A stretch of DNA of 64,000 nt from Ramlibacter paludis. GTDB lineage: Bacteria > Pseudomonadota > Gammaproteobacteria > Burkholderiales > Burkholderiaceae_C. A program made the position numbers and the translations under genes. This document shows positions 1-64,000 of the stretch, piece by piece. The DNA lies in contig NZ_JAKLTM010000005.1 of assembly GCF_022012305.1 (NCBI RefSeq), positions 1 through 64,000 on the forward strand, given 5' to 3'. Positions within the stretch are counted from its first letter, which is position 1. Every line of letters starts with the position of its first letter. Under the pieces are notes generated by a model. The model had not been told where the DNA came from. It saw only the letters and a list, made by a program, of their open reading frames with translations, and made no database searches.

Positions 1-26
1 CGCGAAGCCGAACCGCGGCCCCCACC

Positions 27-50
27 GTAGGCCGGGGTGGCAACCCCGGC
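27..50 (+). repeat. GTAG-headed REP-like palindrome, single copy
   Basis: This 24-base unit is the tetranucleotide GTAG followed by an 8-bp perfect stem (GCCGGGGT / ACCCCGGC) around the loop GGCA. It lies just past the stop codon of the membrane protein gene at 61-1728. Identical units occur at 1774-1797 and 1816-1839 and again at 26678-26701 and 26720-26743. A GTAG or GGAG head next to a hairpin is the known hallmark of REP sequences mobilised by RAYT (REP-associated tyrosine) transposases. Only this single copy is visible here; a partner to the left of the window start cannot be excluded. Confidence 0.8.
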
Positions 51-60
51 TTGCGACGCT

Positions 61-1728
61 TCACCTCAGCGCCACCCACAGGCCATAGGCCAGCGCCGCC
101 ACCATCGGCAGCACCAGCGCCGCCCACCGCCAGTGCGGCAAGCGGCGCATGCGCTCGCGCCCGAGTTCCGCCAGGGTCACGCGCTGGCCAGGCTGCAGAT
201 GCGCCAGCAGTTCGCGCGACAAGACCTCTTCGTCGAAGATCCAGCGTCCCGGCTTGCGCGCGAAGCCCCCACTGCGGTACTGCACCAGCTCCGTCCCCAC
301 CAGCAGGAGGCACGGCGACGCCAGCAGCGTGCCGACATCGGCCTGCGCGCGCTGCCTGCCCTGCCGCCAAAGGGAAATCCGGCCGCTGGCGAGTCGGACG
401 CTCTGCTGGCCGAAGCGCCAGGTGGTCCAGGATCCCGCCAGGCTGACGGCCAGCGCAAGAAGCGACAGCGCCACCATACACCAGCGGAACATGATCGGAG
501 TCTGGCCCCACCGGGGGACGATGCCGACGGCGACAGTGGCAAACAGGGACAGCAGCACGATGGACTGCGCCAGCAGGATACGCCGCACGAACCATTTGCC
601 GGGAAGCAGTTCGAACGACCCGGTCGTCACTGCGCTGCCTTCGGCTTGCGTGCCCTGCGCCCGCGCCGGCCGCTCGCTGAAACGCCACGCCAGCACGCTG
701 CCCACCAGCAGGGTCAGCACCAGGCCTGCCCAGGCGCCCGTCTTCCAGTGCCGCGCCGCCTGCTTCTGGCGAGCCGCCGCCGCCAGCTCCTGCGCGATGC
801 CGCCGCTGCCGAAGGCGCCCAAGTGACGGCCATCGGGGCCTATGCGGTACAGCGCCAGCCCGTCGAAATCGGCCACCACGAGCGCGCCGACAAAGCGCTC
901 GATCACCAGTGGATCCGAGTGCCCGCCCAGGTCGCCCACGGCGGCGATCCGCTGGTCCTTGCCATAGGCCAACACCCATCCGTGCTTCTGGCCTTGCCCC
1001 ACCGCCAGGGCCCAGAGCCCGTTGCCGTCCTCCCGCAGGGCGAAGTCGGCCGCCTTGCGCGGGATGCGCAACTGCTCCCGGACCTCGAAGCCGGGCAGCG
1101 GCCCGGCCACGTCCAGCCAGACGAAGCGGTGGTGGTCGTTGTCGGCCACGACCAGTCGCTCGCCGTCCAGCCGCAACCGGTTCGGGAAGTACAACAGGCC
1201 CTCGGGCGTGCTGCTCACGGGCCGCCCGCGCAGGTCCAGCACCCGCAGGCCGCTGCCCTTGGCGTCGGCCACGTAGATGCGGTCGCGCGCCGCATCGACG
1301 GCGATGTGCACCGCGCCCGCCAGCCGCTGCACCTTCAGCTGCGGCCCGGCCATCGCCTGCACGCAACCCGCGAGGCGCAAGGGCAGGGCCTGGACGTCGC
1401 AGCGGACGACGCGCGGCGTGGTGTCCTCGAACAGCCAGGCCTGCACGCGGCCGGAGGCGTCGGTGGTGAGGTCGAAGTCGGTCGGCTCCTCGGTCAGCGC
1501 CAGGTCGGCCAGGGGCTGGCGGGTGACGGTGTTGCCGCTCGCGTCCAGCAGGTGCAGCGCGTCGTTGAAGAAGAAACCGATGAACGGTTGGCCGCCGGCG
1601 GTGGAGGCGCGCAAGGCGCCCGGCCGGGGCAAGGTGCTGGCCAGCTGCGTGGCCCACCACAAGGCCAGCAGGCTGGGGAGCAACAAGGCAAAGATGACCA
1701 GCGCGCTGCGCCGCTCCCTGGGTGTCAT
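61..1728 (-). CDS. Unrecognised membrane-anchored protein with propeller-like extracytoplasmic domain
   Basis: I do not recognise the family. The 555-residue product starts with a basic tip and a membrane helix at about residues 10-28. Residues 40-310 look extracytoplasmic and contain repeated short beta-rich lines (for example LRLDGERLVVADNDHHRFVW), as in NHL or SMP-30 type propellers. Three further hydrophobic helices lie near 330-350, 385-405 and 415-435, and a last one ends the protein. The segment between helices 4 and 5 is basic and probably cytosolic. It follows alr on the same strand, separated by an inverted REP pair, and a third REP copy lies just after its stop. A beta-propeller sensor or envelope function is a guess from topology only. 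Confidence 0.7.
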   Translation of the reverse strand: MTPRERRSALVIFALLLPSLLALWWATQLASTLPRPGALRASTAGGQPFIGFFFNDALHLLDASGNTVTRQPLADLALTEEPTDFDLTTDASGRVQAWLFEDTTPRVVRCDVQALPLRLAGCVQAMAGPQLKVQRLAGAVHIAVDAARDRIYVADAKGSGLRVLDLRGRPVSSTPEGLLYFPNRLRLDGERLVVADNDHHRFVWLDVAGPLPGFEVREQLRIPRKAADFALREDGNGLWALAVGQGQKHGWVLAYGKDQRIAAVGDLGGHSDPLVIERFVGALVVADFDGLALYRIGPDGRHLGAFGSGGIAQELAAAARQKQAARHWKTGAWAGLVLTLLVGSVLAWRFSERPARAQGTQAEGSAVTTGSFELLPGKWFVRRILLAQSIVLLSLFATVAVGIVPRWGQTPIMFRWCMVALSLLALAVSLAGSWTTWRFGQQSVRLASGRISLWRQGRQRAQADVGTLLASPCLLLVGTELVQYRSGGFARKPGRWIFDEEVLSRELLAHLQPGQRVTLAELGRERMRRLPHWRWAALVLPMVAALAYGLWVALR

Positions 1729-1773
1729 GGACCGCCCTACTCGTGTTTGGGGCGGTTTATACCAGCAGGGGAA

Positions 1774-1839
1774 GCCGGGGTTGCCACCCCGGCCTACGGG
1801 GAAGTGGCCGTCCTCGTAGGCCGGGGTGGCAACCCCGGC
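1774..1839. repeat. Inverted pair of GTAG REP units (BIME/REPIN-like)
   Basis: Two copies of the 24-base REP unit lie in opposite orientation (minus copy 1774-1797, plus copy 1816-1839) with the GTAG heads facing each other across an 18-base spacer. The second pair in the window, at 26678-26743, has the same head-to-head arrangement and also an 18-base spacer, of which about 10 of 18 positions agree. The shared geometry suggests the pair, not the single palindrome, is the dispersed unit. It fills the space between alr and the downstream gene, where folding of the transcript could limit read-through or protect the alr 3' end. Confidence 0.85.
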
Positions 1840-1845
1840 TGTACG

Positions 1846-2940
1846 TTACGCCACCACCACCGGCACCCGCGGCGCCAGCGCGCACATCAACTCGTAGCCC
1901 AGCGTCCCCGCGCTCTTGGCCACTTCGTCGATGGCCAGCAGCGCGCCGTTGGACGCCGTGCCCCACAAGGTGACCTCGCTGCCGAAGTCCGCATGCGGCA
2001 CCGGCGTCAGGTCCACGGCCAGCATGTCCATGCTGACGCGGCCAACCAGCCGGGTGCGCACGCCTTCCACCAGCACCGGCGTGCCGGTGCTGCAATGGCG
2101 CGGATAGCCGTCGGCGTACCCGCAGGCCACCACGCCGATGCGCAGCGGCTCGCCGGCGGTGAAGCTGGAGCCGTAGCCCACGGTGTCGCCCGGCTGCAGG
2201 TACTGCACCGCCAGCAGCTTGCTGCCCAGGGTCATCGCCGGCCGGATGCCCCAGTGGCCGACGTCGTGCTCCGGATAGTCCGGGGCGCTGCCGTAAACCG
2301 CGATGCCGGGCCGGATCCAGTCGCCGCGCACCTGCGGGTCGGCCGCATGGCGCAGCGACGCCGCGCTGTTGGCCAGCGAGCGTTCACCGGGCAGGTCACG
2401 CGTCGTGTCCAGGAACACGGACAGCTGGTGGTCTATCCCCCGCTCGCCGTCGGCATCGCTGAAGTGCGTCATCAGCGAGATTTCCTCGACCTGCGGCAAG
2501 GCGTCGAGCCGGGTCCAGGCCGCGCGGTAGCGGGCCGGGGCGAACCCGAGCCGGTTCATGCCCGAATTCATCTTCAGGAAAACCCGGTGCGGCACCTGCG
2601 TCTTGTGCGCCGCCAGCATCTCGATCTGCTCGTCGCAGTGGATGGTGTGCCACAGGCCCAGGCGCGAACACAGTTCCAGGTCGCGCGGCTCGAAAACGCC
2701 TTCCAGCAGCAGGATGGGCCCGCGCCAGCCCAGGGAGCGCACCCGCTCCGCCTCGCCCAGATCCAGCAGGGCAAAGCCGTCGGCGCCCCGCAGGCCGTCG
2801 TAGGCCCGCTCGATGCCGTGCCCGTAGGCATTGGCCTTGACCACGGCCCAGACCTTGGCGTCCGGGGTGGCGGAACGCATGCGCGCCAGGTTGTGGCGCA
2901 GGGCTTCTACATGGATGGTGGCCTGGATGGGGCGGGGCAT
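1846..2940 (-). CDS. alr: Alanine racemase
   Basis: PLP enzyme that interconverts L- and D-alanine in the cytoplasm and so supplies D-Ala for peptidoglycan. The 364-residue product has the family N-terminal barrel with the PLP lysine at K35 in [10 protein letters not shown], and the C-terminal beta domain with [12 protein letters not shown] start at MPRPIQ (2940); the open frame runs 34 codons further upstream, but that extension has no family similarity and would enter the lplT leader. lplT is divergent, 106 bases away, an arrangement often seen in Burkholderiales. The 3' end lies 6 bases from an inverted REP pair. Dad/Alr cannot be told apart from sequence alone, although a dadA gene lies 40 kb away. 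Confidence 0.95.
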
Positions 2941-3008
2941 GAAGAGGATTTTGTCATTACCTACCGTGATATAACCCCGTGTCGCTTGGAGACAGCAGAA
3001 ATTTGACG

Positions 3009-3027
3009 GGATCAGCCAAGCTGATCC
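3009..3027. promoter_or_regulatory. Perfect dyad in the alr-lplT divergent region
   Basis: GGATCAGC and GCTGATCC form an 8-bp perfect inverted repeat around CAA, 19 bases before the lplT start codon. It could be a protein operator for the divergent alr/lplT promoters or a hairpin in the lplT leader. There is no T-run after it, so a terminator is unlikely. I do not know a regulator for this sequence. Confidence 0.4.
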
Positions 3028-3046
3028 TGCGCCCCTACGCACCCGG

Positions 3047-4330
3047 ATGAAGCGCGGTTTCTACACCATCATGGCGGCGCAGTTCTTTTCGTCGCTTGCC
3101 GACAATGCGCTGTTCATCGCCGCCGTTGAATTATTGAAGTCATCCCGGGCCCCCACCTGGCAGGCGGCGGCACTGGTGCCGATGTTCGCCCTCTTCTATG
3201 TGGTGCTGGCCCCCTTCGTGGGTGCCTACGCGGACGCCATGCCCAAGGGCAAGGTCATGTTCGTCAGCAACTTCATCAAGGTCATAGGCTGCCTGATGAT
3301 GCTGTTCGGATCGCATCCGCTGCTCTCGTACGCCATCGTCGGCCTCGGCGCCGCGGCTTATTCGCCGGCCAAGTACGGCATCCTCACCGAGCTGCTGCCC
3401 CCTTCGCAGCTGGTCAAGGCCAACGGCTGGATCGAAGGCCTGACCATCGCCTCGATCATCCTGGGCATCCTGCTGGGCGGCCAGCTGGTGGGCCACGTGA
3501 TTTCCAGCCGCATGCTGTCGCTGGACTTCCCCATCATCGACACCGGCATCGACACCGCGCCCGAAGCGGCCATCGCGATCCTGATCTTCATCTACGCGAT
3601 CGCCGCCTGGTTCAACACCCGCATCCCCGACACCGGCGTCGAGATGCGGCGCCTGCCCAAGAACCTGCTGGAACTGGTGCCCGATTTCTGGAGCTGCAAC
3701 GCCCGCCTGTGGCGCGACAAGCTGGGGCAGATCTCGCTGGCCACCACCACCCTCTTCTGGGGCGTGAGCGGCAACCTGCGCTACATCATCCTGGCCTGGA
3801 GCGCGGCGGCGCTGGGTTACAGCACCACGCAGGCCTCGTCGCTTTCTGGTGTGGTGGCACTGGGCACCGCGGTGGGCGCGATCGCCGCCTCGATGCGCAT
3901 GCGCCTCGACAAGGCCACCAGCGTCATGCCGCTGGGCATCGCCATGGGCCTGCTGGTCATCGCGATGAACTTCATCCACAGCGCCTGGGTGGCGGCGCCC
4001 TTCCTGATCCTGCTGGGGGCGCTGGGCGGCTACCTGGTGGTGCCGATGAACGCACTGCTGCAGCACCGCGGCCACAACCTGATGGGCGCCGGCCGCTCGA
4101 TCGCCGTGCAGAACTTCAACGAGCAGGCCTGCATCCTGGGCCTGGGCGCGTTCTACAGCCTGTCGGCGGGCATGGGTCTGTCGGCCTTCGGTGCGATCAC
4201 CGCCTTCGGCATCGTGGTGGCCGGGGTGATGTGGCTGATCCAGCGATGGCACGCCCGCAACTGCATCGTGCACAAGGACGAAGTCGACCACCTGCTGGAA
4301 ATCGCGCGGCACGACAACATGCATGGTTGA
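3047..4330 (+). CDS. lplT: Lysophospholipid transporter LplT
   Basis: MFS-fold inner-membrane flippase that brings lysophospholipids from the outer to the inner leaflet of the cytoplasmic membrane for re-acylation by Aas. The 427-residue product begins with the LplT-type N terminus ([20 protein letters not shown]), has about 11-12 hydrophobic helices, and keeps the conserved stretch [17 protein letters not shown] in the third or fourth helix region. In enterobacteria lplT is linked to aas; no acyltransferase/ligase gene is present here, so the partner must be elsewhere. The gene overlaps the next reading frame by 8 bases, which suggests translational coupling with the DMT carrier. Confidence 0.92.
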
Positions 4331-5225
4331 CCGGGCCGGCAAGGCGGCGCCGGTGCTGGCGCTGCTGGTCAACGCCTTCGTCTGGGGCGTGTCCTGGTGG
4401 CCCTTCCGGGCGCTGCAGGCGCAAGGGCTGCACCCGCTGTGGGCCACCTGCGCGATCTATCTCGTCGCCTTCGCCTGCGCCGCCGCGGCGCGTCCGCGGG
4501 CGCTGGCCGGCTTCGCGCGCCAGCCGCTGCTGTGGGGATTGTTCTTCGCCTCGGGACTGACCAACGTCGGTTTCAATTGGGCCGTGACCGTCGGCGACGT
4601 GGTGCGGGTGGTGCTGCTGTTCTACCTGATGCCGGCCTGGTCGGTGCTGCTGGCGTGGCTGGTGCTGGGCGAGCGGCCCGTGCCCGCGGCGTTCGCCCGG
4701 CTGGCGCTGGCGCTGGCGGGCGTCGCCACCGTGATGCACGAACCGGGCGCCGGCCTGCCCTGGCCGCGCAGCCTGCCCGATGCGCTGGCGCTGGTGGGCG
4801 GCTTCTGCTTCGCCCTCAACAACGTGCTGCTGCGCCGATTGCATGCGACGCCCGCCGAGTCGCGCGTGCTGGCGATGTTCGGCGGCGGCGCGGTGCTGGC
4901 AGGGAGCGTGGCGGCCTTCGGCGTCGCGCAGGGGACGGTGCCCGGCTGGCCGTCCTTGCCGCCGGCGGGAGTCGCCCTGGCCTTCGGGCTGGCCATGTTC
5001 TTCCTGGTCGGCAACCTGGCCTTGCAGTACGGGGCCTCGCGGCTCGCGGCCCACACGACGGCGCTGGTGATGCTGTCGGAAGTGGTGTTTGCCAGCCTGT
5101 CGTCCGTGGCGCTGGGTGCGGGGGAGCTCACGCCGCGTGTCTTGCTGGGCGGCGGGCTGATCCTCGCGGCCGCCGCGTGGTCGGCCTGGCCGGCGCGCAC
5201 GGCGGCGGTGGCCGGGGCACAATGA
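4323..5225 (+). CDS. DMT superfamily (EamA) transporter
   Basis: Inner-membrane carrier with ten predicted helices arranged as two EamA repeats (about residues 10-140 and 155-290), the usual layout of drug/metabolite exporters. The length of 300 residues is normal for the family. The start ATG lies inside the last codons of lplT (8-base overlap), so the two genes are probably one operon. The second repeat carries the typical LLSEVVFASLSSV-like helix. Substrate cannot be read from sequence; amino acids or nucleotide-related metabolites are common for this family. Confidence 0.85.
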   Translation: MVDRAGKAAPVLALLVNAFVWGVSWWPFRALQAQGLHPLWATCAIYLVAFACAAAARPRALAGFARQPLLWGLFFASGLTNVGFNWAVTVGDVVRVVLLFYLMPAWSVLLAWLVLGERPVPAAFARLALALAGVATVMHEPGAGLPWPRSLPDALALVGGFCFALNNVLLRRLHATPAESRVLAMFGGGAVLAGSVAAFGVAQGTVPGWPSLPPAGVALAFGLAMFFLVGNLALQYGASRLAAHTTALVMLSEVVFASLSSVALGAGELTPRVLLGGGLILAAAAWSAWPARTAAVAGAQ

Positions 5226-5229
5226 TTCC

Positions 5230-5715
<486 letters not shown>

Positions 5716-5754
5716 GAGCGCGCGCCCGAGGGCTACGCGGCCCCGCCCAGGGGG

Positions 5755-6978
5755 TCAGGCCAAGGCCGCGTCGAGAATCTCGACCCAATGCTTCACCGGC
5801 GTCCCCGTCCCGCTCTGCAAATGCTGGATGCAGCCGATGTTCGCCGAAATGATCGCCACCGGCTCGAGCGCCCCCAGGTGCCCCAGCTTGCGGTCGCGCA
5901 AGGCATGCGCGATTTCCGGTTGCAGCACCGAATAGGTTCCCGCCGATCCGCAGCACAGGTGCGATTCGTTCAGTGCCACGCGCACCTGGAAGCCCAGCTG
6001 GTTCATGAACTGCTCGACCCCGCCGCGCAGCTTCTGCCCGTGCTGCAGCGTGCAAGGCGGATGGAAAGCCAACAGGCCTTCGTCCGGCTTCACCCTGCCC
6101 TGCAACGCGGGAACGATCTGCGGCAGCAGCTCGCTCAGGTCGCGGGTCAACTCACCGATGCGGCGCGCCTTGTCGGCGTAGGCGGTGTCGTGCTGCAGCA
6201 GGTGCCCGTACTCGCGCACCGTCACGCCGCAGCCCGACGCGTTCATCACGATCGCCTCGACCTCGCCGCTTTCCACGTAAGGCCACCAGGCGTCGATGTT
6301 CGCGCGCATCTGCGCGCGGCCGCCGTCCTGGTCGTTCAGGTGGAACTTGACCGCGCCGCAGCACCCCGCCGCCGGCGCGATCACCGACTGGATGCCCGCG
6401 GCATCGAGCACGCGCGCGGTGGCGGAGTTGATGTTCGGCAACATCGCCGGCTGCACGCAACCGGCCAGCAGCAGCACCTTTCGTGCATGCGTACGCGTCG
6501 GCCAGCGGCCCGCGTCCTGGCGCGGCGGGACCTTCTCGCGCAGCGCCGCCGGAAGCAAGCCGCGCACGGCCTTGCCGACCTGCATCGCGGGTCCGAAGGC
6601 GCGCGACGTCAGGCCCTCCTTCAGGCTCCAGCGCAGCGCCTTCGCGCCGGCGCCGCGCGGCACCTTGCGCTCGACGATGGCGCGGCCGATGTCGACCAGG
6701 TTGCCGTAGGCAACGCCGCTCGGGCAGGTGCTCTCGCAGTTGCGGCAGGTCAGGCAGCGATCGAGGTGCAGCTGCGTCTTGCGCGTGGGCTCTTCGCCCT
6801 CCAGCACCTGCTTGATCAGGTAGATGCGCCCGCGCGGCCCATCGAGCTCGTCGCCCAGCACCTGGTAAGTGGGGCAGGTGGCGGTGCAGAAGCCGCAGTG
6901 CACGCACTTGCGCAGGATGGCCTCGGCTTCGGCCCCTTCGGCGGTGCCCTGGAACTCGGGGGAGAGGTGGGTCTGCAT
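5755..6978 (-). CDS. glcF: Glycolate oxidase iron-sulfur subunit GlcF
   Basis: Electron-transfer subunit of the membrane-associated glycolate dehydrogenase (GlcDEF), which oxidises glycolate to glyoxylate. The 407 residues contain two ferredoxin-type clusters near the N terminus (CVHCGFCTATCP at about 26-37 and CLTCRNCESTCP at about 75-86) followed by two CCG cysteine-rich domains (AGCCGAV and HLCCGSAG). Its start codon shares one base with the glcE stop codon, so the pair is translationally coupled. The expected glcD is not next to them. Confidence 0.94.
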   Translation of the reverse strand: MQTHLSPEFQGTAEGAEAEAILRKCVHCGFCTATCPTYQVLGDELDGPRGRIYLIKQVLEGEEPTRKTQLHLDRCLTCRNCESTCPSGVAYGNLVDIGRAIVERKVPRGAGAKALRWSLKEGLTSRAFGPAMQVGKAVRGLLPAALREKVPPRQDAGRWPTRTHARKVLLLAGCVQPAMLPNINSATARVLDAAGIQSVIAPAAGCCGAVKFHLNDQDGGRAQMRANIDAWWPYVESGEVEAIVMNASGCGVTVREYGHLLQHDTAYADKARRIGELTRDLSELLPQIVPALQGRVKPDEGLLAFHPPCTLQHGQKLRGGVEQFMNQLGFQVRVALNESHLCCGSAGTYSVLQPEIAHALRDRKLGHLGALEPVAIISANIGCIQHLQSGTGTPVKHWVEILDAALA

Positions 6979-8045
6979 CAGGCCTCGGGAAAGAGCCGGC
7001 CGCGGTTGAAGATGCCGGCGGGATCGAACTGGCGTTTCAGTTCGCGCTGGATCGCCAGCAGCGCCGGCGCCAGCGGGGCTTGCCGGCCGGTGCTGGCCGC
7101 ATCCGCGGCCCGAAACAGCGTGGCATGGCCACCGGCCTTCGCGGCCAAGGCGCGCAAGGCGGCACCTTCACTGGCCGGGGCGCGTACCCAGCGCTGCGCG
7201 CCATGCCATTCGACCAGCGGCGGTTGCGGCAAGTCCAGCACGGGCGCGGTCTGCGGCACCGACAGCCGCCATAGATCGCGGGCGCCTTCGAACCAGGGCA
7301 GGCGCTGCTCGCGGCAGGCGTCCCAGTCGAAGTCCGTCGTGCGTTCCCCACCCAGGCTGCGGCAGGCGGCATCCACTGCCGCCACGGCGCCGCGCAGGCG
7401 CAGGAACAGCGTGCCGCCGCCATCAGGCAGCCACAGGCTCGCGTTGAGCGGCAGGGGCTGTCCGCCCCATGCGTTCAACTGGCGCAAGGCCAGGTCCTGC
7501 GGCATGGCGAACCGGAGCGTCGCTTCGGCCGGCGCCCGGGGCAGCACCTTGAGGCTCACCTCGGTGATCAGCCCCAGCGTGCCCAGCGCGCCGACCATCA
7601 GCCGCGACACGTCGTAGCCGGCGACGTTCTTCATCACCTGGCCGCCGAACACCAGCTGCTCCGCGCGGCCGTTCACCAGCTGCAGGCCCAGAACGTAATC
7701 ACGGACCGAGCCGACGCTGGCGCGCGCGGGGCCCGACAGGCCCGACGCCACCATGCCGCCGACCGTCGCGCCCGGCCCGAAGTGGGGCGGCTCGAAGGGC
7801 AGGCACTGGCCCCGTTCGGCCAGCAGCTCCTCGAGTTCCGCCAGCGGCGTCCCGGCGCGCACGGTCACCACCAGCTCGCTGGGCTCGTAGCTGACGATGC
7901 CGCGCAGTTCGCCGGTGGCGAGCGGCTCGCCGCCGGCGGGCTTGCCGTAAAAGTCCTTGGTGCCGCCGCCGCGAATGGCCAGCGGCGTGCCTGCCGCAGA
8001 GGCGGCACGTACGCGGTCGACCAGGCGGGCGAGGGCGGGATCCAT
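6978..8045 (-). CDS. glcE: Glycolate oxidase FAD-binding subunit GlcE
   Basis: Second FAD-binding subunit of glycolate dehydrogenase. The 355-residue product has the PCMH-type FAD domain: AIRGGGTKDFYG near residue 30, then a GPGATVGGMVASGLSGPAR loop and NVAGYDVSRLMVGALGTLGLITEV. I choose MDPALARLVDRV (8045) because the 16 codons upstream do not fit the family. The gene sits immediately before glcF. In most relatives glcD precedes glcE; here the upstream neighbour is a gluconolactonase-like gene 63 bases away, so the enzyme must draw its GlcD from another locus. Confidence 0.92.
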   Translation of the reverse strand: MDPALARLVDRVRAASAAGTPLAIRGGGTKDFYGKPAGGEPLATGELRGIVSYEPSELVVTVRAGTPLAELEELLAERGQCLPFEPPHFGPGATVGGMVASGLSGPARASVGSVRDYVLGLQLVNGRAEQLVFGGQVMKNVAGYDVSRLMVGALGTLGLITEVSLKVLPRAPAEATLRFAMPQDLALRQLNAWGGQPLPLNASLWLPDGGGTLFLRLRGAVAAVDAACRSLGGERTTDFDWDACREQRLPWFEGARDLWRLSVPQTAPVLDLPQPPLVEWHGAQRWVRAPASEGAALRALAAKAGGHATLFRAADAASTGRQAPLAPALLAIQRELKRQFDPAGIFNRGRLFPEA

Positions 8046-8108
8046 GCGGGCGATGTTAAGCGGGCCTGTCGTTCCGGGCCGGAACGACAGCACTGATATT
8101 TTTTGCGT

Positions 8109-9017
8109 TCAGTCGATGAAGAAATTGGTGGGCAGCCCTGGCACATCCACCCGCGCCGCCAGCACGCAGCCGGACGCGGGGAATTGGCGCAGCTCCTCCT
8201 CGGGCCGGCCATGGCGGGCGCTGGTGAGGTAAAGCGTGCGGCCATCGGCGCCGCCGAAGCACGGCATGGTGGGACAGCGAACAGGCACCTCGAATTCGGC
8301 GGCGATACGGCCGTCGGGCGCCAGCCGCAGCAGCCGTCCGCCCTCGTACATCGCGCACCAGTAATGGCCTTCGGCGTCGACGGCCGCACCGTCGGGCCGC
8401 CCGCCGTAACCCGGATCGCCGGGCTTCCAGCCAGCCGGCTTGAACGGAAACTGGTGGAAGACGCGATGGTGGCGCAGCGCGTTGGATTCCGCGTCCCAGT
8501 CCCACACGCCGATCGCGTGGCTGGGCGTGTCGGTCCAGTACAGGCGATCGCGGGCCGGCGAGAAGGCCAGCCCGTTGGCGGTGGTGACATTGCCCGCCTT
8601 CAGCTGCACCACCGGCGCACCTTGGCGCGCATCCAGGCAGTAGAGATCGGCCTTGCGCGCATCCTTCGGCTCGTAGATCGTGCCGGCCCAGAACCGCCCG
8701 AGCGGATCGGCCTTGCCGTCGTTGAAGCGCGAGTGCTCCGCGTGGCCGAAGCGCGCCAGCGGCTCGAGCGGGCCGCCCCAGCTGCGCGCGCGGTAGATGC
8801 CGTCACGCAGCCCCAGCACCAGGCCACCCTGGGCCGCCGGTGCGATGCAACCGGGCTCCTGCGGCAGGTCCCACGCTTGCAGCACGCCGCTGGCGGGATG
8901 CAGGCGCCGCACGCGCCTGCTGCTGATGTCCACCCAGTAGAGCCGCTCTTCCTGCGGATGCCAGAACGGCGACTCGCCGAGCGCATCGGGCGCTGCGACC
9001 GCCACGTCCCACTGCAT
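8109..9017 (-). CDS. SMP-30/gluconolactonase/LRE family lactonase
   Basis: Six-bladed beta-propeller metal enzyme of 302 residues, probably opening a sugar lactone. Recognisable pieces are the metal-site Glu in LGESPFWHPQEERLYWVD near residue 15, SRFNDGKADPLGRFWAGT, the Asn in VTTANGLAFSP near 145, and the Asp region GYGGRPDGAAVDAEGHYW. The start codon overlaps the stop of the aldose epimerase (ATGA). Mutarotase plus lactonase is the standard arrangement of oxidative (non-phosphorylating) aldose catabolism; the aldose dehydrogenase itself is not in the window. The sugar is not identified. Confidence 0.9.
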   Translation of the reverse strand: MQWDVAVAAPDALGESPFWHPQEERLYWVDISSRRVRRLHPASGVLQAWDLPQEPGCIAPAAQGGLVLGLRDGIYRARSWGGPLEPLARFGHAEHSRFNDGKADPLGRFWAGTIYEPKDARKADLYCLDARQGAPVVQLKAGNVTTANGLAFSPARDRLYWTDTPSHAIGVWDWDAESNALRHHRVFHQFPFKPAGWKPGDPGYGGRPDGAAVDAEGHYWCAMYEGGRLLRLAPDGRIAAEFEVPVRCPTMPCFGGADGRTLYLTSARHGRPEEELRQFPASGCVLAARVDVPGLPTNFFID

Positions 9018-9868
9018 CAGGCGCGCTCCACGCCGATGGTCATCTGCGCCATCGTGCTTTCGCCCGGCTGCAGCACTTGCAGGCCCAGTTCGCCGGCGGT
9101 CGCGCCGGTGGCATAGAGATGCACGGCGTTGTTGACGTGGCTGACCGGCTCGATGGCGATGCTGTCGCGCGCGGGTTGGGTGAAGACGACCAGCCGCGCG
9201 AGGCTGGAGCTGAGCTTGATGGACAGCTCCTCGTCACGCAGCTGCGCCTGGCCGTTCCAGGCGTCGTAGCAATGGTCGACGTCGAGCACCGCGCAATCGG
9301 CCTCGAGGCCGCCGGAGATGCGCCGCACGGTGGGCAGGCGGTCGGCGCCCATCTCCCAGCGGCCGCCGGCGCGAAACGCGATGCGGCTCGCGGGCCGCTT
9401 GGGAAACCAAGGATGCCAGCCGAGGCCCGCGGGGGCGGGCTGCTGCGCCTGGTTGGTCAGGGCCAGCGTCAGTTCGAGCGCGTCGGGCCGCAGGCGCAAG
9501 GTGTGCGAGCAGTCGAAGGCAAAGGGCCAGGACGCGTCGGCTGCGTGCTCGTACGCGAGCATCACGGAGGCTTCGTCCGAATCGAGGACGGTCCAGGGCC
9601 GCTGCCAGCCCACGCCGTGAATCGCATGCGGCTCGTCGCCGTTGTTGCGGATCAGCGGATGCTGCGTGCCTTGCCAGACCAGCGTGGCCTGGCCGATGCG
9701 GTTGGAGAAGGGCACCAGTGGATAGCAGGCCGACTGGCGCGCGCCGGTGAGCTGCGCGGCCGGCGTGGAGCGCAGCACGGGCAGCGTGTCGAGCCACAGT
9801 CCGGCGATGCTGCCGCCGAGCTCCGGCGCCAGCTCGCAGCGCAAGCGTCCCGCCTTCAGTTCGATCAT
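9017..9868 (-). CDS. Aldose 1-epimerase family protein
   Basis: Galactose mutarotase-fold protein of 283 residues. It contains the substrate-site stretch ACYPLVPFSNRI near residue 60, the catalytic His in HAIHGVGWQRPW near 95, and GLGWHPWFPK near 170. I start at MIELKAG (9868), preceded by GGAGAC at a good distance; the frame continues 25 codons further, across the amt terminator hairpin, and that part is rejected. It is the first gene of a two-gene unit with the lactonase, which suggests it prepares a beta-aldose for oxidation. Confidence 0.88.
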   Translation of the reverse strand: MIELKAGRLRCELAPELGGSIAGLWLDTLPVLRSTPAAQLTGARQSACYPLVPFSNRIGQATLVWQGTQHPLIRNNGDEPHAIHGVGWQRPWTVLDSDEASVMLAYEHAADASWPFAFDCSHTLRLRPDALELTLALTNQAQQPAPAGLGWHPWFPKRPASRIAFRAGGRWEMGADRLPTVRRISGGLEADCAVLDVDHCYDAWNGQAQLRDEELSIKLSSSLARLVVFTQPARDSIAIEPVSHVNNAVHLYATGATAGELGLQVLQPGESTMAQMTIGVERA

Positions 9869-9903
9869 GGCGTCTCCTGGCTTCTTGTGCGGCCATTGTG
9901 CCC

Positions 9904-9938
9904 GCCCAAAAGAAAAAGGGGCCCGCCAAAGCGGGCCC
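9904..9938 (-). terminator. Intrinsic terminator after amt
   Basis: On the minus strand an 8-bp perfect stem (GGGCCCGC / GCGGGCCC, loop 4) is followed by a T-rich run (complement of AAAAGAAAAA). It lies between the amt stop and the aldose epimerase start, so it ends the porin-glnK-amt unit. Confidence 0.9.
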
Positions 9939-9964
9939 AACATCCAAAGGAGACCTTGCTCTCG

Positions 9965-9994
9965 CGCCTGCCGTGGCGTGCCCCACGGCAGGCG
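9965..9994 (-). terminator. Second stem-loop between amt and its terminator
   Basis: CGCCTGCCGTGG and CCACGGCAGGCG form a perfect 12-bp stem around 6 bases, only 10 bases past the amt stop codon. It has no T-run. It may protect the amt mRNA 3' end or assist the terminator that follows. Confidence 0.6.
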
Positions 9995-10003
9995 TTGCTT
10001 CGT

Positions 10004-11530
10004 TCAGCGGTTGTAGGCAGTTTCGCCGTGGCTGCTGATGTCCAGGCCCTCGCGCTCTTCCTCTTCGGAGACGCGCAGGCCGATCAGGACGTCGACGATC
10101 TTGTAGCAGATGAAGGCCACGACGCCGGACCACACCAGCGTGGTCAGCACGCCCTGGAACTGGATCCAGACCTGGCCGCCGATCGAGTACTCGGGGTTCA
10201 CCTTGTTGGCCACGTAGTCGTAGATGCCCGTGCCGCCCAGCGAGGGTGAAGCGAACACGCCGGTCAGCAGCGCACCCAGGATGCCGCCCACGCCGTGCAC
10301 GCCGAACACGTCGAGCGCGTCGTCGGCGCCCAGCAGGCGCTTGAGGCCGTTGACGCCCCACAGGCAGACCAGGCCGGCCAGCAGGCCGATGACGATGGAG
10401 CCCATCACGCCGACGAAGCCGCAGGCGGGGGTGATGGCCACCAGGCCGGCGACGGCGCCGGACGCGGCGCCCAGCATGGAAGCCTTGCCCTTGGACAGCG
10501 CTTCCCCGGCGCACCAGGCCAGCGTTGCGGCGGCGGTGGCGAACAGCGTGTTGGCGAAGGCCAGGGCGGTGACGCCGTTGGCTTCCAGGTTGGAGCCGGC
10601 GTTGAAGCCGAACCAGCCCACCCACAGCAGCGCGGCGCCGACCATGGTCAGGGTCAGGCTGTGCGGCGTGAGGGATTCCTTGCCGTAGCCGATGCGCTTG
10701 CCCACCAGGTAGGCGCCCACCAGGCCGGCGACACCGGCGTTGATGTGCACCACGGTGCCGCCCGCGAAGTCCAGCGCGCCCTTGGCCCACAGCCAGCCGG
10801 CCGCGGCCGTGACGGTGTCGAGCGTCTTGGCGTCCGTGATCGCGTCCGGGCCGTCCCAGTACCAGACCATGTGGGCCATCGGCAGGTAGGCGAACGTGAA
10901 CCACAGCGCGCAGAACAGCAGCACGGCGGCGAACTTGATGCGCTCGGCGAAGGCGCCGACGATCAGCGCGCAGGTGATGGCGGCGAACGTGCCTTGGAAG
11001 GCGACGAAGCTCAGCTCGGGAATCACGACACCCTTGCTGAAGGTCGCGGCCACCGAGTCGGGCGTGATGCCGGACAGGAACAGCTTGCTGAAGCCACCGA
11101 TGAACGGGTTGCCGCCGGTGAACGCCACGCTGTAGCCGTAGATGGCCCACAGCACGAAGATCATGCAGGCCACGACCATCACCTGCATCAGCACGGACAG
11201 CATGTTCTTGCTGCGCACCAGGCCGCCGTAGAACAGGGCCAGGCCCGGCACGATCATCATCAGCACCAGCAGGGTGGCGACCGTCATCCAGGCGGTGTCG
11301 CCCTTGTTCGGCACGGGCGCCGGCGCGGCGGCCGCGGCAGGCGCGGAAGCAGCGGCGGCTGCAGCCGGGGCCGCAGCGGCGGCAGCGGCAGGCGCAGCAG
11401 CCGCGGGTGCGGCTTCGGTGGTGGTGGCTGCCGGCGCGGACGCCGGTGCCGCGGGCGCCTGTGCGAGGGCGGCCGTGCCGCCGATCGCGAGGCCCAGGGC
11501 CAGGCCCAGGGAAGCGAGAAATTTCCTCAT
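10004..11530 (-). CDS. amt: Ammonium transporter AmtB
   Basis: Trimeric inner-membrane ammonium channel. The 508 residues comprise a signal peptide (MRKFLASLGLALGLAIGGTAALAQ), a linker at about 25-75 made almost only of Ala, Pro and Thr, and then the 11-helix Amt core with GDTAWMTVATLLVLMMIVPGLALFYGG, the HMVWYW region and the twin-His helices (FAGGTVVHINAGVAGLVGA and FGVHGVGGILGALLTGVF). The C-terminal tail (about 35 residues) is the GlnK docking element. glnK lies 22 bases upstream on the same strand, and the whole unit lies behind a sigma-54 promoter. The linker is longer than in E. coli AmtB, giving the extra length over about 430. Confidence 0.95.
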   Translation of the reverse strand: MRKFLASLGLALGLAIGGTAALAQAPAAPASAPAATTTEAAPAAAAPAAAAAAAPAAAAAASAPAAAAAPAPVPNKGDTAWMTVATLLVLMMIVPGLALFYGGLVRSKNMLSVLMQVMVVACMIFVLWAIYGYSVAFTGGNPFIGGFSKLFLSGITPDSVAATFSKGVVIPELSFVAFQGTFAAITCALIVGAFAERIKFAAVLLFCALWFTFAYLPMAHMVWYWDGPDAITDAKTLDTVTAAAGWLWAKGALDFAGGTVVHINAGVAGLVGAYLVGKRIGYGKESLTPHSLTLTMVGAALLWVGWFGFNAGSNLEANGVTALAFANTLFATAAATLAWCAGEALSKGKASMLGAASGAVAGLVAITPACGFVGVMGSIVIGLLAGLVCLWGVNGLKRLLGADDALDVFGVHGVGGILGALLTGVFASPSLGGTGIYDYVANKVNPEYSIGGQVWIQFQGVLTTLVWSGVVAFICYKIVDVLIGLRVSEEEEREGLDISSHGETAYNR

Positions 11531-11552
11531 GTCAGACTCTCTGTGTGATGGT

Positions 11553-11894
<342 letters not shown>

Positions 11895-11916
11895 CTAGCT
11901 CCTCTTGCGGACTGCC

Positions 11917-12660
11917 TCAGAACGAATACGTGTACTTCAGGCCCAGCACCGCGGTCGCCTTGCCCAGGTCCTTGCCGCTCGGCGACAGGTAGCCGTTGGC
12001 GTTGGTGTCCACGTAGGCGAGCGAAGCGGACAGGCCGTTGCCGAAGTCCTTGCCCAGGCCCAGCGACCAGTCGGTGTACGAGAAGCTGGAGTTGTGCGAC
12101 ACGCGCTGGTAGCCGATGTGCGGCACGAAGGTCAGGCCCCAGAAGCCGGTGTCGAACGTGGCGTTCAGGTCGATGTAGTAGCTGTTCTTGCTGTCGGCAA
12201 AGCCGAACAGGTTGGTGACCGCGTGCGAGTACTTCAGCGTGGCCGGGCCGTAGGTGCCGGCGACGTACAGCTCGGTGGTGTCGGGATTCACCGGCAGGCT
12301 GGAGGACGGGTAGAAGTAGCGCAGCGCGCCGACGTCCACCGCCACCGGGCCGGCATTGAACTTGTAGCCGCCGTACAGGTCGACTTCCATGTTCGCGTCG
12401 CCACCCGCATCTTCGATCCACTTGATGCTGGAGCCCCAGGTGCCGATATAGAAGCCGCTCTTGTGGGCGAAGTCGGCGCCGGCCTGCAGGGCGGGCTTCA
12501 GGCGCGACTGCGAGATGCCGCGGTAGCGGTAGTCGCTCACGACACCGACGTTCACGGAGGCCGTGTAGTCAGGCTCCGGGGCCGTCGCGGCGGCTTGCGC
12601 CAGCACGACGCCGGAGGCAAGCAGGGAGGCAGCGGCGAGGACGGCTTGCTTGAGTTTCAT
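11917..12660 (-). CDS. TorF family putative outer-membrane porin
   Basis: Beta-barrel protein of 247 residues with a clear signal peptide (MKLKQAVLAAASLLASGVVLAQA). Motifs of the family are VSDYRYRGISQS at the start of the barrel, KSGFYIGTWGSSIKW, and a C-terminal strand ending in Phe (TYSF), as expected for BAM-inserted proteins. I start at MKLKQAV (12660); the upstream 47 codons would run through the sigma-54 promoter. It is the first gene of the porin-glnK-amt operon, which suggests that it carries ammonium, urea or small nitrogen compounds across the outer membrane. That role is inference from context. Confidence 0.88.
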   Translation of the reverse strand: MKLKQAVLAAASLLASGVVLAQAAATAPEPDYTASVNVGVVSDYRYRGISQSRLKPALQAGADFAHKSGFYIGTWGSSIKWIEDAGGDANMEVDLYGGYKFNAGPVAVDVGALRYFYPSSSLPVNPDTTELYVAGTYGPATLKYSHAVTNLFGFADSKNSYYIDLNATFDTGFWGLTFVPHIGYQRVSHNSSFSYTDWSLGLGKDFGNGLSASLAYVDTNANGYLSPSGKDLGKATAVLGLKYTYSF

Positions 12661-12704
12661 TTCCAGGTTTCTCCGTTCGTTTGTGGGATATCGACGCAAC
12701 TGAT

Positions 12705-12720
12705 AGCAGGAGGCGTGCCA
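12705..12720 (-). promoter_or_regulatory. Sigma-54 (RpoN) promoter of the porin-glnK-amt operon
   Basis: On the minus strand the sequence reads TGGCACGCCTCCTGCT, which matches the -24/-12 consensus TGGCACG-N4-TTGCW in all but one base. The invariant GG and GC dinucleotides are separated by exactly 10 bases. It lies 45 bases before the porin start codon, leaving a leader of about 30-35 bases. Sigma-54 with NtrC is the standard control of glnK-amt. GCACC half-sites further upstream could be parts of NtrC sites, but no clean dyad was seen. Confidence 0.8.
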
Positions 12721-12827
12721 TGCCCCGCCTACCCAATGGAAGGTCGGCGGGCCGCACCTGCTTTCCGTTGAGCGCGGGCGTGCCCGGCAAACGCCGGCCA
12801 TGCACCTGAATAGGGAGGAAATGCCCG

Positions 12828-14354
12828 GTGAGGCTTTCTTTGGTGCAGAGCCGCGCCTTGCTGGGGCTGGAAGCGGCGGCGGTCACCGTGGAGGTGCACC
12901 TGTCCAACGGCTTGCCCAATTTCCTGCTGGTCGGGCTGGCCGATACCGAGGTGAAGGAAGCAAGGGAAAGGGTCCGCTCGGCCATCCTGACCTCGGGGCT
13001 GGAATTCCCGTCCAACCGCCGCATCACCGTCAACCTGGCGCCGGCCGACCTGCCGAAGGACAGCGGCCGCTTCGACCTGCCGATCGCGCTGGGCGTGCTG
13101 GCGGCCAGTGGCCAGATCGACGGCACGCAGCTGGCCGGGCATGAATTCGCCGGCGAGCTCTCGCTGTCGGGCGAATTGCGCCCGGTGCGCGGCGCGCTGG
13201 CGACCAGCCTGGCGCTGCATGGCAAGAGCAATCCGGCGCGGCTGGTCCTGCCGCCGGCCAGCGCCGAGGAGGCGGCGCTGGTGCCGGGGTCGCACGTGAT
13301 CCGCGCGCGGCACCTGCTGGACGTGGTGGCGCGCTTCCAGCCGCAGCCCAACACCTGCGACATCGACCCGCAGGGCTGGGTGCGCCTGGCCTGCAGCGCA
13401 CCGGTGGCCAGCGCGCACTACCCCGACCTCGCCGACGTGAAGGGGCAGGCCGGCGCGCGCAGGGCGCTGGAGATCGCGGCGGCCGGCGGTCACTCGATTC
13501 TGTTGGTGGGCCCGCCAGGCGCCGGCAAATCGATGCTGGCGCAGCGCTTCGCCGGGCTGCTGCCGCCCATGAGCATTCCCGAAGCCCTGGAGAGTGCGGC
13601 GGTCGCCAGCCTGGCGGGGCGCTTCACCTTGCCGCAATGGAGCTTGCGGCCGACGCGCACGCCGCACCACTCGTCGAGCGCGGTGGCGCTGGTCGGCGGC
13701 GGCTCGCCGCCTCGGCCGGGCGAGATCTCGCTGGCGCACCACGGCGTGCTGTTCCTCGACGAGCTGCCGGAATTTCCGCGGGCGGCGCTGGAGGCGCTGC
13801 GCGAACCACTGGAGACGGGGCGCATCACCATCTCCCGCGCCGCGAGCCGCTCGGAATTCCCGGCCCGCTTCCAGCTGGTGGCGGCGATGAACCCCTGCCC
13901 TTGCGGCTGGCTGGGATCAGGCCGCCCCTGCCGCTGCACGCCGGACCAGGTGGCGCGCTACCAAGGGAAGTTGAGCGGGCCGCTGCTGGACCGCATCGAC
14001 CTGCATGTGGAAGTGCCGGCGCTGAGTCCGGCCGAGCTGCTGGAAGCACCTGCCGGTGAAGGCACCTCCACGGTGCAGGCGCGCTGCCAGGCGGCGCGCG
14101 AGCGCGCATTGGCGCGGCAAGGCAAGGACAACCACGCGCTGCAAGGCCGCGAGATCGACCAGCATGCGCGGCTGGCGGGCGAGGCCGGCAGCTTCCTGCG
14201 CAATGCCGCCGCGCGGCTGGGATGGAGCGCGCGCGCCACGCACCGCACGCTGAAGCTGGCCCGCACCATCGCCGACCTGGCGGGTGCGAACGCGGTGGCG
14301 GCGTCGCACGTGGCCGAAGCGGCGCAGTACCGCCGCGCCTTGCAGGCCGTCTAG
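12828..14354 (+). CDS. comM: YifB/ComM family Mg-chelatase-like AAA ATPase
   Basis: Hexameric helicase that promotes branch migration during natural transformation. The 508 residues hold an N-terminal Lon-protease-like fold (about 1-180), a Walker A GPPGAGKS near 227, Walker B VLFLDELPEF near 306, and the C-terminal Mg-chelatase lid with a four-Cys stretch (NPCPCGWLGSGRPCRC) typical of the family. The start is GTG at 12828, with AGGGAGGAA about 8 bases upstream. Its last codons share the tetranucleotide CTAG with the convergent gene, so both stop codons overlap. Other transformation genes are not in the window. Confidence 0.93.
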   Translation: MRLSLVQSRALLGLEAAAVTVEVHLSNGLPNFLLVGLADTEVKEARERVRSAILTSGLEFPSNRRITVNLAPADLPKDSGRFDLPIALGVLAASGQIDGTQLAGHEFAGELSLSGELRPVRGALATSLALHGKSNPARLVLPPASAEEAALVPGSHVIRARHLLDVVARFQPQPNTCDIDPQGWVRLACSAPVASAHYPDLADVKGQAGARRALEIAAAGGHSILLVGPPGAGKSMLAQRFAGLLPPMSIPEALESAAVASLAGRFTLPQWSLRPTRTPHHSSSAVALVGGGSPPRPGEISLAHHGVLFLDELPEFPRAALEALREPLETGRITISRAASRSEFPARFQLVAAMNPCPCGWLGSGRPCRCTPDQVARYQGKLSGPLLDRIDLHVEVPALSPAELLEAPAGEGTSTVQARCQAARERALARQGKDNHALQGREIDQHARLAGEAGSFLRNAAARLGWSARATHRTLKLARTIADLAGANAVAASHVAEAAQYRRALQAV

Positions 14355-15199
14355 AAGGTGCCCGTCAGGAAAGCCTGCAGGCCGCCGTAACCGAGCTTCA
14401 ACCGGCCGTTGTAGTTGGAGCGGTCGACGTCGACCCGGGCGTTGAAGTGGCTGTAGCCCAGCCCGACACCGAAGTTGCGCGAGAACATCCAGGTGGCGCC
14501 CGCGCGCAGGTCGGTCCAGTGGCCGTCGTAGCCGTCGATGCTGATCTTGAACATCTGCGCCGACGCGTCGAGGTACCAGTTGGGCGCGACCACCCAGCCG
14601 CCGCGCACGCCGATCACCGGCAGCGGCGCGGGCAGCGAGCTGGTGCGCGTCTCGAAGGGACGCACCACACCGTTGACGGTGGCCGTGCCGGACAGGCGCA
14701 GCGACAGGTCGGTGTAGTGGATGCCGACGGTGCCGGCGATCTCGTAGGTGGGCGCGCGCCAGAAGGCGTATTCGTAGGCCAGCTCGATGACCTCCATCTT
14801 CATCTCGGACTCGACGTTGCTGCCCACGTTGTAGGTGGCGTCGCCCCAGTTGATGGTGCGGTCCAGCGTGCGGCTGCGCGTGTTCCTGTCGTTGAAGTAC
14901 AGGAAGCGCAGATGGTGCTTGGGATTGATCCGCCACAGGGCGTCGATGCGCGCACGGGTGGAATCGGAAGCCTTGCCGAAGGTCTCGTCGAAGTCGACGT
15001 CCGGGTTGCGCGTGGACGACCCGTTCAGGGCGGCGTTGACGTCGGTGCCCAGCAGGAAGGCGCCGGCACTGAAGACGAAGCGGTTGTCGAGCAGGGCCTG
15101 GGCATTGCCCGAGGTCTGCGCGCCCGCCGCGCTTGCCGCCAGCGCGACCAGGGCCGCCGCGAGCGATTTCGCGGCCTTCGTCGAGGTTCCTGTTTGCAT
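14351..15199 (-). CDS. Outer-membrane beta-barrel protein, family not identified
   Basis: The 282-residue product has a signal sequence (about residues 1-27, ending AAGAQ) and then alternating hydrophobic/polar strands of a barrel of roughly 10-12 strands, ending in Phe (LTGTF). The first mature strands contain RFVFSAGAFLLGTDVNAALNG, and RNPDVDFDETFGK follows. No catalytic motif is visible. The start ATG follows a GGAGAACACG ribosome site. It is divergent from the TonB receptor, with a pair of palindromic operators between, so the two are probably co-regulated surface proteins. Confidence 0.75.
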   Translation of the reverse strand: MQTGTSTKAAKSLAAALVALAASAAGAQTSGNAQALLDNRFVFSAGAFLLGTDVNAALNGSSTRNPDVDFDETFGKASDSTRARIDALWRINPKHHLRFLYFNDRNTRSRTLDRTINWGDATYNVGSNVESEMKMEVIELAYEYAFWRAPTYEIAGTVGIHYTDLSLRLSGTATVNGVVRPFETRTSSLPAPLPVIGVRGGWVVAPNWYLDASAQMFKISIDGYDGHWTDLRAGATWMFSRNFGVGLGYSHFNARVDVDRSNYNGRLKLGYGGLQAFLTGTF

Positions 15200-15263
15200 T
15201 CGTGTTCTCCTGCGTCCAAATCGTTGGAGCCACGAAAATAGGCCTGTAACCTCAACCGGGACA

Positions 15264-15312
15264 TTGGACCTTGGTCAGGGGTGCGGCAGCAACACATGGG
15301 ACCAAGGTCCCA
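15264..15312. promoter_or_regulatory. Twin palindromic operator in the barrel/TonB divergent region
   Basis: Two dyads share the core GGACC-WW-GGTC: TTGGACCTTGGTCAGG at 15264-15279 and TGGGACCAAGGTCCCA at 15297-15312, with centres about three helical turns apart. The 11-base arms of the two sites are also perfect inverted repeats of each other. Two in-phase dyads between divergent promoters suggest a looping or cooperative dimeric regulator. No regulator gene is adjacent. Confidence 0.65.
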
Positions 15313-15389
15313 TGGCGCTCGCAGCGCAACATGACCCCGGCGGCAGGGTCATCAATAATCGCGCTTCCTCCGCCATCCCGTCACCCACG

Positions 15390-17279
15390 ATGAAGCAGGC
15401 CCCACCGAAATTCCGCGCCTGGTGGCTGGCCGGGCTGCTGGCGGCGGGCGCGGCGCAGGCGCAGGCGCAGACGGTGCCGGCCAGCCTGGCCGACCTCGAC
15501 CTCGAGCAGCTCGCCAGCATCCAGGTCACCTCGGTGGGCAAGCGGGTGCAGCGCCTGGCCGACGTGGCCGGCTCGGTCTCCGTGATCACGCAGGAAGACA
15601 TCCGCCGCTCGGGCGCGCTCGTGCTGCCCGAGCTGCTGCGCCTGGCGCCCAACCTGCAGGTGGCGCGCGCCGACGCCAACCAGTACGCCATCACCGCGCG
15701 CGGCTTCAACAGCGTGCTGGCCAACAAGATCCTGGTGCTGGTCGACGGCCGCACGGTCTATTCGCCGCTGTTCTCCGGCGTGTTCTGGGAAGCGCAGGAC
15801 CTCGTGCTGGAGGACATCGAACGCATCGAGGTCCTGAGCGGCGCCGGCGGCACGCTCTACGGCTCCAACGCGGTCAATGGCGTGGTCAACATCATCACCC
15901 GCAACGCGGCCGAGACCACCGGCGGGCTGCTGAAGGCCGGCGGCGGCAACCAGGAAAGCGTGCTGGCCGCGCGCGGCGGAGGCGGCAGCTCCACCGGCAC
16001 GCCGTGGCGCGCCTATGCCAAGCGCTACACCACCGGCGCCACCACGCTGGAGTCCGGCGGCAGCACCAACGATGCCGGCGAACGCATCCAGGCCGGTTTC
16101 CGCCTCGACCAGGCGCGCGAGCGCGACCAGCTCACGCTGCAGGGCGACGTTTACCGCGGCGAATTCGACCAGGCGGCGGGCACGCGCAGCATCTCCGGCG
16201 CCAACCTGCTGGGACGCTGGTCGCGCGAGCACGGCGCCGGCCGGCGCACCCAGCTGCAGGCCTGGTTCGATCGCGCGTCGCGCCGCCAGCCGGGCAGCAT
16301 CGACGACACGCTGGACACCTGGGACGTGGAGCTGCAGCAGGCCAGCCGGCCCGGTGAGGCGCACGAGCTGCTGTGGGGGGCCGGCTACCGGCTGGAACAC
16401 GACCGCTTGACCAACATCGCGCCGGCGGCCCTGCTGGTCCTGCCCACCGAGCGCTGGCTGCACCTGTGGAACGTGTTCGCGCAGGACGAGATCCACCTCG
16501 CCCCAGCATTGCGCCTCACTGCCGGCCTGAAGGCCGAACACAACTCGTACACCGGGCTGGAGTGGCTGCCCAACCTGCGGCTGGCCTGGCAGCCGCTGGC
16601 CAACCACCTGTTGTGGGCGTCCGCGTCGCGCGCGGTGCGCACGCCGGCGCGGGTGGATCGCGACGTGAGCGTGCCCGGGCGGCTGCAAGCCAACCCGGCG
16701 TTCACCTCCGAGGTGGCGCAGGTGTTCGAGCTGGGCTGGCGCGGCCAGCCGCGCAGCACGCTGTCGTACACGTTCACGCTGTTCCACCACCGCTTCCAAC
16801 GCCTGCGCTCGGTCGACCAACTGCCCACCTCGGTGCTGTTCGGCAACAACTACCACGGCCGCCTGAGCGGCATCGAAGCCTGGGGCAACTGGCGGCTCGC
16901 CCCGCAATGGCGCCTGAACGCCGGCTACACCTGGCAGCGGCTGCGGCTGGACGCGGAAGCAGGCAGCAGCGCCACGCCGGCCAGCGCCGCGCAACTGGGG
17001 AACGATCCGCGCAATCGCGGCCAGCTGGGTCTGGCCTGGGACCTGGCGCACAACATGGAGCTGGACCTGCAGCTGCGCCACGTCGGCGCGCTGCCCGATC
17101 CCCTCGTGCCCGCCTACACCGCGCTGGACCTGCGCTGGGCCTGGCGGGTGCGGCCCGACCTCGAACTCTCGCTCGCGGGCCGCAACCTCACCGATCCGCG
17201 CCATCCCGAGTGGGGCGCGGCCGGCAACCGCGCGGAGATTCCGCGCAGCTTCGTGCTGAAGGCGGTCTGGCGCCTGTGA
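15390..17279 (+). CDS. TonB-dependent outer-membrane receptor
   Basis: The 629-residue product has a signal peptide (to about AQAQAQ, residue 27), the leading motif LADLDLEQLASIQVTSVGKR, a plug domain (about 50-165, with SVSVITQEDIRRSGA, ARGFNSVLANKILVLVDGR and NIITRNA) and a 22-strand barrel ending in the aromatic signal (VLKAVWRL). There is no N-terminal STN domain, so direct anti-sigma signalling is unlikely. I start at MKQAPPKF (15390) because longer frames run into the operator region. The yfiR-like gene starts 2 bases after the stop. The LADLxLEQL-type receptor plus YfiR pairing is recurrent in proteobacteria; the ligand is unknown. Confidence 0.92.
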   Translation: MKQAPPKFRAWWLAGLLAAGAAQAQAQTVPASLADLDLEQLASIQVTSVGKRVQRLADVAGSVSVITQEDIRRSGALVLPELLRLAPNLQVARADANQYAITARGFNSVLANKILVLVDGRTVYSPLFSGVFWEAQDLVLEDIERIEVLSGAGGTLYGSNAVNGVVNIITRNAAETTGGLLKAGGGNQESVLAARGGGGSSTGTPWRAYAKRYTTGATTLESGGSTNDAGERIQAGFRLDQARERDQLTLQGDVYRGEFDQAAGTRSISGANLLGRWSREHGAGRRTQLQAWFDRASRRQPGSIDDTLDTWDVELQQASRPGEAHELLWGAGYRLEHDRLTNIAPAALLVLPTERWLHLWNVFAQDEIHLAPALRLTAGLKAEHNSYTGLEWLPNLRLAWQPLANHLLWASASRAVRTPARVDRDVSVPGRLQANPAFTSEVAQVFELGWRGQPRSTLSYTFTLFHHRFQRLRSVDQLPTSVLFGNNYHGRLSGIEAWGNWRLAPQWRLNAGYTWQRLRLDAEAGSSATPASAAQLGNDPRNRGQLGLAWDLAHNMELDLQLRHVGALPDPLVPAYTALDLRWAWRVRPDLELSLAGRNLTDPRHPEWGAAGNRAEIPRSFVLKAVWRL

Positions 17280-17281
17280 CC

Positions 17282-17839
17282 ATGCCGCAGTCCCGCGCCC
17301 CTCGCCTGCCCCGCCGCCTGCTGCTGGCCGCGGCGGCTGGGTGGCTGGCGCCGGGAGTGCTGCGGGCCCAGGCGGCGCCGCCTTCGCGCGATACGCTGGT
17401 GAAGGCGGCCTTCCTGCACAAGTTCGCCAGCTTCGTCGAATTTCCGCCCGGCGCCTTTGCCAGGCCGGATTCGCCCTTGCGCATCGGTATCCTCGGCGAT
17501 GATCTCGTCTACCGCGACCTCGGCGAACTGGCGCGTGACCGCGACCGCGACGGCCATCCGGTCGTGGTGACGCGCCTGGCCGCCGGCGATGCTTTGACCG
17601 GCTTCCACATCCTCTACCTCAAGGCCGGCTCGCCGGCCCGGATCACCGACCTGATTGCCACCGTGCCCGAAGGAACCTTGACCGTCGCCGACTCCGATGG
17701 CGCGCACCCGCGCGGCAGCGTGCTGAGCTTCTACCTCGACGAAGGCCGGGTGCGCTTCGGCGTCTCGCTCGAAGCGGCGGCCAGGCAGGGCCTGCGCCTG
17801 AGCCCGAAACTGATCGCCATCGCGCGTTCCATGGGATGA
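17282..17839 (+). CDS. YfiR family periplasmic protein (DUF4154)
   Basis: Small exported protein of 185 residues with a signal peptide (Arg-rich start, then LLLAAAAGWLAPGVLRAQA) and the YfiR core: VKAAFLHKFASFVEFPPGAF, LRIGILGDDLV, FHILYLKAG, TLTVADSDG and RVRFGVSLEAAARQGLRLSPKLIAIA. YfiR of Pseudomonas is the periplasmic brake on the diguanylate cyclase YfiN. No cyclase or hybrid kinase follows here; the next gene is an MFS carrier that overlaps by 4 bases. The partner is therefore either encoded elsewhere or is the TonB receptor itself. Confidence 0.87.
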   Translation: MPQSRAPRLPRRLLLAAAAGWLAPGVLRAQAAPPSRDTLVKAAFLHKFASFVEFPPGAFARPDSPLRIGILGDDLVYRDLGELARDRDRDGHPVVVTRLAAGDALTGFHILYLKAGSPARITDLIATVPEGTLTVADSDGAHPRGSVLSFYLDEGRVRFGVSLEAAARQGLRLSPKLIAIARSMG

Positions 17840-19023
17840 GCGCGGGCCACGACCGACGCCTCGTCGGCTGGCTGTCGCTCGCGCAGCTGATCACGTGGGG
17901 CAGCGTCTTCTACACGTTCGCGCTGCTGCTGGCGCCGGTGGAAAAGGAGCTGGGACTCGGCCGCGCGCAGTCCTCGCTGGCCTTCAGCCTGGCCTTGTTC
18001 GCCGAAGGCGTGTTTGCCTTCCCGGTCGGGCGCTGGATCGACCGCGGCCACGAACGCGCCGTGATGACCGGCGGTTCGCTGGTGATCGCGGCGGGCCTGG
18101 TGCTGCACGCCTTCGTCGATGGCGCCGCGGGCTTCTACCTGGCCTGGCTGGTGCTGGGCGCGGGCCTCTCGGCCACGCTCTACACGCCGGTCTTCGCGGT
18201 GGTGACACGCCGCTTCCCGCAGGACTTCCGGCGCGCCATCATCACGCTCACCTTCCTCGGCGGGCTGGCCAGCAGCGTGTTCATTCCGGTGTCGGCCTGG
18301 CTGATCGCGCACCTGGGCTGGCGCAACGCGCTGCTGGTGCTGGCGGCGATCCACCTGCTGGTGTGCGTGCCGCTGCACGCCATCTGCCTGCGCGGCGCCC
18401 CGCCGGCGCGCGCGGCCTCCACCGCCGCGTCCGGCGAGCACTCGCCTTCGCAGTTGCTGCGCAGCGCTCCCTTCCTGCTGATCCTGCTCTTCGTGATCGG
18501 CATGATGGGCATCACCGCCGCCATTCCGCCGCACCTGGTGAGCCTGCTGCGCGAAGCCGGGCTTTCCGAAGCCTGGGTGATCGCCATTCCCGCCAGCATC
18601 GGCGTGATCCAGGTGCTGGGGCGGCTGCTGCTGTTCTTCTTCGAGCACCGCTTCGACCTGCACCTGGCCAACCGGCTGATTCCCTTCCTGATCCCGCTGG
18701 CCCTCGCGGCGCTCATCGCGGGCGCCGCGCATCCGCTGGCCGGCCTGCTGTTCGTGCTGCTGTATGGCCTCGGCAACGGCATGCTGACCATCGTGAAAGG
18801 CACCGCGATCGCCCAGTACGTGAGCCGCGAACACGTGGCTTCGCTCAATGGCGCGATGGGCTTGCCGTCCGCCGTGGCGCGCGCGGTGGCCCCGGTGCTG
18901 CTAGGCGTGATGTGGACCCGCGACGCGGGCTACCGCTGGGGCCTGCTGGTCCTGCTGGGCGTCGGCATCGTCGCCGCCCTCGCCCTCGTCTTCGCCCAGC
19001 GCCGCGCCCTGTTGCCGCGCTGA
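17836..19023 (+). CDS. MFS transporter
   Basis: Twelve-helix major facilitator of 395 residues. The loop between helices 2 and 3 reads GRWIDRGHERAVM, a variant of the MFS signature. Residues 190-215 form the central cytosolic loop. It overlaps the yfiR gene by 4 bases (ATGA) and so probably belongs to the TonB receptor operon, which suggests import or export of the receptor's ligand. The last 123 bases overlap the yihY-like gene on the other strand. Substrate unknown; similar proteins are annotated as OFA- or CynX-like carriers. Confidence 0.85.
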   Translation: MSAGHDRRLVGWLSLAQLITWGSVFYTFALLLAPVEKELGLGRAQSSLAFSLALFAEGVFAFPVGRWIDRGHERAVMTGGSLVIAAGLVLHAFVDGAAGFYLAWLVLGAGLSATLYTPVFAVVTRRFPQDFRRAIITLTFLGGLASSVFIPVSAWLIAHLGWRNALLVLAAIHLLVCVPLHAICLRGAPPARAASTAASGEHSPSQLLRSAPFLLILLFVIGMMGITAAIPPHLVSLLREAGLSEAWVIAIPASIGVIQVLGRLLLFFFEHRFDLHLANRLIPFLIPLALAALIAGAAHPLAGLLFVLLYGLGNGMLTIVKGTAIAQYVSREHVASLNGAMGLPSAVARAVAPVLLGVMWTRDAGYRWGLLVLLGVGIVAALALVFAQRRALLPR

Positions 19024-19902
19024 AGCCTGCTCGTTCAAGGCCCGCGCGCAGGCGGCGCCGAACAGCAGGACGGCCGACGAGAAGTAGATCCACATCAGCA
19101 GCACGATCAGCGAGCCGGCGGCGCCGTACGCGGACACCACCGCCGCGCCCGCGAGGTAGGCGGCCAGCGCCTGCCGGCCCAGGGTGAAGAAGATGGCGCC
19201 CAGGCACGCGCCGGCCAGCAGGTAGCGCGCGCGCGGCTTGGGCCCGCTGGACAGGCGCATCAGGCCCGCGAACAGCACGGCGCAGAAAGCGAAGGCGACC
19301 ACTTCATTGAGCACTCGCAGCGCCAGCTCCAGCGGCACGCCGCCGCTGGCCCAGCCCGAAAACAGGGAGAGCACGGTGGAGATGACCAGCGACACCAGCA
19401 GCAGGAAGCCCAACACCAGGATGTAGCCGATGCCGCGCAGGCGCAGCGCCGCCGCATGGCGCAGTCCGGCCTTGGGCCGCGGCGGCTTGGGATAGGCCCA
19501 CACCTGCTCGAAGGCCGCCTGCAGTTCGTTGAAGACGCCGGTGGCGCCGAACAGCAGCACCACGAAGCCGATCAGGCTGGCGGTGATGCCCTGGGCCGGC
19601 TGCTTGGCGCTGTGCAGGGTTTGCGCCAGCACCGCGGCGCCGCGCTCGCCGATGACCATCGAGAGCTGCCCGAGCAACCCTTTTTCCAGCACCTCGCGGT
19701 CGATCCACCAGCCGAGGATGGCGACGATGGCCAGCAGCAGCGGCGCCAGGCTCAGGATGCCGTAGAAGGACATGGCCGCGCTCATGCGCATGCCGCCGGC
19801 GCCGTTCCACAGGCGCACGGCGCGCAGGATGGGTGCGACGGGTTCGGCGGCGCGCAGCAGCCAATGCGGGACACGGTCTTTCCAGGCCATGCCCCGCATC
19901 AT
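18901..19902 (-). CDS. YihY/virulence factor BrkB family membrane protein
   Basis: Inner-membrane protein of 333 residues with six helices and the family signature SAAMSFYGILSLAPLLLAIVAI near residue 45, LFGATGVFNELQAAFEQVW near 120 and YGAAGSLIVLLMWIYFSSAVLLFGA near 275. Function of the family is not settled (formerly, wrongly, ribonuclease BN). Translation could begin at 19902, 19899 or 19890; none has a strong ribosome site. The final 40 or so residues (acidic and Gln-rich, GEDEGEGGDD) are encoded opposite the end of the MFS gene and look like a read-through tail, since the domain ends at the point where the MFS gene stops. Confidence 0.88.
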   Translation of the reverse strand: MMRGMAWKDRVPHWLLRAAEPVAPILRAVRLWNGAGGMRMSAAMSFYGILSLAPLLLAIVAILGWWIDREVLEKGLLGQLSMVIGERGAAVLAQTLHSAKQPAQGITASLIGFVVLLFGATGVFNELQAAFEQVWAYPKPPRPKAGLRHAAALRLRGIGYILVLGFLLLVSLVISTVLSLFSGWASGGVPLELALRVLNEVVAFAFCAVLFAGLMRLSSGPKPRARYLLAGACLGAIFFTLGRQALAAYLAGAAVVSAYGAAGSLIVLLMWIYFSSAVLLFGAACARALNEQASARQQGAALGEDEGEGGDDADAQQDQQAPAVARVAGPHHA

Positions 19903-19943
19903 GGGGCGCGAACCCCATGCGTGCCGTCAGACGAAGCTGATGC

Positions 19944-20381
19944 TTAGACCGGGGTCAGGGTGTTCTTCTGCACCTTGACGACTTCGCCGCTCTTCCAGGC
20001 CGGCTGCTTTTCCTGCTCGAAGCTGCGGACCGAGCCGTCCTTCAGCTTGACCTTGGTGACCCAGACTTCCTTGCTGGTGACGTGCTTCTGCACTTCGTTG
20101 CCGGCAAAACCGCCGGCCACCGCGCCGCCCACCGTGGCGAGCGTCTTGCCGTTGCCCTTGCCCACCTGGTTGCCGAGCAGGCCGCCGACCGCGGCGCCGC
20201 CGATGATGCCGACCGCGCCGCCTTCGCCCTTGCGCTTTTCCTTGACCACGGTCTGCACCGTGCCGCAGTCCTCGCAGGCATGCAGCTTCTTGGCGATGCC
20301 GGGCGGCAGGCCGTGGGGGTTGTCGGCCAGGGCGGCGAAGGCTGCGGTGGCGAGCAGGACGGAAACAACGACGTTCTTCAT
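19944..20381 (-). CDS. Glycine-zipper 2TM domain protein
   Basis: Exported protein of 145 residues. A signal peptide (MKNVVVSVLLATAAFAALA) is followed by a CEDCG pair, a basic stretch (KEKRKGEG), and a double glycine zipper (AVGIIGGAAVGGLLGNQVG and TVGGAVAGGFAGNEV, about residues 60-105), as in Rickettsia 17-kDa and SlyB-like envelope proteins. The C-terminal 40 residues look like a small beta domain (VKLKDGSVRSFEQ). There is no lipobox. I start at MKNVVV, preceded by GGAGAA. Likely role: envelope integrity or surface structure; exact function unknown. Confidence 0.87.
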   Translation of the reverse strand: MKNVVVSVLLATAAFAALADNPHGLPPGIAKKLHACEDCGTVQTVVKEKRKGEGGAVGIIGGAAVGGLLGNQVGKGNGKTLATVGGAVAGGFAGNEVQKHVTSKEVWVTKVKLKDGSVRSFEQEKQPAWKSGEVVKVQKNTLTPV

Positions 20382-20463
20382 GGAGTTCTCCTCTTGGGAC
20401 CTCCATTCAACGGTCGAGCTGGAAAGGCGTCTACGCCCCCTGCCCCTCCAACCGTGGCATCCG

Positions 20464-23184
<2,721 letters not shown>

Positions 23185-23210
23185 TCACTCACCTCGTTGG
23201 GGGTCCGGGT

Positions 23211-23308
23211 GAGCGCGGTTGATTCCATCTCAAGCCTGACGGACTTGTGGGAGCGCCGCGCGGCGCATGCCGCACGGCCCACAAGTACCGCTGCAGCGCT
23301 CCTTGAGC
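23211..23308 (-). promoter_or_regulatory. SAH (S-adenosylhomocysteine) riboswitch before metH
   Basis: Minus-strand leader of the cobalamin half of metH. It reads CTCAAGGAGCGCTGCAGCGG, then a long variable hairpin closed by ACTTGTGGG / CCCACAAGT, then GTCAGGCTTGAG, and ends AACCGCGCTC. CTCAAG/CTTGAG forms P1, and the GAGCGC of the 5' segment can pair with the terminal GCGCTC as the pseudoknot. The conserved pieces GGAGCGCTGC and CAGGCT match the Rfam SAH family, which is known upstream of ahcY and metH in beta- and gammaproteobacteria. A -10-like TACAAT (23316-23321 on the minus strand) lies about 7 bases before the aptamer. SAH binding would turn expression on. Confidence 0.85.
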
Positions 23309-23341
23309 TGCGTCAATTGTACGTGTTGCCCACAGCCCGCC

Positions 23342-23358
23342 GTTAAGTCAGCCTTAAG
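23342..23358 (+). promoter_or_regulatory. PmrA/BasR-box-like direct repeat before the lipid A modification operon
   Basis: GTTAAG-TCAGC-CTTAAG matches the PmrA consensus YTTAAK-N5-YTTAAK at all but the first base of the first half-site. It lies 46 bases before the start of the GT2 gene. PmrA (BasR) controls arn and related lipid A modification genes in enterobacteria. Whether this organism has a PmrA orthologue with the same specificity is not shown here. Confidence 0.6.
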
Positions 23359-23404
23359 CAGGCGCGCCAACACTGGCGTCCGGTTCCACGCAGGAGCGCT
23401 TGCC

Positions 23405-24403
23405 ATGAACACCGTCCGCGACCCGATCCCCCGTCCCCTTGTCGCCGAAGCCCGCGACGGGCCGGTGCGCCTGTCGTGCGTGGTCCCCTGCCACAACGAA
23501 GCCAGCAACCTCGACCTGCTGCTGCCGCAGCTGTGCGAACTGTTGCCCCGGCTGGCGGCGGCGTGGGAGGTGATCCTGGTGGACGACGGCAGCACCGACC
23601 ACACGGCGCGGGTGATGCGCGACTGGGCGGAACTCCCCGGCGTCCGCGTGCTGCAGCTGTCGCGCAACTTCGGCAAGGAGGCCGCGCTGACCGCGGGCCT
23701 GGAAGCGGCCGCCGGCGACGTCGTCGTGATGATGGACGCCGACCTGCAGCACCCCCCGGCGCTGCTGGCCGACATGCTGGCCCACTGGCGCCGTGGCGCC
23801 GACGTCGTCTATGCGGTGCGCCAGGGTCGTTCCGACGAGCCGCTGTTCAAGCGCGCCGGCACGCGGCTCTTCTACCAGCTGCTGAATCGCTTCGACAAGG
23901 TGAAGGTGCCGGCGGGCGCGGGGGACTTCCGGCTGCTGGACCGCCGCGCCGTCGACGCCCTGCTGGCCCTGCCCGAGCGCAACCGCTTCATGAAGGGCCT
24001 GTACGCGTGGATCGGCTTCCAGAGCGTCGGCCTGCCGTACATGCCGCAGCCGCGCGCCCACGGCCGCAGCCAGTTCAGCCTGGCCAAGCTGGTGGGACTG
24101 TCGATCGACGGGCTCACGGCCTTCGCCAACTGGCCGCTGCGCATCGTCGGCGCGCTCGGCAGCGCCCTGGCGCTGGCCGCCTTTGCCTACGGCTTCTGGC
24201 TCACGCTGGCCTACATGTTCTACGGGCACCCCATCTCGGGCTGGACCACCATCGTCGTCGTGATGATGCTGTTCTTCGGCATGCAGATGATCTTCCTGGG
24301 GATCATCGGCGAATACGTGGCCCGCATCTTCGAGGAGGTGAAGGCCCGCCCGGTTTACCTGGTCAGGCGCGAGTGGGGGCGCGGCCTGGCGGCACGCGGA
24401 TGA
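23405..24403 (+). CDS. GT2 polyprenyl-phosphate glycosyltransferase (ArnC/LgmA/FlmF-like)
   Basis: Membrane-bound family 2 glycosyltransferase of 332 residues that likely attaches a sugar to undecaprenyl phosphate. GT-A motifs are SCVVPCHNEASNLDLLLPQL near residue 25, VDDGSTDHTARV near 60, and MMDADLQHPP (DXD-like) near 112; FKRAGTRLFYQLLNRF and the catalytic-loop region follow. Two helices near the C terminus (about 240-260 and 275-300) anchor it. ATG at 23405 follows AGGAG by 8 bases; longer frames are rejected. It opens a three-gene overlapping operon with an ArnT-like transferase and a YdjC deacetylase. Confidence 0.9.
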   Translation: MNTVRDPIPRPLVAEARDGPVRLSCVVPCHNEASNLDLLLPQLCELLPRLAAAWEVILVDDGSTDHTARVMRDWAELPGVRVLQLSRNFGKEAALTAGLEAAAGDVVVMMDADLQHPPALLADMLAHWRRGADVVYAVRQGRSDEPLFKRAGTRLFYQLLNRFDKVKVPAGAGDFRLLDRRAVDALLALPERNRFMKGLYAWIGFQSVGLPYMPQPRAHGRSQFSLAKLVGLSIDGLTAFANWPLRIVGALGSALALAAFAYGFWLTLAYMFYGHPISGWTTIVVVMMLFFGMQMIFLGIIGEYVARIFEEVKARPVYLVRREWGRGLAARG

Positions 24404-25890
24404 TGAAGGCCTGGCTGCGGTCCCCCTGGGCGCCGCTGGCGCTCACCATCGCCTGGCTGGCGGTGACCTCCTGGGCGCGGCCGCTGACCCTGCCCGACGA
24501 AGGACGCTACGTCGGCGTCGCCTGGTCCATGCTCACCGGGGGCGACTGGCTGGTGCCGCACCTGAACGGGCTGCCCTACTTCCACAAGCCGCCGCTGTTC
24601 TACTGGCTCACCGCCACCGCGCTCTCGGTGCTGGGCGCGAACGAGTGGGCCGCGCGCTTCGCTTCCCTGGCCGGCGCCGCGGGCGGCGCCACCGCGCTGT
24701 ACCTGTTCGCGCGCCGCTGGATGGGCGAGCGGCAGGCGCGGCTCGCGCTGCTCGCACTGGCGACGCAGCCGCTGTTCTATTTAGGCGCACAGTTCGCCAA
24801 TCTCGACATGCTGGTCGCCGGCTGTATTGGCGCGACCATCCTCGCGTTCGCGCACGCGGCCTTGTTGCAGGCCGAAGGCCAGCCGGCCCGCGCGGCGCTG
24901 GCAGCGGGCTATGTGCTGGCGGCGCTGGGGGTGCTGGCGAAAGGGCTGATCGGGGTGGTGCTGCCGGGGCTGGTGCTTCTGGCATGGTTGCTGGCGCAAA
25001 GGCGGCCGCGCGCGGTGCTGGGCTTGCTGTGGCTGCCGGGGGTGGCCCTATTCCTCGCCCTCGCCGCGCCCTGGTTCATCCTGATGCAGCTGCGCTTTCC
25101 CGAATTCGCGCACTACTTCTTCGTGGTGCAGCACTTCTCGCGCTTCGCGCAGGGCGGCTTCAACAACGTGCAGCCTGCCTGGTTCTTCCCGGTGGTGCTG
25201 GCGGTGCTGGCCCTGCCCTGGTCGGCGTGGCTGCTGCGCGCGCGCGGACGCGATCCCCTGCACCTGCTGCTGTGGATCTGGCTGGCCGCCATCGTGCTGT
25301 TCTTCTCGCTGCCGCAGTCCAAGCTGGTGGGCTATGTCCTGCCGGCAACGCTGCCGCTGGCGCTGCTGGCCGCAAGCGCGATGGCCACCGCGAGCCGCGG
25401 GTGGCGCGCCTGTGCGCTGGGCGCGGCAGCCACTTGCGTCGTGGCCGCAGGTGTCGCCGCAACGCACTCGCAGGGTTCGGCGCGCGAACTGGGAGCGGCC
25501 TTGCGCGCGCGCGCTTTGCCCGGCGAGCGGGTCCTGTTGCTGGAGGGCTCGTACTTCGACCTCGCCTTCTACGGCCGGCTGCCGTTGCCGCCGGTGGTGG
25601 TCGATGCCTGGGACGACCCCGCTCTCACCTCGCGCGACAACTGGCGCAAGGAACTGGTCGATGCGGGCCGCTTCGATCCGCAAGCGGCCGCGCGCCTGCT
25701 GGTGCTGCCCGATCGCGCCTGCAGCGCGGCTGCGACGTGGGTCGTAGGCAACGCCAAGCTGACGGCGCGCTACCCGTGGCTGCGCGCTGCGCAGCGCGTC
25801 GCGAACCAGGGTGACACCGTGCTCTGGCGCCTTGCCACGACCAACGGCTGCCAGGGCGTGCCCAGCCAGAACCCGGTGGGGACCTCGTGA
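24400..25890 (+). CDS. ArnT-like family 39 glycosyltransferase
   Basis: Polytopic inner-membrane transferase of 496 residues, expected to move a sugar from undecaprenyl phosphate to lipid A on the periplasmic side. It has the family's first periplasmic loop with the catalytic Asp-Glu pair (RPLTLPDEGRYVGVAW near 30), HLNGLPYFHKPPLFYWLTA near 55, about 11-12 helices, and the loop LPQSKLVGYVLPATLPLALL near 305. The C-terminal 110 residues form a soluble periplasmic domain. The start ATG overlaps the GT2 stop (ATGA) and the end overlaps the deacetylase start (GTGA). The donor sugar is probably an amino sugar given the third gene. Confidence 0.9.
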   Translation: MMKAWLRSPWAPLALTIAWLAVTSWARPLTLPDEGRYVGVAWSMLTGGDWLVPHLNGLPYFHKPPLFYWLTATALSVLGANEWAARFASLAGAAGGATALYLFARRWMGERQARLALLALATQPLFYLGAQFANLDMLVAGCIGATILAFAHAALLQAEGQPARAALAAGYVLAALGVLAKGLIGVVLPGLVLLAWLLAQRRPRAVLGLLWLPGVALFLALAAPWFILMQLRFPEFAHYFFVVQHFSRFAQGGFNNVQPAWFFPVVLAVLALPWSAWLLRARGRDPLHLLLWIWLAAIVLFFSLPQSKLVGYVLPATLPLALLAASAMATASRGWRACALGAAATCVVAAGVAATHSQGSARELGAALRARALPGERVLLLEGSYFDLAFYGRLPLPPVVVDAWDDPALTSRDNWRKELVDAGRFDPQAAARLLVLPDRACSAAATWVVGNAKLTARYPWLRAAQRVANQGDTVLWRLATTNGCQGVPSQNPVGTS

Positions 25891-26723
25891 CGGCAGCGCC
25901 TCGGCGGCTGGCCGTCTGTGTCGACGACTTCGGATTGGGCGAAGGCGTCAACGAGGCAGTCCTCGCCCTGGCCCACCGGGGCCGCATCAGCGCCACCAGC
26001 TGCATGGTGGGAGCGGCGCACTTCCCGACCGGCGCGCCGGCGCTTTCCGAGCTGGCGCCTGGCTCGCTCGACGTCGGCCTGCACCTGGACCTGACTGCGT
26101 TCCCCTGCGACCTGCGCCTGCGCCGGACCCTGGAGCGATGGATCGTGCTCAGCCACCTGCGCCTGCTGCCGCGCGCTGCCCTGCGGCGCGAGATCGATGC
26201 CCAGCTCGATGCTTTCGAACGGGCGTTCGGTCGGCCGCCGTCGCACGTCGACGGGCACGAGCACGTCCACCAGTTGCCCGTCGTGCGGCATGCGTTGCTT
26301 GCTGCGCTCGAAGCGCGCTACCGCGATCACCGGCCGTGGCTGCGCAACACGCGTCGGCCGCGCGGAGCCGCGCTGGGGGCGAAGGCCCGGGTGGTCGAGG
26401 CCGTCGGAGCAGCGGGCCTGGAACGGCTGGCCACGACCAAGGGATTCCGGCAGAACCGGCATCTGGTGGGGGTCTACGACTTTCGCGGCGACGCGGAACG
26501 CTACCTTGCCCTGCTGGCCGCCTGGCTTCGTGCGGCAGGCGACGGCGACCTGCTCATGTGCCATCCGGCCACGCAGTTGGTTTCCGGAGCGACCGGGACG
26601 GCGCGCTTGTGGGAATACGAGGTGCTCGCCGGTCCAGCGTTCGGGGCCTTGCTGGCGCGCGAGGGGTTCCGGGTGGTGCCGGGGTTGCCACCCCGGCCTA
26701 CGGCAGGCAGCCCGTTCTCGTAG
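25887..26723 (+). CDS. ChbG/HpnK (YdjC) family carbohydrate deacetylase, NaxD/LgmC-like
   Basis: Metal-dependent deacetylase of 278 residues. Motifs are VDDFGLGEGVN near residue 11 with the metal Asp, GLHLDLT near 72 with a His ligand, and DGHEHVHQLPVV near 122. In Francisella (NaxD) and Bordetella (LgmC) the same family deacetylates an undecaprenyl-linked HexNAc before an ArnT-type enzyme transfers it to lipid A, and the gene order here fits. Start is GTG at 25887. The last 13 or so residues (GLPPRPTAGSPFS) and the stop codon are encoded by an inverted REP pair, so the native end is probably lost. Confidence 0.87.
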   Translation: MTAAPRRLAVCVDDFGLGEGVNEAVLALAHRGRISATSCMVGAAHFPTGAPALSELAPGSLDVGLHLDLTAFPCDLRLRRTLERWIVLSHLRLLPRAALRREIDAQLDAFERAFGRPPSHVDGHEHVHQLPVVRHALLAALEARYRDHRPWLRNTRRPRGAALGAKARVVEAVGAAGLERLATTKGFRQNRHLVGVYDFRGDAERYLALLAAWLRAAGDGDLLMCHPATQLVSGATGTARLWEYEVLAGPAFGALLAREGFRVVPGLPPRPTAGSPFS

Positions 26724-26743
26724 GCCGGGGTGGCAACCCCGGC
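26678..26743. repeat. Inverted pair of GTAG REP units overlapping a coding end
   Basis: Minus-oriented unit at 26678-26701 and plus-oriented unit at 26720-26743, heads facing across an 18-base spacer, exactly the geometry of the pair at 1774-1839. Both 24-base units are identical to those at the left end. The TAG of the second GTAG head acts as the stop codon of the deacetylase gene. The pair ends 5 bases before the stop codon of the convergent Lrp gene, so it fills the whole convergent junction. Confidence 0.88.
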
Positions 26744-26748
26744 TCTCC

Positions 26749-27198
26749 CTAGATCGGCAGGTCCGCCTTCTTCATCACCCGCAGCACGAACGAGGACTTG
26801 CTGTGGCGGATGCCCTTGATCTTGTACAGCTTCTCGCGCAGCAGCCGCTCGTAGTCGCGCGTGTCCTTCACCGCCACCCGCAGCAGGTAGTCGTATTCAC
26901 CGGAGACGAGATAGGCCTCGAGCACTTCCGGAATGGTGGCCAGCACCTCGCCAAATTTCTCCAGCGTGTTGTCGGTGTGGCTGTCCAGCGTGAGCTGCAC
27001 CAGCACCGTGTCGTTCAGGCCCAGCGCCTGCGCGTTCAGGCGCACCGTGTAGCCCTCGATCACGCCGGCCGCTTCCATCTTGCGGATGCGCTCCCAGCAG
27101 GGCGAGGCGCTCAGGCCCACGGCCTGGCCGACCTGCTGCAGGCTGGCCCGCGCGTCGGCTTGCAGGACCTTGAGGATTTTCCGGTCGATGGCGTCCAT
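26749..27198 (-). CDS. Lrp/AsnC family transcriptional regulator
   Basis: Leucine-responsive-type regulator of 149 residues: winged HTH at about 4-60 (RKILKVLQADARASLQQVGQAVGLSASPCWERIRKME) and a C-terminal RAM/AsnC ligand domain (about 70-145; VLEAYLVSGEYDYLLRVAVKD). It is upstream of no obvious target; the homocysteine methyltransferase half of metH ends 18 bases before it on the same strand order, so the two may be co-transcribed. Amino-acid sensing linked to methionine metabolism is possible but not shown. Confidence 0.93.
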   Translation of the reverse strand: MDAIDRKILKVLQADARASLQQVGQAVGLSASPCWERIRKMEAAGVIEGYTVRLNAQALGLNDTVLVQLTLDSHTDNTLEKFGEVLATIPEVLEAYLVSGEYDYLLRVAVKDTRDYERLLREKLYKIKGIRHSKSSFVLRVMKKADLPI

Positions 27199-27215
27199 GC
27201 CGGAAGGTTATCGGG

Positions 27216-28262
27216 TCAGGCCGCTTCCTTGTAGAAGAATTCCTTGCGCAGGGAGCGCGTGGCGAGCGGCCGCACGGCGTCGCCGATGGCAGCGATGTGG
27301 TCCGGCGTGGTGCCGCAGCAACCGCCGATCAGGTTGACCAGGCCCTCGGCCGCGAACTCACGCAGCAGCCGCGAGGTGTCGGCGGGCGTCTCGTCGAAGC
27401 CGGTCTCGCTCATGGGATTGGGCAGGCCGGCGTTGGGGTAGCAGCTGATGAAGGTGTCGCCCGCCACCTTGTGCAGCTCCTGGATGTAGGGCCGCATCAG
27501 CGCCGCGCCGAGCGCGCAGTTCAGGCCAATGGCCAGCGGCCGTGCGTGGCGCACGCTGTGCCAGAAGGCGCTGACCGTCTGACCGCTGAGGATGCGGCCG
27601 GAGGCGTCGGTGACCGTGCCGCTGACGATCAGCGGCAGGCGCTCGCCCGTGTCGGCGAAGTATTCCTCGATGGCAAACAGCGCCGCCTTGGCGTTGAGCG
27701 TGTCGAAGATGGTTTCCACCAGCAGCAGGTCGGCGCCGCCTTCCACCAGGCCTTCGACCTGCTCGTAGTAGGCGGCGCGTAGCTGCTCGAAATCGACGTT
27801 GCGCGCGCCCGGGTCGTTGACGTCGGGGCTGATGCTGGCGGTGCGCGGCGTCGGGCCGAGGGCGCCGGCGACGAAGCGCGGATGGTCGGGCGTCGAGAAC
27901 TTGTCCGCCGCCTGGCGCGCCAGCCTGGCCGCCGCGACGTTCATCTCGCGCGCCAGATGGCCCAGGCCGTAGTCGTCCTGCGCGATCGAATTGGCACCGA
28001 AGGTGTTGGTCTCGATGATGTCGGCGCCGGCGGCGAGGTAGCCCTCGTGGATGTCGCGGATCACGTCGGGCCGCGTCAGCACCAGCAGGTCGCCGTTGTT
28101 CTTCAGGTCCTTGGGATGGTCCTTGAAGCGTTCGCCGCGGTAATCGGCCTCCGTCAGCTTGAAGCGCTGGATCATGGTGCCCATGGCGCCATCGAGGATC
28201 GCGATGCGCTTGGCCAGCAGGTCCGGCAGGGCCTGGCCACGGGTATAGATCACAGGTTTCAT
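27216..28262 (-). CDS. metH: Methionine synthase, homocysteine S-methyltransferase half (split MetH)
   Basis: Zinc-dependent homocysteine-binding module of B12-dependent methionine synthase as a separate 348-residue protein. It begins with the barrel motif [14 protein letters not shown] near 24 and [15 protein letters not shown] near 85, and has the three zinc cysteines: GLNCALGA near 248 and [10 protein letters not shown] near 315. The remaining modules are encoded at 20464-23184, 4 kb downstream, with five genes or elements between. GAGGACC precedes the ATG. Unlike the other half, no SAH riboswitch is visible in its 50-base leader. Confidence 0.95.
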
Positions 28263-28314
28263 GGTCCTCGAATTCTAGGGACAAAGCGTTGGATACCTGC
28301 GCTCAGGGACAATC

Positions 28315-30173
<1,859 letters not shown>

Positions 30174-30177
<4 letters not shown>

Positions 30178-30635
30178 TCGGCGTAGTCGAGCGGCAGCTC
30201 GGTCGTTGCCTTGAGCACTTCCATCGCGAAGCCGGAGCTCACGTCCTGCAAATCGACCGCGGCGATCAGGCGCTTGTAGACCTTGTCGTAGCCCGCGATG
30301 TCGGGCACCACCACCTTCAGCAGGTAGTCGACGTCGCCGCTCATGCGATAGATCTCGATGATCTCGGGAATGTCCCTGGCCGCGCGCACGAAGCGCTTCA
30401 TCCAGGCGTCGCTGTGCTCGCCCGCGCGCAGCGAAACGAAGACGGTGACCGGCACATTGAGCTTGCGCGGATCGCACAGCGCCACCTGCTTCTGGATCAC
30501 GCCCGATTCGTACAGCTTCTGCACGCGGCGCCAGCAGGGCGTGGACGAGAGGTTCACCGCCTGCGCGAGCTCGGCCAGCGGGGTGGCCGCGTTCTTCTGC
30601 AGGAGGGCAAGGATTTGCAGGTCTTTCTTGTCCAT
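30174..30635 (-). CDS. Lrp/AsnC family transcriptional regulator
   Basis: Second Lrp-type regulator, 153 residues if started at MDKKDLQ (30635); MLAMDKK (30644) is an alternative. HTH at about 5-60 ([30 protein letters not shown]) and RAM domain at 70-150 ([22 protein letters not shown]). It is convergent with recQ, their stop codons overlapping. The divergent neighbour is a 72-residue membrane protein starting 115 bases away. Target genes are not evident. Confidence 0.92.
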
Positions 30636-30749
30636 GGCGAGCATTTTCCACGGATTGATGAAACCGAAGCAATCATTGCTCTTGGGTGGCGCGGGCGGCG
30701 CGCGATTTCGCAAGCAATTTCCACTGGACCTTGCCTAGACTTGGCGGCC

Positions 30750-30968
30750 ATGAAGCCCTTGATCGCACCGTTCACCGCCCATCCGCGCAGCGTGGGCGAA
30801 AGCTACTGGGAGCACATGGGTGTGTCGCTCTCGTTCGCGGGCACCATGCTGCTGGCCGCCGGGGCGGCGCTGGTGCATGCGGTGCTGCCCTTCCTCTTCG
30901 TGCGCACCGGCAGCGGCATCATCGACCGCCTGCACCAGCGCATGGTGGCGCAGCGCGCGCGCCGCTGA
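30750..30968 (+). CDS. DUF6356-like small membrane protein
   Basis: Seventy-two residues with the start HPRSVGESYWEHMGVSLSFAG, then one or two hydrophobic helices (about 28-52) and a basic tail. The HP-SVGESYWEH pattern is that of DUF6356, a family of unknown function common in proteobacteria and sometimes labelled capsule biosynthesis protein. I recognise the pattern from memory. It faces the AAA ATPase gene convergently with 7 bases between. Confidence 0.75.
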   Translation: MKPLIAPFTAHPRSVGESYWEHMGVSLSFAGTMLLAAGAALVHAVLPFLFVRTGSGIIDRLHQRMVAQRARR

Positions 30969-30975
30969 ACGGCCC

Positions 30976-33276
30976 TTATTGCAGGAAGCCGATGCCGCGC
31001 GATTCGCGCACTTCGGGCTTGATCCGGTGCTCCGCTTCCAGCTGCTCGAGGAATTCCTCGGGCGTGAAGCTCGCAGCCAGGATGTCGACCTGGCGCTTCA
31101 CCGCGGCGAAGTCGCCGGGACAAAGCTGGTCGAGCTTGTGCAGGCGCTCCGCCAGTGAAGGAGTGAGTGCGGCGGCATCGCCATCCAGCGCCTCGGTGGC
31201 GAACATCCGCTCGCGCTGCTCCACCGTCAGCGGCCGGAACCTGATCTTGAAGGCAAAGCGCCGCAGCGCCGCCTGGTCGATGCGGTCCATCAGGTTGGTG
31301 GTGCAGACGAAGATGCCGTTGAAACGCTCCATGCCCTGCAGCATCTCGTTGACCTCGGTCACCTCGTAGGTGCGCTGGGCGCCGCGCCGGTCCTGCAGGA
31401 AGGAATCGGCCTCGTCCAGCAGCAGCAGCGCCTTTTCGGCCTCGGCCTCGCGGAACATGGCGGCCATGTTCTGCTCGGTCTCGCCGACGAACTTGCTCAT
31501 GAGGTCGCTGGCCTGCTTGACCAGCAGGGGCCGGTCCAGGCTGCGCGCGATGTGTTCGGCCAGCGCCGTCTTGCCGGTACCCGGCGCGCCGTAGAAGCAC
31601 AGCGTGCCGTGGCCGCGCGCCTTGAGCGCCTCGACGATGCGCGGCACCTCGAAGCGCGACTCCACGTTCAGCATGCCGAGGTCGTAGGTCGTGACGCTGC
31701 GCCGGGCGCCGGCGTCGCTGCGCGTGCCCAGCGCCTGGTCGGCGTTGCGCAGCTGGCGCTCGATCAGGCCTTCCATCGCCAGCTCGCCCTCCGCCTGCGC
31801 CAGCCCGGCGAAGCGCACCGCGGTGCGGATCTGCGCCGGCGTCAGGCCCTTGCGCGAGGTGAGCTTGGCGACGAAGGCGTCGGACACCGCCACGCCTTCC
31901 AGCGTCTTGCGGACGATTCCTTCGCGCGCGCCGGGCGGCGGCGACTTCAGTTCCAGGTGGTAGGCGAAGCGGCGGCGGAACGCCGGGTCGATCTGTTCGA
32001 TGCGGTTGGTGACCCACACCGTCGGCACCGGGTTGGATTCCAGGATCTGGTTGACCCAGGCCTTGCCGCTGACGCTGCCGGAAGGCGGCGCCACGATCTG
32101 CTCGGCGCGCGCCATCATCTGCGCTGCTTCGCTGGAGATCGGCGGGAAGACGTCCTCCACCTCGTCGAACAGCAGCGCGGCCTGCGCGCTGCCTTTCAGG
32201 AACACCTGGGCGATCTGCAGCGAGCGGTAGCGATCGCGTCCCGACAGCGAGTTGCCGTCGCGGTCGGCGTATTCGACTTCGAACAACTCCAGCCCCGCAG
32301 CTTGCGCCACCACCTTGGCGAGCTCGGTCTTGCCGGTGCCCGGCGGGCCGTACAGCAGCACGTTGACGCCCGGCTCCTTGCGCTCGATGGCATTGCGCAG
32401 CAGCGCGCGCAGCACCTTGGCATCGTCGGCCACGAAGCCGAAGTCGTCGAGCGTGAGCGTGCTCTTGGCCGAGGGCCGCGTGAACACCGCCATCAGCTCG
32501 CTCTGGTCGCGGTACTCGCGCATCAGCACCGGCGGCAGCTTTTCGCTGACCTTCATCAGGTCCGCCAGGTCGGTGATGTTGTGCTCGGAGATCAGGTTCT
32601 CGACCAGCCCGATGCGTTCCAGCCGCGAGCCGGCGCGCAGGGCCTCGCCGACTTCGGCGGCGTTGACGCCGGCCACTTCGGCAATGGCGGCATAGGCCTC
32701 GGGCGCGTTGTTCACCTTGAATTCGACCAGCAGGCTGCGCAGGTCGCGCTGGTAGCGCGCCAGCGTTCCGTAAAGCAGCAGCGCCCGCTCCGCCTTGTTC
32801 AATTGCAGCAGGCTGGCCAAGGCGTCGATGTTCTTTTCGACCAGGGTCGAGTGCTTCTTCAGCGCATGCGTCAGCCACTCGCCGGTGACGGTGAGCACCG
32901 ACAGCAGGTCCTTGGGCTGGTCCTTGGCGTATTCGTCCAGGTAGAAGAACAGCGTGCCTTCTTCGTAGGGGCCGCGCCAGACGCCGTGCCGGTCGAGGAA
33001 TTCACGCGTGGCCAGCTGCTCGTGGCCGCGCCAGAACTCGTTGTCCTTGCAGCGGCGGCCCAGGAACTCGCGCAGGCGCTCCAGCGACGGCGCCGGCCAG
33101 GCCAGGTGGCGGCCGGCCAACGACAAGAGGCCATTGAGGTCGCGGCGCACGTTGAACTTGGCGCCTTGCTTGGCCGCGAGGGTCAGCACGAAATGCGAGC
33201 ACATCAGGTCCAGGACGGGAGCATCCTTGAGACCCGGTGAGGGCAGCACCTGCAGATCCAGCGAACGCTTGGCCAA
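30976..33276 (-). CDS. Two-domain AAA ATPase of unknown role
   Basis: Protein of 766 residues with two AAA modules: Walker A YGPPGTGKTE near 305 with Walker B AALLFDEVEDVFP near 370, and Walker A YGAPGTGKTA near 560 with Walker B ALLLLDEADSFLQDR near 615. The N-terminal 290 residues are helical with no recognised fold. I start at TTG 33276 (LAKRSLDLQ), with GGAGG 4 bases upstream; the first ATG is at 33204 (MCSHFVL). The open frame continues to 34533, but that part is antisense to ilvA and has no domain. Relatives are annotated only as AAA ATP-binding proteins; a remodelling or transport role is plausible. Confidence 0.85.
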   Translation of the reverse strand: MAKRSLDLQVLPSPGLKDAPVLDLMCSHFVLTLAAKQGAKFNVRRDLNGLLSLAGRHLAWPAPSLERLREFLGRRCKDNEFWRGHEQLATREFLDRHGVWRGPYEEGTLFFYLDEYAKDQPKDLLSVLTVTGEWLTHALKKHSTLVEKNIDALASLLQLNKAERALLLYGTLARYQRDLRSLLVEFKVNNAPEAYAAIAEVAGVNAAEVGEALRAGSRLERIGLVENLISEHNITDLADLMKVSEKLPPVLMREYRDQSELMAVFTRPSAKSTLTLDDFGFVADDAKVLRALLRNAIERKEPGVNVLLYGPPGTGKTELAKVVAQAAGLELFEVEYADRDGNSLSGRDRYRSLQIAQVFLKGSAQAALLFDEVEDVFPPISSEAAQMMARAEQIVAPPSGSVSGKAWVNQILESNPVPTVWVTNRIEQIDPAFRRRFAYHLELKSPPPGAREGIVRKTLEGVAVSDAFVAKLTSRKGLTPAQIRTAVRFAGLAQAEGELAMEGLIERQLRNADQALGTRSDAGARRSVTTYDLGMLNVESRFEVPRIVEALKARGHGTLCFYGAPGTGKTALAEHIARSLDRPLLVKQASDLMSKFVGETEQNMAAMFREAEAEKALLLLDEADSFLQDRRGAQRTYEVTEVNEMLQGMERFNGIFVCTTNLMDRIDQAALRRFAFKIRFRPLTVEQRERMFATEALDGDAAALTPSLAERLHKLDQLCPGDFAAVKRQVDILAASFTPEEFLEQLEAEHRIKPEVRESRGIGFLQ

Positions 33277-33390
33277 TCGACCTCCGTGGAGCAACGCGCC
33301 TGAACGATAACGCGGCTTGATGCTACATGGAAGACACGGCGCGGGGGACCATCCCGACCCCCCATTTCGCGGGGCGTGCAGAATTGCCGG

Positions 33391-34593
33391 ATGATCGGCC
33401 TTCCCGAAATCCGCCAAGCCGCCCGCCGCCTGCAGGGGCAGGTGCTCGACACACCCTGCGTGGAGTCGCGCACCCTCTCGCAGATCGCGGGCTGCCAGGT
33501 CTTCCTGAAATTCGAGAACCTGCAGTTCACCGCCTCCTTCAAGGAGCGGGGCGCGTGCAACAAGCTCGTCCAGCTCAGCGATGAGGAAAAGAAGCGCGGC
33601 GTGGTGGCCATGAGCGCCGGCAACCACGCCCAGGGCGTGGCTTATCACGCGCAACGCCTCGGCTTGCGCGCGGTCATCGTCATGCCGCGCTTCACGCCGG
33701 GGGTGAAGGTCGAGCGCACCCGCAGCTTCGGCGCGGAAGTCGTGCTGCACGGCGACACGCTGGAGGAGGCCCGGGCCCACGCGATGGAACTGGCCGATCG
33801 CGAGAAACTGACCTTCGTCCACCCTTACGACGACGAAGCCATCATCGCCGGGCAGGGCACCGTTGGCATCGAGATGCTGGAAGCCGTGCCGCAGCTGGAC
33901 ACCCTGGTGGTGGCCATCGGCGGCGGCGGGATGATCAGCGGCGTGGCGGCGGCCGCCAAGGCGCTGAAGCCGGGCATCCGGGTGATCGGCGTGCAGACGG
34001 TGCGCTTTCCCAACATGTACAACGCGGTCAAGAAGACCGCGCTGCCGCAGGGCGGCTCGACCATTGCCGAGGGCATTGCCGTCGGCAAGCCGGGCGCCAT
34101 CACCCAGAAGATGATCGAGCGCTACGTCGACGACATCGTCCTGGTCGACGAGGGCGACATCGAGCAGGCCATCGTGATGCTGCTGGAGATCGAGAAGACC
34201 CTGGTGGAAGGCGCCGGCGCGGCCTCGCTCGCTGCGATGGTGAAGGAGCCGGCGCTCTTTGCGGGCCGCAAGGTCGGGCTGGTGCTTTCGGGCGGCAACA
34301 TCGACCCGATGCTGCTGTCGGCCATCATCCAGCGCGGCCTGGTGCGCGCCGGCCGGCTGACGCGGGTGCGGGTCTGCGCCCGCGACGTGCCCGGCTCGCT
34401 GGCGCGGATCACCGCGGTGGTGGGCGAGGCCGGCGCCAACATCGACGAAGTACACCACCAGCGCCACTTCACCTTGCTGGCGGCGCAGAACGTGGAGATC
34501 GAGCTGGTGCTGCAGACGCGCGGACGCGACCACATCCAGTCCGTGCTGGAGGCGCTGCGTGCCGCCGGCTTCGAGGCGGAGGAGCAGAAATGA
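33391..34593 (+). CDS. ilvA: Threonine ammonia-lyase (catabolic type, with ACT domain)
   Basis: PLP enzyme that converts threonine to 2-oxobutyrate and ammonia. The 400 residues contain the PLP lysine in FTASFKERGACNKL near 50, SAGNHAQGVAYHA near 78, the phosphate loop AIGGGGMISGV near 178, and a single ACT domain (about 325-398; RVCARDVPGSLARITAVVGEAGANI). Length and a single ACT-like domain match the short TdcB/IlvA group rather than the long biosynthetic IlvA. I start at ATG 33391; a GTG five codons upstream is possible. It overlaps the thioesterase gene by 4 bases. Confidence 0.93.
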   Translation: MIGLPEIRQAARRLQGQVLDTPCVESRTLSQIAGCQVFLKFENLQFTASFKERGACNKLVQLSDEEKKRGVVAMSAGNHAQGVAYHAQRLGLRAVIVMPRFTPGVKVERTRSFGAEVVLHGDTLEEARAHAMELADREKLTFVHPYDDEAIIAGQGTVGIEMLEAVPQLDTLVVAIGGGGMISGVAAAAKALKPGIRVIGVQTVRFPNMYNAVKKTALPQGGSTIAEGIAVGKPGAITQKMIERYVDDIVLVDEGDIEQAIVMLLEIEKTLVEGAGAASLAAMVKEPALFAGRKVGLVLSGGNIDPMLLSAIIQRGLVRAGRLTRVRVCARDVPGSLARITAVVGEAGANIDEVHHQRHFTLLAAQNVEIELVLQTRGRDHIQSVLEALRAAGFEAEEQK

Positions 34594-34997
34594 CGGACAC
34601 CCGGACCCTGGACGCGGCCCTGGCCGAATATTTCGCCCCGTGGGTGCAGGAGCTCGGGTTGCGGGCCGAGGCGGTCGACGCCGAAAGCGCGACCCTGCGC
34701 CTGCCCCAGGGCGACCGCCTGTCGCGCGTGGGCGGCATGCTGTGCGGCCAGGCCATGATGGCGGCGGCCGATACGGCGATGGTGATGGCGCTGATCAACC
34801 AGTTCGGCGAGTTCCGGCCCTGCACCACGGTGCAGATGAACACCACGTTCCTGAAACCGCTGTCGGGCCAGGACGCGCTGGTGCAGGCGAAGATCGTGCG
34901 CGCCGGCAAGAGCCTGGCCTTCGGCGAAATCGACATCCGCGGGGCGCAGGACGGCAAGAGCGTGTGCCGGGCGAGCGTGACCTACGCCCTCTTGTAA
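34590..34997 (+). CDS. PaaI-type hotdog thioesterase
   Basis: Acyl-CoA thioesterase-fold protein of 135 residues: LSRVGGMLCGQAMMAAADTAMVMAL (helix with the family's G-x-x-x-Asp region, near 45) and MNTTFLKPL near 85. The usual HGG is replaced by VGGMLCG, so the catalytic apparatus is of the PaaI group using the helix Asp. It is coupled to ilvA by an ATGA overlap, which hints at hydrolysis of acyl-CoA made from 2-oxobutyrate, but that link is inference. Confidence 0.87.
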   Translation: MTDTRTLDAALAEYFAPWVQELGLRAEAVDAESATLRLPQGDRLSRVGGMLCGQAMMAAADTAMVMALINQFGEFRPCTTVQMNTTFLKPLSGQDALVQAKIVRAGKSLAFGEIDIRGAQDGKSVCRASVTYALL

Positions 34998-35026
34998 AAT
35001 ACCCGGAACCGTCCTAGAGGAAAGCC

Positions 35027-35170
35027 ATGTCCAGCCCGAACGAACCGCACAGCCATTACGAATCCCATGACCCGGTGGAGTCGGTCGTCCCGGCGATCCC
35101 CGTGGTGCTGCCGCTCGTGGGCGGCGCCCTGATGTTCCTGCTGGCTTTCATCGCCATCTACATGGCCTGA
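35027..35170 (+). CDS. 47-residue membrane microprotein
   Basis: The product begins MSSPNEPHSHYESHDPVES and ends with a hydrophobic helix (VVPAIPVVLPLVGG then ALMFLLAFIAIYMA). A good ribosome site (AGAGGAAAG) precedes the ATG, and an intrinsic terminator follows 25 bases after the stop, so expression is likely. The His-rich head is unusual. Function unknown. It is either the last gene of the ilvA unit or a separate transcript. Confidence 0.72.
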   Translation: MSSPNEPHSHYESHDPVESVVPAIPVVLPLVGGALMFLLAFIAIYMA

Positions 35171-35194
35171 GCGCCCCGGTTCCACATTCCCAAG

Positions 35195-35235
35195 AATGCC
35201 CCCTGGCTGACCGGCCAGGGGGCATTTTGTTTTTC
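35195..35235 (+). terminator. Intrinsic terminator
   Basis: A perfect 13-bp stem (AATGCCCCCTGGC / GCCAGGGGGCATT, loop 6) runs directly into TTGTTTTT. It separates the ilvA/thioesterase/microprotein unit from pckG. Confidence 0.95.
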
Positions 35236-35266
35236 AGCGGCCCGGTCCAGCCCGTCCGCATAAAGT

Positions 35267-35296
35267 CATGCATCTTTTGCATGGCTTTCGCATGGC
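35267..35296. promoter_or_regulatory. GCATG repeats upstream of pckG
   Basis: CATGCA/TGCATG forms an inverted repeat (35267-35283), and TTTTGCATGGC is followed at once by TTTCGCATGGC, an 11-base tandem repeat (35275-35296). TAAAAT at 35314-35319 is the best -10-like hexamer nearby, but no -35 at proper spacing was found. The cluster may be an operator or activator site for pckG. Confidence 0.35.
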
Positions 35297-35406
35297 CCAG
35301 CAGGGGTTCTTCCTAAAATAAGCGCTCCAGCCGACCCGCATTCCAGCGTCCGCCGACTGCCAAGCCTGTTTCCAAAAGGGCGCCTGCGGCTCGCGTTCCC
35401 CGCCAC

Positions 35407-35451
35407 AAGCTCCTTTTTGAAAACACGTTTTCAAACTCAGGAGCTTTTTCG
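35407..35451 (+). promoter_or_regulatory. Leader hairpin of pckG covering the ribosome binding site
   Basis: AAGCTCCT (35407-35414) pairs perfectly with AGGAGCTT (35439-35446), and within it TTTGAAAA (35416-35423) pairs with TTTTCAAA (35428-35435) around CACG. The AGGAG in the 3' arm is the Shine-Dalgarno sequence, 8 bases from the ATG. The stem is followed by TTTTTC, so the same element could also end transcription. The inner 20-base dyad alone could be a DNA operator. Two-tier pairing over the start region suggests post-transcriptional control. Confidence 0.7.
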
Positions 35452-37302
35452 ATGAACTCTCCCGTGATGCAGGGACTGAACCTGCAGGCCCCGGCCTTCG
35501 TGAAGAACGCGAAGCTGATTGCCTGGGTGGCCGACATGGTCGCCCTGTGCAAGCCCGAGCGCGTCTACTGGTGCGACGGCAGCCAGGAGGAATACGACCG
35601 CCTGTGCCAGCTGCTGGTCGACGCCGGCACCTTCAAGAAGCTGAACCCGGCCAAGCGCCCCAATTCCTACCTGGCCTGGTCCGACCCGACCGACGTGGCC
35701 CGCGTCGAGGACCGCACCTTCATCTGCTCGCGCAACAAGGACGATGCCGGCCCGACCAACAACTGGGTCGCGCCCGATGAAATGCGCGCCACGCTGCAGC
35801 CCCTGTTCGACGGCTGCATGAAGGGCCGCACGATGTACGTCGTGCCCTTCTCGATGGGCCCGCTCGGCTCGCCCATCGCGCACATCGGCATCGAGCTTTC
35901 CGACAGCCCGTACGTGGCCGTCAACATGCGCATCATGACCCGCATGGGCAAGGCCGTGTACGACGTGCTGGGCGTCGACGGCGAGTTCGTGCCCTGCGTG
36001 CACACCGTGGGCGCGCCGCTGAAGGCCGGCGAGAAGGACCAGACCTCCTGGCCTTGCAACAAGACCAAGTACATCGTCCACTACCCCGAGACGCGCGAGA
36101 TCTGGTCGTACGGCTCCGGCTACGGCGGCAACGCGCTGCTGGGCAAGAAGTGCTTCGCCCTGCGCATCGCCTCCAACATGGGCCGCGACGAAGGCTGGCT
36201 GGCCGAACACATGCTGATCCTGGGCGTGACCAAGCCGGACGGCAAGAAGTACCACGTGGCTGCCGCCTTCCCCTCCGCCTGCGGCAAGACCAACTTCGCG
36301 ATGCTGGTGCCGCCGGAAGGCTTCGAAGGCTGGAAGGTCACCACCATCGGCGACGACATCGCCTGGATCAAGCCCGGTGCCGACGGCAAGCTGTACGCGA
36401 TCAACCCGGAAGCCGGCTACTTCGGCGTCGCCCCGGGCACCAACACGCTGACCAACCCGAACTGCATGGCGAGCCTGGACAAGGACGTCATCTTCACCAA
36501 CGTGGCGCTGACCGACGACGGCGACGTGTGGTGGGAAGGCATGAGCGACGCCCCCGCCCACTGCATCGACTGGCAGGGCAAGGACTGGACGCCGCAGATC
36601 GCCAAGGAAACGGGCGCCAAGGCCGCCCACCCGAACGCGCGCTTCACCGTCGCCGCCACCAACAACCCGGCGCTCGACGATGCCTGGGACGACCCCAAGG
36701 GCGTGGCGATCGACGCCTTCGTGTTCGGCGGTCGCCGCTCCAACACCGTGCCGCTGGTGAGCGAAGGCCGCAACTGGACCGAAGGCGTGTACATGGCCGC
36801 GACCATGGGCTCCGAAACGACGGCCGCGATCGTCGGCCAGGTCGGCGTCGTGCGCCGCGACCCCTTCGCCATGCTGGCTTTCGCCGGCTACAACATGAGC
36901 GACTACTTCCAGCACTGGCTCGACCTGGGCAAGAAGCTGGAAGCCAAGGGCGCCAAGCTGCCGAAGATCTTCACCACCAACTGGTTCCGCAAGGGTCCGG
37001 ACGGCAAGTTCGTCTGGCCCGGCTACGGCGAGAACATGCGCGTGCTGAAGTGGATGATCGACCGCATCGAAGGCAAGGTGCCCGGCACGCAGCACGCGTT
37101 CGGCATCAGCCCCTCCTACGGCGAAGTGAACTGGAAGGGCCTGGACTTCACGGCCACCCAGTTCGAGCAGGTCACCAGCATCGACCGCGAGGCCTGGGCC
37201 AAGGAGCTGCAGCTGCACGAAGAGCTGTTCCAGCAGCTGGCCACGCGGCTGCCGGCGGAGCTGAAGAGGACCAAGGCGCAGATCGAGCAGCGCCTCGGCT
37301 GA
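35452..37302 (+). CDS. pckG: Phosphoenolpyruvate carboxykinase (GTP)
   Basis: Gluconeogenic enzyme that converts oxaloacetate and GTP to PEP, CO2 and GDP. The 616 residues show the GTP-type family: [14 protein letters not shown], the Mn/PEP site around [18 protein letters not shown], the P-loop [13 protein letters not shown] with the hyper-reactive Cys near 280, DDIAWIKPG, and [23 protein letters not shown]. Codon use is the strictest in the window, suggesting high expression. It stands alone between two strong terminators and has a structured leader over its ribosome site. Confidence 0.97.
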
Positions 37303-37309
37303 TGGAAAC

Positions 37310-37338
37310 AAGGCCCGCCACCGCGGGCCTTTTCATTT
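37310..37338 (+). terminator. Intrinsic terminator after pckG
   Basis: A perfect 9-bp stem (AAGGCCCGC / GCGGGCCTT, loop CACC) followed by TTCATTT begins 7 bases after the pckG stop. Its distal end abuts the arsC stop codon on the other strand. Confidence 0.9.
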
Positions 37339-37686
37339 CAGCAGCGGCAGCACTTCCTCGGCCGGCCGGCACAGCTTCGTGCCGCGCGCGGTGCGCACGA
37401 TCGGGCGGTTCATCAGGATCGGATGCTGCTGCATGAAGTCGAGCAGCTGGTCGTCCGTCCACTTCGTGTCGGCGAGGCCCAGCTCGCCGTAGACCGCTTC
37501 CTTCTCGCGCAGGAAGGAGCGCAGCGGCTGGCCCGACTCGGCGACGATCTTGCGCATCGCTTCTTTCGACGGCGGCGTCTTCAGGTACTCGACGACGTGC
37601 GGCTCGATGCCGGCCGCGCGGATCAAGGCCAGCGTGTTGCGGCTGGTGCCGCAGGCGGGGTTGTGGAAGATGGTGACTTCGGCCAT
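37333..37686 (-). CDS. arsC: Arsenate reductase (glutaredoxin-dependent) family protein
   Basis: Thioredoxin-fold reductase of 117 residues. The catalytic Cys is in IFHNPACGTSRNTL near position 12, the three-Arg region is present in part (IRAAGIEP, LMNRPIV), and the family end is RGTKLCRPAEEVLPLL. I start at MAEVTIFHNP (37686). ArsC and the Spx-like YffB subgroup are similar; the HNPxCGTSR motif supports true ArsC. There are no other ars genes near, so arsenate resistance is not assured. Confidence 0.88.
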   Translation of the reverse strand: MAEVTIFHNPACGTSRNTLALIRAAGIEPHVVEYLKTPPSKEAMRKIVAESGQPLRSFLREKEAVYGELGLADTKWTDDQLLDFMQQHPILMNRPIVRTARGTKLCRPAEEVLPLLK

Positions 37687-37702
37687 GCGCGCATTGTCCC
37701 CG

Positions 37703-37733
37703 CCAAAGCAAAAGGCCACCCGGAGGTGGCCTT
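37703..37733 (-). terminator. Intrinsic terminator on the minus strand
   Basis: A perfect 9-bp stem (AAGGCCACC / GGTGGCCTT, loop TCCG) is followed on the minus strand by TTTTGCTTT. It ends the transcript of the small genes at 37748-38277 and insulates arsC. Confidence 0.88.
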
Positions 37734-37747
37734 GCTGCGGTGCGATC

Positions 37748-37957
37748 TCAGTCGCGCCAGGGCTTGAGCTTGTACTGCGAAAGCAGCGGGACGGCGGGCG
37801 GGGTCGCCGGCGCCTTGCGCGCCAGCCAGGCTTCCTGCCGCTGCAGCTGGCGGGACACCGCGCGGCGGTGCGACCAGCGGTCCAGGCTGCGCAGCAGCGG
37901 ACCGGGCAGCAGCTGGAGCAGTCCCGCTACCAGGGAGCTGGGAGCGAGGGTGCCCAT
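37748..37957 (-). CDS. Hypothetical 69-residue protein
   Basis: No family recognised. The N-terminal 25 residues are hydrophobic (MGTLAPSSLVAGLLQLLPGPLL), and the rest is basic with Arg- and Gln-rich stretches (RWSHRRAVSRQLQRQ). It starts 8 bases after the gene at 37966-38277 and is followed by a terminator, so the two form a small operon. It is probably membrane-attached. Confidence 0.6.
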   Translation of the reverse strand: MGTLAPSSLVAGLLQLLPGPLLRSLDRWSHRRAVSRQLQRQEAWLARKAPATPPAVPLLSQYKLKPWRD

Positions 37958-37965
37958 GTCGGTGC

Positions 37966-38277
37966 TCAGTAGTAACCGCGGACGTCGCGGGCGGCGTCAC
38001 GGCTCATCGCGCGGCTGAGGTCAGCCATCACGCGGGCGTCGGTCAGCGCGACGTTCCACAGGCGCTCGTCTTCACGGCGGGCGCGGCGGGCGTCGGCCTG
38101 CTTCTCGAGCACGGCGCCAACCTTGGCGGCGGCGCGGCGCAGCGGCGCGCCGATGAAGGCCAGCGTGGCCAGGACGGCGTGCGTGGTGCTGAAATTCCCC
38201 AGGGCTTCGACGCCGCGGGAAACGCGGGTGATGCCCGGGTGTTGAATGCTGAGTTCGCTGTTGACGAAACGTGCCAT
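37966..38277 (-). CDS. Hypothetical 103-residue protein
   Basis: No family recognised. Residues 30-50 are weakly hydrophobic (THAVLATLAFIGAPL); 55-75 are rich in Ala, Arg and Glu and likely helical; the end is RDVRGYY. A ribosome site (complement of CCCCTT, read as AAGGGG) lies about 8 bases before the ATG. It is divergent from a LysR gene with palindromic sites in the 117-base gap, so it may be a target of that regulator. Confidence 0.65.
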   Translation of the reverse strand: MARFVNSELSIQHPGITRVSRGVEALGNFSTTHAVLATLAFIGAPLRRAAAKVGAVLEKQADARRARREDERLWNVALTDARVMADLSRAMSRDAARDVRGYY

Positions 38278-38329
38278 TTTTCTTACCCCTTCTCAACGCT
38301 TGTGGCGGTATTGCCGGGTGCGTGGAGTG

Positions 38330-38390
38330 AAATATAGGGGTTACCCTGATATTTGGCCACTTTTGATTAGTGATGCCTATCATTCACTAA
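38330..38390. promoter_or_regulatory. AT-rich divergent regulatory region with two dyads
   Basis: Dyad 1 is AAATATAGGG / CCCTgATATTT (38330-38354, one bulge). Dyad 2 is TTAGTGA / TCACTAA (38367-38390) with an inner TGAT / ATCA, the symmetry and spacing of a LysR T-N11-A type box. Dyad 2 ends 4 bases before the LysR start codon, so the regulator probably represses itself and may control the divergent small genes. Confidence 0.6.
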
Positions 38391-38394
38391 ACGT

Positions 38395-39348
38395 ATGACG
38401 ACCAACTTCCGGACCCTGGACCTGAACCTGCTGCGGGTGTTCGACCAGGTCATGGCCGAACGCAACCTGACCCGCGCCGCCCGCAACCTGTCGATGACCC
38501 AGCCGGCCGTGAGCAATGCCTTGAACCGGCTGCGGGAGGCGCTGGGCGACCGGCTGGTGGCCCGCAGCGGCTATGGCGTCGAGCCCACGCCGCGCGCTCT
38601 GGCGCTGTGGCCCTCGATCGCCGACGCGCTGCGCCAGCTGGAAGCCTCGATCACGCCGGGCCAGTTCATCGCCTCCGAGGCCACCACCACCTTCAACCTG
38701 GCGATGGCCGACGCCACGGCAGCCGCCCTGATGCCGGGCCTCGTCGAGATCCTGGAAGCCGACGCGCCCGGCGTGTCGATGCGCACCGTGCCCCTGACCA
38801 CGCGCGACCCGCGCCGGCTGCTCGACGAGGGCCAGATCGACGTCGCGGTCGGCTTCTTCCCGGCGGTGCTGGCGGCCCTGTCCGCGCAGGGCGAAGGCGC
38901 GGGCATGGCCGCCTTCGACCACCAGCGCCTGTACGACGGCGAATATGTCTGCGTGATGCGCGTCGACCACCCGCTGGCCAAAGGCCCCATGACGCTCAAG
39001 CGCTACCTCTCGGCGCGCCACCTGCTGGTGAGCTTTTCCGGCCGGCCCTTCGGCTTCATGGACGAAGCGCTGGCGTCCCTGGGCAAGAAGCGGCGCGTGG
39101 TGCTGACGGTCAACCAGTTCTTCACCGCCGGCCGGGTGGTCGCCAACTCGGATCTGCTCACCGTGCTGCCGCGGCACTTCGTCGGCGCCACCGCGCGGTC
39201 CGAGCAGCTGGCGCTGCGCGAGCTGCCCTTCGAGGTGCCGCCGGTGCACGTCGACGCGCTCTGGCACCGCCGCCAGGGCCAGCGCAGCGACCATGCCTGG
39301 CTGCGCCTCGCGCTGGCCGCCGCCGCCCGGAAGGCCTTCGACCACTAG
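38395..39348 (+). CDS. LysR family transcriptional regulator
   Basis: The 317-residue product has the LysR HTH (about 5-65; LNLLRVFDQVMAERNLTRAARNLSMTQPAVSNALNRL) and a periplasmic-binding-like effector domain (90-310). HTH type resembles the NodD/NahR/LinR group. Its probable operator lies directly before the start codon. The next gene on the same strand is a Bug receptor 69 bases downstream; a carboxylate or aromatic effector would fit. Confidence 0.92.
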   Translation: MTTNFRTLDLNLLRVFDQVMAERNLTRAARNLSMTQPAVSNALNRLREALGDRLVARSGYGVEPTPRALALWPSIADALRQLEASITPGQFIASEATTTFNLAMADATAAALMPGLVEILEADAPGVSMRTVPLTTRDPRRLLDEGQIDVAVGFFPAVLAALSAQGEGAGMAAFDHQRLYDGEYVCVMRVDHPLAKGPMTLKRYLSARHLLVSFSGRPFGFMDEALASLGKKRRVVLTVNQFFTAGRVVANSDLLTVLPRHFVGATARSEQLALRELPFEVPPVHVDALWHRRQGQRSDHAWLRLALAAAARKAFDH

Positions 39349-39417
39349 CCGCGCGGCGGGCTTGCCGCGGGCATGGCCCTTGCGTACGCTGGGGGCACAT
39401 CTTCGCGAGGAACTCCC

Positions 39418-40398
39418 ATGGCCAGCCGCCACCATTCCACCCGCCGCCGCTTCCTGCAGGCCATGAGCGCCGGCGCCGCTGCCGCGTCCCTGCCCGCCTT
39501 TGCCGCCTGGCCGGACCGGCCGATCAAGATCGTCGTCACCTTCCCGGCCGGCGGCGCCAGCGACATCGTGGCGCGCCAGCTGGGCGAGCAGCTGGCGCAG
39601 AAGCTGGGGCAGGCGGTGGTGATCGACAACCGGCCGGGCGCAGGCGGCAGCGTCGGCGGGCTGGTCGTGCACACCGCGGCGGCCGACGGCTACACGCTGA
39701 TGCTGTCGAACTCCACGCCGATCTCGATCGGGCCCTTCGCGCTGGAAAAGCAGCCTTACGACCCGGTGGAAGGCTTCACCCACATCGCCCTCATCGGTTC
39801 GGCGCCCTGCGTGGTGATGGCCAACCCGAAGGCGCCGTTCCGGACCATTCCCGAACTGGAAGCCTTCGCGAAGAAGAACGGCCGGCTCGACTTCGGCTCC
39901 GGCGGGCCCGCGTCCATCGGTCACATCTACGGCGAGCTGATGAAGACCAACCTGGGCGTGAACATGGTGCACGTGCCCTACCGCGGCGGCGCGCCGATGA
40001 CGACCGACCTGATCGCCGGCGTGGTACCCGTGGGCATCGACGTGGTGACGGCCTTCGTGCCTTACTTCAAGTCGGGGCAGATCGTGCCGCTGGCCGTGAC
40101 CTCGGCCAACCGCTCGCCGCTGGTGCCCGACGTGCCCAGCGTCGTCGAATCGGGCCATCGCAAGCTGGTGCTCGACAACTTCTTCGGGCTGTCGGGGCCG
40201 CCGAAGATGCCGGCGGACGTCGTCGCGCGCCTGAACGCCGCCACCAACGAGATCCTGGCTTCGGCCGACTTCAAGAAGAAGCTGGTCGACCTGGGCATCA
40301 GCGCGTCCCCGGTCAGCCAGCCGGCCTTTGCCGGCTTCGTGAAGGAGCAGGTCGCGCAACTGGCGCCCACGGTGAAAGGCGCCGGCGTCCGGCTCTGA
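39418..40398 (+). CDS. Bug-family tripartite tricarboxylate transporter receptor
   Basis: Periplasmic solute receptor of 326 residues. A twin-arginine-like signal (STRRRFLQAMSAGAAAASLP) precedes WPDRPIKIVVTFPAGGASDIVAR, the classic Bug start; IDNRPGAGGSVGG near 75 and VPYRGGAPMTTDLIAG near 185 bind the carboxylate. Start ATG 39418 is 8 bases after GCGAGGAA. The membrane subunits TctA/TctB are not nearby, as is usual for the expanded Bug family in Burkholderiales. Ligand unknown. Confidence 0.93.
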   Translation: MASRHHSTRRRFLQAMSAGAAAASLPAFAAWPDRPIKIVVTFPAGGASDIVARQLGEQLAQKLGQAVVIDNRPGAGGSVGGLVVHTAAADGYTLMLSNSTPISIGPFALEKQPYDPVEGFTHIALIGSAPCVVMANPKAPFRTIPELEAFAKKNGRLDFGSGGPASIGHIYGELMKTNLGVNMVHVPYRGGAPMTTDLIAGVVPVGIDVVTAFVPYFKSGQIVPLAVTSANRSPLVPDVPSVVESGHRKLVLDNFFGLSGPPKMPADVVARLNAATNEILASADFKKKLVDLGISASPVSQPAFAGFVKEQVAQLAPTVKGAGVRL

Positions 40399-40428
40399 CG
40401 CACCCGGGGCCACCCGCACAATAGGCGG

Positions 40429-41265
40429 GTGAAATTCCAGCTGATGTCCGACCTCCACCTGGAGTCGCACCCGAATTACCGACCCCGCCCCGCGCCCGGC
40501 GCCGACTTGCTGGTGCTGGCGGGGGACATCGGCTCCTACCAGCGCGGCTCGCGCCTGGACGATGAGGAGTTCGGCTTGGCGCGCGTGGCGCCGCGCCACG
40601 GCTGGCCGGTGCCGGTGCTCTACGTGCCGGGCAACCACGAATACGACAACCTCGACTTCGACGCCACCCACGCGCGGCTGCGTGCCACCTGCGAGCGCCT
40701 GGGCATCACCTGGCTGGAGCGCGAAGAGCTGGTCATGCAAGGCGTGCGCTTCCTCGGCACCACCCTGTGGTCGGACTTCGATGCGCTCGCGCTCGCGCCC
40801 GGCCAGCCCGAGCCGACGCTCGGCCAATTGCTCAAGGCGCGCAACAAGGCTTTCCGCGCCGCCAACTACTACCTGGTGAAAGCGGCGGCGCACCGGCATG
40901 GCCAGCCCATGCTGGCCGAAGCCTGGCGCGAACAGGCGCTCGCCTGCCAGGCCTGGCTGAAGGACGCACTGGCGCGGCCGTTCGATGGCAGCACGGTAGT
41001 CATCACGCATTTCGCGCCCAGCCTGCGCAGCGCCGACCCGCGCTACGGCCTCACGCCCGGCACCGCCGGCTTCTGCAATTCGCTCGATCCGCTGCTGGCC
41101 CAGACGCAGCTGTGGGTCCACGGCCACCTGCATTGCCAGCACGATTACCTGGCCGAAGGCTGCCGCGTGGTCGCCAACACCCTGGGCTACGCGGCCAAGG
41201 GCGAGCAGGCCGATTTCCGCGAGGACTGCGTGGTGGAAGTGCCGGTGCGCACCGCGGCGTGCTAG
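40429..41265 (+). CDS. Calcineurin-like metallophosphoesterase
   Basis: Two-metal phosphoesterase of 278 residues with the ordered motifs SDLHLE (8-13), AGDIG (31-35), GNHEYD (near 68), a His in VITHFAPS (near 190) and GHLHCQHDY (near 230). The start is GTG at 40429. There is no signal peptide, so it acts in the cytoplasm. Substrate unknown. A universal stress gene follows after 29 bases. Confidence 0.88.
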   Translation: MKFQLMSDLHLESHPNYRPRPAPGADLLVLAGDIGSYQRGSRLDDEEFGLARVAPRHGWPVPVLYVPGNHEYDNLDFDATHARLRATCERLGITWLEREELVMQGVRFLGTTLWSDFDALALAPGQPEPTLGQLLKARNKAFRAANYYLVKAAAHRHGQPMLAEAWREQALACQAWLKDALARPFDGSTVVITHFAPSLRSADPRYGLTPGTAGFCNSLDPLLAQTQLWVHGHLHCQHDYLAEGCRVVANTLGYAAKGEQADFREDCVVEVPVRTAAC

Positions 41266-41294
41266 CCTGCGGCGGCAACCACCAAGGAGGCTCC

Positions 41295-41717
41295 ATGAAG
41301 ATCCTGCTAGCCGTCGACGGCAGCGAGTACACCCGCAAGATGCTCGACTACGTGTGCACCAACCGCCCGCTGTTCGACCCCAGCCACACCTTCATGCTGT
41401 TCAACGCGCAGGCACCCTTGCCGCCGCACGCGCGCTCGGCGCTGGGTGCGAACGTGGTGAATGACTACTACGCGGACGAAGCGAGGAAGGTGCTGGAGCC
41501 GGCGATCGCCACGCTGGCCGCGCAGGGCATCCAGGCGCAAAGCCAGTGGAAGGTGGGCAACGTGGGCGACACCATCGCCGCCTTCGCCAAGGAAGGCCGC
41601 TACGACATGATCATCATGGGCAGCCACGGCCATGGCTCGCTCGCGCGGCTGGTGATGGGATCCGTCACCACGCAGGTGCTCGCGCAATGCGGCGTGCCGG
41701 TGCTCCTGATCCGTTAA
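41295..41717 (+). CDS. Universal stress protein (UspA family)
   Basis: The 140-residue product starts MKILLAVDGSEYTRKMLDYV and ends with the ATP-binding signature GSHGHGSLARLVMGSVTTQVL (G-2x-G-9x-G-S/T), so it is of the ATP-binding UspFG type. AAGGAGG lies 6 bases before the ATG. Likely role: stress survival or energy sensing. A hairpin 30 bases past the stop may end the transcript. Confidence 0.92.
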   Translation: MKILLAVDGSEYTRKMLDYVCTNRPLFDPSHTFMLFNAQAPLPPHARSALGANVVNDYYADEARKVLEPAIATLAAQGIQAQSQWKVGNVGDTIAAFAKEGRYDMIIMGSHGHGSLARLVMGSVTTQVLAQCGVPVLLIR

Positions 41718-41746
41718 TTGCGCACGGGCGCGTTGCGCCATCCTTA

Positions 41747-41768
41747 CCGCCGCAAACAAATGCGGCGG
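41747..41768 (+). terminator. Stem-loop after the universal stress gene
   Basis: CCGCCGCA / TGCGGCGG is a perfect 8-bp stem with loop AACAAA. The following CTACTTTACG is only weakly T-rich, so it is a moderate terminator candidate. Confidence 0.5.
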
Positions 41769-41851
41769 CTACTTTACGATTCCGATGTGCGCGCGCAGCG
41801 CACCTCACCGACACTGGGAGCGTTCATCACCTGATGCCGGGAGCGCCTGCC

Positions 41852-41977
41852 ATGAAACCGCTGTGGATCCAAACGCTGGTCTGGGTCGCCGCCGTGGCTG
41901 TCGCCCTGCTGTTCGCATTCGCCGGCCCCGACGGCACGGACTTCAAGGCGCCGCAGGGCGCCGCCGTCCCGCGCTGA
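41852..41977 (+). CDS. 41-residue membrane microprotein
   Basis: The sequence MKPLWIQTLVWVAAVAVALL continues as a single membrane helix, then a short hydrophilic tail (GPDGTDFKAPQGAAVPR). GGGAG is 9 bases before the ATG; an earlier in-frame ATG at 41834 has no ribosome site. Its end lies 6 bases from the convergent argP stop. Function unknown. Confidence 0.55.
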   Translation: MKPLWIQTLVWVAAVAVALLFAFAGPDGTDFKAPQGAAVPR

Positions 41978-41983
41978 GCTTCT

Positions 41984-42892
41984 TCAGGCCAGCGCCTGCG
42001 ACGCCGCGGCCGTGAGCGCCGCGCTCAGCTGGTCCAAGACTTCCGACTGCAGGTTCCAGCAGTGCCAATACAGCTGGATCGGTAGCGCCGCCTGCGGCGC
42101 CAGGTTCACCAGCTCCCCCTGCGCGATCAAGCCGCGCACCAGCAGTTCCGGCACCACGCTCACGCCCCAACCCGCCAGGACCGCGCGCACCTGGCCTTCC
42201 GAGCTGGGCACGAAGATCTGGTTCAGCGCGACGCGCCGCAGGCCGAAGGCCTTGCCGACGAACTCGGACTGCATGTCGTCCTTGCGGTTGAAGGCGATGA
42301 AGGGCGCGTCGCGGAAGTTGTGCGCGGTGAGCCCTTCGGGGAAATGCTCCTTCGCGTAACCGGGCTGCGCGATGGCGATGTATTCCATCGCGCCCAGCGG
42401 CACGACCTTGCAGCCGCGCAAGGCCTGCTTCAGCGTGGTGATGCAGCCCAGCACTTGCCCTTCGCGCAGCCACTCGTCGGTGAAGTCCTGGTCGTCGGTG
42501 ATGATCTCCAGCGGGAGGCCTTGCCTCGCCAGGTCGTTCAACGCGGGCAATGTCCAGGTTGCGAGGCTGTCGGCGTTGACGGCAATGGAGATGCGTTCCT
42601 CTTCGCGCGCGCCGCCGGTGGAGCTGGGCGCCAGCTCGCGCAGGTCGCGCTCCAGGTCGGCGCGCAGCAGCCGGACCTGCTTGGTGTGCTTCAGCAGCAG
42701 GTTGCCGGCCGAGGTCGGCCGCAAGGGACGGCTGCGCACGATGAGCACGGTGCCCACCTGCGCTTCCAGGGCGCGCAACCTCTGCGATACCGCCGATTGC
42801 GTGATGTTGAGGCGCTGCGCCGCGCGCTCGAAACCGCCTTCTTCCACGATGGCGGCGAGGCATTCCAACGCGGCCTGGTCATAGGTACTCAT
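41984..42892 (-). CDS. argP: LysR family regulator ArgP
   Basis: The 302-residue product matches the ArgP/LysG group: YDQAALECLAAIVEEGGFERAAQRLNITQSAVSQRLRALE at the HTH and VLGCITTLKQALRGCKVVPLGAMEYIAI in the effector domain. ArgP proteins sense lysine or arginine. It is divergent from dadA with 76 bases between, so it may control D-amino acid catabolism here. AGCATTGCT, a 9-base dyad, lies just before its start codon. Confidence 0.88.
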   Translation of the reverse strand: MSTYDQAALECLAAIVEEGGFERAAQRLNITQSAVSQRLRALEAQVGTVLIVRSRPLRPTSAGNLLLKHTKQVRLLRADLERDLRELAPSSTGGAREEERISIAVNADSLATWTLPALNDLARQGLPLEIITDDQDFTDEWLREGQVLGCITTLKQALRGCKVVPLGAMEYIAIAQPGYAKEHFPEGLTAHNFRDAPFIAFNRKDDMQSEFVGKAFGLRRVALNQIFVPSSEGQVRAVLAGWGVSVVPELLVRGLIAQGELVNLAPQAALPIQLYWHCWNLQSEVLDQLSAALTAAASQALA

Positions 42893-42968
42893 ATAAGCAT
42901 TGCTGATGGAGCCCGAGACAGTTTAATTCGGCTTTTGAAAATCGGCGATCCGGACCAAACTGGGAAGC

Positions 42969-44303
42969 ATGAAAACCTTGGTACTCGGCGCCGGCATCAT
43001 CGGCATCAGCACCGCGTGGCACCTCGCCGAACGCGGCCATGAAGTCATCGTTGTCGACCGCCAGCCGGGCGCCGCGCTCGAGACCAGTTTTGCCAATGCC
43101 GCGCAGATCTCGGTGAGTTACTGCGAGCCGTGGGCCAACAAGCACGCGCCCGCCAAGCTGCTGAAGTGGATGTTCCGCAACGACGCCCCGCTGCTGTTCC
43201 GCCCGCAGCTGGACTGGCAGCAATGGCGCTGGGGCCTGCAGTTCCTGGCCCAGTGCAACGACAGCGCCTTCGAGCGCAACGTGCAGCAGCTGGTGGCGCT
43301 GGGCAACTACAGCCACGCCGCGCTGAAGGACGTCGTCGCCGCCACCGGCATCGAATACAACCGCCTGGAAAAGGGCATCGCGCACTTCTACACCGACCAG
43401 AAGGCCTTCGACGACGCCGGCGACGCCGCCGCGCTGATGCGCAAGTACGGCGTGGACCGCAAGGTCGTCAGCCGCGACGAGCTGTTCGCGATCGAACCGG
43501 CCTTCCGCAACTTCGACCGCATCGTTGGCGGCACTTACACCGCCAGCGACGAGAGCGGTGACGCCCGCGTCTTCACGCAGAAGCTGGCAGAGCTGTGCAA
43601 GGCGCGCGGCGTGGTGTTCCTGTACGGCCACGACATCGCCCAGCTGGAAACCGCCGGCGGCGCGATCGAGGCCGTGCGCATCCGCGACCGCGAATCGGGC
43701 GCCATGCAGCGCCTGGCCGCCGACCAGGTCGTCGTGGCCTGCGGCTCCTACACCGCGCCGCTGCTGCGCCAGGTGGGCGTGTCGCTGCCGATCTACCCGG
43801 GCAAGGGCTACAGCGCGACCTTCAAGCTGAAGGACGCGGCCGCCGCGCCTTTCGTGAGCACCATCGACGACGAAGTGAAGGTGGCGATGAGCCGCCTGGG
43901 CGACGAGCTGCGCGTGGCCGGCACCATCGAGCTGTCGGGCTACGACGCGACGCTGGACACCACGCTGGCGCAAGCGCGCTGCCGCATGCTGGCCGAGCGC
44001 ATCGAGAAGGTGCTGCCGGGCGTGTGCGACACCCGCATGCCGGAAGAAGGCGGCCAGCCGAACTTCTGGACCGGCCTGCGCCCCGCGACGCCGACCAACA
44101 TCCCGTACATCGGCCGCACCAAGGTGCAAGGCCTGTGGGTCAACGCCGGCCACGGCACGCTGGGCTGGACCCACGGCGCCGGTTCGGGCAAGGCGATGGC
44201 GGAGCTGATCAGCGGCCGCCTGCCGCGGATGGCGTTCAACTTCTACGGCTACGAGAAGAACGAGCGCGGCTTCGAAGAATCGGAGCTGTCGCTGAACACC
44301 TGA
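42969..44303 (+). CDS. dadA: D-amino acid dehydrogenase
   Basis: FAD-dependent, membrane-associated dehydrogenase that deaminates D-alanine and other D-amino acids and passes electrons to the respiratory chain. The 444 residues open with the dinucleotide fold VLGAGIIGISTAWHLAERGH and contain PGAALETSFANAAQIS near 37 and NFWTGLRPATPTNIPYIG near 365, with GHGTLGWTHGAGSGKAMAEL near the end, all typical of DadA. It may work with the alanine racemase at 1846-2940 in L-alanine use, though dadX is usually adjacent. Confidence 0.95.
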   Translation: MKTLVLGAGIIGISTAWHLAERGHEVIVVDRQPGAALETSFANAAQISVSYCEPWANKHAPAKLLKWMFRNDAPLLFRPQLDWQQWRWGLQFLAQCNDSAFERNVQQLVALGNYSHAALKDVVAATGIEYNRLEKGIAHFYTDQKAFDDAGDAAALMRKYGVDRKVVSRDELFAIEPAFRNFDRIVGGTYTASDESGDARVFTQKLAELCKARGVVFLYGHDIAQLETAGGAIEAVRIRDRESGAMQRLAADQVVVACGSYTAPLLRQVGVSLPIYPGKGYSATFKLKDAAAAPFVSTIDDEVKVAMSRLGDELRVAGTIELSGYDATLDTTLAQARCRMLAERIEKVLPGVCDTRMPEEGGQPNFWTGLRPATPTNIPYIGRTKVQGLWVNAGHGTLGWTHGAGSGKAMAELISGRLPRMAFNFYGYEKNERGFEESELSLNT

Positions 44304-44321
44304 GGCGCCTGGCCTCCGGCT

Positions 44322-46637
44322 TCACGCCGCGTTCAACCACTCCCACACCTTCGGCGCCGTCAACGGCATCTGCAAGGTCGGCGCGATGTGCGGCTTGCCC
44401 GCCCGCGCCAGCGCATCGGCCACCGCGTTGACCACGCTCGGCGCCGCACCGATGGTGCCGAGCTCGCCCACGCCCTTCACGCCGAGCGGATTGTTCTTGC
44501 AGGGCACCGTCTCGTTCATCTCGGTCAAGAACTCGCAGGCCACGATGTCCGCGCGCGGCGCGGCGTAATCCATCAGGCTGCCCGTGAGCAGCTGGCCGCT
44601 TTGCGGGTCGTAGACCATCGCCTCGCACAGCGCCTGGCCGATGCCCTGCACCGCGCCGCCATCGAGCTGGCCGCGCACGATCATCGGGTTCACCACGCGG
44701 CCGATGTCGTTCACGCTCGAATACTTCACCACCTGCACCTCGCCCGTCGCCGGATCGAGCTCGACCTCGCTGATGTGGCAGCCGTTCGGCCAGCTGGGCC
44801 CCGCCACCGTGCTCGTGTGGTCGGTGAAGATGCGCCGCTCCGGCTGGCGCGCCGCCACCTCGAACAGCGAGATGCCGACGTCGGTGCCTTTCACCGAGAA
44901 GCGCCCGGCCGCGTAGTCGAGATCGGCAGGCGACGCTTCCAGCGCTTGGCCGGCCAGCTGGCGCGCGGAGTCCAGCGTCTTCTCCGCGCCCAGGTGCAGC
45001 GAGGAGCCGCCGGTGAACAATGAACGCGAGCCCGCGCTGCCGAAGCCGTCGCCACGATCCGTATCGCCCAGGACCACCCGCACCTGCTCCAGCGGCACGC
45101 CGAACACGTCGACCACCAGCTGCGCCAGCGTCGTCGCGATGCCCTGCCCCATCTGGTTGACCGCGGAGAACACCTCGATCACGCCGTCGGCCTTGACGTC
45201 GACGGTGACGCGCTCTTCCAGCACGTTGCCGCCGGTCCACTCGAGGAAGGTGGCGATGCCCAGCCCGCGCAGCTTGCCCGCTGCCTTGCTTTGCGCGGCG
45301 CGCTGCGCGAAGCCGCTCCAGTCGGCCAGCGCCAGCCCCTGGTCCATGATCTTCTCGAACTCGCCCACGTCGTAGACCTGCCCCATCGGGTTCTTGTAGG
45401 GCATCTGCGCCGGCTGGATGAAGTTGCGGCGGCGCAGTTCGACGCGATCGATGCCGGTCTGGCGCGCCGCTTCGTCCATCAGCCGCTCCATGATGAAGAT
45501 GGCTTCCGGCCGGCCGGCGCCGCGGTACGCACCCGTCGAAGCTTCGTTGGAAAGCACCGCCTGGAAGTGGTAGTCCACCACCGGCACGTGGTACACGCTG
45601 GTCTGCACCCACGGCCCGATCAATAAGGGGATCAGCATGCCGGTGGCGGTGGCATAGGCGCCGACGTTGGCGCGCGAGCGCAGCCGCAGGCCGAGGATCT
45701 TGCCGTCCTGCGCCAGCGCCAGCTCGGCCTGCGCGCGCTGGTCGCGGCCATGGAAGGACGAGAGGAATTCCTCGCTCCGATCGGCGATCCATTTCACCGG
45801 CGCCTTCAGCGTCCAGGCCGCCCAGGCGACCGCGGCGTCTTCCGGATAGATGCCGGTCTTCATGCCGAAGCCGCCGCCGACGTCGCCCACCGTCACCCGC
45901 ACTTGCGCAGGCGGCAGGCCCAGGATGTCGTTGGCCAGCGAGTTGCGCACGCCCGAAGGCATCTGGCTGCTCATGCGCAGCGTGAGGCGGCCATCGTCGG
46001 CGGTCCAGGCCAGCACCGAGCGCGGCTCGATGGAAACCGCGGCTACGCGCTGGTTGGTGATGTCCAGCTTCACCACGTGCGCGGCCTGCGCGAAAGCCGC
46101 ATCGGTCGCCTTCGCATCGCCATGGCGCAGCTGCGCGGCGATGTTGCCGGTGGCTTCCTCGTGCACCAGCGGTGCGCCCTCCGCGCTGGCCGCGTCCACG
46201 CCGGTGACCTGCGGCAGTTCCTCGTACTCGACCCAAACTGCCTCGGCGGCATCGCGCGCCTGCTGCAGGGTGTCGGCCACGACGAAGGCCACCGGCTCGC
46301 CCACGTAGCGGACGCGCTCGTGCGCCAGCACGCGGCGGGGCGGGGTCCTCGGCTTCGAGCCGTCGGGCAGCGCCGGCAGGCCGGGAATCGGCTTGACGCC
46401 GGCCGCCGCCAGCTCGGCGCCCGTCACCACCTTGTGCACGCCCGGCATGGACGCCGCATTGGCCGTGTCGATGGCGACGACGCGCGCATGCGGATACGGC
46501 GAGCGCACGAACACCAGCCGTAGCTGGCCCGCGGGAGCGAGATCATCGGTGTACTGGCCGGTGCCCTTGAGCAGCCCTTCGTCCTCGATCCGCTGGACGG
46601 ACTGGCCGCTGCCGAAACGTTGCGCGATGGTGGTCAT
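44322..46637 (-). CDS. Orphan molybdopterin-binding hydroxylase subunit (CoxL/XdhB-like)
   Basis: Large subunit of a xanthine-dehydrogenase-family molybdenum hydroxylase, 771 residues. The first domain (about 20-135) starts RIEDEGLLKGTGQYTDDL; the active-site loop is GAYRGAGRPEA near 372 (form II type, not the AYRCSFR of true CO dehydrogenase), and the catalytic Glu is in GVKGVGELGTIGAAP near 730. The FAD (CoxM) and 2Fe-2S (CoxS) subunits are not adjacent. It lies 40 bases downstream of the M14 peptidase gene on the same strand, so it is probably the last gene of the operon that begins with the NicX-like dioxygenase. The family includes nicotinate, picolinate, quinoline and caffeine hydroxylases. 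Confidence 0.9.
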   Translation of the reverse strand: MTTIAQRFGSGQSVQRIEDEGLLKGTGQYTDDLAPAGQLRLVFVRSPYPHARVVAIDTANAASMPGVHKVVTGAELAAAGVKPIPGLPALPDGSKPRTPPRRVLAHERVRYVGEPVAFVVADTLQQARDAAEAVWVEYEELPQVTGVDAASAEGAPLVHEEATGNIAAQLRHGDAKATDAAFAQAAHVVKLDITNQRVAAVSIEPRSVLAWTADDGRLTLRMSSQMPSGVRNSLANDILGLPPAQVRVTVGDVGGGFGMKTGIYPEDAAVAWAAWTLKAPVKWIADRSEEFLSSFHGRDQRAQAELALAQDGKILGLRLRSRANVGAYATATGMLIPLLIGPWVQTSVYHVPVVDYHFQAVLSNEASTGAYRGAGRPEAIFIMERLMDEAARQTGIDRVELRRRNFIQPAQMPYKNPMGQVYDVGEFEKIMDQGLALADWSGFAQRAAQSKAAGKLRGLGIATFLEWTGGNVLEERVTVDVKADGVIEVFSAVNQMGQGIATTLAQLVVDVFGVPLEQVRVVLGDTDRGDGFGSAGSRSLFTGGSSLHLGAEKTLDSARQLAGQALEASPADLDYAAGRFSVKGTDVGISLFEVAARQPERRIFTDHTSTVAGPSWPNGCHISEVELDPATGEVQVVKYSSVNDIGRVVNPMIVRGQLDGGAVQGIGQALCEAMVYDPQSGQLLTGSLMDYAAPRADIVACEFLTEMNETVPCKNNPLGVKGVGELGTIGAAPSVVNAVADALARAGKPHIAPTLQMPLTAPKVWEWLNAA

Positions 46638-46677
46638 GGCGCGCAGTCTCGCCGATTTCCCGGCCGCTTGCAGGCAA

Positions 46678-47526
46678 TCAGCGCGCCACGGCGCCTTCGC
46701 TCGAGAGACGCGCCGACATCCAGCGCTGGAGGTCGATCCACATCTGCCGCATTTCGGAATCGAGCGGCGTGCGCATGGAGTTGGGCAGCTCGATGGTGAC
46801 GACCGGCACGCCCTTGTGCACGCCGCCGTAGTTGCCGAGCGAGCCCGGGAAGATGCCGACCTGGTCCAGGTAGAGCCGGCCCAGGCGCGAAGGCGGCACC
46901 GAAGGACCGTCGAAATCGAGCACGCCGTACGGGGCGTGGATCGACACGATCAGGTGCGGCTTGTAGCTCTGCATCTGGTCGTGCAGGAAGCGCGACTCCG
47001 GCTCGGAGATCGGCTTGGGTCCGGGCCAGCGGCGCGGGTCCTTGCCGGTGCGCTTCTGCCAGTAGATGGCCGAGTCGCGCTCCCAGTTGGGCGTGGGGAA
47101 GTTGCGGTTGAGGTCGACGCCGCGCGCATTGGTGCGCTTGGGCGGCTGCGCCAGCAGGCCGTCGGGGTTCAGCACGGGCACAAAGCGCCAGTGCACGGTC
47201 TGCGGCAGGTCGAGCTTCTCGTCGGCCGCGAGGCGGATCCAGTGCATGGCCACCGAAGCGGAAGACAGTTCGTCGCCGTGGATCGCGCCGATCACCAGCA
47301 CGCGCAGCCTGGCGTTGTCCTCGCCGACGTCACGCATGTAGAGCGGCGTGCCTTGCACCGAGCGCGCGCCACTGTCGACCAGTTCGGCTTGCTGGCACAG
47401 CGGTTTGCCCATGTTGGGCAGCTTGTGGACGAAGCGGTCGCAGGCCGTCGGCGCGACCATGGGCTCCGCCGAGGCTCCCAGCCCCAGGCCCAGCAAGGCC
47501 AGCGCGCACAGCAGCTTGTTCTTCAC
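46678..47526 (-). CDS. M14 zinc carboxypeptidase family protein, exported
   Basis: Metallopeptidase of 282 residues with a signal peptide (KNKLLCALALLGLGLGASA). Zinc ligands are HGDE near 85 and the His in IVSIHAPYG near 200; GVDLNRNFP near 137 and the catalytic Glu in VVTIELPNSM near 245 complete the M14 site. It resembles the murein-tripeptide amidase MpaA group. The start is GTG, overlapping the preceding stop by 4 bases. In this operon it may release amino acids from amide conjugates in the periplasm; that is inference. Confidence 0.87.
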   Translation of the reverse strand: MKNKLLCALALLGLGLGASAEPMVAPTACDRFVHKLPNMGKPLCQQAELVDSGARSVQGTPLYMRDVGEDNARLRVLVIGAIHGDELSSASVAMHWIRLAADEKLDLPQTVHWRFVPVLNPDGLLAQPPKRTNARGVDLNRNFPTPNWERDSAIYWQKRTGKDPRRWPGPKPISEPESRFLHDQMQSYKPHLIVSIHAPYGVLDFDGPSVPPSRLGRLYLDQVGIFPGSLGNYGGVHKGVPVVTIELPNSMRTPLDSEMRQMWIDLQRWMSARLSSEGAVAR

Positions 47527-48779
47527 GCGTCCTTCTCTCCCGCTTCGTACAAGGTCTCGCGGCCCATGCGATCGAGCACCAGCTCCGCCGTCCAGGGCAG
47601 CATCAGCGCGCCGCAGCGGCTGTCGCGGTACAGCCGCTCCAGCGGCAGGTGCTTCATCATGCTCTGGCCGCCGCAGGTGCGGATGGCCAGCCGGGCGATG
47701 TCGTTGGCGCCTTCCATCACCGTGTAGTGGGCAGCGTACAGGCGCATCTTCTCGTCCTTCGTAGGATCGGGCCGCGCCTCCAGGATCGCCCGCAGGAAGA
47801 TGCTGCGCATCTGCTCCAGCTGGATGCGCATCTGCGCCACCGCGATCTGCTTGGTCGGGTACATGCGGCGCTTGACCGGCGGCTCGCCCGGCACCTCGCC
47901 GCGCAGGTACTGCACCGTGAAGTCGTAGGCCGCGTTGGCAATGCCGAGGTAGGTCGGCGCCAGCGTGAAGAACATCGCCGGCCAGGTCTGCGCGCCCTTG
48001 AAGTAGACCCCGCGCGGCATGAGCTGCTCGTCGTCGCTGACGAACACGTCCTTGAACGTGAGGTTGCGGCTCACCGTGCCGCGCATGCCGAGCGGGTCCC
48101 ATTCGCCGCTGATGGCAAAGCCTTCGCTGCTGGCCGGCACCGCGAGGTACAGCGTGTCGCGCGCGTCGGGATGCTGGTCGCCCTTGTCCTCGGTGCAGAG
48201 CACGCCGTAGTAGTCGGCGGCGCCCGAGAGCGAAGCGAAGATCTTGCGGCCGTTGACGAGCCAGCCGCCCTCGACCTTGCGCGCCGTGGTGCCGAAGGGC
48301 GCACGGCCCGCCGCGGCGGCGCTACCTTCGGAGAAGGGTTGCGCGTAAACGGCGCCGTCGCGCACCACGCGGCGGAAGTGCAGCTCGCGCCGGCGCGCAT
48401 GCTCGCTGCGCTGCTGCTCGGTCATGGGGATGCCGTCGGCCAGCACGCCGGTCCACATCGTCGAACAGATGTGCATGTTGTAGGTGAGCGCAGTGGCGCC
48501 GCAAAAGCGCCCGATCTCGGCGCCCACCATCATGTAGGTGGCGTAGTCGGCGCCCAGGCCGCCATGGCTCTCCGGCACGCACAGCGCCAGCAGGCCGGCC
48601 TCGCGCAGGTCGTCGTAGTTGGCGAAGGGGAAGCTCGCTTCCCGGTCCCATTGCGCTGCGCGCGGCGCGAACTTGTCGCGTCCGAGCCGGTGGGCCAGCG
48701 CCAGCAGCGAGCGCTGCTTCGCGCTCAGCGCGTGGTCGCCGATGGCCGGCGTGAAGCCCAGGTCGGGCATGGCATCCAT
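47523..48779 (-). CDS. Acyl-CoA dehydrogenase-fold flavoprotein lacking the usual catalytic Glu
   Basis: The 418 residues follow the ACAD fold: N-terminal helices (LALCVPESHGGLGADYATYMM near 65), a beta domain (KVEGGWLVNGRKIFASLSGAADYYGVL near 170) and the C-terminal bundle with RTCGGQSMMKHLPLERLYRD near 370. Where acyl-CoA dehydrogenases have Y-E-G-T, this protein has L-P-W-T, so the standard general base is missing. ACAD-fold proteins without it include flavin-dependent monooxygenases that use a separate flavin reductase, and such a reductase is encoded 3 kb away. Some true dehydrogenases carry the base elsewhere, so the activity is open. Confidence 0.85.
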   Translation of the reverse strand: MDAMPDLGFTPAIGDHALSAKQRSLLALAHRLGRDKFAPRAAQWDREASFPFANYDDLREAGLLALCVPESHGGLGADYATYMMVGAEIGRFCGATALTYNMHICSTMWTGVLADGIPMTEQQRSEHARRRELHFRRVVRDGAVYAQPFSEGSAAAAGRAPFGTTARKVEGGWLVNGRKIFASLSGAADYYGVLCTEDKGDQHPDARDTLYLAVPASSEGFAISGEWDPLGMRGTVSRNLTFKDVFVSDDEQLMPRGVYFKGAQTWPAMFFTLAPTYLGIANAAYDFTVQYLRGEVPGEPPVKRRMYPTKQIAVAQMRIQLEQMRSIFLRAILEARPDPTKDEKMRLYAAHYTVMEGANDIARLAIRTCGGQSMMKHLPLERLYRDSRCGALMLPWTAELVLDRMGRETLYEAGEKDA

Positions 48780-48792
48780 CTGATGTTTCCTC

Positions 48793-50025
48793 TCAATCGA
48801 TTGCGCCGCCGAGCGAGCGCAGCACGCCGCGCCAGAGCGCCGCGCGTTCCTGGCTGGGCAAGGGATCCTGCTGGGCGCTGGGTTGCTGCCAGGCCGACGT
48901 CAGCACCATCACGATGCCGCTCGCGGGCTGCACGAACAGGCCCTGGCCGTAGATGCCTTGCATGGCGAAAGTGCGTTCGCGGTAGTTCAGCAGCCAGAAC
49001 TGGTAGCCGTAGCCGACGTTGCGTGTGGCACCGGGACGAAACGCTGAAGGCTGCTTGGCCACATCGGTGGCTTCCAGCAGGTATTCGCGCGGCACGACCT
49101 GGCGCTCGCCGACGCGCCCGTCTCGCGCCAGCAGCAGGCCCAATCGGGCCCAGTCGCGCAGCGTGGCGTTGAAGAAGCCGTGCGCGCCTTCCTGGCCGTC
49201 GCGGCCGACGCGCCAGAATGCGTCGCGCTCCGCGCCCATGGGCTCCCACAGCCAGTCGTGGGTGAGCGCGGCGATGCTGCGCCCGGTGGCACCCACCAGC
49301 ACCCGGCCCAGCACGTCGGTTTCGGCGCTGGCATAGCGGAACACGGCGCCGGCGGGGTCGTGCCTCTCCTGCACGCCGCGCAAGACCGGCAAGGTGCCCT
49401 GGGGCTCGGTGGCGAAGGCCAGCGTCATGCGGGCGATGTCGTCGTTGCCGTCGTAGCGCTCGGTGAAGGTCAGCCCCGAGGACATGCGCAGCAGGTGGCG
49501 GATCGGCGTCTCGCCATACGGCGTGCCTTGCAGTTCCTTCGCGTACTTCTGCGCCGGGTCGTCCAGCGACGCGATGGCGCCCTGCGCCTGCGCGACGCCG
49601 ACCAGCAGCGAAGTGACGCTCTTCGCCATCGAGAAAGAGAGGAAGCGCGCGTCCGGCTGGCGGCCGTAGCGATAGCGTTCCGCCACCACCTGCCCGTCCT
49701 TCAGGATCAGCAAGCCGGTGGCGCGCTGCCGCTCGAGGTAGTCGTCGAGCGTGTAGTCGAGGTTGCGGAAGCGGTAGCGAATGGCCGGTGCGTCCGCCAT
49801 GCGCGGCAGCGGCTGGGGCGCGGTGGAGGCATCGACGCGGCGCACGACGATGCCAGGCACCTGGTCGAGCGCGGAGAACGAGCCCACGCGATAAGGAACC
49901 TGCGCCCAGGTGGTGGCGCCGCCCAGCGGGTAGCCGCGCGCTTGGCCGAGCTGGGCCGCGTCAGGTTCGGCGTGCGCGCAGGCGCCGACCAGGAAGCCAA
50001 CCAGCAGCAACGCACGCATGCGCAT
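48793..50025 (-). CDS. Class C beta-lactamase-fold serine hydrolase, exported
   Basis: The 410-residue product begins with a signal sequence (LLLVGFLVGACAHAEP) that has a near-lipobox before the Cys. The nucleophile motif is SMAK (in ARFLSFSMAKSVTSLLVG near 135); the Tyr motif is YASAET near 225. Such proteins are usually esterases, amidases or peptidases rather than beta-lactamases. It sits 3 bases after the alpha/beta hydrolase gene and 13 before the ACAD-like gene in the same operon. Start could be 50025 or 50019. Confidence 0.87.
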   Translation of the reverse strand: MRMRALLLVGFLVGACAHAEPDAAQLGQARGYPLGGATTWAQVPYRVGSFSALDQVPGIVVRRVDASTAPQPLPRMADAPAIRYRFRNLDYTLDDYLERQRATGLLILKDGQVVAERYRYGRQPDARFLSFSMAKSVTSLLVGVAQAQGAIASLDDPAQKYAKELQGTPYGETPIRHLLRMSSGLTFTERYDGNDDIARMTLAFATEPQGTLPVLRGVQERHDPAGAVFRYASAETDVLGRVLVGATGRSIAALTHDWLWEPMGAERDAFWRVGRDGQEGAHGFFNATLRDWARLGLLLARDGRVGERQVVPREYLLEATDVAKQPSAFRPGATRNVGYGYQFWLLNYRERTFAMQGIYGQGLFVQPASGIVMVLTSAWQQPSAQQDPLPSQERAALWRGVLRSLGGAID

Positions 50026-50028
50026 GGC

Positions 50029-50817
50029 TCAATGCAGCAGCGGCGCCGGCAGCGCCAGGAAATTGAGCAGCAGGCCGTCGAAGTCGTCCGGCGCTTCCAG
50101 GTTCTGCAGGTGGCCGATGCCCTTCATCTCGAGGAAGGTGCCGTACGGGATCGCCTCGGCCATCTTCTTCATCACGGCAGGCGGCGCGTTGCGGTCCTGC
50201 TCGCCGGCGATCAGCAAGGTGGGCACGGTGATGTTCGCCAGGTTGGCACGGCGATCGAAGGTGACCAGGCATTCGAGCGCGCGTCGATACGTAGCCGGCG
50301 GCACCATGCCCATGCAGTGCGTGGCCAGGCGCACGCCTTCGGGCAGGGAGCCGCTGCCGATCATGCGCGGCACCAGCGTCTCGGCCAGCTGCGCCATCGT
50401 CTGCCCCGCATCGAGCGGTGCGGTCCGTTCGGCGATGAAGGCGCGCTGCCAGTCGCCATCGGGCTTGCCGAAGGACGGCGAGGTGCCGCACAGCACCAGG
50501 CGCTTGACCAGGTCCGGGCGCCGCGCGACGACTTCCTGCGCCACCATGCCGCCCATGCTGTGGCCCAGCAGGATCACGTCCTCGCATTGCAGGGCTTCGA
50601 TCAGCGCGATGCAGCTCTGTGCCAGGCCCTTGAAGGTGTAGGGCTCGATCGGCGCGCTGTGGCCGTAGCCGGGCATGTCCCAGGCGACGGCGCGGTAGCC
50701 GGCATTGGCCAGCGTCTCGACCTGCGGCGCGAAGGCCAGGTGGCCGCCGCCGATGCCGTGCAGCATCAGCACGGTGGGGCCGCCGCCCAGCGTCGTGAAC
50801 GCGGGAACGATGCTCAT
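50029..50817 (-). CDS. Alpha/beta hydrolase, candidate N-formylmaleamate deformylase
   Basis: Alpha/beta-fold hydrolase of 262 residues. Oxyanion region MLHGIGGGHLAF near 18, nucleophile elbow LLGHSMGGMVAQ near 90 with Ser as nucleophile, acid region IAGEQDRNAPP near 210 and the catalytic His in MKGIGHLQNLEAP near 238. Its start overlaps the NicX-like gene stop by 4 bases. In nicotinate and picolinate pathways the dioxygenase product N-formylmaleamate is hydrolysed by an alpha/beta hydrolase (NicD) encoded next to nicX, so that assignment is the best guess. Sequence alone does not prove substrate. Confidence 0.85.
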   Translation of the reverse strand: MSIVPAFTTLGGGPTVLMLHGIGGGHLAFAPQVETLANAGYRAVAWDMPGYGHSAPIEPYTFKGLAQSCIALIEALQCEDVILLGHSMGGMVAQEVVARRPDLVKRLVLCGTSPSFGKPDGDWQRAFIAERTAPLDAGQTMAQLAETLVPRMIGSGSLPEGVRLATHCMGMVPPATYRRALECLVTFDRRANLANITVPTLLIAGEQDRNAPPAVMKKMAEAIPYGTFLEMKGIGHLQNLEAPDDFDGLLLNFLALPAPLLH

Positions 50818-51878
50818 GCGACGACCTTGCCCTGGTCGACGACCGTCGCGCCATCGAGCTGCACGGTGCAATGGCGCAAGGGCAGGTCGAAGTGTCCCGG
50901 CGTGTGGCGGCCGGCGACTTCGTTGGCGCCTGTGCTGTACAGGAAGTTGCCGGCAAAGGCGCGCAGCTCGGTGCCGTTGAAGTCGCGCTTGTCGTACAAG
51001 GCCATGCTGTCCCAGCGCGCCCGCGCGTTGAGGCCGTAGCCGACGTGGCTGACCGCATAGGCTTCGCGGTCGCCCCAGGCGGCGATGTAGCTGCGCATCA
51101 GGTCCGCGTCGACGCCCGCGCCTTCGATGCGGGTGACATAGTCGTTCTCCACGCGCAAGGTGACGGGCCGCTCCAGGTAGCGCTTGAAGGTGAGGTTGAC
51201 GTCGCCCTCGGCCAGCACCAGGGTGCCGTTGACGCTGCCCGCGGCCGGAAAGGCCAAGGCCAGGCCACCGGGCCAGTGCGTCACCGTTCCGGGGCGGGTG
51301 GTGTAGCCCCAATTGCCGCCGCTGACGGCGTTCTGGAGCGACACGGTGAGGTCGCTGCCCGCGGGTGAAGTCACGCGCATCTCACGCGCGCCGCGCAGCC
51401 GCTTCACGTGGTCCTTTACCAGCGGCTCCAGCTTGTCGTCCGGCAGCAGGCGCACCAGCGCTTCGGGATGTTCGTTGCTCACGTAGAGGACGCGCGCGCC
51501 GCCCTTCAGGATGGCGGGCAGTTCCGGCGCATGCATGAGGCCTTCGACGGTGCAGTCCACCACCAGTGTGCTCCCCGCGAGGGCGGCGACCACGGGCGCG
51601 ATCCCGCGCAGCACGGGCGAGGCGCCGGTGGAGCGGGCCACCGGCAGATCGGGACTGAATGCGCTGGGCAGGACGAGGCTGAAGGCCTCGGCGCCGAGCC
51701 GGGCCGCGGCCAGCCGCGCCAGTTGCGGCAGCACCGGCCGGCTCTGGCTTTCGCTCAGGATGGCGACGGTATCGCCGCGCTGCACGCCGCAGCGGCCAAG
51801 CACGGCCTCGAACGCGTCCAGCCACGCGGGTTCCAGGGTTTCCTGCAGCATTCCGTTCGAGCTCCGGGGTTGATTCAT
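50814..51878 (-). CDS. nicX: 2,5-dihydroxypyridine 5,6-dioxygenase (NicX) family protein
   Basis: Iron(II) extradiol-type dioxygenase of the M29-like fold, opening 2,5-dihydroxypyridine to N-formylmaleamate. The 354-residue product resembles NicX through its C-terminal half: DNLTF-like core VNLTFKRYLERPVTLRVE, SHVGYGLNARARWDSMAL (His 278), GNFLYSTGANEVAG and TPGHFDLPLRHC (His 329 and Asp 331). The His and the HxD are those that bind iron in characterised NicX. I start at MNQPRSS (51878), since the longer start lies inside the operator palindrome. First gene of a six-gene unit. A related substrate is possible. Confidence 0.8.
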   Translation of the reverse strand: MNQPRSSNGMLQETLEPAWLDAFEAVLGRCGVQRGDTVAILSESQSRPVLPQLARLAAARLGAEAFSLVLPSAFSPDLPVARSTGASPVLRGIAPVVAALAGSTLVVDCTVEGLMHAPELPAILKGGARVLYVSNEHPEALVRLLPDDKLEPLVKDHVKRLRGAREMRVTSPAGSDLTVSLQNAVSGGNWGYTTRPGTVTHWPGGLALAFPAAGSVNGTLVLAEGDVNLTFKRYLERPVTLRVENDYVTRIEGAGVDADLMRSYIAAWGDREAYAVSHVGYGLNARARWDSMALYDKRDFNGTELRAFAGNFLYSTGANEVAGRHTPGHFDLPLRHCTVQLDGATVVDQGKVVA

Positions 51879-51882
51879 AATA

Positions 51883-51896
51883 CATGAAATTTCATG
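51883..51896. promoter_or_regulatory. Perfect 14-bp palindrome between nicX and the flavin reductase
   Basis: CATGAAATTTCATG lies in the 32-base gap between the divergent start codons. Size, AT-rich centre and position fit an operator of a MarR dimer, and a MarR gene is second in the divergent operon. In-frame ATG codons for both strands occur inside it; I treat them as operator rather than as starts. Confidence 0.75.
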
Positions 51897-51910
51897 CAAT
51901 CCGGCTTCCC

Positions 51911-52420
51911 ATGAACCCGCCGCTTCGCGCGTCCCCGCCCAGCTTCTCGAGCCAGGAGTTCCGCGCCGCGCTCGGCATGTTCGGCACCGGCGTGACCATC
52001 GTGACCGCCCGTTCGGCCGAGGGCCAGCTGGTCGGCCTGACCGCCAACTCCTTCAACTCGGTGTCGCTGGCGCCGCCCCTGGTGCTGTGGAGCCTGGCGC
52101 GCGCGGCGGCCTCGATGGCCATCTTCAGCGCCGGCTCGCACTACGCGATCAACATCCTGGCGGCCGACCAGAAGCCGCTGGCCGAGCGTTTCGCGCTCAA
52201 GGGTGCGGACCGCTGGAACGGCGTCGGCTGGGACATGGGCGCCGGCGGCGCGCCGCTGCTGCACGGCGCGGCCGCGACCTTCGAATGCTTCAACCGCAGC
52301 CGCTACGAGGAAGGCGACCACGTCATCTTCGTCGGCGAAGTCGAGCGCTGCGCGCACCGCGCCGGCGCGACGCCGCTGCTGTTCCACGGCGGCCGCTATT
52401 TCACGGAGCTGCCGCTGTGA
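51911..52420 (+). CDS. Flavin reductase domain protein (HpaC/DIM6 type)
   Basis: NAD(P)H:flavin oxidoreductase of 169 residues that probably supplies FMNH2 or FADH2 to a monooxygenase. Core motifs are FRAALGMFGTGVTIVTARS near 20, GLTANSFNSVSLAPPLVLWSL near 45, HYAINILAADQ near 80, and the C-terminal HVIFVGEVERC and LLFHGGRYFTEL. I start at MNPPLRA (51911). The matching oxygenase is not adjacent; the ACAD-like protein at 47523-48779 in the divergent operon is the best candidate. It overlaps the MarR gene by 4 bases. Confidence 0.9.
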   Translation: MNPPLRASPPSFSSQEFRAALGMFGTGVTIVTARSAEGQLVGLTANSFNSVSLAPPLVLWSLARAAASMAIFSAGSHYAINILAADQKPLAERFALKGADRWNGVGWDMGAGGAPLLHGAAATFECFNRSRYEEGDHVIFVGEVERCAHRAGATPLLFHGGRYFTELPL

Positions 52421-52845
52421 GCGCGCGGTTCGTCGACGGCTATCTCGGCTACCTGCTGGGCCAGGCGAACCACGCGCTGTACAAGGACTTCGACAGCCAG
52501 GTGCGTGCCGCGGGGCTGAGCATGATCGAGTGGCGCGTGCTGGCGACGCTGCACGACAGCCCGCCGCTGACGGTGAGCCAGCTGGCGCAGGAGGTGCTGT
52601 CCAAGCAACCGACGGTGACCAAGCTCGTGCAGCGGATGGCCGACCAGGACTGGCTGGACCTGCTGGCCGATCCCATGGACCAGCGGCGCACCCTGGTGAC
52701 CGTGGGCGCGGCCGGCCGCAAGCTGGTGCGCCCCTTGCTGGAGAAAGCACGCACGCACGAAGCGCAGATGCTGCGCACGCTGGAGGTGTCGGAGCAGGCG
52801 GCGTTGAAGAAGCTGCTGGCGAAGCTGGCGGGTATCGCCTCTTAA
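52417..52845 (+). CDS. MarR family transcriptional regulator
   Basis: The 142 residues form a winged-helix MarR dimer subunit: GLSMIEWRVLATLHDSPPLTVSQLAQEVLSKQPTVTKLVQRM (HTH) and DQRRTLVTVGAAGRKL (wing). The start is GTG, overlapping the flavin reductase stop. Catabolic clusters for nicotinate (NicR) and picolinate (PicR) use MarR repressors, and the palindrome at 51883-51896 is the likely operator for both divergent units. Confidence 0.9.
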   Translation: MSARFVDGYLGYLLGQANHALYKDFDSQVRAAGLSMIEWRVLATLHDSPPLTVSQLAQEVLSKQPTVTKLVQRMADQDWLDLLADPMDQRRTLVTVGAAGRKLVRPLLEKARTHEAQMLRTLEVSEQAALKKLLAKLAGIAS

Positions 52846-52862
52846 CTCGCTACGATGGCTGG

Positions 52863-53801
52863 ATGCAGGAAAGAAAAGCCCACCTCGACACCCTCGCCGT
52901 CTCCCTGCTCCTCGCCTGCTGCCTGTTCTGGGGCTTCCAGCAGATCCTGATCAAGGCCACCGTGGCCGAAGTGCCGCCGCTGTGGCAAGCCTCGATCCGC
53001 TTTGCCGGCGCCACGGCGCTGCTGTGGCTGTGGTGCGCGTGGCGCAAGGTGCCCCTGTTCGCGCGCGACGGCACGTTGCGCGCCGGACTGCTCGCGGGTG
53101 CGCTGTTCGCCACCGAGTTCGCCTGCATCTACCTGGGGCTGCGCGACACCGCGGCCTCGCGGCTGACGGTCTTCCTCTACACCTCGCCCTTCGTCGTGGC
53201 GCTGTTGCTGCCGCGCTTCGTGCCGGCGGAGAAGCTGCGGCCCGTGCAATGGACCGGCCTGGTGATCGCCTTCGTCGCCGTCGCCTTTGCCTTCAGCGAG
53301 GGCTTTGCCGGCCACAGCACGCCCAAGCAATTGCGCGGTGACGCGCTCGCGTTGGCGGCAGGCGTCTTCTGGGGCTCGACGACCCTGGTGATCCGCGGCT
53401 CGGCGCTCGCCACCGCCAGCGCGGAGAAGACGCTGTTCTACCAGGTGGCCGTCACGGCGGTGGTCGCGCCGCTGCTCTCCCTGCTGCTCGGCGAAGCGTG
53501 GTCACTGGATTATTCCGGCCAGGCCTGGAGCTCCCTGGCCCTGCAGACCGCCATCGGCGCCTTCGCCAGCTACCTCGCCTGGATGTGGATGCTGCGGCAC
53601 TACGCGGCCACGCAGCTGTCGTCCTTCACCTTCCTCACGCCCATGTTCGCGCTGCTGTTCGGCGTGCTGGTGCTGCACGAAGCGTTGACGCTGCAACTCG
53701 TGCTGGCGCTGGCGGGCGTGGCCGTGGGCATCGTGCTGGTGAACCGCAAGAGCCTCAGGCCGGCATCCCGGCCTGGTGCGGCGGCCGCACCGGGATCCTG
53801 A
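52863..53801 (+). CDS. DMT superfamily (EamA) transporter
   Basis: Ten-helix carrier of 312 residues with two EamA repeats (about 15-145 and 160-290). It begins MQERKAHLDTLAVSLLLACCLFWG and has the typical LTFLTPMFALLFGVLVLHE-like helix 9-10 near 270. It follows the MarR gene by 17 bases and may export a pathway intermediate or the inducer. The last 47 bases overlap the Rieske oxygenase gene on the other strand. Confidence 0.85.
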   Translation: MQERKAHLDTLAVSLLLACCLFWGFQQILIKATVAEVPPLWQASIRFAGATALLWLWCAWRKVPLFARDGTLRAGLLAGALFATEFACIYLGLRDTAASRLTVFLYTSPFVVALLLPRFVPAEKLRPVQWTGLVIAFVAVAFAFSEGFAGHSTPKQLRGDALALAAGVFWGSTTLVIRGSALATASAEKTLFYQVAVTAVVAPLLSLLLGEAWSLDYSGQAWSSLALQTAIGAFASYLAWMWMLRHYAATQLSSFTFLTPMFALLFGVLVLHEALTLQLVLALAGVAVGIVLVNRKSLRPASRPGAAAAPGS

Positions 53802-54861
53802 CGTCCACCGCCTGCGTCGCCGCTTCGGCCTGCTCCTGCGCCACCAGCTGCGAGAACACGCGGCGGAAGTGGGATAGCGCCGCGTCGGCGACCACCGCCA
53901 CCATCTCGAACTGCGGGTCGGCGTCCAGCACCTTCTGCTGCGCTTCGATCAGGTGCTTGTCCTCCATGAAGCCTTCGATCAGGCTCTGGTGCAGCGAGCG
54001 CGAGATGTTGTGGTCCTCGCCTTCGTAGTTGTTCAGGTAGGTCCAGAAGAAGTGCGTGGTGCGGCGCGTCTCCGGCGTCATGAACTGGCAGTTGCGGTAC
54101 TCGCGGCTGCCTTCGCGGTTGCCCTTCTCGGAGCCGCTGCCGGCCGGCGAGAACATCGATTCCAGGAAGAAGATGCCGGGGATGTGCATGTGGCCGATGT
54201 TGCGGCGGTCGACGTGCCTGTCCTTCTCCGCGGCGGGCAGCACCTTGCGGTGGAACGGCGGCGGCGCCGCGTCCATATGCCAGCGCTCGACGCGGAAGCC
54301 GCGCGGCAGCCGCTCCACGTTGACCGGCTTGGTGACGTACGCGTACTCCTCCGAGCCGCCCAGCGTCTTGGTGTGCACGAAGGCCAGGTGCGCGAAGTCG
54401 CTCAAGTTGTCGACGATCAGCAGCCAGTTGGCCTCGTAGTGCATGTAGTCGGGCACGCCCTTCCACTGCGGGTCACGCAGGTAGGGGAAGTCGATGATCT
54501 GCGCGGGGTCGGCCTTCTGCGGGTCACCCATCCAGATCCAGACCAGGTGGTCCTTCTCGACCACCGGGTAGCTCTTCACGCCCAGCTTGGCCGGGATCAC
54601 GTCCTGGCCCGGGATCTGCACGCACTTGCCCGTGGGGTCGAACTTGAGCCCGTGGTACATGCAGCGCACGCAGTCGCCCTCGCGGCGGCCCAGGTGCAGC
54701 GGCACGCCGCGGTGGCAGCAGCGGTCGCGCAGCGCGACGACCTTGCCGCTCTCCGACTTGTAGAGGAGCACCTCCTCTTCGAGGATGGTGCGCGGCAGCA
54801 TCCTGCCGTCGATCAATTCGTGGTCCCAGGCGGCCACGTACCAGCAATTCTTCAGGAACAT
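53755..54861 (-). CDS. VanA-like Rieske non-haem iron oxygenase, alpha subunit
   Basis: Terminal oxygenase of 368 residues starting MFLKNCWYVAAWDHEL. The Rieske cluster ligands are in RCCHRGVPLHLG and CVRCMYHGLKF (about 46-70); the mononuclear iron site is NLSDFAHLAFVHTKTLG near 155. Overall length and the single-subunit form match the vanillate O-demethylase/toluene-sulfonate group, which usually has its own ferredoxin-reductase. None is encoded nearby. A LysR gene is divergent 90 bases away. Aromatic ring hydroxylation or demethylation is likely; substrate unknown. Confidence 0.9.
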   Translation of the reverse strand: MFLKNCWYVAAWDHELIDGRMLPRTILEEEVLLYKSESGKVVALRDRCCHRGVPLHLGRREGDCVRCMYHGLKFDPTGKCVQIPGQDVIPAKLGVKSYPVVEKDHLVWIWMGDPQKADPAQIIDFPYLRDPQWKGVPDYMHYEANWLLIVDNLSDFAHLAFVHTKTLGGSEEYAYVTKPVNVERLPRGFRVERWHMDAAPPPFHRKVLPAAEKDRHVDRRNIGHMHIPGIFFLESMFSPAGSGSEKGNREGSREYRNCQFMTPETRRTTHFFWTYLNNYEGEDHNISRSLHQSLIEGFMEDKHLIEAQQKVLDADPQFEMVAVVADAALSHFRRVFSQLVAQEQAEAATQAVDVRIPVRPPHQAGMPA

Positions 54862-54933
54862 GAGGAGGCTCCGGTGGATGGGACAATCGTACGGAGCCCC
54901 GCGCGGGCGGGCAATGGCGCGCCGTGGCCGCTG

Positions 54934-54951
54934 TGTTCCGAATCCTGAACA
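54934..54951. promoter_or_regulatory. LysR-type box before the LysR gene at 54952
   Basis: TGTTC-N8-GAACA is a perfect 5-bp inverted repeat with LysR-like spacing that ends at the base before the start codon. It probably serves autoregulation and control of the divergent Rieske oxygenase gene. A weaker dyad, GGCTCCG/CGGAGCC, lies nearer the oxygenase start. Confidence 0.55.
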
Positions 54952-55842
54952 ATGAACTGGGACGACTTCGACGCTTTCTGCCAGGTGGTGGACCACGGCG
55001 GCTTCACGGCTGCGGCGCGCGCGCTCGACCGCCCGAAGTCGAGCCTGAGCGCATCGGTCGCGCGGCTGGAAGGCGAGCTGGGCACGCGGCTGCTGGAGCG
55101 CACCACGCGGCAGCTGCGCCTGACCGACGCCGGCGAGACGCTCTACCGCGACATCTCGCGGCCCTTCGCGCAGCTGCGCGAGAGCGCGCAGGAGGCGCTG
55201 GCGCAAGGCGCCGCCGTGCAAGGCACGCTGCGCGTGGCGGCGCCCTACGAGTTCGGCGCCCACCATCTCGCCGCGGTGGCCTGCCGCGTGATGCAGGACC
55301 ATCCGCTGCTGAAGGTCCACATCGACGTGGAACATGCGCGCGTCGCGCTGTTCGAGCGCAACTACGACCTGGTGTTCACCGCGCTGGAGCACAGTTTCGC
55401 GCCGGCGACCGTCGTCACGCGCAGCGTGTATGCGCTGCAGCGCGGCGTGTTCGCGGCGCCGGCGCTACTGGCACGCCATGGGGCTGCGGCAACGCCCGAA
55501 GAGCTGGAAGCGCTGCCGCTGCTGGCGGGTGCGGACGAAGCGTCCTGGACGTTCACCGATGCGTCCGGTGCTGCGGCGTCGCTTGAGATGCGCAACCCGC
55601 GCCTGCGCAGCGGCAACGCAGGCGTGCGGCTGCAGGCCGCGATCGCAGGACTGGGCGTCGCACGCATCACTTCGACCTTCTGCGCGCAGGCCGTTGCCGA
55701 AGGCAAACTCGTGGCGCTCTTGCCGCAATGGAAGTGCGAGCCGCTGAAGATCCATGCCTTGCTGCCGGGCCGGAAGATGGTGCCGGCGCGGGTGCGGGCC
55801 TTCCTGGAGCGCCTCGAGGACGAGGCGCACGGGACGCTATGA
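54952..55842 (+). CDS. LysR family transcriptional regulator
   Basis: The 296-residue product has the HTH at 1-60 (MNWDDFDAFCQVVDHGGFTA, then RALDRPKSSLSASVARLE) and an effector domain. The HTH type resembles the CrgA/aromatic group of Burkholderiales. Divergent from the Rieske oxygenase gene, which is its probable target. Its end overlaps the acetoacetyl-CoA synthetase stop by 6 bases. Confidence 0.92.
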   Translation: MNWDDFDAFCQVVDHGGFTAAARALDRPKSSLSASVARLEGELGTRLLERTTRQLRLTDAGETLYRDISRPFAQLRESAQEALAQGAAVQGTLRVAAPYEFGAHHLAAVACRVMQDHPLLKVHIDVEHARVALFERNYDLVFTALEHSFAPATVVTRSVYALQRGVFAAPALLARHGAAATPEELEALPLLAGADEASWTFTDASGAAASLEMRNPRLRSGNAGVRLQAAIAGLGVARITSTFCAQAVAEGKLVALLPQWKCEPLKIHALLPGRKMVPARVRAFLERLEDEAHGTL

Positions 55843-57837
55843 AGCGCGTGCGCGCGCAAACGCGACGTACCAGTCCATGCAGCCCGGATTGGCCATCGCG
55901 TCGCGGTTGACCACCTTCTCCAGCGGCTGCCCGAGCAGCAGCTTCTTGACCGGCAGCTCCTGCTTCTTGCCGGACAGCGTGCGCGGAACTTCCTCCACCT
56001 GCACGATCTCGTCGGGCACGAAGCGCGGGCTGAGCGCGGTGCGCACGGCACCCGCGATCTTCGCCTTCATCGCCGCGTCGAGTGCGACACCCGGCCGCAG
56101 CACGACGAAGAGCGGCATGTAGCTCTCGCGCCCCAGGTATTCCAGGTCCACGACCAGCGAATCGGTCACCTCGGGCAGCGCTTCGACCGCGCTGTACAAC
56201 TCGCTGGTGCCCATGCGCAACCCGTGGCGGTTGATGGTGGCGTCGCTGCGGCCGTAGATGATGCAGCTGCCGCGCGGGGTGATCTTCAGCCAGTCGCCGT
56301 GGCGCCAGACGCCGGGATAGGTGTCGAAATAGCTGGAGAGATAGCGCTTCTTGCCTTCGTCGTTCCAGAAGTAGAGCGGCATCGACGGCATGGGCTGCGT
56401 GCAGACCAGTTCGCCGACCGCGTCGATGACTGGTTCGCCCTGTTCGTTCCACGCCTCCACGGCGCAGCCGAGCAGGCGGCACTGCATCTCGCCCGGCACC
56501 TGCGGCAGTTCGCGGTTGCCGCCGATGAAGGCGCCGGCGAAGTCGGTGCCGCCGGAGATGTTGCACCACCAGATGTCCGGCACGCCGAGCGCCGCGAACT
56601 GCTGCGTCCCCCAGCGCTGCGCTTCCTCGGACAGCGGCGATCCGGTCGTGCCCAGTGCGCGCACCGTGCGCAGGCCGGGCAGCTGCGTGAGGTCCACGCC
56701 CGCCTTCATGCAATTGGCGAAGAAGGCGGCGCCGGCGCCGAAGAAGGTGACGCCCAGTTCCGCGGCGAAGCGCCACAGCACCGTCCAGTCCGGCCGCTCC
56801 TTGCTGCCGCCCGGGTTGCCGTCGTAGATGCAGCAGGTGGTGCCCAGCAGCAGCCCGGCCATCTGCGCGTTCCACATCACCCAGCCCGTGGAGCTGTACC
56901 AGTGGAAGCGCTCGCCGAAGTTGTTGGGGTCGTAGCTGCAGCCGACGTCGTTGTGCAGGTGCGCCAGCGCCATCATCACCAGCATGGCGCCGCCCTGCCC
57001 GTGGACGATCGGCTTCGGCAGGCCGGTGGTGCCGCTCGAATAGACGATCCAGAGCGGATGCTCGAAAGGCAGCCACAGCGGCTCGAAGGCGTCGACGTCC
57101 GGCCCGCTGCGCGAGACCGCCTGCGCGTAGTCCTCGTGCGGCGGCAGCGCGGCGCCGCTGGTGCCACCGAGGTTGCGCACCACCATCACCTGGCGCACCG
57201 AAGGCAAGGCGGCCTGCAACTGCGCGACCACTTCGCCGCGATCGAAGTCGCGCCCGCCGTAGCTCACGCCATCGCAGGCGATCAGGACCGCCGGCTCGAT
57301 CTGGCGGAAGCGATCGAGCACGGCGTTGGTGCCCATGTCGGGCGCGCAGATGCTCCAGACGCCGCCCAGGCTGCTGACCGCCAGGAAGGCAACCATCGCC
57401 TCGGGAATGTTGGGCAGGTAGGCCGCGACGCGGTCGCCGGGCTGCAGGCCGCGCGCCTTCAGGTGCAGCGCCAGCGAGGCCGCCTGGCGCCGCAGTTCGG
57501 GCCACGTGAGTTCGCGCTGCCGCCCTTTCTCGTCGCGGCTGATCAGCGCCGGCAGGCCGGCCGCGTCCGCCGCCTCGACGTGGCGGAACACCTGGCGCGC
57601 GTAGTTCACCTGGGCGCCTTCGAACCAGCGCGCATCGGGCATCTTTCCCGCGACGACCGAGCGATGCGGCGTTGGCGACTGCAGGCCGAGGTAATCCCAG
57701 ACGCTTTGCCAGAAGGCCGGCAGGTCGCGCACCGACCACTCCCACAGGGCCTGGTAGTCGGCGAAGGCCAGCCCGCGCTCGGCGCGCAGCCAGTCCTGGT
57801 AGCGGCGGATCTGCGGAATGTTGGGTACTGCGCTCAT
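55837..57837 (-). CDS. Acetoacetate--CoA ligase
   Basis: Adenylate-forming enzyme of 666 residues that activates acetoacetate to acetoacetyl-CoA with ATP. Motifs: P-loop YSSGTTGLPKPIVHGQGG near 275, the NFGERFHWYSSTGWVMWN region near 315, VWRHGDWLKITPRGSCIIYGRSD near 520, and PRTLSGKKQELPVKKLL with the catalytic Lys near 630. Length equals that of AACS. I start at MSAVPNIPQI (57837). It is divergent from a TetR gene 54 bases away, whose operator lies in the gap. Use of acetoacetate from PHB or leucine breakdown is the usual role. Confidence 0.93.
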   Translation of the reverse strand: MSAVPNIPQIRRYQDWLRAERGLAFADYQALWEWSVRDLPAFWQSVWDYLGLQSPTPHRSVVAGKMPDARWFEGAQVNYARQVFRHVEAADAAGLPALISRDEKGRQRELTWPELRRQAASLALHLKARGLQPGDRVAAYLPNIPEAMVAFLAVSSLGGVWSICAPDMGTNAVLDRFRQIEPAVLIACDGVSYGGRDFDRGEVVAQLQAALPSVRQVMVVRNLGGTSGAALPPHEDYAQAVSRSGPDVDAFEPLWLPFEHPLWIVYSSGTTGLPKPIVHGQGGAMLVMMALAHLHNDVGCSYDPNNFGERFHWYSSTGWVMWNAQMAGLLLGTTCCIYDGNPGGSKERPDWTVLWRFAAELGVTFFGAGAAFFANCMKAGVDLTQLPGLRTVRALGTTGSPLSEEAQRWGTQQFAALGVPDIWWCNISGGTDFAGAFIGGNRELPQVPGEMQCRLLGCAVEAWNEQGEPVIDAVGELVCTQPMPSMPLYFWNDEGKKRYLSSYFDTYPGVWRHGDWLKITPRGSCIIYGRSDATINRHGLRMGTSELYSAVEALPEVTDSLVVDLEYLGRESYMPLFVVLRPGVALDAAMKAKIAGAVRTALSPRFVPDEIVQVEEVPRTLSGKKQELPVKKLLLGQPLEKVVNRDAMANPGCMDWYVAFARARAS

Positions 57838-57864
57838 GCACGGCAGGCTAACGCAACTTGCCTT

Positions 57865-57892
57865 TTCGCACATGCGTGCTAAGATGCACGCA
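57865..57892. promoter_or_regulatory. Probable TetR operator, site 1
   Basis: TTCGCACATGCGTGCTA (57865-57881) closely matches a second site at 58535-58551 (15 of 17 bases). An overlapping dyad TGCGTGC / GCACGCA (57873-57892) reaches the TetR start codon. It lies between the divergent AACS and TetR genes, so it can repress both. Confidence 0.65.
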
Positions 57893-58494
57893 TGGACGCC
57901 AAGACCCAGAAGAGCGAACTGACGCGCGCCGCGATCGTCGGCGCCGCGCTGGATCTCGCCTCGGCCGAGGGCCTGGAGGCGATCTCGCTGCAGGGCGTGG
58001 CGGACCGCATCGGTCTCTCCAAGAGCGGCGTGTTCTCGCGGGTCGGTTCGCGCGAGGCCTTGCAGAAAGCCGTGATCGAGGAATTCGGTCGCCGCTTCAT
58101 CGCCGACGTGTTCGTGCCCGCCATGCAGCAGCCCAAGGGCCTGCCGCGGCTGAACGAGATCATGCGCCGCTGGATCGTGCGCACCCGCGACGTCGACAGC
58201 CAGCAGGGCTGCCTCTACACGGCCGGTGCCTTCGAACTGGACGACCGGCAAGGGCCGCTGCGTGACCTGCTGCTGGAAGAAGTGACGCGCTGGCGTGCCG
58301 CCCTGCGCCGCACCGTCCTGCAGTGCGTGGAGGCCGGCCACCTGCAGCCGGACACCGACGCCGAACAGCTGGTGGGCGAGATGTACGCGCTGGTGATGGG
58401 ACAGGTGCACGACACCCGCTTCCTGCGCGATCCCCGCGCCGCCGACCGGGCCCAGTCGACCTGGGCCCGCCTGCTCTCGACCTACCAGCGTTAG
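57892..58494 (+). CDS. TetR family transcriptional regulator
   Basis: The 200-residue product has a TetR HTH at about 8-60 (LTRAAIVGAALDLASAEGLEAISLQGVADRIGLSKSGVFSRVGSREALQKAV) and a ligand domain ending WARLLSTYQR. The leader sequence MDAKTQKSEL begins at 57892, inside the operator dyad. The fold of the C-terminal part (QQGCLYTAGAFELDD) is that of the TetR_C_6/YxaF-like group. Targets suggested by matching sites are itself, AACS and the genes from 58567. Confidence 0.9.
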   Translation: MDAKTQKSELTRAAIVGAALDLASAEGLEAISLQGVADRIGLSKSGVFSRVGSREALQKAVIEEFGRRFIADVFVPAMQQPKGLPRLNEIMRRWIVRTRDVDSQQGCLYTAGAFELDDRQGPLRDLLLEEVTRWRAALRRTVLQCVEAGHLQPDTDAEQLVGEMYALVMGQVHDTRFLRDPRAADRAQSTWARLLSTYQR

Positions 58495-58534
58495 TTGCCC
58501 GCGAATGTCCCTGCGTGTTTTGCTTCGCCCTCAT

Positions 58535-58551
58535 TTCGCACAAGCGTGCGA
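58535..58551. promoter_or_regulatory. Probable TetR operator, site 2
   Basis: TTCGCACAAGCGTGCGA contains a perfect TCGCAC / GTGCGA dyad around AAGC and matches site 1 before the TetR gene at 15 of 17 positions. It lies 15 bases before the microprotein start, partly next to the ribosome site AGGAAAGG, so a bound repressor would block this transcript. Confidence 0.65.
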
Positions 58552-58566
58552 GGAAAGGAAAGTCCC

Positions 58567-58680
58567 ATGGCCACCCTCCTCCTTCTCCTGATCGCCTACG
58601 GCGGCTGGCGCAGCGTGCGTGCCGCGCTGGCCACCTTGCGCGAGCTGCCGCGCAGCAACGAAGACATGGTCTTCTTCTAA
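58567..58680 (+). CDS. 37-residue membrane microprotein
   Basis: The product MATLLLLLIAYGGWRSVRAA continues ALATLRELPRSNEDMVFF: one short N-terminal helix and a charged tail. It has a strong ribosome site (AGGAAAGG about 8 bases upstream), a TetR operator in front, and the hydrolase gene 10 bases after its stop. The conserved-looking end NEDMVFF may bind a partner. Function unknown. Confidence 0.65.
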   Translation: MATLLLLLIAYGGWRSVRAALATLRELPRSNEDMVFF

Positions 58681-58690
58681 AGGACTCCGC

Positions 58691-59575
58691 ATGCCCCGAA
58701 CTCCCGTCGAAGCCACCGCCGGCTACTACCAGGCCAGCACCGGCATCCGCCTGTTCCGCCTCGCGCTCACCACCTCCCAACGCGTGTGGCCTGCGCTCGC
58801 CGTGCGCGCCGCGGCGCGCCTGTTCGCCACGCCCTTGCCACCCAAATGGCTGAACCGGCGCACGGCTTGGGATGCCGATTGGCAGGTCGAACAGTGGCCC
58901 TTCGAAGAAGCGAGCCTCACGGTGTACGCCCAGCGCATCGCGCCGCAAGCGCCGGTGGCCTTGCTCGTGCACGGCTGGGGCGGGCATGCCGGCCAGCTGA
59001 AACTGATGGCGGAGGCGCTGGCCAGCCACGGCCTGCGACCGGTGCTGCTGGAGATGCCAGCGCACGGCCGCAGCGCCGGCACGGTGAGCAACCTGCCGCA
59101 GTTCGCGCGCGCCATCGAGTACGCGGTGGGGCGGCTGCGCCAGCAAGGGCATGAAGTGCGGCTGCTGGCTGCGCACTCGCTGGGCGCCAACGCGGCGGCC
59201 TTCGCCATCGCCCGCGGCGCGCCGGTGCAGCGCCTGGCCTTGCTGGCGCCGCCGGCTTCGCCGCGCGAGTACACGCGCTACTTCGCCCACGTGTTCGGCC
59301 TGAGCGAAACCACGCGCGCCGCGATGCAGCGCCGCTTCGAGGAGCGCGAGGCGATCCTGATGCCGCAGTTCGAGCCGGACAGCGTCGCCCCGCGGATCCG
59401 CCAGCCTGCGCTGGTGGTGCATGACCGCGGCGACAGCGTCAATCCCTTCCGCGACGGCCAGGCGTTCGCGCATGCGATCCGCGGGGCGACGCTGGTGGCG
59501 ACGGAGGGCCTGGGCCACCGGAAGATGCTGAAGGACCCGGGCGTGATCGCACGCGTGGTTGCCTTTGCCCTTTGA
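58691..59575 (+). CDS. Alpha/beta hydrolase
   Basis: Hydrolase of 294 residues. Oxyanion loop LLVHGWGGHAGQ near 98, nucleophile elbow AAHSLGANAAAF near 165, acid DRGDSVNPF near 255 and His in EGLGHRKML near 280. The N-terminal 90 residues are longer than usual and may form a membrane-near cap (AVRAAARLFATPLPPKW). It follows the microprotein by 10 bases and is probably under the TetR regulator. Substrate unknown; an ester or lipid is likely. Confidence 0.88.
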   Translation: MPRTPVEATAGYYQASTGIRLFRLALTTSQRVWPALAVRAAARLFATPLPPKWLNRRTAWDADWQVEQWPFEEASLTVYAQRIAPQAPVALLVHGWGGHAGQLKLMAEALASHGLRPVLLEMPAHGRSAGTVSNLPQFARAIEYAVGRLRQQGHEVRLLAAHSLGANAAAFAIARGAPVQRLALLAPPASPREYTRYFAHVFGLSETTRAAMQRRFEEREAILMPQFEPDSVAPRIRQPALVVHDRGDSVNPFRDGQAFAHAIRGATLVATEGLGHRKMLKDPGVIARVVAFAL

Positions 59576-59637
59576 TCGCCTTGCCTCCCGCGCCCAATCC
59601 TCCTAGCATCCGGGCACTTCAAAACGAGGAGAGTGCG

Positions 59638-60975
59638 ATGGGGATGTTCGACTGGACGGAACGGCCCGCGGCCGTGTTGCAGCAAGGCGGCGTGATCGCG
59701 CCGGACGAGCGGCTGCCCTGGCCGCAGACGGCGGCGATGGGCGTGCAGCACGTGATCGCGATGTTCGGCGCCACGGTGCTGGCGCCCATCCTCATGGGCT
59801 TCGACCCCAACATCGCCATCCTCATGAGCGGCGTGGGCACGCTGCTGTTCTTCCTGGTGACCGGCGGCAAGGTGCCGAGCTATCTCGGTTCCAGCTTCGC
59901 CTTCATCGGCGTGGTGATCGCCGCGACGGCCTACGCGGGCACGGGCCCCAACGGCAACATCGGCGTGGCCTTGGGCGGCATCATCGCCTGCGGCATCGTC
60001 TACGCCCTCATCGGCTTCATCGTGCATGCCGTGGGCACCGGCTGGATCGAGCGCTTCATGCCGCCGGTGGTGACCGGCGCGGTGGTGGCCGTGATCGGCC
60101 TCAACCTCGCCAGCATCCCGGTCAAGAACATGGCGGCCAGCAACTTCGACAGCTGGATGCAGGTGGTGACCTTCGTCTGCGTCGGCCTGGTCGCGGTGTT
60201 CACGCGCGGCATGGTCCAGCGGCTGCTGATCCTGATCGGCCTCATCCTGGCCAGCGTCGTCTACGCGATCTTCACCAACGGCCTGGGCATGGGCAAGCCG
60301 ATGGACTTCAGCGGGATCGCCAACGCCGCGTGGTTCGGCGCACCCGGCTTCGCGGCGCCCGTCTTCAGCGGCCCCGCGATGCTGCTGATCGTGCCGGTGG
60401 CCATCATCCTGGTCGCGGAGAACCTGGGCCACATCAAGGCCGTGACCGCCATGACCGGCCGCAACCTCGACCAGTACATGGGCCGCGCCTTCATCGGCGA
60501 CGGTGTTGCCACCGTGGTGAGCGGCATGGCCGGCGGCACGGGCGTGACCACCTATGCCGAGAACATCGGCGTGATGGCGGCCACCAAGATCTATTCCACC
60601 GCCGCCTTCCTGTTTGCCGCCGCCTTCGCCATCGTGCTGGGCTTCTCGCCCAAGTTCGGCGCCGTCATCCAGGCGATCCCGCTGCCGGTGATGGGCGGCG
60701 TGAGCATCGTGGTGTTCGGCCTGATCGCCACCGCCGGCGCCAAGATCTGGGTCGACAACCGCGTGGACTTCTCGAAGAACAAGAACCTGATCGTGGCCGC
60801 CATCACCCTGGTGCTGGGCACCGGCGACTTCACGCTCAAGTTCGGCGGCTTCGCGCTGGGCGGCATCGGCACGGCGACCTTCGGCGCGATCATCCTGTAC
60901 GCCCTACTCAATCGCGATGAGTCGCAGGGCGTGAGCGTCGCTGACGCGCCTTCGGTCGAGACGACGGCGCGCTAA
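59638..60975 (+). CDS. Uracil-xanthine permease family (NCS2) transporter
   Basis: Fourteen-helix nucleobase:cation symporter of 445 residues, UraA/RutG type. Signatures: GVQHVIAMFGATVLAPILMGFDPN near 35, the substrate helix stretch VAIILVAENLGHIKAVTAMTGRN near 265, and GGTGVTTYAENIGVMAATK near 300 (the NCS2 motif with the Glu and Asn). Start ATG 59638 follows GAGGAGAG. The family imports uracil, but xanthine or thymine cannot be excluded. It stands apart from a pyrimidine gene cluster. Confidence 0.93.
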   Translation: MGMFDWTERPAAVLQQGGVIAPDERLPWPQTAAMGVQHVIAMFGATVLAPILMGFDPNIAILMSGVGTLLFFLVTGGKVPSYLGSSFAFIGVVIAATAYAGTGPNGNIGVALGGIIACGIVYALIGFIVHAVGTGWIERFMPPVVTGAVVAVIGLNLASIPVKNMAASNFDSWMQVVTFVCVGLVAVFTRGMVQRLLILIGLILASVVYAIFTNGLGMGKPMDFSGIANAAWFGAPGFAAPVFSGPAMLLIVPVAIILVAENLGHIKAVTAMTGRNLDQYMGRAFIGDGVATVVSGMAGGTGVTTYAENIGVMAATKIYSTAAFLFAAAFAIVLGFSPKFGAVIQAIPLPVMGGVSIVVFGLIATAGAKIWVDNRVDFSKNKNLIVAAITLVLGTGDFTLKFGGFALGGIGTATFGAIILYALLNRDESQGVSVADAPSVETTAR

Positions 60976-60984
60976 CATCGCCGC

Positions 60985-61407
60985 ATGGCCATCTGGAAAC
61001 GTCCGATCTCCGTCGAGGAACTCACCACCATCCACGTGGGGACCGCGCCCGAGTTCCTCGGCATGGAATTCCTCGAGGTCGGCGACGACTACATCATCGG
61101 CCGCATCCCGGTCGACCAGCGCACGCGCCAGCCCTATGGCCTGCTGCATGGCGGCGTGAGCGTGGTGCTGGCGGAAACGCTCGGGTCCTGCGGCGCGATC
61201 TATTGCTGCGAGCCCGGCTTCCGCACGGTGGGCCTGGACATCAATGCCAACCACCTGCGCGGCGCGACGCAAGGCTGGGTCACCGGCATCACCAAGCCGG
61301 TGCACATCGGGCGCAGCACGCACGTGTGGGCCATCGAACTGCGCAATGACGCGGGCGAATTGACCTGCGTGTCGCGCATCACCATGGCGGTGCTGGCGCC
61401 GCGCTAG
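60985..61407 (+). CDS. Hotdog-fold thioesterase (YdiI/MenI-like)
   Basis: Acyl-CoA thioesterase of 140 residues with the YdiI signature: IPVDQRTRQPYGLLHGGVSVVLAETLGS (Glu on the hot-dog helix) near 45-70, GLDINANHLRGA near 85 and HVWAIELRNDAG near 108. MenI activity belongs to menaquinone synthesis, but no men genes are near; many betaproteobacteria use this fold on aromatic CoA esters. It is encoded 9 bases after the permease stop. Confidence 0.9.
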   Translation: MAIWKRPISVEELTTIHVGTAPEFLGMEFLEVGDDYIIGRIPVDQRTRQPYGLLHGGVSVVLAETLGSCGAIYCCEPGFRTVGLDINANHLRGATQGWVTGITKPVHIGRSTHVWAIELRNDAGELTCVSRITMAVLAPR

Positions 61408-61413
61408 CCGGGT

Positions 61414-61974
61414 CTACTGCGACGCCTTCAGGCGCTCGCTCTTCCAGTACACGTCGTCGCCGCCGTTCATGCGGTTGCACACCCGCGCCAGCACGAACAT
61501 CAGGTCCGACAGCCGGTTCAGGTACTGCCGCGGCGCCTCGCGCAGTGTTTCTTCGCGCCCGAGCGCCACCAGGGCGCGCTCGGCGCGGCGCGCAACGGTG
61601 CGGCAGACATGAGCCTGCGAGGCCGCGCGGTTGCCGGCCGGCAGGATGAACTCCTGCAGCTTGGGCAAGGTGGCGTTGTGTTCGGCCAGCGCCGCGTCCA
61701 GGGCGGCCACGGCCTCGGGCTTGAGCAGCTCGAAGCCCGGGATCGACAGCTCGCCGCCCAAGTTGAACAGCTGGTGCTGGATCTCCACCAGCAGCTCGGG
61801 CACGCCGGGGGGCAGCTGCTCGCACTGCAGCAGCCCGATGTGCGAATTCAGCTCGTCGACCTCGCCCATGGCGTGCACCCGCAGGTGATCCTTGGAGACC
61901 CGCGTGTTGTCTCCCAGGCCGGTGGTGCCGTCGTCGCCGGTTCGGGTTGCGATTTGCGTCAGCCGCTTGCCCAT
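61414..61974 (-). CDS. Cob(I)alamin adenosyltransferase, PduO type
   Basis: ATP:corrinoid adenosyltransferase of 186 residues that forms adenosylcobalamin. Motifs TRTGDDGTTGLGDNTRVSKD (12-31, ATP site), VDELNSHIGLL near 39, CRTVARRAERALVAL near 125 and LNRLSDLMFVLAR near 152 define the PduO/MMAB family. It supplies coenzyme B12 for mutases; the methionine synthase in this window uses methylcobalamin instead. It is convergent with the thioesterase gene. Confidence 0.94.
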   Translation of the reverse strand: MGKRLTQIATRTGDDGTTGLGDNTRVSKDHLRVHAMGEVDELNSHIGLLQCEQLPPGVPELLVEIQHQLFNLGGELSIPGFELLKPEAVAALDAALAEHNATLPKLQEFILPAGNRAASQAHVCRTVARRAERALVALGREETLREAPRQYLNRLSDLMFVLARVCNRMNGGDDVYWKSERLKASQ

Positions 61975-62114
61975 GCTTGCTCCTTGTCGCTGCCATTGTG
62001 GCTCAGGCTTGTCGGCCCGCGTCTGCCGCCTCCTACAACAGCTTGCTCCGCCGGCGGCTGGGCAGCTTGCCGGCCGCGGACCATCCTGCCAGCAGTAGGA
62101 ATCCAGGAGTCACC

Positions 62115-62648
62115 ATGCCTCATCTGTCCCGCCTGGCCGCCGCGCTCTCGCTTGCGCTGCTGGCGACCACGTCCGTCTACGCGCAGAGGGCCCAAGTGGC
62201 GCCCTCGGCCGCGCCCAAGGCCTCGCCCAGCGCGATCGTCAACCAGTCGTCGCCCAACCCGGCGGGGCTGCGGCCCTTGCTGCCCTCCGGCCTCACCGCC
62301 GGCAGCGGCGCAGCCGTGGCCACCGACCCGAACATCGCTGCGGCGGCGCCGATCAGCGACGTCGGCTCCTCGATGCCCGGCAGCGACGCCGTCAACGCGG
62401 CCGCCGCCACCACCGTCATGGGCGCGGGCGGCTCCCGCGGGCCGGCCCAGTACCTGGGCAGCGGCAACCCCGGCTTCAGCGCCATCGACATCGCGCGCTC
62501 CTTCATCACGGCCGACGGCAACCGCGACAACGAACTCACCGAAGCCGAAGCCCGCCGCCTGAGCATCTCGATGATGTCCTTCCAGGAGATGGACCGCAAT
62601 TTCGACGGCCGCGTCTCGCGCTCGGAGTACGAAGACTCCTTGCGCTGA
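62115..62648 (+). CDS. Exported EF-hand protein
   Basis: The 177 residues comprise a signal peptide (LSRLAAALSLALLATTSVYAQ), a low-complexity Ala/Pro/Ser linker (about 22-115), and a C-terminal pair of EF-hand loops: ITADGNRDNELTEAEA near 135 and DRNFDGRVSRSEYE near 160. The second loop has the standard D-x-N-x-D-G-x-V spacing; the first is one residue off. Likely a periplasmic calcium-binding protein; role unknown. Confidence 0.85.
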   Translation: MPHLSRLAAALSLALLATTSVYAQRAQVAPSAAPKASPSAIVNQSSPNPAGLRPLLPSGLTAGSGAAVATDPNIAAAAPISDVGSSMPGSDAVNAAAATTVMGAGGSRGPAQYLGSGNPGFSAIDIARSFITADGNRDNELTEAEARRLSISMMSFQEMDRNFDGRVSRSEYEDSLR

Positions 62649-62679
62649 CCGGACTACACTGGGCGCGTTCGGAGACAAC

Positions 62680-64000
62680 ATGAACGCACCCACCGCCCTC
62701 AACCACCTGGTGCCGGAAGTCCACCAGCGTGACGTTCCCGCTGCGCTGATCGCCGCACTGAAGGCCCGTTTCGCCGAGCGCTGCTCCACCGCCATGGCGG
62801 TGCGCGAGCAGCACGGGCGCGACGAGTCGTCCTTCCAGGTCCCGCCGCCGGCCGCGGTGATCTTCGCGGAGAGCACGCAGGACGTCGCCGACGCGGTGCG
62901 GCTGGCCAGCGAACACGAGACGCCGGTGATTCCCTTCGGCGTCGGTTCCTCGCTCGAGGGCCACCTGCTGGCGGTGCAAGGCGGCATCAGCATCGACGTG
63001 TCGCGCATGAACAAGGTGCTCGCGATCAACCCGGAAGACCTGACGGTGACCGTGCAGCCGGGCGTGACGCGCAAGCAGCTGAACGAAGAGATCAAGAGCA
63101 CCGGCCTGTTCTTCCCGATCGATCCGGGCGCCGATGCTTCGTTGGGTGGCATGAGCGCCACCCGTGCCAGCGGAACCAACGCCGTGCGCTACGGCACGAT
63201 GCGCGAGAACGTGCTGGCGCTGGAAGTGGTGACGGCCAGCGGCGAAGTGATCCGCACCGGCACGCGCGCCAAGAAGTCCTCGGCCGGCTACGACCTCACG
63301 CGCCTGTTCGTCGGCAGCGAAGGCACGCTGGGCGTGATCACCGAAGTGACCTTGCGCCTGTACCCGATTCCCGAAGCGATCTCGGCGGCGATCTGCTCCT
63401 TCCCGAGCATCGAGGCCGCGGTGCGCACCACCATCCAGGTGATCCAGCTGGGCGTGCCGATCGCACGGGTGGAGCTGATCGACCACAACACGGTGCGCAT
63501 GGTCAACGCGCACAGCAAGCTGGGGCTGCGCGAAGAGCCGATGCTGCTGATGGAATTCCACGGCTCGCCCGCCGGCGTGCAGGAACAGGCGCAGACGGTG
63601 CAGGAGATCGCCAGCGAATACGGCGGCAACGCCTTCGAGTGGGCGGCGACGCCCGAGGAGCGTACGCGGCTCTGGACCGCGCGCCACAACTCCTACTTTG
63701 CCGCGGTGCAGTCGCGCCCGGGCTGCAAGGTGATCTCCACCGACACCTGCGTTCCGATCTCACGCCTGGCCGACTGCCTGCTGGATTCGGTGGCCGAGGC
63801 CGATGCGAGCGGCATCCCTTACTTCCTGGTCGGCCACGTCGGCGACGGCAACTTCCACTTCGGCTATTTGCTCGATCCCAACGACCCGAAGGAACGCGAA
63901 GTGGCGGAAGGCCTCAACCACAAGCTGGTGAGCCGCGCGCTGCAGCTGGAAGGCACTTGCACCGGCGAGCACGGCGTGGGCCTGCACAAGATGGGCTTCC
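62680..64000 (+). CDS. FAD-linked oxidase, D-lactate dehydrogenase/GlcD type (3' end cut by window)
   Basis: The visible 440 residues cover almost all of a flavoprotein that oxidises a 2-hydroxy acid. FAD-binding PCMH domain: VIPFGVGSSLEGHLLAVQGG near 85, PGADASLGGMSATRASGTNAVRYGT near 150, SSAGYDLTRLFVGSEGTLGVITEVTLRL near 200. The C-terminal oxidase domain has VGDGNFH near 388 and GEHGVGLHKMGF at the cut edge. It is closer to mitochondrial Dld1-type D-lactate dehydrogenase (cytochrome) than to GlcD, but it could complement the GlcEF pair at 5755-8045. About 30 residues are missing. Confidence 0.9.
   Translation, partial: MNAPTALNHLVPEVHQRDVPAALIAALKARFAERCSTAMAVREQHGRDESSFQVPPPAAVIFAESTQDVADAVRLASEHETPVIPFGVGSSLEGHLLAVQGGISIDVSRMNKVLAINPEDLTVTVQPGVTRKQLNEEIKSTGLFFPIDPGADASLGGMSATRASGTNAVRYGTMRENVLALEVVTASGEVIRTGTRAKKSSAGYDLTRLFVGSEGTLGVITEVTLRLYPIPEAISAAICSFPSIEAAVRTTIQVIQLGVPIARVELIDHNTVRMVNAHSKLGLREEPMLLMEFHGSPAGVQEQAQTVQEIASEYGGNAFEWAATPEERTRLWTARHNSYFAAVQSRPGCKVISTDTCVPISRLADCLLDSVAEADASGIPYFLVGHVGDGNFHFGYLLDPNDPKEREVAEGLNHKLVSRALQLEGTCTGEHGVGLHKMGF

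What the first reader, a model, noticed from the sequence alone, without database searches (positions are those of the whole stretch)
44322..52845. Candidate N-heteroaromatic degradation system of unusual composition
A six-gene minus-strand unit (NicX-like dioxygenase, alpha/beta hydrolase, class C serine hydrolase, ACAD-fold flavoprotein, M14 peptidase, CoxL-type hydroxylase; gaps from -4 to 40 bases) is divergent from flavin reductase-MarR-DMT. NicX plus alpha/beta hydrolase is the ring-cleavage core of nicotinate and picolinate pathways, MarR repressors control both known pathways, and CoxL-type enzymes hydroxylate N-heterocycles. The known NicF, NicE and NicC are absent, while two exported hydrolases and an ACAD-fold protein are present. 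This combination matches no pathway I know, and may begin with a periplasmic conjugate such as an amide or ester of a pyridine.
Basis: partly seen in the sequence, partly recalled or inferred. Interest (0 to 1): 0.74.

Follow-up and report, generated by a model that had tools for sequence, protein, structure and literature searches.

The report
Unrecognised NicX-type ring-opening gene cluster
A bacterial gene cluster found in many genomes contains a relative of the enzyme that opens the nicotinate-derived pyridine ring, but its altered active site and its gene neighbours suggest that it opens a different, probably indole-like, two-ring compound by a route I could not find described.

Summary
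The NicX-like protein has the NicX fold (TM 0.88-0.90 to 7cn3) and the four iron ligands. But it belongs to a separate clade: of 142 loci sampled, none keeps Glu177, which binds the pyridone N and O in P. putida NicX, and of 118 with 3.5 kb flanks none has NicC, D, E or F. Of 22 control loci, 22 keep Glu177 and 20 have at least one of these genes. The conserved core is MarR, flavin reductase, NicX-like, alpha/beta hydrolase and an ACAD-fold protein that lacks the dehydrogenase bases, best read as a two-component flavin monooxygenase. The two exported hydrolases and the orphan CoxL are accessory (all six genes in 4 of 62 loci). Some divergent members adjoin genes for anthranilate or a second benzene ring (19 of 118, against 1 of 22 controls; not significant, p 0.20). 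Best reading: catabolism of a benzo-fused N-heteroaromatic, most likely indole to indoxyl to N-formylanthranilate to anthranilate. A pyridine substrate is unlikely. Every substrate and reaction is inferred, none shown.

The parts
50814..51878 (-). NicX-like non-heme Fe(II) ring-cleavage dioxygenase (alternative start 51851); Fe ligands H, S, H, D kept; the Glu177 position is Asn (residue 189 of the 354-aa protein, 180 if counted from the alternative start)
50029..50817 (-). PcaD-like alpha/beta hydrolase, proposed deformylase; NicD of the control cluster does not find it
47523..48779 (-). ACAD-fold flavoprotein, proposed group D monooxygenase; acyl-CoA dehydrogenase base positions are Leu394 and (aligned by eye) Met269
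51911..52420 (+). flavin reductase (PF01613), proposed partner of the ACAD-fold oxygenase; resembles the C1 and FerA reductase models below their cut-offs
52417..52845 (+). MarR-type regulator, overlaps the reductase by 4 bases; fused to it in 12 related loci (11 distinct)
51884..51895 (.). perfect palindrome ATGAAATTTCAT between the divergent genes, proposed MarR operator
52863..53801 (+). DMT/EamA transporter, frequently linked (50 of 72)
48793..50025 (-). class C beta-lactamase-family serine hydrolase, exported by eye; accessory (6 of 62 loci)
46678..47526 (-). M14 carboxypeptidase-family protein, exported by eye; accessory (33 of 62)
44322..46637 (-). CoxL-type molybdopterin large subunit without partner subunit genes in the unit; accessory (14 of 62)

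Best explanation
The core (MarR, flavin reductase, NicX-like, alpha/beta hydrolase, ACAD-fold oxygenase) is a catabolic module for a benzo-fused N-heteroaromatic, most likely indole. Proposed steps: (1) flavin reductase plus ACAD-fold oxygenase hydroxylate C3 of indole, giving indoxyl; (2) the NicX-like iron dioxygenase cleaves the HO-C3=C2-N bond, the same bond type that NicX cleaves in 2,5-dihydroxypyridine, giving N-formylanthranilate; (3) the alpha/beta hydrolase removes formate, giving anthranilate; (4) anthranilate enters a CoA-ligase/2-aminobenzoyl-CoA route, or in some alphaproteobacteria a gentisate-type route. MarR represses both arms from the palindrome between them. Shown here: gene content, conserved core, NicX fold and iron site, loss of Glu177, loss of the dehydrogenase base, conserved palindrome, no pyridine-pathway genes found beside it, and second-ring or anthranilate genes beside it in a minority of loci from several lineages. 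Inferred: every substrate, every reaction and the regulation.
For: NicX fold and iron site: TM 0.88-0.90 to 7cn3; H265, S302, H318 and D320 equivalents in 142 of 142 clade sequences. Pocket changed: Glu177 in 0 of 142 (N, V, G, T or I instead), and Gly at the position aligned with Cys76 in 141 of 142 against 1 of 23 low-identity relatives (this loop is poorly modelled and aligned, so weaker). Glu177 binds N1 and O1 of the substrate in P. putida NicX (PMC7910607, passages). Clade recovered as one group, support 0.80. ACAD-fold partner: 103 of 118 against 0 of 22 controls. The nearest solved relatives by sequence are 5gj7 and 5z8t (E about 2e-35); 5z8t is titled 'Flavin-containing monooxygenase'. 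Base residue lost, within RDSRCG(S/A)LMLPWTA kept in nine relatives. Precedent: the ACAD-fold enzyme XiaF with a flavin reductase turns indole into indoxyl (PMC5481743, passages); other ACAD-like proteins form indigo (PMC4577076 passages; PMC6221969 passage with table). Neighbours: kynB-kynU-kynA in L119 and kynA in L170; PRK08255-family monooxygenase in 13 of 118; gentisate-type cupin plus FAH-type gene in 4; acyl-CoA ligase in 44 of 118. The host genome has its own PRK08255-family gene over the cut-off in a run of genes that read by eye as enoyl-CoA hydratase, two acyl-CoA dehydrogenases and RidA.
Against: No enzyme was assayed. Group D monooxygenases oxidise indole promiscuously (PMC5481743 passages), so the fold does not prove the substrate. 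Second-ring or anthranilate neighbours are a minority (19 of 118) and do not differ significantly from controls (1 of 22; Fisher p 0.20, or 0.31 with duplicate loci removed; PRK08255 gene alone 13 of 118 against 1 of 22, p 0.70). Genome-wide, PRK08255 homologues occur in 47 of 47 genomes tested; over the cut-off in 26 of 31 with the cluster and 11 of 16 without. ACAD-fold gene not found in 15 of 118 loci. H189, a substrate-binding residue of NicX, is lost in 5 of 142. Transporter genes (TRAP, ABC, APC, DMT; partly read by eye) beside clusters suggest a charged substrate, whereas indole diffuses. In L156 the cluster's ligase is distinct from a second ligase next to the PRK08255 gene. In 10 loci of the 49-53% subclade a glutamine-synthetase-like gene stands where others have the CoA ligase, hinting at an amine substrate there. 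The exported hydrolases and CoxL have no role in this scheme. The window's cluster has no CoA ligase of its own.
Confidence: 0.42

Rival explanations
1. Pyridine pathway: the NicX-like enzyme cleaves 2,5-dihydroxypyridine from a pyridine, possibly after hydrolysis of a periplasmic conjugate.
For: Same fold and iron ligands as NicX; alpha/beta hydrolase and MarR genes adjacent.
Against: Glu177 absent in 142 of 142 loci; NicC, D, E, F and A not found in 118 of 118 loci; control loci keep Glu177 (22 of 22) and at least one of NicC-F (20 of 22). No close NicE or NicC in the host genome. NicD of the control cluster does not find the alpha/beta hydrolase at the thresholds used.
Confidence: 0.1
2. 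Same chemistry on another two-ring N-heteroaromatic or a carboxylated indole or quinoline (for example a 3-hydroxyquinolone, an indole carboxylate, or an auxin-like acid), imported by the linked transporters.
For: Transporter genes (read by eye in several loci) and a CoA ligase adjoin many clusters; the two best solved relatives of the L119 ligase are named fatty-acyl-CoA synthase and feruloyl-CoA synthetase; anthranilate and second-ring genes in some loci; position 177 varies (N, V, G, T, I), so subclades may differ in substrate.
Against: Known auxin routes use other genes: iac has SDR IacE (PMC7225977, passages), iad has Rieske IadDE (PMC12633357, passages). C3-substituted indoles cannot form the HO-C3=C2-N unit (chemistry, not from a call).
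Confidence: 0.25
3. The cluster consumes anthranilate itself: ligase makes 2-aminobenzoyl-CoA, the ACAD-fold enzyme hydroxylates the thioester and the NicX-like enzyme opens the benzene ring.
For: Adjacency to tryptophan-to-anthranilate genes (L119, L170) and a CoA ligase in 44 of 118 loci; an ACAD fold could bind a CoA ester.
Against: Would be redundant with the PRK08255-family gene or the gentisate-type dioxygenase that adjoins it in 13 and 4 of 118 loci; NicX has been reported to act on 2,5-dihydroxypyridine only (PMC7910607 passages).
Confidence: 0.13
4. The ACAD-fold protein is a true acyl-CoA dehydrogenase and the flavin reductase serves something else.
For: Acyl-CoA dehydrogenase Pfam domains; many dehydrogenases among the best fold matches.
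Against: The positions of the known catalytic bases are Leu394 and Met269 (from; the isovaleryl-type position was recalled and aligned by eye); the flavin reductase gene stays beside the cluster although it changes strand (57 opposite, 11 same strand).
Confidence: 0.07

Closest known systems
NicX, 2,5-dihydroxypyridine 5,6-dioxygenase of P. putida KT2440 (7cn3, 7cnt, 7cup)
   Same: Fold, four Fe ligands (H265, S302, H318, D320) and H105 in 142 of 142, H189 in 137 of 142
   Different: Glu177 absent in 142 of 142; Gly aligned with Cys76 in 141 of 142; a two-residue insertion before H105 and a two-residue deletion after the S302 motif in the sequences compared; no NicC, D, E, F, A found beside it in 118 loci
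Group D two-component flavin monooxygenases (XiaF, IacA, DszC/TdsC, HpaH C2)
   Same: ACAD fold and a linked flavin reductase (class description in PMC5481743 and PMC7225977 passages). The window protein lacks the dehydrogenase base
   Different: Nearest solved relatives by sequence are 5gj7/5z8t; XiaF is not among the 60 best listed; the linked dioxygenase is NicX-like
iif/ind indole clusters (Acinetobacter, Cupriavidus)
   Same: Proposed end product anthranilate; flavin reductase and two-component monooxygenase; 2-aminobenzoyl-CoA route downstream in Cupriavidus SHE (PMC6221969 passages)
   Different: iif uses a styrene-monooxygenase-type (group E) oxygenase, an SDR and the dienelactone-hydrolase-family IifA, with an AraC-type regulator; each gene of the window's core belongs to another family
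p-Hydroxyphenylacetate 3-hydroxylase reductase C1 (NF045919)
   Same: Flavin reductase joined to a MarR-like domain: window reductase and MarR each match one half of this model; fused in 12 related loci
   Different: Separate, overlapping genes in the window; scores (180 and 23 bits) below the curated cut-off of 340

Membership tests
Nicotinate/picolinate-type pyridine pathway (nic, pic) | NicX-type dioxygenase with complete Fe site | tested here: met
Nicotinate/picolinate-type pyridine pathway (nic, pic) | Glu177 that binds N1 and O1 of 2,5-dihydroxypyridine | tested here: not met
   0 of 142 clade-A loci against 22 of 22 controls; one further low-identity copy, in L157, has Gln; residue role from PMC7910607 passages
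Nicotinate/picolinate-type pyridine pathway (nic, pic) | Deformylase NicD, maleamate amidase NicF, maleate isomerase NicE, 6-hydroxynicotinate monooxygenase NicC nearby | tested here: not met
   0 of 118 against 20 of 22 controls with at least one (tblastn, one query each); no close NicE or NicC in the host genome; NicD and NicF not searched genome-wide; names of the control genes (L137) assigned by eye from context, NCBIfam does not name them so
Nicotinate/picolinate-type pyridine pathway (nic, pic) | Molybdenum hydroxylase with Fe-S subunit | tested here: not met
   CoxL only in the unit; no PF00941 on contig C17; NicA-like subunit 0 of 118
NicX-family ring-cleavage dioxygenases | Fold and iron ligands | tested here: met
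NicX-family ring-cleavage dioxygenases | Oxidative cleavage of an N-heteroaromatic ring | not testable with these tools
   needs an assay
Group D flavin monooxygenases | ACAD fold without the acyl-CoA dehydrogenase base | tested here: met
   (second base position aligned by eye)
Group D flavin monooxygenases | Dedicated flavin reductase | tested here: met
   reductase within 3 kb upstream in 68 of 72 loci; pairing itself not assayed
Group D flavin monooxygenases | Hydroxylation with reduced flavin | not testable with these tools
   needs an assay
iif/ind indole degradation cluster | Group E (StyA-like) oxygenase, SDR IifB and IifA | tested here: not met
   the genes of the unit each belong to another family; composition of iif from PMC6221969 and PMC4577076 passages; the rest of the host genome was not searched for iif
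iac/iad auxin degradation clusters | iac: ACAD-fold IacA, reductase IacG, SDR IacE; iad: Rieske IadDE with IadC | tested here: not met
   no SDR in the unit; a VanA-type Rieske gene lies at 53755-54903 outside the unit; compositions from PMC7225977 and PMC12633357 passages

The most novel reading that the evidence does not exclude
A further, so far undescribed aerobic indole pathway in many Proteobacteria, in which a NicX-family iron dioxygenase with a remodelled pocket is an indoxyl 2,3-dioxygenase that yields N-formylanthranilate: the first non-pyridine substrate for the NicX family, and a gene-level basis for a route through N-formylanthranilate, an intermediate proposed in 1953 (there by way of isatin).
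Probability: 0.38. Interest if true: 0.76.

Novelty: new variant of a known kind. Interest (0 to 1): 0.6.

Why it matters
The 2021 structure paper states that NicX had not been reported to act on substrates other than 2,5-dihydroxypyridine (PMC7910607 passages). A large clade with the same iron site, a remodelled pocket and a nearly constant two-component monooxygenase partner is a directly testable second activity. If the indole reading holds, it adds a route to anthranilate beside iif, iac and iad, and fits the review's point that iif cannot be the only indole cluster (PMC6221969 passages). It would also correct annotation: members on Aminobacter and Ensifer plasmids are labelled 'peptidase M29'.

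Tried and rejected
Rejected: (a) the pyridine pathway, on Glu177 and missing Nic genes, and no close NicE/NicC in the host. (b) The six-gene unit as the functional unit: 4 of 62. (c) True acyl-CoA dehydrogenase: base lost. (d) Genome-wide co-occurrence with the PRK08255-family gene as evidence: homologues in 47 of 47 genomes, over cut-off in 26 of 31 with and 11 of 16 without the cluster, so uninformative. (e) Identity of the Cupriavidus indole oxygenase IndA with the ACAD-fold protein: I first suspected this from memory; the review puts IndA in the iif/ind cluster, a different class. Dead ends: no sigma-70-like promoter found; the ligase could not be assigned to a substrate by NCBIfam or PDB; the 2001 paper on the R. 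eutropha HF39 indigo gene is not held, so whether that protein is a member was not tested; a megablast of L119 against plasmids gave three short matches.

Three clade-A loci are the same sequence fetched twice (L033/L115, L055/L117, L081/L156) and are counted twice; without them clade A is 139 loci, 115 with flanks, 100 of these with the ACAD-fold gene. Two controls (L143, L144) have identical NicX proteins. Clades were set by identity to the window protein (49% or more against 44% or less). Neighbours were found by tblastn with one query each and fixed thresholds, so divergent ones may be missed. The gene caller for relatives was my own script and missed the window's DMT gene. In one search, 24 of 142 loci had under 3.5 kb flank on a side and were left out of the neighbour counts. 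Position 308 of NicX could not be aligned consistently between and is not used.
Full report
What is there. Searches confirm six minus-strand genes at 44322-51878 with gaps of 40, -4, 13, 3 and -4 bases, and divergent flavin reductase, MarR and DMT genes from 51911 to 53801. Pfam supports each assignment except the NicX-like protein, which hits no Pfam or NCBIfam model at E 0.001 but matches P. putida NicX (7cn3) at E 1.2e-61. The genome is 5.0 Mb in 21 contigs, with a single such gene. The nearest named relatives are Ramlibacter.

Conservation. Of 387 relatives found in named genomes, the best 80 were kept. Among the 62 with 8 kb downstream, the ACAD-fold gene lies on the same strand in 59, the alpha/beta hydrolase in 50, M14 in 33, CoxL in 14 and the serine hydrolase in 6; all five together in 4. 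Among 72 with 2.5 kb or more upstream, the reductase is found in 68, MarR in 66 and DMT in 50; in the set the reductase lies on the opposite strand in 57 and on the same strand in 11. So the core is MarR, reductase, NicX-like, alpha/beta hydrolase and ACAD-fold; the rest is accessory. In an even draw of 397 proteobacterial-phylum genomes, 42 have a NicX match and 23 of these have one at 50% identity or more to the window protein, in eight family codes. A palindrome ATGAAATTTCAT lies between the divergent genes; it is found with at most two mismatches near the NicX start in 62 of 80 loci, against 0.5% of 400 random stretches. Reductase and MarR genes overlap by four bases and are fused in 12 loci, 11 distinct, the layout of the p-hydroxyphenylacetate hydroxylase reductase C1 (NF045919 matches both halves below cut-off).

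The NicX-like enzyme. AlphaFold2 gives mean pLDDT 85.8 and Foldseek ranks NicX first, TM 0.88-0.90, rmsd about 2 A; the next matches are M29-type aminopeptidases. By identity to the window protein, 142 fall in clade A (49% or more) and 22 in B/C (44% or less). The four iron ligands are kept in 142 of 142 clade-A and 23 of 23 low-identity sequences; H105 in 142 of 142 and H189 in 137 of 142 of clade A. In P. putida NicX, Glu177 bonds N1 and O1 of the substrate and its alanine mutant has strongly reduced activity (PMC7910607, passages). Clade A has Glu177 in 0 of 142 (N, V, G, T or I) and B/C in 22 of 22; a further low-identity copy in L157 has Gln. ACAD-fold gene: 103 of 118 against 0 of 22; any of NicC, D, E, F: 0 of 118 against 20 of 22. 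A FastTree tree, rooted on a B/C sequence, groups the 141 clade-A sequences longer than 300 residues with support 0.80. Position 76 aligns to Gly in 141 of 142 of clade A and 1 of 23 others, but this loop is poorly modelled (pLDDT under 50 at 79-86). In the sequences compared, clade A also has a two-residue insertion before H105 and a two-residue deletion after the S302 motif. The pocket is therefore changed where NicX reads the pyridone, while the iron site is kept.

The ACAD-fold protein. Its best solved relatives by sequence are 5gj7 and 5z8t (E about 2e-35); 5z8t is titled 'Flavin-containing monooxygenase'. In the alignment with short-chain acyl-CoA dehydrogenase the catalytic Glu (recalled position) falls on Leu394, within RDSRCG(S/A)LMLPWTA that is kept in nine relatives; the alternative base position of isovaleryl-CoA dehydrogenase (recalled, aligned by eye) falls on Met269. 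With a linked flavin reductase this fits a group D two-component monooxygenase. The model is of middling quality (pLDDT 77.2), and dehydrogenases and monooxygenases score alike by fold.

What the neighbours say. In some more distant relatives the core adjoins genes for anthranilate or a second aromatic ring: arylformamidase, kynureninase and tryptophan 2,3-dioxygenase in L119 and tryptophan 2,3-dioxygenase in L170; a PRK08255-family monooxygenase/reductase (annotated salicylyl-CoA 5-hydroxylase; I recall that 2-aminobenzoyl-CoA monooxygenase/reductase belongs here) in 13 of 118, of which six are one genus (g124) and two are the same locus; a cupin that matches gentisate and 5-aminosalicylate 1,2-dioxygenase models below their cut-offs, plus an FAH-type gene, in 4; an acyl-CoA ligase in 44. 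In one further genome (G194) NicX and the PRK08255 gene are about 15 kb apart. A second ring-attacking enzyme beside NicX suggests that ring opening by NicX leaves a benzene ring. Against this: one of 22 controls also has a PRK08255 gene nearby, and the contrast is not significant (19 of 118 against 1 of 22 for all such genes, Fisher p 0.20; PRK08255 alone p 0.70); genome-wide the PRK08255 gene does not separate genomes with and without the cluster (26 of 31 and 11 of 16 over cut-off). The host's own copy on contig C15 lies in a run of genes that read by eye as enoyl-CoA hydratase, two acyl-CoA dehydrogenases and RidA.

Mechanism. NicX cleaves the bond between the hydroxyl-bearing carbon and the CH next to nitrogen, giving an N-formyl amide and a carboxylate. 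The two-ring compound that best offers the same HO-C=CH-N unit and leaves anthranilate is indoxyl, the product of indole C3 hydroxylation by ACAD-fold enzymes such as XiaF (PMC5481743, passages). A deformylase would then give anthranilate, matching the number and type of core genes and the CoA ligase. I give this 0.42; benzo-fused N-heteroaromatics as a class I would put near 0.65, pyridine at 0.1. In 10 loci at 49-53% identity a glutamine-synthetase-like gene, with an APC permease in 8 of them, stands where others have the CoA ligase, so substrates may differ within the clade.

Known systems. The iif/ind clusters use a styrene-monooxygenase-type oxygenase, an SDR and IifA (PMC6221969, PMC4577076 passages); iac and iad use other genes (PMC7225977, PMC12633357 passages). 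Ten paper searches, in an open-licence library only and seen as listings, showed no paper that I recognised as describing a NicX-type gene in an indole or anthranilate pathway. [quoted passage not shown] Papers of subscription journals are mostly not searchable here, so prior description cannot be excluded.

Noticed in passing
51884-51895: Perfect palindrome ATGAAATTTCAT between divergent reductase and NicX genes, found with at most two mismatches near NicX in 62 of 80 related loci.
   Followed up: yes
L117, L055, L038, L053, L059, L067, L056, L030, L170, L175, L054, L126: Flavin reductase and MarR are one fused open frame in 12 related loci (L117 and L055 are the same locus), as in the C1 reductase of p-hydroxyphenylacetate hydroxylase.
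   Followed up: partly
44322-46637: CoxL-type large subunit without partner subunit genes in the unit and no FAD-subunit gene on its contig, yet present beside the cluster in 14 of 62 relatives.
   Followed up: partly
53755-57837: VanA-type Rieske oxygenase (16 loci) and acetoacetate-CoA ligase (37 loci; TIGR01217 over cut-off in the window) recur near the cluster among the 82 sequence sets.
   Followed up: no
L135-L154, L193, L194: NicX proteins of the nicotinate-type control clusters mostly have Phe where P. putida NicX has the essential His105 (His in 2 of 22).
   Followed up: no
L157: 9383-10444(-) and 16251-17330(+): One genome carries a clade-A NicX and, about 6 kb away, a second NicX-like gene (34% identity to the window protein, Gln at position 177) next to a cupin-dioxygenase-like gene and a PRK08255-family gene.
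   Followed up: no
20464-23184: Methionine synthase homologue lacking the N-terminal part (matches positions 343-1229 of 1234), i.e. probably a split MetH.
   Followed up: no
30976-33276: 766-aa protein with a partial, below-cut-off match to the anti-phage ATPase IteA model (129 bits against 510).
   Followed up: no
59638-60975: NCS2-family permease close to RutG (673 bits, below the 758 cut-off); a permease cluster read by eye as similar (c14) recurs in 18 loci.
   Followed up: no
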